From: Chloroherpetonaceae bacterium
GTDB taxonomy: Bacteria > Bacteroidota > Chlorobiia > Chlorobiales > Chloroherpetonaceae
Length of the DNA stretch: 42,057 bases
NCBI GenBank assembly: GCA_028277445.1
Contig: JANQGG010000041.1
Location: 1-42,057, forward strand
Reading direction: 5' to 3'
The notes beneath the pieces are model-generated. The model was given only the letters and a program-made list of their open reading frames with translations, was not told the origin of the DNA and did not search any database. Below are positions 1 through 42,057 of the stretch, piece by piece. The translations under genes were made by a program, and so were the position numbers. Numbering within the stretch: position 1 is the stretch's first letter; each line of letters starts with the position of its first letter.

Positions 1-338
1 AAATCTTGCGATGAAGCAATCTCTTTAGAAATAGAAAGCTCAGCCACCGCTTCAGCAAACTTTACAAAATCATCACTCTTTGCCACAAAATCTGTTTCAC
101 AATTCAGTTCAACAATCACACCAACGGAATTATTATCCGTTATTTTTGCAATAATTACACCCTCTTTAGCTTCACGATCACTGCGCTTTGCAGCCATTGC
201 TGCGCCACGTTTTCTTAATATTTCAATTGCTTTTTCCATATCGCCGTCGGCTTCTTGGAGCGCTTTCTTACACTCCATCATGCCAACGCCGGTTTTATCT
301 CTAAGTTCTTTTACTGCTTTAGCAGAAATTTCAGCCAT
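1..338 (-). CDS. tsf: Elongation factor Ts, N-terminal part (cut by window edge)
   Basis: EF-Ts is the guanine-nucleotide exchange factor that recycles EF-Tu-GDP in the cytoplasm. The minus-strand reading frame begins at the ATG at 338 and runs off the window after about 112 residues. It shows the N-terminal UBA-like segment ([16 protein letters not shown]) and the family signature [15 protein letters not shown] at about residues 76-90. It lies 51 nt downstream of rpsB, the usual rpsB-tsf pairing, and is probably cotranscribed with it. No terminator is seen between the two genes. Family identification is certain; only the C-terminal dimerisation part is missing because of the window border. 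Confidence 0.97.
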
Positions 339-389
339 GTTGTTACTATTAATTTTGGTTTTAAGATTTTAATCCTCAGGCAAAACACC

Positions 390-1133
390 TTATTCAGATT
401 CAGATTGGCTATCGGAAGCTTCTGCTTCTTCCTGGCTAACTTCTTCCTCGCGAACGCTTTTAGCTTCCAAAATTGCATCAGCAACTGCAGAAGTTATTAG
501 CTCAATGGATCGAATGGCATCATCATTAGCAGGTATCACAAAATCAATTTCGTCTGGGTCACAATTCGTATCTACAATTGCAAAAATTGGGATTCCAAGC
601 GTGCGAGCTTCTCTGACGGCAATATGCTCTTTTTTAACATCAACAATGAAAAGAGCTGCAGGCAAGCGCGACATATCGGAAATTCCGCCTAAGATTTTAA
701 CAAGCTTATCTTTTTCGCGCATGAGCATCAAACGCTCTTTTTTGGTAATCAGGTCGAATGTGCCATCAGTTTGCATGCGTTCAATGGAGTTCAATCGGCG
801 AATACTCTGACGGATGGTGGAAAAGTTTGTCAGCATGCCGCCTAGCCAACGTTCCGAAACATAAGGCATACCGGCTCGTTCGGCTTGCTCGGCCATGATA
901 TGCTTAGCTTGCTTTTTTGTACCGACAAATAAAATTTCTTTTCCTGTGGAAGCAATGGCATCTAACGCTTTGAACGCCTCATCAGCTAAAACCACGGTTT
1001 TTTTGAGATCCAAAATGTGAATCCCATTTTTTTCCATAAAAATGTAGCGCTTCATCTTTGGACACCAACGTCGGGTAAGATGCCCAAAATGCGCACCAGC
1101 TTTTAATAAATCTTCTAATTCTAATTTAGCCAT
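390..1133 (-). CDS. rpsB: 30S ribosomal protein S2
   Basis: Component of the small ribosomal subunit. The 247-residue product carries the S2 signatures: [26 protein letters not shown] near the N-terminus, the FVGTKKQA segment, the [18 protein letters not shown] block, and the [25 protein letters not shown] block near residue 190. The last about 25 residues are strongly acidic and Ser/Glu rich, a common variable tail. The start at 1133 has no close Shine-Dalgarno; a GAGG lies about 20 nt upstream, next to the 3' arm of a predicted leader stem. It is the third gene of rplM-rpsI-rpsB-tsf, separated from rpsI by 121 nt that look structured (see 1159-1234), which suggests separate control of rpsB-tsf. 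Confidence 0.98.
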
Positions 1134-1158
1134 AATATGTAATTTAGAGTTGTACCTC

Positions 1159-1234
1159 TACCCTGAAACTATGATCAATTTGGCATCGCCAAACACCCCA
1201 CATAGCTTCAAATCCAAGATTTGACAACAGGGTA
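1159..1234 (-). promoter_or_regulatory. Candidate structured rpsB leader, three-way junction
   Basis: In the rpsI-rpsB gap, read on the minus strand, a 7-bp closing stem forms between TACCCTG (1234-1228) and CAGGGTA (1165-1159). It encloses two perfect hairpins. The first is TCAAATC/GATTTGA (1224-1208) with a 3-nt loop. The second is a two-part arm: CTATG/CATAG (1205-1201 with 1173-1169), an internal loop, then TTTGGC/GCCAAA (1193-1179) with a 3-nt loop. All arms are perfectly complementary in the sequence. The closing stem ends about 25 nt before the rpsB ATG. Autogenous control by S2 is known in other bacteria. That this leader binds S2 is inference from position and shape. Confidence 0.5.
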
Positions 1235-1254
1235 TGCGTTTTGTAAATAAAAAC

Positions 1255-1644
1255 TTATCGTTTAGAGAACTGGAAGCGTTTTCTAGCTTTCTTTTGTCCG
1301 TATTTTTTACGTTCAACCATTCTAGGATCACGTGTTAGTAACTCAGCTCCACGAAGCGCTGAACGCGTGTTTTCGTCATAAGCCACTACCGCTCGTGCAA
1401 TTGCCAAACTTACCGCGCCCACCTGACCAGACAAGCCGCCGCCATACACTCTGACTTTAACATCCAACTTATCAAGATTGTCCGTAACCGTTAAAGCATT
1501 AATTGCTTTAGCCTGGTAATCCCTATCTTTAAAGTAGTCATCGAGTGGTTTATTGTTAATCATTACATTGCCGCTACCTTGCTTAAGGTATGCACGTGCA
1601 ACTGCTGTTTTTCGCCGTCCTGTAGTATTGATAATTTCTGTCAT
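1255..1644 (-). CDS. rpsI: 30S ribosomal protein S9
   Basis: Small-subunit ribosomal protein whose C-terminal tail reaches the P-site tRNA. The 129-residue product begins with the typical TTGRRKTAVARAYLKQGSGN stretch, contains GGGLSGQVGAVSLAIARA in the middle, and ends in the basic tail KKYGQKKARKRFQFSKR, the correct S9 terminus. Length matches the family. It starts 17 nt downstream of rplM, so the rplM-rpsI pair is almost certainly one transcript, as in most bacteria. Confidence 0.98.
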   Translation of the reverse strand: MTEIINTTGRRKTAVARAYLKQGSGNVMINNKPLDDYFKDRDYQAKAINALTVTDNLDKLDVKVRVYGGGLSGQVGAVSLAIARAVVAYDENTRSALRGAELLTRDPRMVERKKYGQKKARKRFQFSKR

Positions 1645-1661
1645 TCAATCAATTCGTTTTT

Positions 1662-2114
1662 TTATGAAATTTTTAACTCCTGAGGATTTTGAGCGCTATG
1701 CGGGTGCGTTGGGCCAGCATATACTTTTAATTTCTTGTAAATACTTCTCCCCAAATTATTATGAGGAAGCATCCCCCAAACAGCACGCTCAATAACTTGT
1801 TCAGGCTTCTTTTGCAATACTTCCCTTACATTTTCAAACTTTTCACCGCCTGGATAATGAGAATGCCTAAAGTATTGCTTATCAAGCACTTTGTTACCAG
1901 TTAATTTTACTTTTTCAGCATTTACCACTACAATAAAATCACCGGTATCGGCATGCGGGGTAAATTGCGGCTTGTGTTTTCCACGCAGCACCGTCGCAGC
2001 TTTTGTAGCCAATTTCCCTAAAACCACATCCTCAGCATCTATAATCCACCACTTCGGGGTTATATCAGCAGCTTTTGCCGAATATGTTCGAAAACTTTGT
2101 GTATCGACCTTCAT
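1662..2114 (-). CDS. rplM: 50S ribosomal protein L13
   Basis: Large-subunit assembly protein. The product shows the L13 core [20 protein letters not shown], then [33 protein letters not shown] and [27 protein letters not shown] place the start at the ATG at 2114 (150 residues, [14 protein letters not shown]), which matches the family's usual N-terminus. A TTG at 2141 in the same frame would add nine residues and cannot be excluded. It is the first gene of the ribosomal cluster. The 271-nt space to the divergent stress-protein gene must hold its promoter; a TATAAT-like element lies near 2180 on the minus strand, but I could not define a convincing upstream box. Confidence 0.96.
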
Positions 2115-2385
2115 GAACTCAATTTTTTCTGATTTTCCCAAAACATAAGATCTTAAATTTACCTCTTTTTCTTTTATTCTGCAAATTATACTCGGCTGTC
2201 ATAAGCTTTATTTTAAATGCATCATTTTGCGAGTGAATAAAACCCGTTATAATTATTTAAATCTGTCTAAAAACGTATGTTTTTAATAAAAGCTTAATTT
2301 AAAAATCTTGCTAAATCATTAAGTTGTTCAAAACAATAAATCTTTATTTGTTCCTTAATCACCGTTAAGCTTAACTTGTTTGCTT

Positions 2386-3219
2386 ATGAAATGCTTGCTT
2401 TTTCCAACCGACTTTTCTCCAAACGCTGCTCATGCGCTTCAATTTGCCATTGATTTTGCAGCTAAAGCCTCTGCTAAGCTTATTCTTATGCATTCGTATA
2501 AGATTCCATACGATTTCTCAAGTCGGGTTGCACAAGAACTTGAAACAGAAAAAGTTGAAGCAGAATCCAAACTGGAATCATTACGCGCAGAGCTTTTGAA
2601 GCATCCGTACCACGATCGTTTCGAATGTGAATGCTTAGCACTACCAGGCGACCCTCTTTCGTCAATTAAAAAAGCCGCAACTGACTTGAATGCTGATCTG
2701 ATCATTATGGGCACGAAAGGCAATTCAGGAATAAAACATCAAATTTTTGGAAGCATTACCGCCGAAAGCATTTTACTGACGCTTTTTCCTATATTAGCCA
2801 TCCCTGAAGAAGCGACGTTTGAAAACATGAATCGAATCGTGTATGCAACAGATTATGATGAAAATGATTTCGATAACCTGGAAAATGTAGTGGCTGTGGC
2901 TAAACTGTTTGACGCCGAGGTTCGAATCTTACACATTGTTGAAAAAGATACCCTGAAAGAAAAAATCATGTTTGAAGGCTTTAAAGCCATGGTTTCTCAG
3001 AAAAACCTCTATCAGAATATTTACCACAATATGATCGTCGGCAATGATTTTTATGATACTCTTAACCATTACATAACCGAGTATAAAGGCTCAATGTTGG
3101 TTATGACAAGCGATCGTAAATCCTGGATTGCAAAACTGTTTTCTAAAAGCTTAACCCATGATATGGTTTATCATACTCATGTTCCTTTTCTAGCATTAAA
3201 ACCTGATTCAGTGATATAG
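2386..3219 (+). CDS. Universal stress protein with two UspA domains
   Basis: Soluble cytoplasmic protein of the UspA superfamily, ATP-binding or signalling proteins induced by stress and starvation. The 277-residue product is a tandem of two Usp domains. The first begins MKCLLFPTDFSPNAAHALQFA and contains the nucleotide-loop motif IIMGTKGNSGIKHQIFGSITAESIL at about residues 108-132 (G-x2-G-x8-9-G-(S/T) type). The second begins at MNRIVYATDYDENDF (about residue 150), and its loop, VMTSDRKSWIAKLFSKSLTHDMV, lacks the glycines of the ATP loop, so only the first half is likely to bind nucleotide. I chose the ATG at 2386 over an in-frame TTG six bases upstream. It appears to be transcribed alone. 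Confidence 0.9.
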   Translation: MKCLLFPTDFSPNAAHALQFAIDFAAKASAKLILMHSYKIPYDFSSRVAQELETEKVEAESKLESLRAELLKHPYHDRFECECLALPGDPLSSIKKAATDLNADLIIMGTKGNSGIKHQIFGSITAESILLTLFPILAIPEEATFENMNRIVYATDYDENDFDNLENVVAVAKLFDAEVRILHIVEKDTLKEKIMFEGFKAMVSQKNLYQNIYHNMIVGNDFYDTLNHYITEYKGSMLVMTSDRKSWIAKLFSKSLTHDMVYHTHVPFLALKPDSVI

Positions 3220-3407
3220 ACTTAAACGTTTTTTAATACCAAAACCCCACAGTCTGCTTAATAACGCCAATAATTTAAAGATATGTTAATCTTTGAGTTC
3301 TATATTCATTAACAATTGGTCAAGCAGTTCTTAGCCGCTCAATGGTTTTTTTTAGTTGAGCCCTACAATGCTAAATCTATTTTAACGACCCAAATCAAAG
3401 ACCACCC

Positions 3408-3692
3408 ATGTTAGAAACCACAGTAAAACTAGCAAAAGAAAATGAAGCATTTAACCGGCTTTTAAAAGCTTTGTTTCTTTTTGAAGGTCAGGAAGCAGAC
3501 TTTGATAACGAAGGCATTCAAATTATTGAAGGGTATTTCCATATGTGGAATAACGGGGAGTTTCATTCCAATCACTTACCTATCAATAGTGAAGAATTTC
3601 TGTATTTAATTCGCAAAGAAATGGCTGACGACATTAGCCAATTAGCAGAAGATTTGGTTAATAATGTTGTCCAGAACTATAATGGCGCATGA
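3408..3692 (+). CDS. Small acidic protein of unknown function
   Basis: A 94-residue protein that I do not recognise. It starts at an ATG and has no signal peptide or membrane segment. It is acidic and rich in Glu, Asp, Asn and Phe, with a predicted helical start (ENEAFNRLLKALFLFEGQ) and a helical end (ADDISQLAEDLVNNVVQNY). No cysteine or recognisable catalytic motif is present. Its codon use resembles its neighbours, and a strong bidirectional terminator follows 50 nt later, which supports a real, separately transcribed gene. A GCTCAA/TTGAGC dyad (3337-3361) lies in its upstream region. Function cannot be assigned. Confidence 0.7.
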   Translation: MLETTVKLAKENEAFNRLLKALFLFEGQEADFDNEGIQIIEGYFHMWNNGEFHSNHLPINSEEFLYLIRKEMADDISQLAEDLVNNVVQNYNGA

Positions 3693-3743
3693 CGCTTTTG
3701 GATTCATGCATGAATATGGTTTCAAACTTGAGTGAAATAAAAC

Positions 3744-3774
3744 GGGCGCGAGAAATCGCGCCCCTTTCATTTTC
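3744..3774. terminator. Bidirectional intrinsic terminator
   Basis: A perfect 8-bp GC-rich stem GGGCGCGA/TCGCGCCC (3744-3751 with 3756-3763) is capped by a GAAA tetraloop. On the plus strand it is followed by CTTTCATTTTC and on the minus strand by GTTTTATTTC. It sits between two converging genes, the small protein ending at 3692 and the giant gene ending at 3878, and probably ends both transcripts. Confidence 0.85.
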
Positions 3775-3877
3775 ATCATAATTTGCGTTGTACGAGCAAT
3801 TCACGAATTACCCGTACTATTTTCATTTGACCTTCATTAATTCATAATTTATCATGCATCATCTATCATTCATCATT

Positions 3878-6800
3878 TTACTTCACCAGCATCATTTTCT
3901 TGATCTGGGTGAAGCTTCCACTTTGCAATCGGTAGAAATATACCCCTGACGCATACCCTCTCGCATCCCATCTCTGAATATGCGTTCCGGCTTTTAACTC
4001 ATCATTTAATAATGTTTTCACTTTTCTTCCCAAGATATCATACACCTCCAATACCGTTTTTCCTGGCTTTTGCAAACTAAACGTTATCGTCGTTACCGGA
4101 TTAAACGGATTCGGATAGTTTTGCTCTAAACTGTATGCTTCAGGGCGGGTAATTGATTTCGTCTCCAACACATTTCTCTTACCGGCAATATCCACATCCG
4201 ACAAACGATAGTAATAGGTCTCTCCATGCTTGAACTTGCCATAATCCACATACTGATAGCTTGTTTCCTGCGATACTGTTCCCTGACCTTTTAAATTTGA
4301 TGAGCTTTGATACGACGCCACTTGCTCGAATCCTTGGTTTGGTTGCATCGAGCGCTCCAGGATAAACCCTTGGTTATCAACCTCTGTGGCGGTTTTCCAG
4401 TTAAGCTTTACAGCATTGTCCTGGTTTTCCAAAGTATAAGACACCAATTCAACCGGCAACGGCGTATCCGAATCCGTAGTGGCCAGTGTAAAATAGCCAT
4501 CCGTAAGCTGTGCGTCGGTGAGATCAAAGATGATCTGATCGCCGCTTATGAATGTTGCTGTAACAACCTGAGAAAAGTCCCCGGTCTGGCCGGCTCGGCG
4601 AATTAGGATGTAATCGTTAGGATTAGCGCTAGGCGATGCACTTATGCTGGCATCGCTAAAATCAAACGTCAGCCGCGTATCCACTGATCCTGTTTTATCG
4701 ATGTACCACACCCTTTGCCATCGCTGTCCCGTTCCAGGAATTAATCCCATATCGTCTCCCGTTACTCCGTTCGTTGAACTCTTGTGGCCTGTAAATACAA
4801 ACTCTGCGCTATCGAGAGAATTGCTTATCTCTTGAATTAACAACCCTGCTGAATTACCGGCGCTTTGATGCACTTCACTGATCGAACCACCCAAATTTGC
4901 AATACCTTGAACATCCAAATCGTAATCGCCATTACCGGAATTATCCCCTGCATATTTATCATTTGCTCCCAAACTTATGCCAAATTTCGCGCCAAGATAG
5001 TTCTCAATAATAATCCTGCGCGCATCGCTTAAAGCTGATGTAAACTGTAAGAATTCAGCAATATCACCCTGAAATGGTTGGCCATTATTGTTAGCACCTG
5101 AAATATTTTTAAAACTATTTCCTGCATCCATATCTCCCAACGCGATTTCACCTGTGTGTGAATAAAGCTCACCAACGTTCGTACTGCTGCCGTTGGATTG
5201 AGAGCCATTTAAATAGGAAACAACAACCCCATCTAAATTCGACCCATCTCCTGTGTATTCGTATTTGAATGCCAGCACATACGATGTATTAGCCGACAAC
5301 CCTGCAGTTGAGGTGTAAACCGTGCCCCATTCATCGGTAGTCTCACCGGTTACTGCACCAGTGCTATAAACATTACAATAAAGAGAAGTACTGTTCATAT
5401 AAATATTGAGCCCATTTGTGCCGCCACCTTCTTCATAAAGCACTCTATCTCCGGATAAAGCTGTTGTGGTTGGTCTGAATACAAGAAATATAGTTCGTGC
5501 GTTTTGTGGCCCATCAGTGGTATTATCGTAGCTATTAATATCATCTACATTAGGGATTTCCAAAAGATTTGCCGATCCATCAAACCGAACCACTGGCATT
5601 CCATTCAAAGTATCGGTTATATATGTCGGAGCATTACTTGTAATGGCATCACGGTTTTCAGCAGTAACAATTTCTCGTCCTGAGAGATCATATAGTGTAT
5701 CAATAGTATTCCCTGTTCGGCTACTCCTTTCTGCTTTATACCATAAAACCAGATCCGAATTGCCTGTGGTGTCACCAACACCCCCTGGGCCATTTGTCCC
5801 ATAGAAATCTTCGTTGAGAATTGTGTAGGTGTATTGATTGTTTGTTCCAATCGAATCAATATTGGATGCATTAACAACGCTATCGATGACAATTATTATG
5901 GTTTCATCATCTTCAATATCAGAGTCTTCAGCGATTGATACACTAATATTTGCAGATGTTGAACCTGCTGAAATACTCAATGGGCTAGACGTGCTTAAAT
6001 TAAAATCAACGCCCGAAGATGCCGTTCCCGAACCTGATAACGAGAAATAGATATCTGTGGCGTAAACCGATGCCCTATCCAAATTAACTGTAAAATCCTT
6101 TGCGCGAATAGCTTCATCTTCGGATTCGCTTGTCGAAGCAAATTGAGCCACAAGGGTGTCGTTATCAGTATAAGTTATCGTATGAGTTGTACTACCAGTT
6201 TGCACCGTTGCATTTTGAACGCTATCTATTTGTACTAGAATATCTTCAGTACCTTCATTTAAGGTATCGGCAACGAGAAGAAGATTAATCAATGCGGAAG
6301 TATCACTAGCAGCCGGTCCTGAAATTGTAACCTGGCCATCGTTTAGATCTTTATAGTCTAAACTATCACCTGATGCTGATCCGGCAAACGAATAAAATAC
6401 ATTGATGTTTCCACCACCACCTTCACCGGCTGGAATAGATACTTCAATTTTTGCCGTATCCGAACCGGAATCCGTTTCTGTACGTGTATCGGCAAGGTTA
6501 GTGAATTTTACTTTTTTGGTGTTATCATCATCATTTATAGTAAGAGTAAACAATGAATCATTGCCAATTGAAGCATTGACGGCATTTCTTAAAACCAAAA
6601 TTACGGTTTCATCAACTTCAACATCTGAATCATTCACCAGACTATCAATCGGCGAAAATTCTATTGATGTGGTTCCGGCTGAAACGGTTTGCGTCCCCAA
6701 GTTAGAAAGCGTATCAACATCGCCGGTGGCAGGATCATTGGTTAGTGTTGCCGATCCCGACTTAAAGTCATAGTCTACTTGAACATTGCTCCCCCCGGCT

Positions 6801-9800
6801 GGATAGGGCCAGTTCAGTTCTATGGTAAATGACGGCGGCGGTGTAGTGCCTTCAACCACATTTGCTGATGTGGAAGAAAAATTAACCGTTCGTTTTATTG
6901 CGCCAAACGTAATGAAATCCCCATCGTTCAAGCTTAAATTATCCGTACTGTAATAATTACCGGAAACCGATGTTAAATCCACATGGCTTGCCCCACTTGT
7001 GAAATCGCCATCCGCATCCATGAAAATGGCAAAATTATCATAGCCCGAAGGCAACGCAAATCCTGTTAAATCAACGACTAAAGAATCAACACTATACGAT
7101 CCAACTCCAGTCATATCTACACGCCATTCACGAGCCATACGCTTGGAATTGGTTGAATCTTGATTTATAAACTCGGACGAAGCCCATCCTGAAACAGACC
7201 CATTATCGTGGCCAAAGAGTAGAAACTCACCATTAGTAAAATCATCATCCTTAAATTTCAATCGATCCGACTTAGCTGATAAATGCTGCGAACCATCCGA
7301 AGCTTGTCCGAGCCCCGAAACGTCTTGTGTATTTGAGGAGAGTTGATACAAGTCCGTTTCTTGTGCTGCGCCATATTTTGCCCCCAGATAATTCTCTACT
7401 ATTAATCGATGCGCATCACTCAATGCCGCATTATAAATCATCATTTCTCCTATATCGCCATCAAAAAACGAACCGCTAGTGGTTGTATTATCAGTCGTAT
7501 TCTCAAAACGTGTTCCATTCACAAGTGCGCCCAAGCCAATATTACCGGTATGATCGTACATGCGACCAACATTTGTTCCTGATCCGAACGATTTTCCATT
7601 TAAGTAGCCAACTAATTGACCATTAGTAGCATCGGAATGGCTATATTTTAAAGTCACCACGTAAGGCACACCTGCCGACAAACCTGTTGTATCAAAATAC
7701 ACTGATCCCCAAGGCGTGGTTGGTGTCGGATCAGAGGCATCATCAGAAGCGTCATTCCAAGCGTTGACATATAACGCATCATTTTTCAAATAAACACTAA
7801 ATCCGCGTGTGCCGCCGCCATCTTCATATAGGACCTGGGGGCTTGTTGTTACATTATCCGCCTTGAATGCAATCGTAATCGTTCGGGCTAGATAAGGCTC
7901 GCCACCCTCATTTATATCTGCATTATTTGCTATAGTGATGTAATCACTTGAACCATTAAACTGAATCGTAGGCTGGTTATTCATTGCTGAATTGCTACTT
8001 ACAAGTGTAGGCGTAGAGGCTTCTGGATCACCATCATTTGATCTTCCTGATTTATCTGCCCATGCAGTCACGTCAGTACCGCTTGTTGAAACCCCTTCAT
8101 CGGCTTTAAGCCAAACGACTAAACCATCACGGTTCAGTGTGTCACCTACGCCACCCGGGCCATATTCATCAAAAAAGGCAAGTTGAACAGTTGCCGAAGC
8201 TTCTCCGGAATAAACACCACTTCCGGTAACCGTCACCGTACCTTCATAAACACCCGATGTGGTTGGAGCGCCTGTTATAGTACCATCTGCATTTAATGTA
8301 AGAGTACCCGTTGGGGTTAAATCCCAAGCATATGAAAGGACGCCTGAAGCACTTATGCCGGCCGATAAGGTTACACTTGGCATTGCAGTTTGTATAGGCT
8401 GCCCATAAGAAATAGTTTGGGAATAATTCGAGTACGATAAAGCTGTAACTTGTGAAGTTATTGTAAATGAAAAGGCCTCGGCAAAAATTGAATCACCCAC
8501 TGAATTGTATGCTCTGACATCAATATCATAAACGCCTGGTGTCAATGAGCCATCCGCATATAATTTACCGGTTAAAGTATCAATAGAAATCCCACCACCG
8601 GAATATCCCGAACCATCTTTAGAAATATCAGAAATTACAATGCTATCTAAAGCTGTACCACCATCATCTATAGTTGGAACATTGGAACTATCGCTTGATC
8701 CAGACGTAAGCGTTAAAGTGCTTGGACTATATACGACGCTATTTGGCTTCGATGCTGTGCCAACTCGGCCTAATGTAAACACACTATCGCCCAACACAAT
8801 GTTATTAAACACCAATGTGTCTCCCGAAGTATATGACGTATCGTAGGAAGAAACGCTGGCATCATTGAATGTACCATCATCATCAACCAGTAACACAAAT
8901 TTTTGAGAAGGCGCAGTCGAATAACCAGCGGCATCAATCCTAACTGTTACCGGCCCGGTATTTCCAGTTGTATCCGCTGCCCATGAACGCTCAATTCTAT
9001 CTAAAACACCAGTCGGAACATCGAAAGAGCTAAAAGAAAACGACGCATTATTGTGACCAAATAACAAAAAGTCACCATTACTTAGCGACGGATTTACAAC
9101 GCCAACCTGATAAGAAAATACCGAATCCTGGCTGCCTGCCGTTTCCTGCCCAACACCGACCACATCTACATTAAACGACGCTTGAAAACTATACTTATCA
9201 TCAGGTATGGTTAAACCATATTTCGCTGCAAGTGCGTTTTCAATGATCGTGCGCTCAACATCGTTTAATGCTTTGCTAAATTGGATAAACTCTGCAATAT
9301 CGCCTTCAAAGTTATCACCGGATGCAACTTCCGACCCATCATGATACTGTCCGTTATTCAATATTCCTCCAATTCCAATATCACCGGCGTGACTGAGCAT
9401 TTCGCCAATACTGGAATTATCTATTCCAAAAGACACACCATTTAAAAATCCCTGTATACCATTTGTGCTATGAAATGTGAATGTAACGAGATATGTCGTA
9501 TTGGTCTGAATATTAACTGTATCAACATAAGTCGGACCCCAAACTGGCGTTTGTTCTACATAAGCGTTGACAAATAATGTGTCGTCGCTTAAGTAAATAT
9601 TTAATCCGTTAGTGTTTCCACCTTCTTCATAAAGCATCTGCCTTCCGGATAAATTGGCTGATGTACGAAAAACCATCATAAACGTACGCTCGGTCTGATT
9701 TACAGTCGGCGTATTCATATCATTATTATCGGCTATACCAAGTTCATCACTGGTACCATCAAAGCTTAATACCGGGAATCCATTGATTTGATTGGCCTGA

Positions 9801-10060
9801 AAATCAGGTTGATTGCCGCCAGTTGCTGTGGCATCATACCCTTTACCAGAAAGATCACTCCAAGAGCTAACCGGGTCGCCTGTAACACTTGAATCGGCTT
9901 TAAGCCACAAAATCAAATTTGAATTTCCATCTGTTGTCTCTACGCCACCCGGGCCGGTTTGAGCATTACATGGGGCTGTTATTACTAATGAACGAAGTAT
10001 TAACCCCCAACTTAAAAGCTTAAAGAAAGCCGTAAATTTATATTGTAAAGTTTTTTTCAT
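3878..10060 (-). CDS. Giant secreted modular protein, T9SS sorting domain, LamG-like and Calx-beta modules
   Basis: A 2060-residue protein predicted to leave the cell. It has a signal peptide (residues 1-33, basic start, hydrophobic core, CNA/Q cleavage). Three LamG-like concanavalin-fold modules each open with GPGGV and an ILWLKA/VVWLKA/VLWYKA strand, near residues 36, 635 and 1423. Each is followed by an FLLFGH or FVFTGH segment. Two Ig-like segments lie around 436-630 and three Calx-beta-like repeats around 1060, 1181 and 1301. A fibronectin-like segment lies near 1866. The last about 85 residues (LEQNYPNPFNPVTTITFSLQ to IKKMMLVK) are a type A sorting domain for type IX secretion, removed when the protein is attached at the surface. 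The modules suggest carbohydrate or surface adhesion; no catalytic domain is visible. A Bacteroidota-type promoter lies at 10242-10272. Confidence 0.93.
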   Translation of the reverse strand: MKKTLQYKFTAFFKLLSWGLILRSLVITAPCNAQTGPGGVETTDGNSNLILWLKADSSVTGDPVSSWSDLSGKGYDATATGGNQPDFQANQINGFPVLSFDGTSDELGIADNNDMNTPTVNQTERTFMMVFRTSANLSGRQMLYEEGGNTNGLNIYLSDDTLFVNAYVEQTPVWGPTYVDTVNIQTNTTYLVTFTFHSTNGIQGFLNGVSFGIDNSSIGEMLSHAGDIGIGGILNNGQYHDGSEVASGDNFEGDIAEFIQFSKALNDVERTIIENALAAKYGLTIPDDKYSFQASFNVDVVGVGQETAGSQDSVFSYQVGVVNPSLSNGDFLLFGHNNASFSFSSFDVPTGVLDRIERSWAADTTGNTGPVTVRIDAAGYSTAPSQKFVLLVDDDGTFNDASVSSYDTSYTSGDTLVFNNIVLGDSVFTLGRVGTASKPNSVVYSPSTLTLTSGSSDSSNVPTIDDGGTALDSIVISDISKDGSGYSGGGISIDTLTGKLYADGSLTPGVYDIDVRAYNSVGDSIFAEAFSFTITSQVTALSYSNYSQTISYGQPIQTAMPSVTLSAGISASGVLSYAWDLTPTGTLTLNADGTITGAPTTSGVYEGTVTVTGSGVYSGEASATVQLAFFDEYGPGGVGDTLNRDGLVVWLKADEGVSTSGTDVTAWADKSGRSNDGDPEASTPTLVSSNSAMNNQPTIQFNGSSDYITIANNADINEGGEPYLARTITIAFKADNVTTSPQVLYEDGGGTRGFSVYLKNDALYVNAWNDASDDASDPTPTTPWGSVYFDTTGLSAGVPYVVTLKYSHSDATNGQLVGYLNGKSFGSGTNVGRMYDHTGNIGLGALVNGTRFENTTDNTTTSGSFFDGDIGEMMIYNAALSDAHRLIVENYLGAKYGAAQETDLYQLSSNTQDVSGLGQASDGSQHLSAKSDRLKFKDDDFTNGEFLLFGHDNGSVSGWASSEFINQDSTNSKRMAREWRVDMTGVGSYSVDSLVVDLTGFALPSGYDNFAIFMDADGDFTSGASHVDLTSVSGNYYSTDNLSLNDGDFITFGAIKRTVNFSSTSANVVEGTTPPPSFTIELNWPYPAGGSNVQVDYDFKSGSATLTNDPATGDVDTLSNLGTQTVSAGTTSIEFSPIDSLVNDSDVEVDETVILVLRNAVNASIGNDSLFTLTINDDDNTKKVKFTNLADTRTETDSGSDTAKIEVSIPAGEGGGGNINVFYSFAGSASGDSLDYKDLNDGQVTISGPAASDTSALINLLLVADTLNEGTEDILVQIDSVQNATVQTGSTTHTITYTDNDTLVAQFASTSESEDEAIRAKDFTVNLDRASVYATDIYFSLSGSGTASSGVDFNLSTSSPLSISAGSTSANISVSIAEDSDIEDDETIIIVIDSVVNASNIDSIGTNNQYTYTILNEDFYGTNGPGGVGDTTGNSDLVLWYKAERSSRTGNTIDTLYDLSGREIVTAENRDAITSNAPTYITDTLNGMPVVRFDGSANLLEIPNVDDINSYDNTTDGPQNARTIFLVFRPTTTALSGDRVLYEEGGGTNGLNIYMNSTSLYCNVYSTGAVTGETTDEWGTVYTSTAGLSANTSYVLAFKYEYTGDGSNLDGVVVSYLNGSQSNGSSTNVGELYSHTGEIALGDMDAGNSFKNISGANNNGQPFQGDIAEFLQFTSALSDARRIIIENYLGAKFGISLGANDKYAGDNSGNGDYDLDVQGIANLGGSISEVHQSAGNSAGLLIQEISNSLDSAEFVFTGHKSSTNGVTGDDMGLIPGTGQRWQRVWYIDKTGSVDTRLTFDFSDASISASPSANPNDYILIRRAGQTGDFSQVVTATFISGDQIIFDLTDAQLTDGYFTLATTDSDTPLPVELVSYTLENQDNAVKLNWKTATEVDNQGFILERSMQPNQGFEQVASYQSSSNLKGQGTVSQETSYQYVDYGKFKHGETYYYRLSDVDIAGKRNVLETKSITRPEAYSLEQNYPNPFNPVTTITFSLQKPGKTVLEVYDILGRKVKTLLNDELKAGTHIQRWDARGYASGVYFYRLQSGSFTQIKKMMLVK

Positions 10061-10241
10061 AGAACGGTTTTTTAAAAATGATTACCACTCCCATAATTAT
10101 TATGAGGGTTCTCAAATTTTATCTTTATCGGTGATTAAAATTTAGACTGGACAATTCCTCTGAATAAAACGAGTTTTTTTATGCATCACACGGATTTCAC
10201 TCCGTTGGCAATGAAACCCATTTTAGAAACAAAAAACCTTG
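10061..10241 (-). other. 5' leader of the giant secreted-protein gene
   Basis: This is about 175 nt between the predicted transcription start and the ATG at 10060. It contains a short CGGA/TCCG hairpin and a CATAATAATTATG palindrome at about 10094-10106. I see no known riboswitch motif and no Shine-Dalgarno. The whole gene-free stretch 10061-10530 holds, in order, this leader, the promoter, a pair of AT-rich dyads and a terminator for the upstream kinase gene. Confidence 0.4.
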
Positions 10242-10272
10242 CAAATATAAGGATCAAAAAATCTTATATCAA
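10242..10272 (-). promoter_or_regulatory. Bacteroidota-type promoter for the giant secreted-protein gene
   Basis: On the minus strand TTG (10272-10270), a 20-nt spacer and TATATTTG (10249-10242) match the -33/-7 promoter described for Bacteroidota (TTG and TAnnTTTG). The same TTG-N20-TATATTTG layout recurs before the ilv operon and at 27342-27372. Orientation and position fit transcription of the gene starting at 10060. Confidence 0.65.
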
Positions 10273-10356
10273 CAGAAATAGCTTAAACAAATATTAAATC
10301 CTTATAAAATAATTTTATAAAATTAATAATTTATTACTAATTATCAACTTTTTAGC

Positions 10357-10392
10357 ATAAGATATCTAATATCTTATACCCTAACGGTATAA
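10357..10392. repeat. Two adjoining AT-rich dyads
   Basis: ATAAGATAT/ATATCTTAT (10357-10365 with 10369-10377) is a perfect 9-bp dyad with a 3-nt centre. It overlaps TTATACC/GGTATAA (10374-10380 with 10386-10392), a perfect 7-bp dyad with a 5-nt centre. They lie about 85 bp upstream of the minus-strand promoter at 10242-10272. They could be operator sites or part of transcript ends for the gene at 10531; no T-run follows them directly. Confidence 0.4.
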
Positions 10393-10443
10393 CACCTTTT
10401 ATTTCAAGTTCATCCTGCTAAACCTTTTGAACCATTACGGGGC

Positions 10444-10465
10444 AAAAAAACGAAGGTCTATCGTT
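10444..10465 (-). terminator. Probable terminator of the VTE5/VTE6-like gene
   Basis: Read on the minus strand, a short AACGA/TCGTT stem (10465-10449) with a 7-nt loop is followed at once by a run of seven T (10450-10444). The stem is short, so the call is moderate. It lies 66 nt after the stop of the gene at 10531. Confidence 0.45.
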
Positions 10466-10530
10466 GGCTAGTCAAACAAAGTTGCAGATTGCGTAGAAAG
10501 CTAAAAAACTTCATTTTGAAAAGCTTTGGA

Positions 10531-12126
10531 TCAATTTCCACTCACTGTTTTTAGGCTTTCAAAGAAACCGGGTTCGGCAAACGCTTGGGTTAAAAAATAA
10601 CCTAAAATCCCCCCGGTTGTTGCGCATAAGGTATTAACAACATCATTATCAATCCACCTTATGCCTTTTTGAAGCTCGTTTTCTATAAGCTCGCCGTTTT
10701 CTTTTCGGCTGTGGGTTCGCTCGGTAGTTTTCTTGCGAATCGGATCATAGTATTGTGCTTGAAGGGTGGCGCCAAAAAAGCTATCCACCAAGCTGCCTCC
10801 CGCTCCGGCAATTCCAACAATTAAAAACGATTGTACAACGCCTATACTCATCATTTTTTCCGGAGCTATTATCCAGGCGCTAACGCAAATTAACAATGCG
10901 CCTACAAATCCGCCAAACGTTCCTGTAAAGGTAATGCCTCCCGATGTACCAGCTGGAACGGGTTTAAAATTTAAAATAAAACGGGGTTTCGGGTCTTTAA
11001 TCATCGTTCCGATCTCGGTTGCCCATGTATCGGCCTGAACTGCTGCCAACGTTCCCAAATAGGCTAAATAGATTAACGGGTCTTGCGCAAATGAGAACCA
11101 GATCATGAGCGCCCAGGCAACGCCGCCGTTGGCTAAAACTTGACCCACATCGCGCTGCGAAGACTTTTCAAATATCAAATCATATTTTTTCTTATGCTCT
11201 TTACCAATTTTTGAAAGGATTGAAGAAAGCAGAAAAAACGTTAAGACCGGAATGGTCCAATCAAGGCCGCCCATGCCAAAAATATTTGAACCGAAAAGAA
11301 ACGTGCCTACAGCCCCGCTTGCCGTTAAGAACTTCAATGCAAACGACACTCTGGCAAAAATTAACGCCGCGCTCACGCCAATCATTACGCTTTGGAACAT
11401 AACCGCGCCGTTCAGTTCCAAAACCAACAAGATATAAGCGGCGCTAAGCGGTATAAACAAGTTATCCATGCCGCCCGATAGCAAGGCTTCTACGGCGGTT
11501 ACCACTAAGGCAATTGCAATGCAAAGGGCTATTAACGACGTTAAACTTAAAGAGCTGATAATTTCGGATTTATCAATAAAGAAGATTAATGAGCCCACCA
11601 ATACAAATACCGAAGTCACAAACATAGCCACAGAGCCTTCTATGGTTTTTTTGTGAGCCATTAATTTGAACGTGTGCGGCTTTTCACTACTCTCCCCTAC
11701 TAACGCGGCAATCGCGTCTCCAAAACCCAATACAAGCATAGAGGTTTGCAGAATCCACACATGCTCACCCCAACAAGACAAGGTTAGGATAAAAAACGCC
11801 AGCGGGTAATACACTGTCCCGTAACTGGGCGATTGCACTTCATTTTCATCGTCATAATGAACGCCATGTAAGGAAGACAGCCAGTTATTTTTAATCGCCA
11901 GTAAATTTAGAGGAATAAATATCAGTGTGATTAACGCCGGGTAAAAATTGGATTCAAAATAATAGGGCGAAAAAAAGATTAAAACGCTTGTTAAGATGTG
12001 AACAAATTTTCGCGTAGAGCTTGGTTTAAAATTTAGCGTTTTTTTTAGAACTTCCGACACGGCAACCAAAGCTGCTAATAATGCTAATGCAATACTGAAA
12101 CTGGAGAAATCCTGAGAAAAGGTCAT
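10531..12126 (-). CDS. Fused phytol/polyprenol kinase and phytyl-phosphate kinase (VTE5-like + DUF92/VTE6-like)
   Basis: A 531-residue membrane protein with two halves. Residues about 1-240 resemble the VTE5/SEC59 CTP-dependent prenol kinase family: RKFVHILTS near residue 40, then FGDAIAALVGE and HKKTIEGSVAMF around residues 135-165, among several membrane helices. Residues about 245-531 are DUF92 (VTE6-like): QVLANGGVAWAL, AAVQADTWATEIG, AGTSGGITFTGTFGG, GAGGSLVDSFFGATLQ and NDVVNTLCATTGGILGY. In plants and cyanobacteria VTE5 phosphorylates phytol and VTE6 makes phytyl diphosphate for quinone or tocopherol synthesis. A fusion would carry out both steps. The substrate here (phytol, farnesol or another prenol) is inferred. 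It is apparently monocistronic. The start is an ATG with no clear ribosome binding site. Confidence 0.85.
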   Translation of the reverse strand: MTFSQDFSSFSIALALLAALVAVSEVLKKTLNFKPSSTRKFVHILTSVLIFFSPYYFESNFYPALITLIFIPLNLLAIKNNWLSSLHGVHYDDENEVQSPSYGTVYYPLAFFILTLSCWGEHVWILQTSMLVLGFGDAIAALVGESSEKPHTFKLMAHKKTIEGSVAMFVTSVFVLVGSLIFFIDKSEIISSLSLTSLIALCIAIALVVTAVEALLSGGMDNLFIPLSAAYILLVLELNGAVMFQSVMIGVSAALIFARVSFALKFLTASGAVGTFLFGSNIFGMGGLDWTIPVLTFFLLSSILSKIGKEHKKKYDLIFEKSSQRDVGQVLANGGVAWALMIWFSFAQDPLIYLAYLGTLAAVQADTWATEIGTMIKDPKPRFILNFKPVPAGTSGGITFTGTFGGFVGALLICVSAWIIAPEKMMSIGVVQSFLIVGIAGAGGSLVDSFFGATLQAQYYDPIRKKTTERTHSRKENGELIENELQKGIRWIDNDVVNTLCATTGGILGYFLTQAFAEPGFFESLKTVSGN

Positions 12127-12370
12127 AGGTGTTTTTACAATTATGGTTAGACCTTGAAAAAAGTTTATGAATTATTAAACGTAATAAATAAGTATCAACG
12201 ACGTGTAGCCATCTAACCAGAAACACATGCCATCCTTCACCGCCAAATCTTTCTAAAAATCTCAGTAAGATATGGAAAAAAATATACTTTTTTTCAAGTT
12301 GTTCAGAACCAAATTTCCTAAATTGCACTGAATAATAATTCTTTTTTAGAAACATTTCCTACAAAAAAAG

Positions 12371-12401
12371 TTGTTAAAAACAAAACAAATGGCTATATTT
12401 G
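12371..12401 (+). promoter_or_regulatory. Bacteroidota-type promoter of the ilv-leu operon
   Basis: TTG (12371-12373), a 20-nt A-rich spacer and TATATTTG (12394-12401) match the Bacteroidota -33/-7 consensus. Transcription should start near 12406-12408, about 25 nt before the leader ORF and 305 nt before ilvD. The layout is identical to the promoters at 10242 and 27342. Confidence 0.65.
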
Positions 12402-12431
12402 CAAAAGTTTTATTGGATTAACCTAAAGCAA

Positions 12432-12599
12432 ATGCCACAATTTTTTATGAACAGCGCTTTCAAACATAATTCGGTTTTCTCAAAAACGCCGAAGCGTGCT
12501 GTCAGATTCTTGCCTTCCATTTTAGCTCAGTCAGGGACTTTTGTTTTAGGTCTTCAAAATCTAGTCGTGCTACTAAGCCTTATTATTATTGTAAAATAA
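12432..12599 (+). CDS. Putative branched-chain amino acid leader peptide of the ilv operon
   Basis: A 55-codon ORF starting at the ATG at 12432, with a second in-frame ATG at 12447. It lies just downstream of the predicted ilv promoter and ends 112 nt before ilvD. Its last codons encode VLGLQNLVVLLSLIIIV-K-stop: 13 of 17 consecutive residues are Leu, Val or Ile, using seven different codons plus three ATT in a row. The rest of the peptide is unremarkable. This is the hallmark of ribosome-stalling leader peptides such as the enterobacterial ilvL. The peptide itself probably has no function; its translation would sense charged tRNA-Leu, -Val and -Ile. A membrane-peptide explanation for the hydrophobic end is possible but fits the position less well. 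Confidence 0.6.
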   Translation: MPQFFMNSAFKHNSVFSKTPKRAVRFLPSILAQSGTFVLGLQNLVVLLSLIIIVK

Positions 12600-12688
12600 T
12601 CGGTACGGTTGTCCCTGAAATTCTTGATATATCACATTCATAATCACATACACAAGACTTCGGGGTTGGCCGAAATCCGACGCTTTTT
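12531..12688 (+). promoter_or_regulatory. Candidate transcription attenuator of the ilv-leu operon
   Basis: Four segments can pair in alternative ways. Segment 1, TCAGGGAC (12531-12538, in the leader ORF just before the Leu/Val/Ile codons), pairs perfectly with segment 2, GTCCCTGA (12611-12618, just after the ORF stop). Segment 2 can instead use CCCTGAA (12613-12619) to pair with segment 3, TTCGGGG (12659-12665), giving 7 bp with one G-T. Segment 3 can instead use TTCGG to pair with CCGAA (12670-12674), or GTTGG (12665-12669) with CCGAC (12677-12681); the second hairpin is followed by GC and five T (12684-12688). This gives a 1:2, 2:3, 3:4 switch. The terminator stem is short and is the weakest part of the model. 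Confidence 0.5.
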
Positions 12689-12711
12689 AATTACTAAAAG
12701 TTTAGCGTATC

Positions 12712-14388
12712 GTGAGATCAGACATTATTAAACTTGGCTTCGACAAAGCGCCACACCGTAGCTTGCTGAAAGCAACCGGGGTAATTCAATCTGATGAAGA
12801 TTTTCAGAAACCGTTTATCGGCATAGCCAATTCTTACATCGACATCATTCCTGGCCACGTTCATTTGCAGGAATTTGGCAAGGTAGTTAAACAAACCATC
12901 AGAGACGCGGGCGGCATACCTTTTGAATTCAATACGATAGGGGTTGACGACGGCATTGCTATGGGTCATATCGGTATGCGCTACTCGCTGGCAAGCCGTG
13001 AGTTAATTGCCGATGCCGTTGAAACTGTCATACAAGCGCATTGGTTGGATGGCATGGTTTGCATCCCCAATTGCGATAAAATTGTTCCCGGAATGATGAT
13101 GGCCGCCGTTCGTTTAGACATCCCAACGATTTTTGTTTCGGGCGGGCCAATGAAAGCTGGCGTAACTTCAAACGGCCAAAAGGTTGATTTGATCTCGGTT
13201 TTTGAAGGCGTTGGCGAGTATAGCGCCGGGAAAATTAACGACGCGCAGTTAAAAGAACTTGAAAATCATGGATGCCCGACTTGTGGGTCCTGCTCAGGCA
13301 TGTTTACGGCAAATTCCATGAATTGCCTGGCCGAAGCGCTTGGTTTGGCGCTTCCCGGAAACGGGACCATTTTAGCCGTTGATCCGCGACGGGAAAATTT
13401 AGCTAAAAAAGCGGCGTCACAAATTATGACATTGGTTGAACAGGATACCAAACCAAGCAATATTCTTACAGAGTCGTCATTTAGAAATGCCTTTGCTTTG
13501 GACTTGGCTATGGGTGGCAGCACCAATACCATTTTGCATACGCTAGCCATTGCTAATGAGGCAGGTATTCATGTTGAACTTGATGATCTTAATCGTTTAG
13601 CCGAAAAAACGCCGTATATTTGTAAAGTAAGTCCGGCCTCGAAAACCGTTCATATAGAAGATGTTGAAGAAGCTGGCGGTATTTCTGCCATTTTAAATGA
13701 ACTTTCAAAAATACCGGATTTATTGGATACGGAAAGGCTGACGGTAACAGGAAAAACATTGGGTGAAAATATCCGGGATTCATCAATTCTTAATGAAACC
13801 GTTATTCGATCCATTGACGACCCTTATTCCAAAACTGGCGGTTTGGCCGTTCTTTTTGGCAATCTTGCCCCACACGGATGCGTGGTGAAAACCGGGGCTG
13901 TGGATCCAAACATGATGCAACACAGCGGCCCGGCAAGGATTTATGAATCGCAGGATGATGCCATCAATGGAATACTTGATGGAGAGGTTCATGCCGGAGA
14001 AGTTGTTATCATAAGATATGAAGGCCCTAAAGGCGGCCCTGGCATGCCGGAAATGCTGGCTCCAACAAGCGCCATTATGGGTCAGGGGTTAGGCGATAAA
14101 GTTGCTTTAATTACCGATGGTCGTTTTTCAGGCGGTACCCGAGGTGCATGTATTGGTCATGTTTCTCCGGAAGCAGCTGAAGGCGGACCTATTGCAGCGG
14201 TGCAAAATGGCGATATCATTACCATAGATATCCCTAAGCGTTTGATCAAGGTTGAACTTTCTGATGATGAAATCAATGATCGCCTGAACCAACTGCCGGA
14301 ATTTCGACCAAAAATTTCCAAAGGCTATTTAGCTCGATATGCAAAAATGGTAACATCAGCCAATACTGGCGCTATCTTAAAAATTTGA
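12712..14388 (+). CDS. ilvD: Dihydroxy-acid dehydratase
   Basis: Iron-sulfur enzyme that dehydrates 2,3-dihydroxy-isovalerate and 2,3-dihydroxy-3-methylvalerate to the 2-keto acids, the common third step of valine and isoleucine synthesis. The 558-residue product has the expected start [18 protein letters not shown], the cysteine motifs CIPNCDK (about residue 119) and [18 protein letters not shown] (about 187-204) that bind the cluster, and the late [19 protein letters not shown] block. The start is GTG at 12712, chosen because the family begins MRSD and no better codon is upstream. It is the first structural gene after the candidate attenuator, with ilvB 30 nt downstream. Confidence 0.97.
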
Positions 14389-14418
14389 TTTCTTAATTTT
14401 TAAACCGGAGACCAACGA

Positions 14419-16137
14419 ATGAGTACAAAAGGACAAACATTACTTGGCGCTGAAATCTTTTTTGAGTGCCTTAAAAAAGAAGGTGTAGACTATATCTTTG
14501 GCTATCCTGGTGGTGCGTTGTTAAAAATATATGAAAAGCTCTATGATGTGGATCATCTTAAACATATTCTGGTTCGTCACGAACAAGGCGCTACGCATAT
14601 GGCTGAAGGTTATGCCCGAGCCACAGGAAAAGTCGGTGTGGTTTTGGTTACTTCCGGTCCCGGCGCTACAAATACTGTTACCGGTATTGCCAATGCATAT
14701 ATGGACTCCTCGCCCATTGTTGTTTTTACCGGGCAGGTTCCAACCCATTTAATCGGCAACGATGCGTTCCAGGAAGCTGACATTTTGGGCATCACACGTC
14801 CGATTACAAAGTATAATTTTTTGGTTAAAGACATTAAGGAGTTAGCGCCAACCATACGCAAAGCCTTTTATTTGGCCAAAAGTGGCCGACCAGGTCCGGT
14901 TTTAGTTGATCTGCCGAAGGATGTCATGAATCAATCATGCGCGTTCCATTTCCAGGATAAAGTTGATATCCGAGGATACAAACCGACATTCCAGGGGCAT
15001 TCCAAGCAGATTAAAAAAGCTGCGTCGAAAATACTTCACGCCAAACGCCCGCTGTTGTATGTCGGCGGTGGTGTTATAATGTCCGAAGCGGCCAAAGAGC
15101 TCACATTTTTTGCTCAATCCAAAAATATTCCGGTGACTACAACCCTTCAGGGATTAGGCGCATTTCCGGGCGATGAACCATTATCGTTGGGGATGCTCGG
15201 CATGCATGGTACGTATTGGGCAAATCAAGCGGTCAGCAATTGCGATGTCATGATCTCACTTGGCGCAAGATTTGATGATCGCGTAACCGGTAAATTGGAA
15301 ACATTTTCACCGAATTCATACAAAATTCATGTGGATATTGATCCGACAAACATTGATAAAAATATTTTGGTTGATTTACCGATTGTCGGCGATGTGAAAC
15401 ACATTTTAAGCGAACTTATTGTTGAGCTTAACGATGCGCCCGATACCAAGGAATGGCTCGCGCAAATAGATGGATGGCGTAAAGAATGTCCGCTGCATTA
15501 TGAAACCGGTGATGGAAAGCTCAGAACGGAATACGTTTTAGAGCGCATTACCGAAAAAACCAATCACAATGCCGTGGTGGTTGGCGATGTAGGACAGCAT
15601 CAAATGTGGATTGCGCAATACATAAAATTCAATTCACCTCGCACGCAAATCAGCAGCGCCGGGTTAGGAACCATGGGCTTTTCACTACCGGCTGCAATTG
15701 GCGCTGCGTTCGGGATAAAAGACAAACCGGTGTTTTCAATCAGTGGCGACGGCGGTTTCATGATGAATATCCAGGAGCTGAATACGGCGGCTTATAATAA
15801 GCTCCCGCTCAAAATTGTCCTGATCAACAACAGTTATCTCGGCATGGTTCGTCAATGGCAGGAGCTGTTCCACGATCAAAAGTACAGCTTTACCAATCTT
15901 TCGGAAATGAATCCGGAATATCAGAAAGTTGTTGAATCGTTCGGTATCCCGTCGATGTCAACCGATAACCCGGATGAAGTTGATGGCATAATTGATAAAA
16001 TGCTGGCATACAACGATGGCCCGATCTTTGCCGAGTTCAAAGTGGTTAAAGAAGATATGGTATTTCCAATGGTGCCGGCTGGCGCTTCAATTTCTGATAT
16101 GATGATTAAACGACTTAATCCTAAAACTTTTGTATAG
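14419..16137 (+). CDS. ilvB: Acetolactate synthase, large (catalytic) subunit
   Basis: TPP- and FAD-dependent enzyme that condenses two pyruvates to acetolactate, or pyruvate with 2-ketobutyrate to acetohydroxybutyrate, the first common step to valine/leucine and isoleucine. The 572-residue product has the three usual domains: the N-terminal TPP domain with the catalytic glutamate in VRHEQGATHMAEGYARATG (about residues 52-70), the central FAD-binding domain, and the C-terminal TPP domain with the GDGGFMMNIQEL...INNSYLG Mg-TPP motif (about 442-475). Length is normal. It sits 30 nt after ilvD and 2 nt before ilvN, so the two subunits are translationally close. Confidence 0.97.
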   Translation: MSTKGQTLLGAEIFFECLKKEGVDYIFGYPGGALLKIYEKLYDVDHLKHILVRHEQGATHMAEGYARATGKVGVVLVTSGPGATNTVTGIANAYMDSSPIVVFTGQVPTHLIGNDAFQEADILGITRPITKYNFLVKDIKELAPTIRKAFYLAKSGRPGPVLVDLPKDVMNQSCAFHFQDKVDIRGYKPTFQGHSKQIKKAASKILHAKRPLLYVGGGVIMSEAAKELTFFAQSKNIPVTTTLQGLGAFPGDEPLSLGMLGMHGTYWANQAVSNCDVMISLGARFDDRVTGKLETFSPNSYKIHVDIDPTNIDKNILVDLPIVGDVKHILSELIVELNDAPDTKEWLAQIDGWRKECPLHYETGDGKLRTEYVLERITEKTNHNAVVVGDVGQHQMWIAQYIKFNSPRTQISSAGLGTMGFSLPAAIGAAFGIKDKPVFSISGDGGFMMNIQELNTAAYNKLPLKIVLINNSYLGMVRQWQELFHDQKYSFTNLSEMNPEYQKVVESFGIPSMSTDNPDEVDGIIDKMLAYNDGPIFAEFKVVKEDMVFPMVPAGASISDMMIKRLNPKTFV

Positions 16138-16139
16138 CT

Positions 16140-16664
16140 ATGAAGCACACGATCTCAGTACTTGTAGAAAATAAATTTGGCGCATTAAACCGTGTTGCTG
16201 CAATGTTTAGCGCAAGAGGGTTTAATTTGGAAAGTATCGCCATCGGGGAAACCGAAGACCCGGGAATTTCCCGAATGACTATTGTAACCAGGGGTGATGA
16301 TAAGATCATTGGTCAGATCGTCAAACAGCTCAATCGTCTTATTGATACCCTAAAGGTGGTTGATTTAACCGACGCACTGAAAATTGAACGCGAATTGGCG
16401 TTGATCTCTATCGGTTATCATAAATCGAACCGGTCGGAAATTATTAGCCTTTGCGAAATCTTTAAAGCCAATGTCATTGATATTACGCCGAAAGCCATTA
16501 CGGTAGAAATTGTCGGCACGCCCGATAAAATTGAATCGGCCATTAAAATCTTTTTACCATTTGGCATTCGCGAAATTGCCCGTTCCGGCGTTGTTGCGCT
16601 TTCACGAAACGAACCGGTTATTGTAAAAACATCTAAAGAAACTAATGGAACTTTAACCACTTAA
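16140..16664 (+). CDS. ilvN: Acetolactate synthase, small (regulatory) subunit
   Basis: Regulatory subunit that stabilises and activates IlvB and in most bacteria confers valine feedback inhibition. The 174-residue protein starts with an ACT domain (MKHTISVLVENKFGALNRVAAMFSARGFNLESIAIG, with the ligand-binding asparagine/glycine region in NKFGALNRV) and has a second ACT-like half from about residue 80 (ERELALISIGYHKSNRSEIISLCEIFKANVIDI). The length is typical. It starts 2 nt after the ilvB stop. Valine sensitivity is likely from the family but not proved here. Confidence 0.96.
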   Translation: MKHTISVLVENKFGALNRVAAMFSARGFNLESIAIGETEDPGISRMTIVTRGDDKIIGQIVKQLNRLIDTLKVVDLTDALKIERELALISIGYHKSNRSEIISLCEIFKANVIDITPKAITVEIVGTPDKIESAIKIFLPFGIREIARSGVVALSRNEPVIVKTSKETNGTLTT

Positions 16665-16688
16665 AAAAAACCAAACTCAGAGATTATT

Positions 16689-17705
16689 ATGAAAGTTTAC
16701 TATGAGAACGACGCTGATCTTTCCTTATTGGAAGGCAAAAAAATTGCTGTTTTGGGATTCGGCAGTCAGGGCCATGCCCATTCCTTGAATCTGAAAGATA
16801 GCGGCATGAATGTTTGTGTTGGCTTAAAAGAAGGCAGCAGTTCATGGCCCAAGGCAGAGCAAGCCGGATTAACCGTTAAAAAAACATCCGAAGCTGTAGC
16901 CTGGGCTGATATCATCATGGTCTTGATTCCCGACCAGGTTCAAAAATCGGTTTACGAATCCGACATTGCGCCAAATCTTCAGGCTGGAAACACCTTATGC
17001 TTCGGTCATGGCTTCAACATTCATTACAAACAAATTGAACCGCCACAGGATATTAATGTTATAATGATTGCGCCAAAAAGCCCTGGTCATTTGGTGAGGA
17101 GAACCTTTACCGAAGGCGCCGGCGTGCCATGCCTGATTGCCGTTCATCAAAATGCAGACGGTAAAGCGAAAGACATTGCATTAGCATGGGCAAAAGGCCT
17201 TGGCGGAACCAAAGCCGGCGTTATTGAAACCAATTTCAAAGATGAAACCGAAACCGATCTGTTTGGCGAGCAGGCCGTTCTATGCGGCGGTTCGGCCGAG
17301 CTGATCAAAGCCGGATTCGAAACCTTGGTTGAAGGCGGCTACCCTGCCGAATTGGCGTATTTTGAGTGCATGCATGAACTGAAGCTTATTGTTGATCTAT
17401 ACTACGAAGGCGGCCTTACCCGTATGAATTATTCGGTTAGCGACACAGCCGAATACGGCGGAATGACTCGCGGTTCAAAAGTGATCGGCAAAGAAGCCAA
17501 AGAGAACATGAAACAAATCCTTAAGGATATTCAAAACGGATCGTTCGCCAAAGAGTTTATTGATGAGTGTAACAGCGGTTACCCAAACATGCAAGCGCTC
17601 AGAAAAGAAAATTCGGAGCATGCAATTGAAAAAGTTGGCGCCAAACTTCGTGAAATGATGAGTTGGCTTTTTAAGAAAAATAAAAAAGAAGAAGTGGGCG
17701 TATGA
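16689..17705 (+). CDS. ilvC: Ketol-acid reductoisomerase
   Basis: NADPH-dependent isomeroreductase converting acetolactate and acetohydroxybutyrate to the dihydroxy acids used by IlvD. The 338 residues match the short class I enzyme. The Rossmann motif [17 protein letters not shown] is at about residues 23-39 and the cofactor-specificity loop is [15 protein letters not shown], whose serines are typical of NADPH preference. The metal-binding carboxylates are in [14 protein letters not shown] (about residues 190-200) and [14 protein letters not shown] (about 225-238). Its TGA overlaps the leuB ATG (ATGA), so the two are translationally coupled. Confidence 0.97.
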
Positions 17706-18787
17706 CTTGGAAAATCGTATCCTTACCCGGTGATGGGATCGGACAGGAAGTGGTTGCTTCGGCAACTACATTTTTAACACTGTTGGCTGAAAAGCTTCAG
17801 CTGACCTTAGATATCGAAAACCATTTATTTGGTGGCGCTTCATACGATGTTCACGGCAAAATGCTTACCGATGAAACCTTGGAAGCATGCAAAAATGCTG
17901 ATGCGGTATTGCTTGGCGCTGTTGGCGGGCCAAAATGGGAAAATCTGCCCCATAACGAAAAACCCGAAGCCGGATTATTGAAGCTTCGCAAAGAGCTGGG
18001 GCTGTATGCCAATATCCGTCCGGCAAAAGTTTATAATGCGTTAAGCAATGCGTCTACTTTAAAGCAGGATGTGCTTCAAGGCACTGATTTTGTGGTCGTT
18101 CGGGAGCTAACCGGCGGCATATACTTTGGCCACCCAAGAGGTTACGACGAGGAAAAAGGCTACAACACCATGGTGTATGAAAAATACGAGGTGGAACGCA
18201 TTGCCAAACAAGCGTTTGAACTGGCTCGCAAACGCCATCATAAAGTCACCTCGATTGATAAAGCCAATGTGCTGGAAGTTTCACAATTCTGGCGGCACAT
18301 TGTGCATGACGTGCATAAATCGTACCCGGATGTTGAGTTGGTAGATATGTATGTGGATAATGCGGCCATGCAGGTTGTCCGAGATCCAAAACAATTTGAT
18401 GTGATCGTTACAAGTAACTTATTTGGCGATATCATCAGTGATATTTCAGGGATGATCACCGGTAGCCTGGGGATGTTGCCATCGGCCAGCCTTGGCGATA
18501 AATACGCGCTTTATGAGCCGATCCACGGTAGCGCGCCTGATATTGCCGGGCAAAACAAAGCCAACCCATTGGCGACCATTGCTTCAGTGGCCATGATGTT
18601 TGAAAGCAGTTTCAACAGGCCTGATATTGCCAAATTCATCATTGAAGCTATTGAAAAAACGCTTGCAAAAGGTTATCGCACCGGTGATATAATGGGCGAA
18701 GGCGGAAAATGTGTCAGCACTACCGAGATCACAGCGCATTTAATTGAGTCGTTCAACGAAGTTTATGCGGCGGAACATCAACTATAA
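17702..18787 (+). CDS. leuB: 3-Isopropylmalate dehydrogenase
   Basis: NAD- and Mg-dependent oxidative decarboxylase of 3-isopropylmalate in leucine synthesis. In organisms using the citramalate route it also acts on 3-methylmalate, which would tie it to cimA at the end of the operon. The 361-residue protein shows [11 protein letters not shown] at the start, the [20 protein letters not shown] region, the substrate-binding [10 protein letters not shown] (about residues 138-147), the catalytic [11 protein letters not shown] (about 188-198), the metal aspartates in [10 protein letters not shown] (about 240-250) and the NAD-binding [19 protein letters not shown]. Its start overlaps the ilvC stop. 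Toxin-antitoxin remnants follow 24 nt later. Confidence 0.97.
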
Positions 18788-18811
18788 TGATTTAATGACT
18801 CCGTATTCTTA

Positions 18812-19098
18812 ATGTTAATTTTTGAATGGGATACAAACAAAGCTAAAAGTAATAAGCAAAAGCATGGCATTACATTTGATGAAGCCTGTTCAGTATTTGC
18901 CGATCCATTATCTTTGACGATATACGATCCCATTCATTCCATGAAAGAAGATCGATTTGTTATAATTGGAATGTCAAATATAAATCGAACATTAACTGTT
19001 GTTCATGCTGATCGGGGTGAAAAATTAGAATAATAAGTGCGAGAAAATCCACAAAAAAAGAGAGAAAACATTATGAAAGCGATGAAAAACGATCCTGA
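18812..19098 (+). pseudogene. brnT: BrnT-family toxin, frameshifted
   Basis: BrnT is a RelE-like ribonuclease toxin of type II systems, normally about 90-95 residues. The frame from the ATG at 18812 gives MLIFEWDTNKAKSNKQKHGITFDEACSVFADPL and continues to HADRGEKLE, then stops at 19031-19033 after 73 residues. Shifting back one base at about 19027 restores the missing family C-terminus, RIISARKSTKKERKHYES, ending at 19098 and overlapping brnA by 26 nt, the usual arrangement. A single-base loss therefore removes the conserved C-terminal arm. The toxin is probably dead unless the break is a sequencing error. No canonical slippery heptamer is present. Confidence 0.8.
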
Positions 19099-19288
19099 TA
19101 TGTTGGATGAATATGATTTTACCAAAGGCAAGCGTGGAAAGTACGTTGAACGGTTTAAAGAAGGCTGTAATGTTGTTGTAATAGAACCCGATATTTGTAA
19201 ATATTTTCCGAATCATGATGCGGTTAATTCGGTCTTACGTTCTTTAATACCAGAATTGAAAAGAACACAACAACAAAAAACTGATTAA
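19073..19288 (+). CDS. brnA: BrnA-family antitoxin
   Basis: Antitoxin partner of BrnT, a small protein whose C-terminal ribbon-helix-helix part normally binds DNA and represses the operon. From the ATG at 19073 the product has 71 residues: MKAMKNDPDMLDEYDFTKGKRGKYVERFKEGCNVVVIEPDICKYFPNHDAVNSVLRSLI. The DEYDF...RGKY segment and the FPNHDAVNSVLRSL helix are typical. A longer in-frame start exists at 19037, but the overlap with the full-length brnT frame favours 19073. The antitoxin frame is intact although its toxin is frameshifted, the order of decay expected when a toxin is lost first. Confidence 0.78.
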   Translation: MKAMKNDPDMLDEYDFTKGKRGKYVERFKEGCNVVVIEPDICKYFPNHDAVNSVLRSLIPELKRTQQQKTD

Positions 19289-19309
19289 AGTCTATCGGGA
19301 GATTGATGT

Positions 19310-19399
19310 TTGAAGCAGATATATTTTAGCAGACATGCTAAAAAACAAATGAAATGGCGAAATATTTCTGAAGATGAAGTTCGTCAAACCATTTTCATC
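19310..19399 (+). pseudogene. N-terminal remnant of a DUF4258 toxin-like gene
   Basis: Starting from a TTG at 19310, the first 30 codons read KQIYFSRHAKKQMKWRNISE followed by DEVRQTIF. This is the N-terminal motif (SRHAKKQMKWRxISE) of DUF4258 proteins, which are usually about 75-100 residues and often paired with DUF2283 genes. The frame runs directly into the DUF2283 gene without the rest of the DUF4258 domain, as though an in-frame deletion removed the toxin body. It cannot be functional as a DUF4258 protein. The fused product would be 103 residues if translated from here. Confidence 0.65.
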
Positions 19400-19621
19400 A
19401 TGAAAATAGAATATGATCAAGAAGTAGATGTGTTATACATCCGAATACAGGAAACAGAAGTGTTTAGAACGCAAGAAGTTGAAGAAGGGATAAACTTAGA
19501 TTTTGATGAAGATAGCAAAATTATTGGTTTGGAAATTATTGGCGCTAAAGAACGGTATAACAAAAAAGATATCTTCAATATTGCAACCGAAAATTTAACC
19601 TTAGATCAAGGGTGTTCCTAA
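19400..19621 (+). CDS. DUF2283 family protein
   Basis: From the ATG at 19400 the product has 73 residues, the normal length for DUF2283: MKIEYDQEVDVLYIRIQETE, then EEGINLDFDEDSKIIGLEIIGAKERYN. The DVLYI and GI-L-FD-D-KIIGLEI blocks are the family signature. DUF2283 proteins are small, unassigned and frequently encoded beside DUF4258 genes; a role as an antitoxin-like partner is inference. The frame continues upstream without a stop into the DUF4258 remnant, so translation could start at 19310 and give a fusion. The gene lies between leuB and leuA, 93 nt before leuA. Confidence 0.72.
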   Translation: MKIEYDQEVDVLYIRIQETEVFRTQEVEEGINLDFDEDSKIIGLEIIGAKERYNKKDIFNIATENLTLDQGCS

Positions 19622-19714
19622 ATTGGATCACTATTTGTTAAAGACAAGTTGATCATAATTTTCAACACGAAATAGCTTTTCAGATTTGGCAATACAATCA
19701 TTTAGTTCAACGCT

Positions 19715-21280
19715 ATGAAAGACAAAGAAAAAATATGGATTTTCGATACGACTCTGCGAGATGGTGAACAATCACCCGGCGCTTCATTAAGCACCCAGGA
19801 AAAAGTTGAAATTGCACGGCAGCTCGAAAAGCTGAATGTTGATATTGTAGAAGCCGGTTTTCCTATTTCTTCTTCGGTTCAGTTCGAAGCCGTTCAACGT
19901 ATTGCCGGTGAAGTAGGTATTACGGTCGCTGGTTTAGCACGCGCTAAAGAAGCTGATATTAAATCCGCTTACGACGCGCTTAAGGATGCTAAAAAAGCAA
20001 GAATTCACACTTTCTCAAGCACATCCGATATTCACATTCTTGGGAAGTTTGGCGATGAACGCTATGGCCGGACACTGGAAGAAAAGCGCCAAATGGTTAT
20101 AAAAATGACCATAGACGCGGTTACTTATGCCAAATCACTTGTGGATGATGTTGAGTTTTCAGCTGAAGATGCCGGAAGAACCGATATTGGTTATTTGAGC
20201 GATGTCATTGAAGCGGCCATCGGCGCTGGCGCAACAACGGTAAATATTCCCGATACCACCGGTTACACATTACCTAAGGAGTTTGGCGAAAAAATTGCCG
20301 AGCTCAAAAAGCGCGTGCCAAATATCAATGATGCGATAATCAGCGTGCATTGCCATAACGACCTTGGCCTTGCCGTAGCAAATTCATTAGGCGCTTTGGA
20401 AAATGGCGCCCGGCAGGTTGAATGCACTATTAATGGCATTGGCGAGCGCGCCGGAAATGCTTCGATGGAAGAAATTGTCATGGCGCTTAAAGTCAGGGGC
20501 GATCTGGTGAATTACTATACCGATATCAACACCCATGAAATTTACAATTCAAGCCGGATGGTTTCGGTTTATACCGGTTTGATCGTTCAGCCCAACAAAG
20601 CTATCGTTGGAGATAATGCCTTTGCACATGAATCGGGAATTCACCAGGATGGCATGTTAAAAAATCGGCAAACCTACGAAGTGATGACGCCCGAATCGGT
20701 AGGCGTGCCGCAAACCAAGATTGTTTTGGGACGGCATTCGGGTAGGCACGGCTTAAAATCACGATTGGTTGAATTAGGCTACAAGTTATCCGAAGAAGAG
20801 ATTCAGGCGGTTTATGAAAAATTTTCAGCATTAGCCGATAAGAAAAAAGAAATTTATGACGAAGATCTGCGCATGCTAATGGGCGATGAAATGTTCAAGG
20901 GTTTTGAAAAATATACCTTGGAATATTTACATGTTTCAAGCGGATCGAATTCCATACCAACATCTACGGTGATCATAAAAACCGCAGATCGCTCCATTCA
21001 GGAGTCTTCAACCGGCGATGGCCCGGTGGATGCATGTTTTAAAGCAATTGAACGCGCGTTGAACATTAAACCTTCTTTAAATTCTTACAGTGTCCGCTCA
21101 ATTACTTCAGGCCGTCAGGCCATGGGCGAAGCGTTGGTAAGGATTGCAGAAGGCCAAAAACATTTTACCGGTCGTGGTGTTTCAACCGACATTATTGAAG
21201 CCAGCGCCAAAGCGTATTTGCAGGCTTTATGTTTGAAAGATGAATACATGACTAACAATCAAGATTTAGTAACCATTTAA
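19715..21280 (+). CDS. leuA: 2-Isopropylmalate synthase
   Basis: First committed enzyme of leucine synthesis: acetyl-CoA plus 2-ketoisovalerate gives 2-isopropylmalate. The 521-residue product has the DRE-TIM barrel signature FDTTLRDGEQSPGASLS at about residues 10-26, VSVHCHNDLGLAVANSLGALENGARQVECTINGIGERAGNASMEE-type metal and substrate motifs at about 208-250, and a C-terminal LeuA dimer/regulatory domain from about residue 370, the usual site of leucine feedback inhibition. It follows the toxin-antitoxin remnants by 93 nt, where I see no clear promoter, and precedes leuC by 16 nt. Confidence 0.96.
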   Translation: MKDKEKIWIFDTTLRDGEQSPGASLSTQEKVEIARQLEKLNVDIVEAGFPISSSVQFEAVQRIAGEVGITVAGLARAKEADIKSAYDALKDAKKARIHTFSSTSDIHILGKFGDERYGRTLEEKRQMVIKMTIDAVTYAKSLVDDVEFSAEDAGRTDIGYLSDVIEAAIGAGATTVNIPDTTGYTLPKEFGEKIAELKKRVPNINDAIISVHCHNDLGLAVANSLGALENGARQVECTINGIGERAGNASMEEIVMALKVRGDLVNYYTDINTHEIYNSSRMVSVYTGLIVQPNKAIVGDNAFAHESGIHQDGMLKNRQTYEVMTPESVGVPQTKIVLGRHSGRHGLKSRLVELGYKLSEEEIQAVYEKFSALADKKKEIYDEDLRMLMGDEMFKGFEKYTLEYLHVSSGSNSIPTSTVIIKTADRSIQESSTGDGPVDACFKAIERALNIKPSLNSYSVRSITSGRQAMGEALVRIAEGQKHFTGRGVSTDIIEASAKAYLQALCLKDEYMTNNQDLVTI

Positions 21281-21296
21281 CGATAAGCATTGAACA

Positions 21297-22592
21297 ATGG
21301 CACAAACCATTACACAGAAGATTTTAGCAAAGTCGGCAAAGCGTAAAACCGTTGAACCGGGTGAAAGCGTTTGGCTGAATGTAGATGTATTGATGACCCA
21401 CGATGTTTGCGGGCCGCCAACCATTGGTATCTGGAAACGGGAATTTGGGGAAAACGCAAAAATATTTGACAAGGAAAAACTCGTGATTTTTCCCGATCAT
21501 TATATTTTCACAGAAAATGAACATGCAAATCGCAACATCAATATCTTACGCGATTTTGCCAAAGAATACGATGTCCCGAATTATTATGATGTGGGTTCGG
21601 AGCGTTATAAAGGCGTTTGCCACATCGCCCTCGCTGAAGAAGGCTATAATGTTCCCGGCACGGTTTTGTTTGGTTCAGACTCACACACCTGTACATCCGG
21701 TGCATTTGGGATGTTTTCAACCGGTGTTGGCAATACCGATGCAGCGTTCATTTTAGGAACAGGTAAAATTTGGGAAAAAGTCCCGGAATCCATGAAGTTT
21801 ATTTTTGATGGTCAGATGCCTGATTATCTGACAGCCAAAGATCTGATCCTTCAGATTTTAGGCGATATTACCACTGACGGCGCAACATACAGAGCCATGG
21901 AATTTGATGGCGAGGCTGTCTATTCACTTTCTATGGAAGAACGCATGACGCTGACCAATATGGCTATCGAAGGCGGCGCAATGAGCGGCATTATTGCTGC
22001 CGATAGCGTTTGCGAAGCTTATGTTAAAGAACGTACATCAAAACCGTATGAGATTTTCAATAGCGATCCTGATGCAAAATACTATGCGACCTATCGCTAC
22101 GATGTCAGTAAAATGGAACCAACGGTAGCTAAACCCCACAGCCCTGACAATCGCGATGTTGTTCGTAACGTGGCTGGCACAAAACTCACCAAATGCTACA
22201 TTGGGTCATGTACCGGCGGTAAACTAACCGACTTTGCATTTGCGGCTAAAATGCTTCGCGGGCGCGAAGTAAAAGTCCCGACGTTTATTGTCCCAGGCAG
22301 CACCTTGGTTGATAAACAGCTTTCGGAAGAAACCATTGATGGCCTGTCCTATAAAGATATCTTTCTAAACGCCGGATGTGATATAGCTGAATCAAGCTGC
22401 GCAGCTTGTTTGGGCGGCCCTTCCGATACTGTTGGTCGTAGCTCGGACGGCGATATTGTAATTTCTACCACAAACCGAAATTTCCCCGGACGTATGGGCA
22501 GCAAGAAGTCCGAGGTTTACCTGGCTTCGCCGCTGACTGTGGCCGCTTCAGCCTTAACCGGAGTTATTACAGATCCGAGAGATTTTCTATAA
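21297..22592 (+). CDS. leuC: 3-Isopropylmalate dehydratase, large subunit
   Basis: Catalytic subunit of the [4Fe-4S] isomerase that converts 2- to 3-isopropylmalate; in the citramalate route the same enzyme isomerises citramalate. The product has 431 residues, closer to the short archaeal-type/LeuC2 form (about 420) than to the 465-residue enterobacterial form. Motifs include SDSHTCTSGAFGMFSTGVGNTD at about residues 123-144, TKCYIGSCTGGKLTDF (first cluster cysteine, about 300) and ESSCAACLGGPSD (the C-x2-C pair, about 363). leuD follows after 36 nt. Confidence 0.95.
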   Translation: MAQTITQKILAKSAKRKTVEPGESVWLNVDVLMTHDVCGPPTIGIWKREFGENAKIFDKEKLVIFPDHYIFTENEHANRNINILRDFAKEYDVPNYYDVGSERYKGVCHIALAEEGYNVPGTVLFGSDSHTCTSGAFGMFSTGVGNTDAAFILGTGKIWEKVPESMKFIFDGQMPDYLTAKDLILQILGDITTDGATYRAMEFDGEAVYSLSMEERMTLTNMAIEGGAMSGIIAADSVCEAYVKERTSKPYEIFNSDPDAKYYATYRYDVSKMEPTVAKPHSPDNRDVVRNVAGTKLTKCYIGSCTGGKLTDFAFAAKMLRGREVKVPTFIVPGSTLVDKQLSEETIDGLSYKDIFLNAGCDIAESSCAACLGGPSDTVGRSSDGDIVISTTNRNFPGRMGSKKSEVYLASPLTVAASALTGVITDPRDFL

Positions 22593-22628
22593 CACTGAAA
22601 GACTAACTATTTATTGGATAACTAAATC

Positions 22629-23189
22629 ATGGAAAAAATTTTAGAAGGGTGCGCTTACGTTTTAGGGAATAATATCGATACCGATCAAATCATTCCTGCA
22701 GAGCATTTGGTTTATAGCTTAAGCGATCCTGAAGAGAAAAAGAAATATGGTGAATTTGCTTTATCAGGCGTTCCGATTGTTCAAGCCGGTTTACCTGAAG
22801 GCCAAAAACCATTTGTTAATGAAGGTGAGCATACTTCAGAATTTTCAATTATTATCGGCGGCTCTAACTTTGGTTGCGGATCATCGCGAGAGCATGCACC
22901 TTTTGCATTGAATGTAGCCGGTGTTAAGGCGATCGTTTCTGAGTCGTACGCACGGATCTTTTATCGCAACTCGGTTGATGGCGGGTTTTTAGTGCCATAT
23001 GAAACGCCTGAAAAGCTAAACGACAAAATTAAAACCGGCGATAAACTGACAATTAATGTTTCGGAAAACACATTAACCAATGTAACTACCGGCGAGACAT
23101 ACGCTTTAACCCCGCTAGGTGATGTTTTCGATATCGTAAAAGCCGGCGGCATCTTTAAATATGCTCGCAAAAACGAACTCATCGCATAA
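22629..23189 (+). CDS. leuD: 3-Isopropylmalate dehydratase, small subunit
   Basis: Small swivelling subunit that completes the active site of the LeuCD isomerase. The 186-residue product begins with the characteristic GNNIDTDQIIPAEHL, has the GGSNFGCGSSREHAPFAL substrate-recognition block at about residues 77-94, and the YARIFYRNSVDGGFLVP block. The IDTDQI and GCGSSREHAP motifs are fully conserved. It is placed between leuC and cimA, 23 nt before cimA, so the complex would be made together with both of the synthases whose products it isomerises. Confidence 0.95.
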   Translation: MEKILEGCAYVLGNNIDTDQIIPAEHLVYSLSDPEEKKKYGEFALSGVPIVQAGLPEGQKPFVNEGEHTSEFSIIIGGSNFGCGSSREHAPFALNVAGVKAIVSESYARIFYRNSVDGGFLVPYETPEKLNDKIKTGDKLTINVSENTLTNVTTGETYALTPLGDVFDIVKAGGIFKYARKNELIA

Positions 23190-23212
23190 ACGTTTTAAAC
23201 TTTTTAGATACT

Positions 23213-24814
23213 ATGACACCTCAAGACCGAATAGAACTGTTTGATACCTCTCTACGAGATGGTACTCAAGGCGAGGGCGTATCGTTATCCGTTCAGGATA
23301 AGCTCCTTATTGCTATGAAATTGGATGAGTTCGGTATTGATATTATTGAAGGGGGTTGGCCAAGCAGCAATCCAAAAGATGAAGAGTTTTTTAAACTGGC
23401 TCAAAGTTTGAATTTTCTCCATTCACGCTTGGGCGCATTTGGTTCAACGGCAAGAAAACCCGATCAAATTGAAACGGATGTTAACTTAAACGGTCTCTTA
23501 AAGGCTGAGTGTCCCGTAATCACAATTTTTGGAAAGACCTGGAAACTGCACTCTGAAAAAAGTCTGGGATTAAGCGACTCGGAAAATGAAGCGCTTATTT
23601 TTAACTCGGTCAAATATCTCAAAGATCATGGTAGGCACGTGGTTTTTGATGCCGAGCATTTTTTTGATGGCTATAAAGATAGCCCCGAATTTGCCAGAAA
23701 AATGCTTTTAGCGGCACAATCCGCTGGCTCTGATACCATTGCGCTTTGCGATACTAATGGCGGCAGCTTACCTCACGAAGTTTTTTCTATTGTAGAGGAA
23801 GTTAAACAGATTGTTTTCATTCCGATTGGCATTCATGCTCACAACGATGGCGATTTGGCCGTAGCTAATTCATTAGCCGCTGTTCGTGCCGGAGCAACTC
23901 AGGTTCAAGGCACCATTAACGGTATTGGCGAGCGGTGCGGCAATGCAAACCTGATTAGCATTATTCCAAACTTGTTGCTTAAAATGCGCTCTGAAGTATG
24001 TCCGCAAATCAATTTGGATAAGCTTACGGCGCTTTCAAATTTTGTGTATGAAATCTTAAACCTTACGCCAAATACGCGCGCGCCGTTTGTAGGCAAATCA
24101 GCCTTTGCTCATAAGGGTGGTATTCATGTCAGCGCCGTCCTGAAAGACAATTTGATGTACGAGCACATCCATCCCGAAAAGGTTGGCAATAAACAACGCG
24201 TGCTTGTTTCCGACCTTGCCGGTCAAAGCAACATCCGATATAAGGCTAGCGAATTAGGAATTAATCTTGATGATCATCCTGAACTGGCCAAAAAAATTGT
24301 CAGCCATATCAAACATCTGGAGTTCGAAGGCTATCAATTTGAAGGCGCAGAAGCCTCGTTTGAGCTGCTCTTAAGGCATGAGATGGGCGAATACAACCCA
24401 TACTTTAATGTTTTGGATTCACGTGTTCACACCGAGTACGATAAAGAAGGTCATAATACGGCACATGTGATGCTGAAAATTGAAGTCGATGATGAAATTG
24501 AACATACCGCAGCCGAAGGCGATGGACCGGTGAATGCTTTAGACAATGCCCTCCGAAAAGCTTTGACTCGCTTCTACCCTGAAATTGCAAGAATCAAACT
24601 GGTTGACTACAAAGTTAGGGTGTTGGATGAAAAGCAAGGCACGCGCGCTAAAGTTCGCGTACTCATTGAATCCAGCGATGGCGAAAACACCTGGTCGACG
24701 GTTGGCGTATCAACAAACATCATTGAAGCCAGTTGGCAAGCGTTGTTTGATAGCGTCAATTATAAGCTGTTTAAGCTGCACTCGCCAGAAAAAGAGTCTC
24801 TTCCAACACCATAA
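23213..24814 (+). CDS. cimA: (R)-citramalate synthase
   Basis: LeuA-like enzyme that joins pyruvate and acetyl-CoA to (R)-citramalate, which LeuCD and LeuB convert to 2-ketobutyrate, bypassing threonine deaminase. The 533-residue protein starts IELFDTSLRDGTQGEGVSLS, where the GTQGEG form separates CimA from LeuA (GEQSPG). It goes on with EGGWPSSNPKDEEFF (about residue 45), HAHNDGDLAVANSLAAVRAG and NGIGERCGNANLISI, and ends in a LeuA-dimer-type regulatory domain (about 400-530). It is the last gene of the operon, and a strong terminator follows. Its position with the leu genes and the absence of ilvA here fit isoleucine made by the citramalate route. Confidence 0.9.
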   Translation: MTPQDRIELFDTSLRDGTQGEGVSLSVQDKLLIAMKLDEFGIDIIEGGWPSSNPKDEEFFKLAQSLNFLHSRLGAFGSTARKPDQIETDVNLNGLLKAECPVITIFGKTWKLHSEKSLGLSDSENEALIFNSVKYLKDHGRHVVFDAEHFFDGYKDSPEFARKMLLAAQSAGSDTIALCDTNGGSLPHEVFSIVEEVKQIVFIPIGIHAHNDGDLAVANSLAAVRAGATQVQGTINGIGERCGNANLISIIPNLLLKMRSEVCPQINLDKLTALSNFVYEILNLTPNTRAPFVGKSAFAHKGGIHVSAVLKDNLMYEHIHPEKVGNKQRVLVSDLAGQSNIRYKASELGINLDDHPELAKKIVSHIKHLEFEGYQFEGAEASFELLLRHEMGEYNPYFNVLDSRVHTEYDKEGHNTAHVMLKIEVDDEIEHTAAEGDGPVNALDNALRKALTRFYPEIARIKLVDYKVRVLDEKQGTRAKVRVLIESSDGENTWSTVGVSTNIIEASWQALFDSVNYKLFKLHSPEKESLPTP

Positions 24815-24822
24815 GATTTTCC

Positions 24823-24856
24823 AAAGGCGTACTTTTGCGGGTGCGCCTTTCTTTAT
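24823..24856 (+). terminator. Terminator of the ilv-leu-cimA operon
   Basis: A 10-bp stem AAAGGCGTAC/GTGCGCCTTT (24823-24832 with 24841-24850; one G-T pair) with an 8-nt loop is followed by CTTTATT. It begins 8 nt after the cimA stop. It also lies just past the end of the converging lipoprotein gene (24882) and could stop that transcript, though the minus-side T-tract is poor. Confidence 0.85.
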
Positions 24857-24881
24857 TCCAATTTGAACTCTCGAAACAACG

Positions 24882-26891
24882 TCATTCTTCAATCCCCAGC
24901 TTGTAGAGCTTATACTCACCGCTCATAAACTCACCTCCTAAATACCAAAAATTTGTCCCATCATAAACTAGTGCAACAGGCTCTGGATGCGTTTTTAATG
25001 AGCTATATGAAGTCATGACCTGTCCATTGGCATCTAATTTCGATAACTTATCAAGCGATGTAAATCCATTGATCACCCATAAATTTGAACCATCATAGGC
25101 CAATCCTTTAGCATCCGCTACATCACTACTTAAAGTGGCCAATAGAGAGCCGTCGTTATTAAAATGTACAATCTGGTTATATGTAGAATTTAATCCCCAA
25201 AATTCTCCGGATTCATCAATGGTCAAATAATTAATATCATCAAAACTTGGACGATCAAAATAATCACCTCCTGAAAGGCTGATTGAGTAAATTTTATCGG
25301 TTACTTCATCAGCTAATCGTAAAAATGTACCATCAAATGTTAAACCAGTTGCCCCCTGACCCGGATATTTCAAAGTATTTATTAATACTCCTGAAACAGA
25401 TAATTGATTTATAGATGCATCAATAAAATCATTACCCACTATCCATAAATTTGATCCGTCGTAAGCCATATCTTTATGATTTTCGAACGGGACCATAAAT
25501 TGATTGGTTATGTTTCCGGCGTTGTCAATTGTAACAACCGAATCCGAATTAATATACCAAAGATTGCTTCCATCATAAGTGAGGCCGCCTGGGAAAAAAC
25601 CTGATACTTCAATAGAATCAATATATTCACCACTTACCGAAACCTCATACACGTATGTTTTGCCCATATTAAATGATGAATAATGTAAATTACTACCATC
25701 ATAGGTTAAGCCACTAAAAAAACTTCCACGGCATGGTATTTCTGAAATCACTTTGCCGTATTGATCTAATTTACTAATAATCTTATCATCTGAAATTGCC
25801 CATATATTTGCGCCATCAAACGTTAAACCTGTCACGTTGTTTTGATTTGGCAACGAAACCACAGTCTTACCCGATGGATCAAGCTTAAAGAATTTATTTA
25901 AGCCCCACGGGCCATCGCCAATAACTAATTTAGAACCATTATAAGCTAGTCCTTGCGGATAGTTTCCAGGAACATCCATTGAATCAATGATGCCTAAGGT
26001 AGTTGAAATACGATATATTTTTTGAGTTAACGAAATAGCCCAAAAATCTGTGCCGTCAAAGGTTATATCGCCAGTGAAACTTTGATTCAGCACGATGGAA
26101 TCTAAAACAACCAAGTAACTTGAAACTGCGCCGCTATTTTTTGAAGCGCTCCAATTGCCTTTGTCACCAAAGTACTCGGAATAGTAACTCCCTGATGCTG
26201 AATCGGCTGTTGACTCAAGCTCTCCTGAAAAGAGTATATTACTTTCAATATCCCCGAAAATAATTTCATTTCCGGAAACCACGCCCATTAAATCCTTACT
26301 TTCACCAAAAATTTCAGGAATGCTAATCTTTCCGGTCAATAATGAATTATCACGGGTGATATTCACTTCAAATGTTCCATCCAATATTCCTGAAGAGCTG
26401 CTCCATGAACCATTCCAAGTTCCATTCACATCCAAAGAAGTTGATTTTGCTTTTCGTGCATTTATTGTGGTGGTACCGTTACATGAATAACTACTAGACT
26501 TATCAGTATAAACCCAGTTTGCCGTTCCTGTTATTTTTGACAGATCGGAAGAAACAGTACCAGTAAAACTGGTTTCTAACTCATCATTGTCATCTTTTTC
26601 AGTGATTTGCCATGAAACACTCTGTCCTGAAATGCTTACTTGAATAGACTCTTGACTTCCAAGATTTGTTAATACCAGTTTATTTCCATCTTGACTGGCT
26701 GAAAAAAGTTCTGTTTCATTTTGGGGATAACTACTACCCCGACAGTTGCCATTAATCACTTGATCAACAATCCATATCCCGGCCAAATCAGATGCCGTCA
26801 CATCAGAGCCAGGATTGTCGTCGTCGCTGCAACTGAGTAACAAAAACGCTATCGCGCTAATTACAAAAAAATGCCTACATGCTGTTTTCAT
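24882..26891 (-). CDS. Surface lipoprotein with beta-propeller repeats
   Basis: A 669-residue predicted lipoprotein. The signal peptide ends in the lipobox LLLSC (lipidated Cys21), followed at once by SDDDN, an acidic stretch like the export signals of surface-exposed Bacteroidota lipoproteins. Residues about 30-260 form a beta-rich part with two lipocalin-like segments (LAGIWIVDQVINGNC and LDVNGTWNGSWSSSSG). From about 265 to the end it consists of NHL/SMP-30-like propeller repeats built on GLTYDGSNLWYI / GLTFDGANIWAI / MAYDGSNLWIVG motifs, at least ten of them. No catalytic residues are recognised. It may be a binding protein; the ligand is unknown. It is transcribed alone, possibly from the promoter 450 nt upstream. 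Confidence 0.85.
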   Translation of the reverse strand: MKTACRHFFVISAIAFLLLSCSDDDNPGSDVTASDLAGIWIVDQVINGNCRGSSYPQNETELFSASQDGNKLVLTNLGSQESIQVSISGQSVSWQITEKDDNDELETSFTGTVSSDLSKITGTANWVYTDKSSSYSCNGTTTINARKAKSTSLDVNGTWNGSWSSSSGILDGTFEVNITRDNSLLTGKISIPEIFGESKDLMGVVSGNEIIFGDIESNILFSGELESTADSASGSYYSEYFGDKGNWSASKNSGAVSSYLVVLDSIVLNQSFTGDITFDGTDFWAISLTQKIYRISTTLGIIDSMDVPGNYPQGLAYNGSKLVIGDGPWGLNKFFKLDPSGKTVVSLPNQNNVTGLTFDGANIWAISDDKIISKLDQYGKVISEIPCRGSFFSGLTYDGSNLHYSSFNMGKTYVYEVSVSGEYIDSIEVSGFFPGGLTYDGSNLWYINSDSVVTIDNAGNITNQFMVPFENHKDMAYDGSNLWIVGNDFIDASINQLSVSGVLINTLKYPGQGATGLTFDGTFLRLADEVTDKIYSISLSGGDYFDRPSFDDINYLTIDESGEFWGLNSTYNQIVHFNNDGSLLATLSSDVADAKGLAYDGSNLWVINGFTSLDKLSKLDANGQVMTSYSSLKTHPEPVALVYDGTNFWYLGGEFMSGEYKLYKLGIEE

Positions 26892-27382
26892 TTGGAGTTC
26901 CTTTTTATAATGTTAATCCATTTGAGGTGGATAAAAGCCGAAGGAATTAAGCCTTTAATTGCTGGTTGAATCCGTTTTTTTTTTGGTTTTATCAACAGTA
27001 AAACAGCAACTCTAGCTTAAATAGAACCTGCGTTAAAATAATGATGTTTTAAAATTCCGACATAGTTTGAAGCGCTCTCCAATATCACAAAACGATGTAA
27101 GTCAGTTGAGTTTTACACTAATCAATGATTTCATTAAAGAATTATACATTATTCTAGATTATGCAATTGAAACGCCATCGAAAAGAAATAGAAGTGATAC
27201 CATGAAAAAGGTGCGCTCGAGTCGCTTCATAAGGAGATACGTTTGAGATAACTTTAAATCAGCTATCTCTTTAAGATTTGGGGTGTTGCGCCATCTAGAT
27301 GCTTAAATTCGGGGCAAACACATCAATAATTCCAGACATTGCAAATATACAAAAGCCAAAATAAACGATCAACAATTTTTCT
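26892..27382 (-). other. Gene-free region between lptE and the lipoprotein gene
   Basis: 491 nt with no convincing gene. It contains a minus-strand promoter match at 27342-27372 and, immediately after it, a tiny frame MSGIIDVFAPNLSI-stop (27339-27295). A GAGATA/TATCTC dyad lies at about 27244-27270. A second tiny minus-strand frame, MKRLERTFFMVSLLFLFDGVSIA, lies around 27160-27230 and looks like a signal peptide followed directly by a stop. These may be the remains of a lost gene or a long leader of the lipoprotein gene. There is also a ten-T run near 26975. Confidence 0.4.
27342..27372 (-). promoter_or_regulatory. Bacteroidota-type promoter, target uncertain
   Basis: On the minus strand TTG (27372-27370), 20 nt, TATATTTG (27349-27342): identical in layout to the promoters before ilvD and the giant secreted gene. 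It points toward the lipoprotein gene, whose ATG is about 445 nt away, so either the leader is very long or the promoter serves a small or lost gene. An ATG lies only 3 nt after the -7 element and would be nearly leaderless. Confidence 0.5.
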
Positions 27383-27892
27383 CTACCAACCCGAACCCGC
27401 CAATAAACGGTTTAAAATATCTTCGGAAACCTGCTCAATGGTTTCGGTAATGGACTCTTGCTGAGCGGAAAAATCGCCGATGGGATAATCGGAAAATGAA
27501 GTAAAGGTTTGTGTAAAAAGAGTTTGTTTCTTGACCAAATCGCGGCAAGTAACCGACACCGTTATGGTAATACGATTTTGCGTGGCTCGTTCCGAGGCGC
27601 TGCTGATCTGACTGGGTTCATCTTTGTAATCCTTAATAACGGCTTCAATGACTGAATTGGCTTCTCTACGCGACTGCTCAATGACTAACGAACTCTGGGT
27701 TTCAATATTTTCAGTAAGTTGGGTCGTTAAACGCTCGCGAAGCTGTCCGATACCGCTGCGAGCTTCATCGCCAAAAATCGGGACGGCAATCGTTTTGATA
27801 TGACCAGGCAATGATCCTTGGGAAAATGAATAACATCCCGCTGATAATAAACCTATGAAAATGTAGAGGAAAAATGTTGGTTTTCTATACAT
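27383..27892 (-). CDS. lptE: LptE-like LPS-assembly lipoprotein
   Basis: LptE is the outer-membrane lipoprotein that plugs the LptD barrel and helps insert lipopolysaccharide. The 169-residue product has a signal peptide ending in the lipobox LSAGC (Cys20), followed by YSFSQGSLPGHIKTIAVPIFGDEARSGI, the sequence typical of LptE in this phylum, and a mixed alpha/beta body (RERLTTQLTENIETQSSLVIEQSRREANSVIEAVI). It starts 14 nt after the SDR gene stop, so the two form an operon. Family assignment is good; direct LPS function is inferred. Confidence 0.85.
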   Translation of the reverse strand: MYRKPTFFLYIFIGLLSAGCYSFSQGSLPGHIKTIAVPIFGDEARSGIGQLRERLTTQLTENIETQSSLVIEQSRREANSVIEAVIKDYKDEPSQISSASERATQNRITITVSVTCRDLVKKQTLFTQTFTSFSDYPIGDFSAQQESITETIEQVSEDILNRLLAGSGW

Positions 27893-27906
27893 ATCTGATG
27901 TTAAAC

Positions 27907-28728
27907 TTAATAGGCTGTGCGATCAATTTTATTAAACAACTTCCGAAACGGATAGCTAAAAAGTAACAATCGTTTTTTTGTGGAGCTGAAGGCATCATAA
28001 AACTTTCCATTTTTGCCATTTCCCCAATCACTGCACATTTTCACAGTCAAATTTGCAGCAACCATAGGCGATTGCGAAAAAATATCCTGAATTTTATCAA
28101 ACACATCCATTCGTTTTTGAAGTTCTGGCGTCGGGTTATGAACAGAAAGGATTTCGGTTCGAACCAAACCGGGATTCATAAGCATGATATCGATACCTGT
28201 ATTTTTGTACTCCTCGGCAAGCGCAAATGTCATCCTGTAAATGGCCGCCTTAGATGAACCATAGGCGCTAAAATATGGCGTGTTGTTTTTTAAAATGCCT
28301 GCCCCTGCTAAATTAATAACTTTACCCTGACGGTTCTGATCCAAAAAGTATTTTAACGCTGCCCGACAACCATGATACGTTCCTTTGATATTCACATCAA
28401 TGGGTTTATACCACGCATCCAAATCAGCATCAACAATGCGCTTGAAGGGCTCGGCAACGCCGGCATTATTGATCATGATATCCAGCGCGCCAAACTTCTC
28501 AACGGTTTGTTGAATAAGATGCTCAACTTCCTCATAATTGACCACGTTGCAAGCCAAACCAAAAATTTTATCGCTTGCAAATTCGCTCACAGCGTTATCA
28601 ACATTGTGTTGATTGCTGGATGTAATCACAACCTTTGCCCCTTCTTCTAAAAACCGTTTGGCTATGGTTTTTCCAATACCTTTTGTTGAACCTGTAATGA
28701 TGGCCACCTTATTTTCTAGCTTTCCCAT
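27907..28728 (-). CDS. Short-chain dehydrogenase/reductase (SDR) family protein
   Basis: Classical SDR oxidoreductase of 273 residues from the ATG at 28728; a TTG at 28740 would add four residues. It has the cofactor motif TGSTKGIGKTIAKRF at about residues 12-26, the NNAG structural motif (about 86-89), and the catalytic Ser...YxxxK arrangement in FSAYGSSKAAIYRM (about 150-163). The STKG version of the glycine motif, with TSSN after the second strand, suggests NADP preference. The substrate is not identifiable. It lies upstream of lptE, separated by 14 nt, which may hint at an envelope-lipid role, but that is weak evidence. Confidence 0.85.
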   Translation of the reverse strand: MGKLENKVAIITGSTKGIGKTIAKRFLEEGAKVVITSSNQHNVDNAVSEFASDKIFGLACNVVNYEEVEHLIQQTVEKFGALDIMINNAGVAEPFKRIVDADLDAWYKPIDVNIKGTYHGCRAALKYFLDQNRQGKVINLAGAGILKNNTPYFSAYGSSKAAIYRMTFALAEEYKNTGIDIMLMNPGLVRTEILSVHNPTPELQKRMDVFDKIQDIFSQSPMVAANLTVKMCSDWGNGKNGKFYDAFSSTKKRLLLFSYPFRKLFNKIDRTAY

Positions 28729-28788
28729 ATTTTTTAACAATTAATCCTCATGATTTTTTTATAACTATTAAACTTCCTGGGAGACTTC

Positions 28789-28830
28789 AAAAACAAAAAA
28801 AGAGAGGCTATCCTAAATAAAGATAGCCTC
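28789..28830 (-). terminator. Terminator of the nucleotidyltransferase gene
   Basis: Read on the minus strand, a perfect 9-bp stem GAGGCTATC/GATAGCCTC (28830-28822 with 28812-28804), with a 9-nt loop, is followed by TCTTTTTTTGTTTTTG. It lies about 50 nt past the stop of the gene at 28882 and is among the strongest intrinsic terminators in the window. Confidence 0.9.
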
Positions 28831-28881
28831 ATTTGCAGTTTATCAAAACTTGAATCATCCATATTAACCTACATCAGAATT

Positions 28882-31419
28882 TTATTCGCGAACCCATGCA
28901 TTTAACTTTTCTTCATACTCGGTAACAAGCTTTGTTGCGTAGTTTTTAGATTTTGATTCGGCATCAATGTGGAAAATATCCCTGGCACGATCCGGTAACA
29001 AGAGCAGTGTGGTATCCGTATCAAAAACAATTTTCACACCATCTATCAAAATACGTTCCTGATCGGCCGTATCTTCCATGATTTTTCGCATGACTTTGCC
29101 TTTTAAATCTTTCGGGCAGGAAACATTGCGTTTAGACAGAAAATAACGCTGAGGGTATTTCAAGCTCACATCGCCCATTTTGGCTTCGGCTTTTGCCATC
29201 AACTCCAGTATTTTTACGGTTGAATACATGGCGTCGCACGCAAATAGGAATTCAGGGAAGATAAATCCGGCTTTGGTTCCACCGGCAAATTTAATTTCGG
29301 GATCAGCCGTTACGGCTTTCATCATATCCAAGTGACTGTCGCCGGTTCGGATTACTTTAACATCACGTTCTTTACAAAGCTCATCAACTTCCTGCGAAGC
29401 GGTAATCGGAACGGCAATTTTTTTGGTATCGGGATACACATCCAGGAACAACCGAGTAACCAGCGTCAGCAATCGTTGATTATCCAGGAAGTTGCCTTTT
29501 TCATCCGACACAAAAATTCGTTCGGCGCCAGCATCCATCATAAAGCCGATATCGCATCCCAGCGACACCACAACTTCCGTTAAACGATCTGCGGCTTCAT
29601 GAACATCATCGGCTGTCCGCGTGCATTTTTTCGGATCAATGAACGCATTTAACGACACCACATCAATGCCAAGATCACCAATAATACTTGGGAAAATAGT
29701 TGTTGCCGCACCATGTGCATAGTCAATGGCAATGCGCAATCGTGAGCGGCGAATCATATCAATATCAATTTGACTGAGGAAATCGTCGGTGTAACCCTCA
29801 ATAGCGCGTTCCGGGAACGAGATGGTTCCAACATCTTCAAAATCGGCGCGTTTGTAATCTTCACCAAAGAAGTTGCGCTCAATGGTTTTGGTTTTCGCAT
29901 TGGGAAGATCCTTACCATCTTTATCAACAAAAATGATATCCAACATTTTCTGGTTAAACGGCGATTTGCGGATATGTATACCGCCCATTTCAGCGCCGTT
30001 TTTCAAACGATGGCGCGTAATGGCAATCGGGACAACCTGAAGATCGCTCACTGAAACGCCGGCTGAAAGAATGCCTGAAATTAACGCACGGTTGATCATA
30101 CGCGCGCTTTTATCGACATCCCGGCTGACAAGCACCGAAGAATGCTGCCCTAAGATCGAACCATACGAAGCGCCAAGCTTAGCGGCAAAATCCGGGATAA
30201 TTTCAATGTTGGAAATACCGGTAATTCGCGATCCTGTGAAAAGATCCCGCGACCATTTGGATTCCCAAACCAAACTTTTGGTAACAATCGCACCGGATTC
30301 AATATCTTTTTCAGGCCAGATTTTTACGCCTGCGCGAATATTGGCTTCTTTTCCAATCTTACATTTATCGGCAATAAAGGTTTGCTCTTCAATTTTTACT
30401 TTAGGTTCAACATTGACATTATCCGTGATCACCGACAAATAAATGTTACTTTCGTTGCCAATTTTCGAATCTCTCCAAATAACGGTTCTATTCAAATCAC
30501 ATCCATTGCCAACAATCGAACCATCACCGATAACCGAATCGGTGATATGCACCTCTTTACCGATTCTACAATTCTCACCGATTAACACGCGACCCGAAAA
30601 TTTTATGACCGAAGGATCGAACTCGGCGGATTTGTGCGCATAAACCCCTTCTTGAACTTTTTCATAATCATAGGTGAAATCAAGATTAACCTTCTCATTC
30701 AAACAATCGATATGCGCTTCCTGGTATTCAGTCAATGTGCCTACATCCCGCCAATAACCATCGGCGATATAGCCATATAATGGGAGTTTTTCTTTAAGCA
30801 TTTTTGGGTAGAGCTGCTTCGAGAAATCATATTCTTCCCGGTGCGGAATCAAATCCATGACTTCTTTCTCTAAAATGTAAATCCCGGTGTTAATTGCATC
30901 ACTGAAAACTTCACCCCAGGTTGGTTTTTCTAAGAAACGCGTAATTCTACCGTCTTTATCCGTAATCACCACGCCAAATTGCAATGGATTTTTTACATGC
31001 GTAAGCACCATGGTTGCCATAGCGCCACGACTTTCATGAAACTCTATTGCTTTTGATAAATCAAAATCTGTTAAAACATCGCCACTGATAACAATAAACC
31101 GTCCATCCACAAAATCGTATGCATTTCTAACACTGCCCGCAGTTCCATAATCGGCATCCGACATCACATAATGCATTTTATACCCAAACTTTGAACCGTC
31201 GCCAAAATATTGCTTAATGGACTCGGGTTGATAGTACAACATTGAGGTGATCTCACTAACCCCATATTTTTTTAATAGATCTGCAATGTGATGCATCATG
31301 GGTCTTTGCATCATCGGAACCAACGGTTTTGGAATATTCAGCGTGAGCGGTCTGAGTCGCGTACCGAATCCACCAGCCATAATTATGGCTTTGTCTATTG
31401 AATGTAGTTTGTCTCCCAT
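28882..31419 (-). CDS. Sugar-1-phosphate nucleotidyltransferase fused to a degenerate phosphomannomutase
   Basis: An 845-residue protein. Residues about 10-245 are a nucleotidyltransferase with the signature MAGGFGTRLRPLTLNIPKPLVP, of the mannose-1-phosphate guanylyltransferase type. Residues about 250-390 form a left-handed beta-helix of hexapeptide repeats (VLIGENCRIGKEVHITDSVIG). Residues about 395-845 follow the phosphomannomutase/phosphoglucomutase fold. The mutase active site is altered: the usual TASHNP phosphoserine loop is replaced by GGIHIRKSPFN near residue 485, and the Mg-binding DGDxDR by MDAGAERIF near 626. Similar fusions are known in cyanobacteria and relatives. The first domain probably makes an NDP-sugar for polysaccharide; the mutase part may be regulatory. 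The sugar and the nucleotide are inferred. Confidence 0.87.
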   Translation of the reverse strand: MGDKLHSIDKAIIMAGGFGTRLRPLTLNIPKPLVPMMQRPMMHHIADLLKKYGVSEITSMLYYQPESIKQYFGDGSKFGYKMHYVMSDADYGTAGSVRNAYDFVDGRFIVISGDVLTDFDLSKAIEFHESRGAMATMVLTHVKNPLQFGVVITDKDGRITRFLEKPTWGEVFSDAINTGIYILEKEVMDLIPHREEYDFSKQLYPKMLKEKLPLYGYIADGYWRDVGTLTEYQEAHIDCLNEKVNLDFTYDYEKVQEGVYAHKSAEFDPSVIKFSGRVLIGENCRIGKEVHITDSVIGDGSIVGNGCDLNRTVIWRDSKIGNESNIYLSVITDNVNVEPKVKIEEQTFIADKCKIGKEANIRAGVKIWPEKDIESGAIVTKSLVWESKWSRDLFTGSRITGISNIEIIPDFAAKLGASYGSILGQHSSVLVSRDVDKSARMINRALISGILSAGVSVSDLQVVPIAITRHRLKNGAEMGGIHIRKSPFNQKMLDIIFVDKDGKDLPNAKTKTIERNFFGEDYKRADFEDVGTISFPERAIEGYTDDFLSQIDIDMIRRSRLRIAIDYAHGAATTIFPSIIGDLGIDVVSLNAFIDPKKCTRTADDVHEAADRLTEVVVSLGCDIGFMMDAGAERIFVSDEKGNFLDNQRLLTLVTRLFLDVYPDTKKIAVPITASQEVDELCKERDVKVIRTGDSHLDMMKAVTADPEIKFAGGTKAGFIFPEFLFACDAMYSTVKILELMAKAEAKMGDVSLKYPQRYFLSKRNVSCPKDLKGKVMRKIMEDTADQERILIDGVKIVFDTDTTLLLLPDRARDIFHIDAESKSKNYATKLVTEYEEKLNAWVRE

Positions 31420-31639
31420 ATTAAATTTGGTCGTTTTTTTGTGATAAAACTGAAAATCAAAACAATTTTGTGAAGGTAAAACCTTAACAAGAATTCATCG
31501 ATTTCAAGTCATTGAATTAACACGTGGCTATTGAAGCATGACGCCTGAAGTTAGGGTCATAGGTTTATTTAATCAAATAAAACTTTCGTTTTTAAGCAAA
31601 TATTAATATAGGAACCACAATGTTATTTTTTAATTGCGC

Positions 31640-32572
31640 TTAAGAGCCCTGAAATGCATCAGTTAAGCCTTCTTTGAGCGCGCGAACATGGATACCCAAA
31701 GCTTGATCAACGTTTGTTCCGCCATGAAGCGTATTATCGAACTGGGTGAATTCAATCAATCCTTTTGTAATCGGAGGTCGTGTGGAGATCAGGTTGAACA
31801 GACCCGCGGCTAAATTTAGCACCCCATTGGAAAGGTAGATTACCCTGCCATTAAGTTTAGTTATGGTCATCAAGGCTGATAAAGTTTCCTTCACGGTTGC
31901 TTCATCGGGACCTCCGGCATAAAAAAGTTTATTACTGGCATCCGGGTTATGAAGGCAAGCCTCCGTTGCATTGGCCAAATCCCGCACGTGAATCGGATTT
32001 GCTTTTGCAGAACCATCGCCCAATACTATAGTCAGGCCTTTTTCTTTAAGCTGTTTTAGCCAAAATCCATCGAAATAATGATCGCCCTTGCCATATACAA
32101 TTGAAGCGCGCAAAATCGTGTAATCCAAACCGCTTTCCTTAACATATTGCTCGGCCAACAACTTGGCTTTGATCGGGATTTTATCAGCATTCTTTTCATT
32201 AACCGCTGCACCACTAAGGTAGATAAGCTTTTTTATCGCTTTTTGTTTGGCTGCTTTTATAAGATTGAACGTACCTTTTGCATCCACTTCCATAAATGTC
32301 AGGCCATCTTGCGGTCGCTCCAAAGGAAATCCTTTAAACTGATGAGAAATGACAAGAGCATCAATGCCTTCCAAAGCAGGTTGGAGGGTTTTGAATCGCC
32401 TGACATCGCCCGTTACACATTCAACACGTTCATGCTCCAGTTCTTTTGGAATTGCGCTTTTGTAGCGCTGAACGCGTGTTGTCAGCAATCGAACCTCATG
32501 ACCTTTTTCTAAGCATATTTGAGCAACATGACGACCAATAAATCCTGTTCCTCCTGTTATCAAGACCTTCAT
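31640..32572 (-). CDS. NAD(P)-dependent epimerase/dehydratase-like (extended SDR)
   Basis: Extended-SDR Rossmann protein of 310 residues. The N-terminus MKVLITGGTGFIGRHVAQICLEKG has the GGxGxxG cofactor motif. Residues about 60-110 give GDVRRF...IDALVISHQ. An SGAAV segment supplies a Ser near the active site, but the expected YxxxK is replaced by a KAKLLAEQYVKES region without a clear tyrosine, so catalysis of the usual epimerase type is doubtful. The family includes NDUFA9-like and NmrA-like proteins. The substrate is unknown. It is transcribed away from recX with a 55-nt intergenic gap. Confidence 0.82.
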   Translation of the reverse strand: MKVLITGGTGFIGRHVAQICLEKGHEVRLLTTRVQRYKSAIPKELEHERVECVTGDVRRFKTLQPALEGIDALVISHQFKGFPLERPQDGLTFMEVDAKGTFNLIKAAKQKAIKKLIYLSGAAVNEKNADKIPIKAKLLAEQYVKESGLDYTILRASIVYGKGDHYFDGFWLKQLKEKGLTIVLGDGSAKANPIHVRDLANATEACLHNPDASNKLFYAGGPDEATVKETLSALMTITKLNGRVIYLSNGVLNLAAGLFNLISTRPPITKGLIEFTQFDNTLHGGTNVDQALGIHVRALKEGLTDAFQGS

Positions 32573-32627
32573 AAAAACAAAAGAGTTGGTTGTTTTACAA
32601 ATTTCATTTATAAAACATTAATTCGGG

Positions 32628-33272
32628 ATGTATAAATCCATTTCTAAAATGATAATCACAGAGATCAGGCCTCGATCAAAGCGCTCCTTATATTTTATTC
32701 TAAAAACAGATGAAAGCAACACTGTTTGCCTTCATGGAGAAACCATTCGGTATTATCGTATGAAGACCGGGGATATTATTCAAGAAGAAGATATGCAACA
32801 CTTGTTAGCACATACCGAATTCATTAGAGCAAAACAAAGTGCAATGTACAGCCTCGCAAGACGAGCACATTCCGAAAAAGAACTTGCAGAAAAGTTGAGA
32901 TCAAAAGGCTATTCATCCGATACGATTTCCAAAACCATCGCTCGATTAAAAGCGTTGCATATGATCAACGACCACGATTATTGCCAGACGTTTATTTCAA
33001 GCCGAATGGGCAAAAAACCCATCGGCAAAAATAAGCTCGTGATGATGCTCAAACAAAAAGGCATCTCTGCGCAGGTTATTGATAACGCTATTGCACGATT
33101 CGAATTAAACGCTTCTGAGAACTGTTTAAGAGCAACAGAAAAAAAACTTCGGCAGTTGCAGCGCGAAACCGATCCCAAAAAGAAAACCGATAAACTGATC
33201 GATCATCTGATGCGTCAGGGGTTTGAGTGGGATACAATACAAGAAACGCTTAAAAATCTCAAACTCCACTAA
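32628..33272 (+). CDS. recX: Regulatory protein RecX
   Basis: RecX binds RecA filaments and limits their activity. The 214-residue product has the three-helix RecX repeats: AMYSLARRAHSEKELAEKLRSKGYSSDTISKTIARLKALHMINDHDYCQTFI (about 66-118), MGKKPIGKNKLVMMLKQKGISAQVIDNAIARF (about 124-155), and a C-terminal KKKTDKLIDHLMRQGFEWDTIQETLKNL. The first 60 residues form a beta-rich N-terminal extension common in this phylum. The start at 32628 is ATG; Met8 at 32649 is an alternative. recA is not in the window. Confidence 0.92.
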   Translation: MYKSISKMIITEIRPRSKRSLYFILKTDESNTVCLHGETIRYYRMKTGDIIQEEDMQHLLAHTEFIRAKQSAMYSLARRAHSEKELAEKLRSKGYSSDTISKTIARLKALHMINDHDYCQTFISSRMGKKPIGKNKLVMMLKQKGISAQVIDNAIARFELNASENCLRATEKKLRQLQRETDPKKKTDKLIDHLMRQGFEWDTIQETLKNLKLH

Positions 33273-33417
33273 TTTTTATCTATATACACACCCGTTTCAT
33301 GCATCAGATTTTAGCTAATCATTTGCATGATCAAGCCATTAATTTCATTCATTTATCGAAGCTAAATGATTATTCATCCAAAACAGCACTTTTTTTTAGA
33401 ATTGAGGTAAAACTCTT
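33273..33417 (+). other. Gap between recX and the small-RNA promoter
   Basis: 145 nt, AT-rich, with no frame of interest and no clear recX terminator. It is part of the 500-nt gene-free stretch 33273-33772, whose other contents are the promoter, the structured RNA, its terminator and a possible 40-codon frame. Confidence 0.3.
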
Positions 33418-33446
33418 TTGGAAAATTGTCGTTATTAACTTATAAT
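33418..33446 (+). promoter_or_regulatory. Classical sigma70-type promoter of the structured RNA
   Basis: TTGGAA (33418-33423), a 17-nt spacer and TATAAT (33441-33446, perfect) match the ordinary bacterial consensus. This differs from the TTG-N20-TATATTTG type used at the protein genes here. Transcription is expected to start near 33450-33453, at the base of the first predicted RNA stem. Confidence 0.65.
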
Positions 33447-33450
33447 TACA

Positions 33451-33552
33451 GCGCAGAACAAAACATCGAACGCCCGTTCGGTGTGGTAGGTGATTGGGGG
33501 ACACCTGCCTTCTGCACAAAAGGGCATCCAATTGGATGCCCTTTTCTTTTTT
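33451..33552 (+). ncRNA. Candidate structured small RNA (about 100 nt)
   Basis: The transcript predicted from the promoter folds into a compact three-way junction. The closing stem is GCAGAA/TTCTGC (33453-33458 with 33510-33515). Inside it are hairpin 2, CGAAC/GTTCG with loop GCCC (33467-33480), and hairpin 3, GGTAGGTG/CACCTGCC (33485-33492 with 33502-33509; one G-T), with the G-rich loop ATTGGGGGA. The junction has an unpaired CAAAACAT strand, a GTGT strand and no spacer on the third side. A strong terminator ends it. I do not recognise it as tRNA, SRP RNA, 6S RNA, tmRNA or a riboswitch class I know. No reading frame fills it. Function is unknown. Confidence 0.65.
33518..33552 (+). terminator. 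Strong terminator of the structured RNA
   Basis: A perfect 12-bp stem AAAAGGGCATCC/GGATGCCCTTTT (33518-33529 with 33534-33545) with an AATT loop is followed by CTTTTTT. It begins 2 nt after the closing stem of the RNA, so it is an integral 3' end. Confidence 0.92.
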
Positions 33553-33653
33553 ATAGCTGCCCTCATCTACATTATCAATACACCAACCAGTAACCCAAGG
33601 ATTTATATATTACTAATATGATTTCTGTGAAATGCATTAGGTTTTAGATCATT

Positions 33654-33776
33654 GTGAATTGGAGAGATGAGGAGCTACGATTAAATCGCAAATTTGGTGT
33701 GAAGAAAATATTTGGCGTTTGCAGCAAAGTTATTGGAAATAAGGCTTATGAACTAACAGGTTTAAAAATTTTTTAA
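33654..33776 (+). other. Possible short ORF or gene fragment
   Basis: From a GTG at 33654 a 40-codon frame reads NWRDEELRLNRKFGVKKIFG and VCSKVIGNKAYELTGLKIF before its stop. The composition looks protein-like and Lys-rich rather than random, but I recognise no family. It overlaps the stop of the converging antitoxin gene by 4 nt. It could be the tail of a decayed gene or chance. Confidence 0.25.
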
Positions 33777-33982
33777 ACTTTATCTTCATGATATAAGCTT
33801 TCAAAATCTATTAATTTGGCTTTGCCTTGACGAACGGCTTCCATACGATCTTTCACTTCTGAAACCCAAGTCTGACGAATTTCATCATTTTCATGATCCA
33901 AACTCGCTAAAATTAACTCAGCAAAAGCAAGTCGCTCATTTGGCGACATCTCAAGCGCTTTTTCCAAAAGAATTTTATCCAT
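33773..33982 (-). CDS. Orphan addiction-module antitoxin
   Basis: A 69-residue protein, MDKILLEKALEMSPNERLAFAELILASLD followed by HENDEIRQTWVSEVKDRMEAVRQGKAKLIDFESLY. This pattern (helical start, PxERxxxAExIL, IxxxWxxExxxRxxxxxxG) is the putative addiction-module component family that antagonises ParE/RelE-type toxins. The toxin gene would be expected just downstream on the minus strand, below 33773, but no such frame is present there. The antitoxin therefore appears to be orphaned. Confidence 0.8.
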   Translation of the reverse strand: MDKILLEKALEMSPNERLAFAELILASLDHENDEIRQTWVSEVKDRMEAVRQGKAKLIDFESLYHEDKV

Positions 33983-34140
33983 ATATGTTCAGTTTATTTT
34001 AACAGGTTAAGTACCTTTAAAATATGCATCAAGTTATGTTATCCATAAAATCATTTAATTATTAATTCATTCTGTTTTTTCTAATAGCTTTATATAGTTT
34101 CCAAACCTTGGTTTTTTCTTAGTGTAAAGGCCAAAATGAC

Positions 34141-34593
34141 CTACAATAAACCAGTAATTATTTCAGCCATTTCTTTTACTGAATGTTTCTTATTTAGAGT
34201 TGCTTTCACTTTTTTTGTTTTACTATCAACAACTAGCAGAAAACCCGTACCCGGATTTTTGGCAACTATTTTATCGACTCCTAACGCGGAGGCTAATAAT
34301 AAGGTTTGATGTTTTTTAGATTGATTTGTAAAATCCAATTGAGTAAATAATACCGGTTTTCCATCTAACTTGTTTGTCAGGTCTGTCAATACTGGACCAA
34401 GAGCTTTGCATGAGCCGCACCAGTCCGCATGAAATTTTATAACCAACAATTTAGGCGACGAATTTAACTCACTTTCTGCTTTAGATGCCATTTTCTCTTC
34501 TGTCATATATCCGCTTTTTTGCGGCAGGGCATTGGCATTCAATGAAAATAAAACACTTAAAAATATCAGGATTGGCAAGCTTAGTAATTTCAT
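34141..34593 (-). CDS. Exported thioredoxin-like protein
   Basis: A 150-residue thioredoxin-fold protein with an N-terminal signal peptide (MKLLSLPILIFLSVLFSLNANA, cleavage near residue 22), so it should act in the periplasm. The redox motif is WCGSCK at about residues 59-64, in FHADWCGSCKALGPVLTDL. The GS dipeptide between the cysteines differs from the GP of classical thioredoxin. The usual cis-proline loop appears as KNPGTGFLLVVD. A role as a thiol oxidoreductase for envelope proteins or cytochrome maturation is likely from the fold; the partner is unknown. It is a single gene. Confidence 0.85.
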   Translation of the reverse strand: MKLLSLPILIFLSVLFSLNANALPQKSGYMTEEKMASKAESELNSSPKLLVIKFHADWCGSCKALGPVLTDLTNKLDGKPVLFTQLDFTNQSKKHQTLLLASALGVDKIVAKNPGTGFLLVVDSKTKKVKATLNKKHSVKEMAEIITGLL

Positions 34594-34821
34594 AGTAAAT
34601 ATTTTAAGTGGTTAAAAATAAGTTAGGATTGCATTCTTGAAATTGATTTAAGGTTAATTTCTTGCTCAAATCATTGTTGATCAACCTTAAAATTTGGAAC
34701 CGTAACTGCTGTCTGTAGAAACAATACGTTTGGTACGATAAGTTCAAATTAACTGTAAAATATGAAGCTGCTATGCTATTGTATATTGTCTCATTTCTTA
34801 GATCATTAAATATATTATCTG

Positions 34822-35436
34822 ATGGAAAATAAATTTGATAACCTTGCCGAAGAATGGGATCAAAATCCCAGGCGCGTTGCAATTGCCCAATCGGCCTTGA
34901 CTTTTCTTGAACGACACATTGCGGTTCATTCCGATATGAGAGCCCTGGATTACGGTTCTGGCACAGGTTTATTGATGCTCGGCCTTGCCCCTAAAGTACG
35001 TCATATTACCGGCTTAGATAGCTCAACAGGAATGCTTGATGTGTTAAAAGCCAAAATACAGGCCGCCAAACTTACGAATGCCGATGCCCATTTGCACGAT
35101 ATCGAAACTCAAAGCTTACCGGAAAAGACTTACGATTTAATCGTCACCAGCATGACCATGCATCATATTTCAAATATCCCGATGTTTCTTCAAAAAATGC
35201 ACCATGGCCTTAAGAACGGCGGCTTTCTTTGCATCTCGGATTTGGAAACCGAAGATGGCTCGTTTCATCAAGAGCCGGATCCAAGCATCAAGCATTTTGG
35301 ATTTGATAAATTGCAGCTACGTCAATGGCTCAAGGCGGGGGGGTTTGAGGTTAGGCTGGTTGAAACGTTTCACCATGTTGTTAGGGAGCATGAGCGTCAA
35401 TACCCTCTCTTCATGGCTATTGCACAGCGTGTTTAA
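34822..35436 (+). CDS. Class I SAM-dependent methyltransferase
   Basis: A 204-residue methyltransferase of the UbiE/Methyltransf_11/12 type. Motif I is ALDYGSGTGLLMLGLAP at about residues 41-57, the acidic residue after strand 2 is in TGLDSSTGML (about 64-73), and the motif IV region is YDLIVTSMTMHHI (about 106-118). MENKFDNLAEEWDQNPRR at the start is common among small-molecule methyltransferases. The substrate cannot be identified. It stands alone, 174 nt before the ferritin gene. Confidence 0.88.
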   Translation: MENKFDNLAEEWDQNPRRVAIAQSALTFLERHIAVHSDMRALDYGSGTGLLMLGLAPKVRHITGLDSSTGMLDVLKAKIQAAKLTNADAHLHDIETQSLPEKTYDLIVTSMTMHHISNIPMFLQKMHHGLKNGGFLCISDLETEDGSFHQEPDPSIKHFGFDKLQLRQWLKAGGFEVRLVETFHHVVREHERQYPLFMAIAQRV

Positions 35437-35610
35437 AACACGATCGCAAAAAGCTAACCAATGCTTATTCATTTTTTTCTTACTTTTGAAAACGCTTAAC
35501 CAAAAACTTGCATTTGTTAAAGTATAAGCTGCCGTTTATTCATCATAATAAAACCGGTTCTGATTGTATTAACCAAAAATCCATATTTTATTAACTTAAA
35601 ATCACTTGAT

Positions 35611-36135
35611 ATGCTTAGCGAAACCATTCTTGAAAAACTCAACAACCAAGTTAATCTTGAATTCTTTTCTTCGAACCTTTACCTTCAAATGAGCGCCTGG
35701 TGTCATTCCAAAGGATTGGAAGGGTGCGGCGATTTTCTTCGTCAACATGCTGAAGAAGAAAAAATGCACATGTACCGTTTATTCGACTACATCAATGAAA
35801 CCGGTTCGTTAGCCGTTCTCGGATCAATTGACGCGCCTGAAACCGATTACGAGTCAATCCATGAGGTGTTTAGAAAAATCTACGATCACGAATGCTTAAT
35901 TACCAAAGCCATCAATAATCTAGTTGATGTGGCCATGGCCGAAAAAGATTACTCCACATTCAATTTTCTGCAATGGTATGTTGCCGAGCAACACGAAGAA
36001 GAGCATTTGTTTTTATCAATCTTAGAAAAAGCAGAAATGATTGGCGCTGATGGTCGGGGACTTTATCATATTGATATGGAAATGAAAAAAATGTCGCAGC
36101 AACGCATGGCCGCAGGCGCGCCGGGCGGAGCATAA
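35611..36135 (+). CDS. ftnA: Ferritin (FtnA type, non-haem)
   Basis: Iron-storage protein forming 24-subunit shells with ferroxidase activity. The 174-residue product aligns in number with E. coli FtnA: Glu17, Glu50, His53, Glu94, Gln127 (A and B sites) and Glu126, Glu129, Glu130 (C site) are all present, together with Tyr24 next to the centre. The segments are NQVNLEFFSSNLYLQMSAW, HAEEEKMHMYRLFDY and WYVAEQHEEEHLF. The C-terminal tail RMAAGAPGGA is a short lineage-specific addition. A terminator follows 17 nt later. No Fur-box-like site was noticed upstream, though the 174-nt gap could hold one. Confidence 0.95.
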   Translation: MLSETILEKLNNQVNLEFFSSNLYLQMSAWCHSKGLEGCGDFLRQHAEEEKMHMYRLFDYINETGSLAVLGSIDAPETDYESIHEVFRKIYDHECLITKAINNLVDVAMAEKDYSTFNFLQWYVAEQHEEEHLFLSILEKAEMIGADGRGLYHIDMEMKKMSQQRMAAGAPGGA

Positions 36136-36152
36136 TAGACGTTTCAAGACGC

Positions 36153-36184
36153 AAAAGCCACCCGTTAAGAGAGGTGGCTTTTTT
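36153..36184. terminator. Terminator of the ferritin gene, probably bidirectional
   Basis: A perfect 10-bp stem AAAAGCCACC/GGTGGCTTTT (36153-36162 with 36173-36182) has a 10-nt loop and continues in T. On the minus strand the stem also ends in TTTT, so it may end the converging dapB transcript (stop at 36198). Confidence 0.88.
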
Positions 36185-36197
36185 AGGCTGATCTTTA

Positions 36198-36938
36198 CTA
36201 CATTAACCGGTCGTTCAAAAAATCATCAATCGTAAATACGCCTTTTTTGCCGGTTTGTTCAATGAGCCATGCAGCAGCTTCCAGAGCGCCTCTGGCAAAT
36301 CCAAGCCTGTTTTTTGCAGTGTGCCTCAGCTCAATGCTATCCTCCCCCGAATCAATAAACACCGAGTGCTGCCCAAACACCGATCCCAAACGCACAGCAG
36401 AGACATTCAACTCTTCAGGCTTGATACGTTCATTTTCAGCAAGTCTTGATTTGATGGCTGTTTTTCGCTCCAACCGATCTAAAATTTTCTCTGAAATTTT
36501 TATGGCCGTTCCGCTTGGCGAGTCGATTTTACCGGTGTGATGCTGCTCGGCAACGGCAATATCAAACGCCTCGAATGGATTGATCAAATGCGCCGCTTGC
36601 TGGATAATGCGTAAAAATAAATTTACGCCTAACGAAAAATTTGCTGCATACAACAATCGTGATTTAGCGACATTCACCTTGGCTTTAACTTCTTCCATCT
36701 GATCATACCAGCCCGTTGTAGCGACAACAATTGGCAAACCGGTTATGAGAAACGTGTCTAAATTCGTTAAAAAGGCCTCGGAATGGGTCACATCAATGAT
36801 AACATCGGCATTTACAAATGCTGAAGATTCAATCGTTGAATTCACATCAAACGTGGATACAATTTCGTGCTGGCTCTCCTCAACAATTTGCTGAATGGCT
36901 TTACCCAAATTTCCGATACCGATTAAGGCTATGTTCAT
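36198..36938 (-). CDS. dapB: 4-Hydroxy-tetrahydrodipicolinate reductase
   Basis: NAD(P)H-dependent reductase of the diaminopimelate/lysine pathway, supplying peptidoglycan precursor. The 246-residue product has the Rossmann start IALIGIGNLGKAIQQIV, the VVATTGWYDQ strand (about residue 72), FSLGVNLFLRI (about 103), and the catalytic/substrate motif EQHHTGKIDSPSGTA (about 131-145) with its histidine pair, lysine and SGTA phosphate-like loop. It starts 2 nt after the DUF5683 gene. It is the last gene of the parA-parB-DUF5683-dapB cluster, an order common in Bacteroidota and Chlorobiota. Confidence 0.95.
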   Translation of the reverse strand: MNIALIGIGNLGKAIQQIVEESQHEIVSTFDVNSTIESSAFVNADVIIDVTHSEAFLTNLDTFLITGLPIVVATTGWYDQMEEVKAKVNVAKSRLLYAANFSLGVNLFLRIIQQAAHLINPFEAFDIAVAEQHHTGKIDSPSGTAIKISEKILDRLERKTAIKSRLAENERIKPEELNVSAVRLGSVFGQHSVFIDSGEDSIELRHTAKNRLGFARGALEAAAWLIEQTGKKGVFTIDDFLNDRLM

Positions 36939-36940
36939 AT

Positions 36941-37582
36941 CTAAAACTTGATTTTAAGAGTTAGTAAAGTTTTGTGAGGGGTAAAGTTTTGGGCTTGATT
37001 GGATAAATCATCGCCGACTTCAAAATCGTACAAATGGGCATCGACATAGGCATCAACCAATCCACCCAAATAGGTTAACAATAAATAGATAAAATACTCA
37101 TCCCTGGAATCGCGGTAAAAATCTCGAAAGCTTCTGAACGACTCGGCTTTTACGGCCTGAGGATCTTCTCGATATAAGTTACGATATTTAATATACTTAT
37201 CATGATTTTTGCCAACATTGTACCCATACCATCCCATTAAACCGTAGAGTATCGGCAATTTCCAATACGATTCATTATAGATCTGGCCAAAGCCGGGCAA
37301 AATCGCCGAATATAAGGTAATTGTGGACGGCGATAGTCTTTCACCAGCAATTTCAACCTTGATTGAATCTTGCTTATTGATCGGCTGGCTTGGTAAGGAG
37401 TCTGTTGCTGCAATCAAACTGTCGCTAAGTAGAGGCATCATCCATGCGCTAAAGCCATAGGCGGCATTGGAACAGAGCATGGTTGGGTGTAACTCAATTT
37501 CTTTTGTCCAAACGGATTTCAAGGGTAAAGAACTAAACGCCAAACAACCACAGAACGCCAAAAAAAACCATTTAGCTTTCAT
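36941..37582 (-). CDS. DUF5683 membrane protein
   Basis: A 213-residue envelope protein with an N-terminal signal or membrane segment (MKAKWFFLAFCGCLAFSS). Its DUF5683 core starts near residue 82: SPSTITLYSAILPGFGQIYNESYWKLPILYGLMGWYGYNVG, then the basic-aromatic stretch KYIKYRNLYRED and a helix YFIYLLLTYLGGLVDAYVDAHLY. The PGxGQxYN motif is the family hallmark. Function is unknown. It is consistently located between parB and dapB in related genomes, here with 14-nt and 2-nt gaps. A cell-envelope role is inferred only. Confidence 0.85.
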   Translation of the reverse strand: MKAKWFFLAFCGCLAFSSLPLKSVWTKEIELHPTMLCSNAAYGFSAWMMPLLSDSLIAATDSLPSQPINKQDSIKVEIAGERLSPSTITLYSAILPGFGQIYNESYWKLPILYGLMGWYGYNVGKNHDKYIKYRNLYREDPQAVKAESFRSFRDFYRDSRDEYFIYLLLTYLGGLVDAYVDAHLYDFEVGDDLSNQAQNFTPHKTLLTLKIKF

Positions 37583-37596
37583 ACTACCCTAACGCC

Positions 37597-38508
37597 TCAA
37601 TGTTCAGCGCCAATGAGTTCCATTATGCGCTCCAAATCATCAACCGAATAATATTCAATAACGATCTGACCATTGCCTTTTTTACTATGCTGAACCTTAA
37701 CTTTCGTGGCAAATCGCTCGCGCAATTTTCCTTCAACATGGCCGGTATTGACATCTTTAACGTCTTCAACCGGTTTGGGACTATTTTTGGCTTTGCCGTA
37801 GGATTGAACAAGAGCTTCTACCTTTCGAACCGACAAGCCGTTTTTAATCACCTGTTGCCAAACATCAAGCTGAGCTTCAGCAGAATCCAGCGCTAATAAC
37901 GCACGTGCATGCCCCATTGAAAGCTGGCCTTGTTTTAAGCTTTCCTGGATTTGGGTAGGCAGTTTTAAGAGCCTTAAAAAGTTGGAAATGGTTGTTCGAT
38001 CCTTACCGACTCGTTTGGAAACTTCTTCCTGGGTAAGCTGACATTCGGAAATCAAACGTTCATAACCTCGTGCAACTTCTATCGGGTTTAAACGCTCACG
38101 CTGAATATTTTCGATGAGCGCCAGCTCTAACATTTCCCGATCGGTTTCGATCTTGAGAATGTAAGCCGGTATATCTTCAAAACCGGCAAGCTTTGTTGCT
38201 CTTAACCGGCGTTCCCCACTAACAAGTTGATACCCTGTGCCGTGAGAACGAACGGTAATTGGCTGAATGATCCCGTTTTCAATAATGGATTGTTTTAATT
38301 CCTCCAAGGCATGAGGTTCAAATTCCTGACGAGGCTGAAAAGGATTAGGCTCAATTTTGCTAACCGGAATTTTCCCGATAATACCCGCTTTACCGGTCTG
38401 TTGATCGATATACTGATAATTGGTTTTCCCATCCTGCTCATGGGAAAAATTCATATTCTCTTCAGAAATAAGCGCTTTTAATCCTTTTCCTAAGACAACT
38501 TTTGCCAT
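37597..38508 (-). CDS. parB: Chromosome-partitioning protein ParB
   Basis: DNA-binding CTPase that loads on parS sites and spreads to form the partition complex. The 303-residue product has the N-terminal ParB/Srx domain (KIEPNPFQPRQEFEPHALEELKQSI, and the CTP-binding GERRLRATKLAGF at about residues 116-128). Next come the ENIQRERLNPIEVARGYERLI linker, a helix-turn-helix LTQEEVSKRVGKDRTTISNFLRLLKLP (about 155-181), and a C-terminal dimerisation part ending KGNGQIVIEYYSVDDLERIMELI. It starts 95 nt after parA. No parS-like TGTTTCACGTGAAACA was found in this window. Confidence 0.96.
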   Translation of the reverse strand: MAKVVLGKGLKALISEENMNFSHEQDGKTNYQYIDQQTGKAGIIGKIPVSKIEPNPFQPRQEFEPHALEELKQSIIENGIIQPITVRSHGTGYQLVSGERRLRATKLAGFEDIPAYILKIETDREMLELALIENIQRERLNPIEVARGYERLISECQLTQEEVSKRVGKDRTTISNFLRLLKLPTQIQESLKQGQLSMGHARALLALDSAEAQLDVWQQVIKNGLSVRKVEALVQSYGKAKNSPKPVEDVKDVNTGHVEGKLRERFATKVKVQHSKKGNGQIVIEYYSVDDLERIMELIGAEH

Positions 38509-38603
38509 GTCTCAAATTCAAACGTTTTATTATTATGCCATGTATTTAGGGAATTGATCGGCCTAAAAACCACCAATGACTAAAGTTTCAATTCACCTGG
38601 AGA

Positions 38604-39401
38604 TCACACAAGCGATGCCTGATCGGCAAAATGAGTAATACCATTGCGCGTAAATAGTTCATGAGCCAGATCCATGTAATCTTTAGACCCTATGCTTTGC
38701 GCGTCGTAAAGTATAACCGGTTTGCCATGGCTCGGCGCTTCGGAAATTTTCACATTTCGCCGAATAAAGGTGCTAAACACCTTATCTTTAAAATAGTTTT
38801 TAACCTCATCGGCCACCTGATTCGAAAGCCTGAGCCGGCTATCGTACATTGTAATCAAAACCCCTTCGATTTCAAGGCTTGGGTTGAGATGTTTTCTTAC
38901 TATACTAATGGTATTCAACAACTGGCCCAATCCTTCCAACGCATAATACTCAGCCTGAACCGGGATTAAAACCGCATCGGATGCCGTTAAGGAATTCAGC
39001 GTAATAAGTCCCAACGATGGCGGGCAGTCTATAATGATGTAATCGTACTTGTGCTTTACATTCATTAACGCTTTTTTCATCACCCGTTCGCGCTCAGGGA
39101 CATCTATTAGCTCTACTTCCGTTCCCACAAGATTTATATGCGATGGCACAACATCCATATAAGGCAATGAGGATTTAACTATAATGTTTTCAATATCTTC
39201 ATTTTCAATTAATACTTCATAAATGGTTTTTACATCATCGCCTATTGAGGTTCCAATGCCCGATGTTGCATTTGCCTGAGGGTCTATATCAATCAAGAGA
39301 ACACTAACTTCCGCCGCCGCAATAGAAGCCGCTAAATTAATAGCGGTTGTGGTTTTGCCCACGCCGCCTTTTTGGTTTGCAATTGCTAATACTCTTCCCA
39401 T
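38604..39401 (-). CDS. parA: Chromosome-partitioning ATPase ParA (Soj)
   Basis: MinD/ParA-family ATPase that segregates chromosomal origins with ParB. From the ATG at 39401 it has 265 residues: [26 protein letters not shown] contains the deviant Walker A motif KGGVGKTT; switch I/Walker A' is in [16 protein letters not shown] (about 39-54), and the Walker B-like segment is [20 protein letters not shown] (about 115). The frame is open further upstream to 39572, but that 57-residue extension lacks family similarity and would run into the divergent glycosylase gene, so I reject it. It is the first gene of the parA-parB-DUF5683-dapB cluster. Confidence 0.95.
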
Positions 39402-39566
39402 TGAATTAAATGAAAGTCTTGATATGTTTATGAAAATTAAAATCCGAAGTTTTCTATCATCGCAACAGAAAAATATACTGTATTTTATTCCGGCTGGCAA
39501 ACCAGCCAAAGAAGATATTAAAAAAACTCTTTGGGATAAGTCCTTAATTTTAGCCATGATCCTTTG

Positions 39567-40172
39567 ATGCAAGCAAACGTTGAATTCAAAAAACTTCCAT
39601 TAGAATTTTATAGCCAACCCACGCTGGAACTTGCCCAAACTTTGCTGGGAAAAATACTCATCCATCACTTGAACGGCTATACGCTTTCCGGAAAAATTGT
39701 TGAAACCGAAGCTTACCTAACCCCTCATGATGAAGCCTGCCATGCTTATAAGGGTAAAACGCCTCGCAATGCCCATATGTTTGGCCATCCGGGAACGCTC
39801 TATGTGTATTTCACCTATGGAAACCATTTTATGTTGAACATTGTCTCGGAGCCCGAAGGCGTGGCTGCTGCCGTTTTGATTCGAGCACTGGAGCCCTTCC
39901 GCGGTCAATCACACATGAAGGCTCATCGCAACACAGAAAAAACCAAGAATTTAACCAATGGACCGGGCAAGCTTACCCAAGCGCTCCAAATCAACAAATC
40001 CCATAGCGGATTATCCTTACAAAGCAATACCATCTACCTTTGCGAGCCTGAAAAAATAGCGCCATTTGAAATTGAATGCTCAACCCGTGTTGGCATTACA
40101 CGCAGCACTGCTCTGCCCTGGCGATTTTATATCTACGGAAATCCCCACGTTTCTAAAGGAAAACCCTCATAA
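39567..40172 (+). CDS. mpg: 3-Methyladenine DNA glycosylase (AAG/MPG family)
   Basis: Base-excision repair enzyme that removes alkylated purines. The 201-residue product carries the AAG family blocks: [12 protein letters not shown], the catalytic [10 protein letters not shown] (general-base Glu, about residue 45), [39 protein letters not shown] (about 53-92, with the base-stacking Tyr in YVYFTYG), [23 protein letters not shown] and [14 protein letters not shown]. The ATG at 39567 is preferred over the TTG directly before it. It is divergent from parA with 165 nt between the starts. Confidence 0.93.
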
Positions 40173-40245
40173 ATTTTGTTTTTAACTAAAAAAAATTGTT
40201 AATAGCATCTGGCAAAACAAGGCTTAACCCTTAACCACGTTGCTT

Positions 40246-41625
40246 ATGATCGGGAGATCCATTCAACCGGAAATTCGGGAACTTATCGAAACGCGGAATT
40301 TCAACGCACTTCGAGAAGTCTTCAACGACTGGTCGGCGGTGGATCTAGCTGAGCTCGTTTCCGACTTACCTGAAAGCGATCAAGCCATTATTTTCCGGCT
40401 GCTTCCCCGCGATTTGGCCGCCGATACCTTTGAATACCTCGATATCGACGACCAGGAATACCTCCTGAAAGCAATGACCAAAGATGAAACCCGGCTGATT
40501 ATGAACAGCATGTCGCCGGATGATCGTACGGCGCTGTTGGAAGAATTGCCGGCTTCTGTGGTCAAAGAATTGCTCTCGCTCTTGAGCATCGAGGAGCTCA
40601 AGGTGGCCCGAACCCTTCTGGGTTACCCCGAAGATAGCGTTGGCCGTTTAATGACCACAGACTATTTGGCGGTTAAGGAGCATTGGACGATTCAGGAAAT
40701 TCTGGATTTTATTCGAACCAATGGCCGCGATAGTGAAACCCTGAATGTCATTTACGTCACCGATGATCATGGCAAGCTGATTGATGAAATGCGCATTCGA
40801 GAGTTGCTTTTAACCTCGCCCTCAAAAGCGCTCAACGAAATTATGGATCGTAAGTTCGTTGCCTTAAAAGCCACCGACGATCAGCAAGTGGCCGTTGATA
40901 CCTTCAAGCGTGAAGACAGGGTGGCTTTGCCTGTGGTGGATTCCTCTCAAGCGCTTATCGGCATAGTCACCGTTGATGATATCTTTGATGTGGCCGAAGA
41001 AGAAGAAACCGAAGATATCCAAAAATTTGGTGGTGTGGAAGCTTTGGAAGAGCCTTACATGGATAGCACATTGCCTGAAGTCATCAAAAAACGAGCCGTT
41101 TGGCTGGTTGTGCTATTTGTCGGCGAAATGCTCACGGCAACAGCTATGGGCTTTTTTGAAGAAGAATTGGCCAAAGCCGTGATTCTGGCCACGTTTATTC
41201 CTTTGATTATTTCCAGTGGCGGTAACTCAGGATCGCAAGCCGCCACGTTAATCATCCGTGCGTTGGCGCTTGGCGAAATCACCCTGAAAGATTGGTGGCG
41301 AGTGATGTCGCGAGAAATTCTATCGGGTCTGGCTCTCGGCGCTATCCTGGGCGCCATTGGATTTACGCGCGTTGTTGTTTGGGCAAGCATTGTTGGCACG
41401 TACAACAATCAATGGTTTTTAATTGGGCTGACGGTTGGATTTGCGCTGATTGGCGTGGTATTGCTCGGCACTTTGGCCGGCTCAATGCTTCCCTTAATCC
41501 TGCAACGAATGGGCATTGATCCGGCAACCTCATCGGCTCCTTTTGTTGCAACCATTGTTGATGTTGCGGGTATTGTCATTTATTTCTCCGTTGCCGCCGC
41601 ATTGCTTAAAGACCTCCTTCTTTAG
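40246..41625 (+). CDS. mgtE: Magnesium transporter MgtE
   Basis: Inner-membrane Mg2+ channel/transporter gated by intracellular Mg2+. The 459-residue product has the cytosolic MgtE N domain ([32 protein letters not shown]...[17 protein letters not shown]), a pair of CBS domains (about 130-255; [18 protein letters not shown] and [14 protein letters not shown]), and a C-terminal membrane part of five helices (about 275-459). The membrane part contains the pore signature [23 protein letters not shown] (about 323-345) and ends with [16 protein letters not shown]. The start is the ATG at 40246; a TTG two codons upstream is in frame. No clear terminator follows directly. Confidence 0.95.
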
Positions 41626-41761
41626 TGATTTTTTTCAAGACATGCAAAAACGCTAATAATCCGGCGTGTATAGTTTAGGAATCAGCCAATTGGTGATTTC
41701 TATAATTTTACTTCAACTGAACATTTTGATAAAAGTCGAAAAAAATTGCAATGAGCATACC

Positions 41762-41798
41762 AAAATCGGTCATTGAGCGGAGTCGAAATGCCGATTTT
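41762..41798. repeat. Long intergenic hairpin element
   Basis: AAAATCGG (41762-41769) and CCGATTTT (41791-41798) pair perfectly; inside them CATT (41771-41774) pairs with AATG (41787-41790), leaving one bulged base and a 12-nt loop around GAGCGGAGTCG. I recall the core CATTGAGCGGAGTCGAAATG as similar to dispersed intergenic sequences in other Bacteroidota/Chlorobiota genomes, but could not check this. No T-run follows, so it is not an obvious terminator. Confidence 0.55.
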
Positions 41799-41899
41799 AA
41801 ATGTTCTGTTCGGCGGTGTTTCGGCAGGCAATCAGCAAGCTGCCTGGTAACCAATTCAGGAAAAAAGATTATAAAAACACTGGGTTAATAATAAGCTGG

Positions 41900-41925
41900 C
41901 TTGAAAAACATGATGTTTTTTCAAG
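41900..41925. repeat. AT-rich hairpin
   Basis: CTTGAAAAACA (41900-41910) pairs with TGTTTTTTCAAG (41914-41925) through about 11 bp with one extra T and a 3-nt loop. It lies 27 nt before the first REP-like unit. It could act as a weak transcript end for mgtE. Confidence 0.45.
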
Positions 41926-41952
41926 TAAAAAATCATTTCACTTGCCTTAATG

Positions 41953-42037
41953 TCATCGCCCGGTTTATCCGGGTGATCCATAACGATGGCAAAAAAATAC
42001 GACAGCTACTGGATGCCCCGACTAAATCGGGGCATGA
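41953..42037. repeat. REPIN-like pair of inverted 28-nt palindromic units
   Basis: Unit 1 (41953-41980) and unit 2 (42010-42037) are each palindromic: unit 1 has CCCGG-tttat-CCGGG, and unit 2 has ATGCCCCGA-ctaaa-TCGGGGCAT. Unit 2, reverse-complemented, matches unit 1 at 21 of 28 positions, both beginning TCAT and ending ATCCA. Most differences lie in stem positions that remain paired in each unit. They are separated by 29 nt. Two inverted REP sequences with a short spacer is the form of a REPIN. No associated RAYT transposase gene is in the window. Confidence 0.6.
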
Positions 42038-42057
42038 CCACGGTGGAGACTTTTTAA

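Follow-up and report, generated by a model that had tools for sequence, protein, structure and literature searches.

How the synthesis of leucine, isoleucine and valine is controlled in green sulfur bacteria and their relatives is the question raised by the 42,057-nucleotide stretch analysed here (the window), which comes from a Chloroherpetonaceae bacterium with a genome of 3.42 Mb. From position 12712 onward its forward strand carries the series ilvD-ilvB-ilvH-ilvC-leuB-leuA-leuC-leuD-cimA, with names taken from NCBIfam (Table 1). An earlier note on this DNA had proposed an ilv-leu operon led by ilvD, which stands with the start of ilvD amended to a GTG at 12712, and had read 12371-12711 as an attenuator with a Leu/Val/Ile leader peptide. 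We consider it probable (about 0.85) that this region acts as a ribosome-mediated attenuator controlling transcription of the ilv-leu genes, a reading supported by conservation of the leader ORF, covariation of the helix formed by segments 2 and 3 (2:3) and the spacing kept between its parts. It would provide a simple prediction of what controls this pathway in these bacteria, and would extend textbook ribosome-mediated attenuation to them with comparative support.

At the upstream end, the promoter-like sequence at 12371-12399 agrees with the consensus at 9 of 12 positions, which alone is no better than shuffles; the promoter match claimed earlier is weak by score and agrees in position, as a perfect TTGACA-N17-TATAAT is found at the same place ahead of the leader ORF in two relatives (L146 and L154). 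The 55-codon ORF with 13 branched-chain codons in 17, three ATT in a row among them, is present as had been described. These control codons include three rare CTA leucine codons, and the run ends in ATT ATT ATT GTA. Counted over the final 17 codons of the leader, 12 of 17 encode Ile, Leu or Val, a number that no ORF attained in 3000 dinucleotide shuffles of the 400-nt region upstream of ilvD. CTA accounts for three of the eight leucine codons of the leader versus 5.6% of leucine codons in the genes of the window. A Pfam search with the leader peptide matched no family.

Table 1. Positions of the leader elements and of the ilv-leu genes in the window
Feature	Position	Strand	Remark
Candidate promoter, TTGTTA-N17-TATATT(TG)	12371-12399	+	Weak alone; position agrees with relatives
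Leader peptide ORF, 55 codons (MPQFFMNSAFKHNSVFSKTPKRAVRFLPSILAQSGTFVLGLQNLVVLLSLIIIVK)	12432-12599	+	ATG 12432 to TAA 12599
Control codons, 13 Leu/Val/Ile in 17	12543-12593	+	Codons 38-54
Segment 1 (TCAGGGAC)	12531-12538	+	Complements 12611-12618; not conserved beyond the family
Segment 2 (CGGUUGUCCCUGAA)	12606-12619	+	Begins 7 nt past the leader stop
Segment 3 (UUCGGGGUUGGCCG)	12659-12672	+	Antiterminator partner of segment 2
Segment 3:4 hairpin, putative terminator stem	12665-12681	+	GUUGG/CCGAC, with GG/CU extension 12662-12663 / 12683-12684
U5 tract of putative terminator	12684-12688	+	After the 3:4 stem
ilvD, dihydroxy-acid dehydratase	12712-14388	+	First gene of the series; TIGR00110
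ilvB, acetolactate synthase large subunit	14419-16137	+	TIGR00118
ilvH, acetolactate synthase small subunit	16140-16664	+	TIGR00119
ilvC, ketol-acid reductoisomerase	16689-17705	+	TIGR00465
leuB, 3-isopropylmalate dehydrogenase	17702-18787	+	TIGR00169
leuA, 2-isopropylmalate synthase	19715-21280	+	TIGR00973
leuC-type isopropylmalate dehydratase large subunit	21297-22592	+	NF001614
leuD-type isopropylmalate dehydratase small subunit	22629-23189	+	TIGR02087
cimA, citramalate synthase	23213-24814	+	TIGR00977

Downstream of the leader stop, segment 2 pairs with segment 3 in two parts, CGGUU (12606-12610) with GGCCG (12668-12672) and CCCUGAA (12613-12619) with UUCGGGG (12659-12665); the pairing is the one claimed earlier, with segment 2 extended from 8 to 14 nt. 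Segment 3 also pairs with segment 4, GUUGG (12665-12669) with CCGAC (12677-12681), which gives the five-pair terminator stem before T5 that had been described, or seven pairs if the GG/CU extension past one mismatch is allowed. As bases 12665-12669 are common to both, the 2:3 and 3:4 pairings are mutually exclusive. The fold of 12600-12692 is better than expected from shuffles (z = -2.9), one of 200 shuffles being equally good. An alternative window terminator, UCGGG (12660-12664) with UCCGA (12676-12680), corresponds in position to the Chlorobium terminator; it was rejected on energy (p 0.00), GUUGG/CCGAC being preferred here. The exact complementarity noted earlier between TCAGGGAC (12531-12538) and GTCCCTGA (12611-12618) is real in the window, with 8 pairs, but 40 relatives show no tendency towards it (mean z +0.3). 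Being confined to the window and the family neighbour, it was rejected as a conserved element, so that the core comprises the leader plus 2:3 and 3:4.

On the proposed mechanism, a ribosome would translate the 55-codon ORF as RNA polymerase makes the leader. If charged tRNA-Leu, tRNA-Val and tRNA-Ile were plentiful, it would arrive at the stop codon (12597-12599) and cover about 12 nt beyond; a footprint reaching as far as 12 nt past the stop codon has been described for the ribosome (PMC4833913), and this stretch includes the CGGUU of segment 2. With segment 3 then free, the GUUGG/CCGAC hairpin could form before U5, and transcription would terminate near 12688. If a branched-chain tRNA were uncharged, the ribosome would stall within 12543-12593 and leave segment 2 (12606-12619) exposed to pair with segment 3 (12659-12672), and transcription would continue into ilvD and the later genes.

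Evidence for the leader comes from comparison within the order Chlorobiales, where 76% of 62 ilvD upstream regions have an ORF whose last 17 codons include 9 or more for Ile, Leu or Val, against 2.4% of shuffles; the conserved L/V/I-rich ORF end that the earlier note looked to in relatives is thus present. Nearly all of these ORFs stop about 108-130 nt upstream of ilvD, and the leader of the family neighbour (L082) ends in ...LPLVRLTLVLVGIIICL. The N-terminal part is hardly conserved among relatives, and substitutions at the three codon positions, counted over disjoint pairs (56/48/54), give no clear third-position excess; codon-position bias was therefore dropped as proof of coding. A flat pattern and a variable N-terminus are expected if control codons alone matter. 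The argument for coding thus comes from composition, frame and the place of the stop codon, and leader translation is something that we infer, as are the stalling, the termination and any dominance of one of the three amino acids. A comparison of frames agrees with coding and is partly circular, the ORFs having been chosen for their Ile/Leu/Val content. The element is missing or degraded in a few Chlorobiales genomes: four small-genome Chlorobiaceae (L111, L114, L115 and L120; G052, G024, G012 and G033) have ilvD with no recognisable leader, and the RNA model finds no match there or a very weak one, which suggests secondary loss.

The putative intrinsic terminator of the window has its U5 and a weak stem, the five pairs of 3:4 alone being no better than shuffles (z about 0), and its predicted behaviour changes with the state of segment 2. 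When segment 2 is free the GUUGG/CCGAC hairpin has a probability of 0.00; if the first 12 or 14 nt past the stop codon are masked, as by a terminating ribosome, this becomes 0.66 or 0.99. The equivalent hairpin of L082 goes from 0.00 to 0.52 or 0.95 under the same masking, and such a switch occurs in 25 of 1500 shuffles (1.7%). Folding with competing constraints, the check suggested earlier, hence agrees with a thermodynamic switch in which masking turns the terminator hairpin on. The hairpin is stronger in Chlorobiaceae, for example CUUCGGGA/UCCCGAAG followed by UUUCUUUUUU in L088, and as equilibrium there already favours the terminator, antitermination would have to be kinetic.

It is conceivable that the same leader switch controls translation of ilvD and not termination, with structure near the GTG, or 3:4 itself, blocking initiation. 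Another order of the phylum does have a start-codon hairpin in place of the terminator, and in the window ACGCUUUUUA (12680-12689) can pair with UAAAAGUUUAGCGU (end about 12707), just upstream of the GTG; however, this pairing is no better than shuffles (z -1.1) and none was seen by eye in L082. Moreover, 6 or more U in 8 nt stand beside 3:4 in 49 of 53 Chlorobiales sequences, and this U-run lies directly after the hairpin, about 28-38 nt upstream of the ilvD start, a position that argues against blocked initiation and makes it an unlikely output for the window.

Covariation of the 2:3 helix, which the earlier note had named as a check, is found at both depths of comparison. In the order alignment of 40 sequences (the window and 39 relatives), 89.5% of cells are paired and 13 show double changes, versus 4.4 after shuffling (0 of 500 shuffles), a compensatory change from G-C to U-A at columns 19/83 being one example. 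Phylum-wide (29 sequences) the values are 88% and 19, versus 8.5 (again 0 of 500), and the changes include GGUUAACCC/GGGUUAACC and GGUCGAUCCC/GGGGUCGACC. The wider expectation of covariation across all four segments did not hold, as 1:2 is not conserved and 3:4 shows no covariation in Chlorobiales, where segment 3 is invariant. Segment 2 mostly starts 5-10 nt past the leader stop, and the spacing of stop, segment 2 and segment 3 is kept phylum-wide. Of the 61 genomes of the class, 53 had exactly one match to a covariance model built from the order alignment, and each match lay immediately upstream of ilvD; the model had been trained on 40 of the matched sequences, so that what the search adds is that there is one copy and where it lies. 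Five of the eight genomes with no match have no ilvD. Within the window's own genome the model matched 12597-12697 only (E 6e-4), the next best hit (2.5) being at chance level.

The high conservation of segment 3 within Chlorobiales could also be expected of a metabolite riboswitch or a protein-binding element beside which the ORF is incidental. Against this, searches of Rfam at gathering and lax thresholds gave chance matches only and no riboswitch, T-box or known leader family; deep conservation of structure is limited to a single helix, whose loop varies and which is accompanied by no unpaired core shared among relatives, and where relatives retain the helix an Ile/Leu/Val-rich ORF stops just before it, all of which makes such an element very improbable. 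A constitutive terminator or chance structure with no regulatory role, for which the weakness of the hairpin alone and the roughly one terminator-like site expected by chance in the scanned region might speak, is negligible in view of the element's conservation and covariation and of the upstream gene (10531-12126), which lies on the opposite strand and leaves nothing there to terminate.

Reading upstream of ilvD, located by IlvD searches, revealed the same design beyond the order, in families f10, f33 and f46 and in f20, f28, f30, f56 and f57 of a GC-rich order: an Ile/Leu/Val-rich ORF whose stop is followed after 5-10 nt by GGUCAAUCCC or a sequence like it, then by a loop that varies and by GGGRUUGACC. 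The ilvD upstream regions read in families f15, f7, f22, f29 and f44 have no such leader. Ile/Leu/Val-rich leaders also precede ilvD in metagenome-assembled genomes labelled Caldithrix, Marinimicrobia, Anaerolineae and Gemmatimonadetes, some with conventional terminators. None of the 25 leader-bearing upstream regions of the GC-rich order has a U-run (no 8 nt with more than 4 U), and in 22 hand-cut stretches a hairpin at segment 3 stops 2-20 nt short of the start codon (median 13); loci of this kind are L203, L205-L209, L213-L223 and L226, in the order of G317. The missing U-run and the start-proximal hairpin make an intrinsic terminator unlikely there. Blocked translation initiation is the simplest reading of this output, and Rho-dependent termination is an alternative. 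Tentatively, and at slightly less than even odds, we propose one ancestral ilvD leader-peptide switch (stop, GGUCAAYCC..., GGGRUUGACC), present across much of the phylum, whose sensing half has stayed fixed as its output was exchanged, a terminator with U-run in Chlorobia and, in the GC-rich order, a start-abutting hairpin through which a ribosome stalling on the leader would control translation initiation in an amino-acid-specific way. The phylum-wide series would then be a natural experiment, with one RNA switch core and different outputs. In family f10 (L146-L158, L234-L246), a conserved (G)UAUAUCUGAAG often takes the place of the U-run behind segment 4; by eye, its UCUGAA can pair in some members with the UUCAGAGG found where the ribosome would bind ahead of ilvD, the version in L146 being UCUAA/UUAGAGG.

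Leader-peptide attenuators of ilvGMEDA, ilvBN and leuABCD are established in enterobacteria, where the leaders have roughly 16-32 codons. The window resembles them in having an Ile/Leu/Val-rich leader ORF ahead of branched-chain pathway genes, a stop just before segment 2, and exclusive 2:3 antiterminator and 3:4 terminator pairings with a U-run; it differs in the 55 codons of its leader, in control codons that run almost up to the stop, and in phylum. The 1:2 protector hairpin, which belongs to the enterobacterial models and is not conserved in Chlorobiales, is auxiliary, as 2:3 and 3:4 suffice. Two experimentally studied attenuators are also comparable. The Staphylococcus aureus ilvD leader likewise has a peptide rich in branched-chain amino acids before ilvD and the ilv-leu operon and a terminator hairpin tens of nucleotides past the stop, although its peptide has 26 residues, CodY exerts additional control, and the proposed antiterminator pairs with the U-tract and leaves the terminator stem intact (PMC5794164). 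The Corynebacterium ilvB-II motif shares a conserved Ile/Leu/Val-rich uORF with terminator and antiterminator stems, whereas that uORF has 15-17 aa, overlaps P1 and precedes ilvB in Actinobacteria (PMC10272879). Elements of the same class were predicted by comparative genomics by Naville and Gautheret 2010 (PMC2965389). The earlier note knew of no ilv attenuator described in this phylum, and the literature searched yielded none in Chlorobi/Chlorobia. The abstract of Vitreschak 2004 reportedly names Bacteroidetes/Chlorobi, and both that paper and Lopatovskaya 2010 reportedly give comparative predictions for the same class of element; an earlier prediction of such attenuation for Chlorobia may therefore exist. 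Ribosome-mediated attenuation itself is known, and the novel part would be the proposed exchange of output between orders.

Other amino acid pathways of the phylum have similar leaders. In f10 and f33 genomes, leaders ahead of hisG (L178, L179) read KIHTGNWHHHYNYF and LYHHNHHHYF, with the His runs WHHHY and YHHNHHHY, and those ahead of trpE (L184, L185) read NHWWWWRS and SWWWHCK, with the Trp runs WWWW and WWW; control by leader peptides is thus at home in the phylum. No clear hisG or trpE leader was seen in the window's own genome, in G001 of the same family or in two Chlorobiaceae.

As regards the surroundings, the gap between leuB and leuA (18812-19621), inside the ilv-leu series, holds a BrnT toxin gene (18812-19033; PF04365), an adjoining ORF (19037-19288) at the position of an antitoxin, and a DUF4258/DUF2283 ORF. 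On the reverse strand, 3878-10060 encodes a repeat protein of 2060 residues that looks secreted, and its tail, of the NPFNPVTTI...KTVLEVYDILGRKV kind, resembles by eye the usual sorting signals for type IX secretion.
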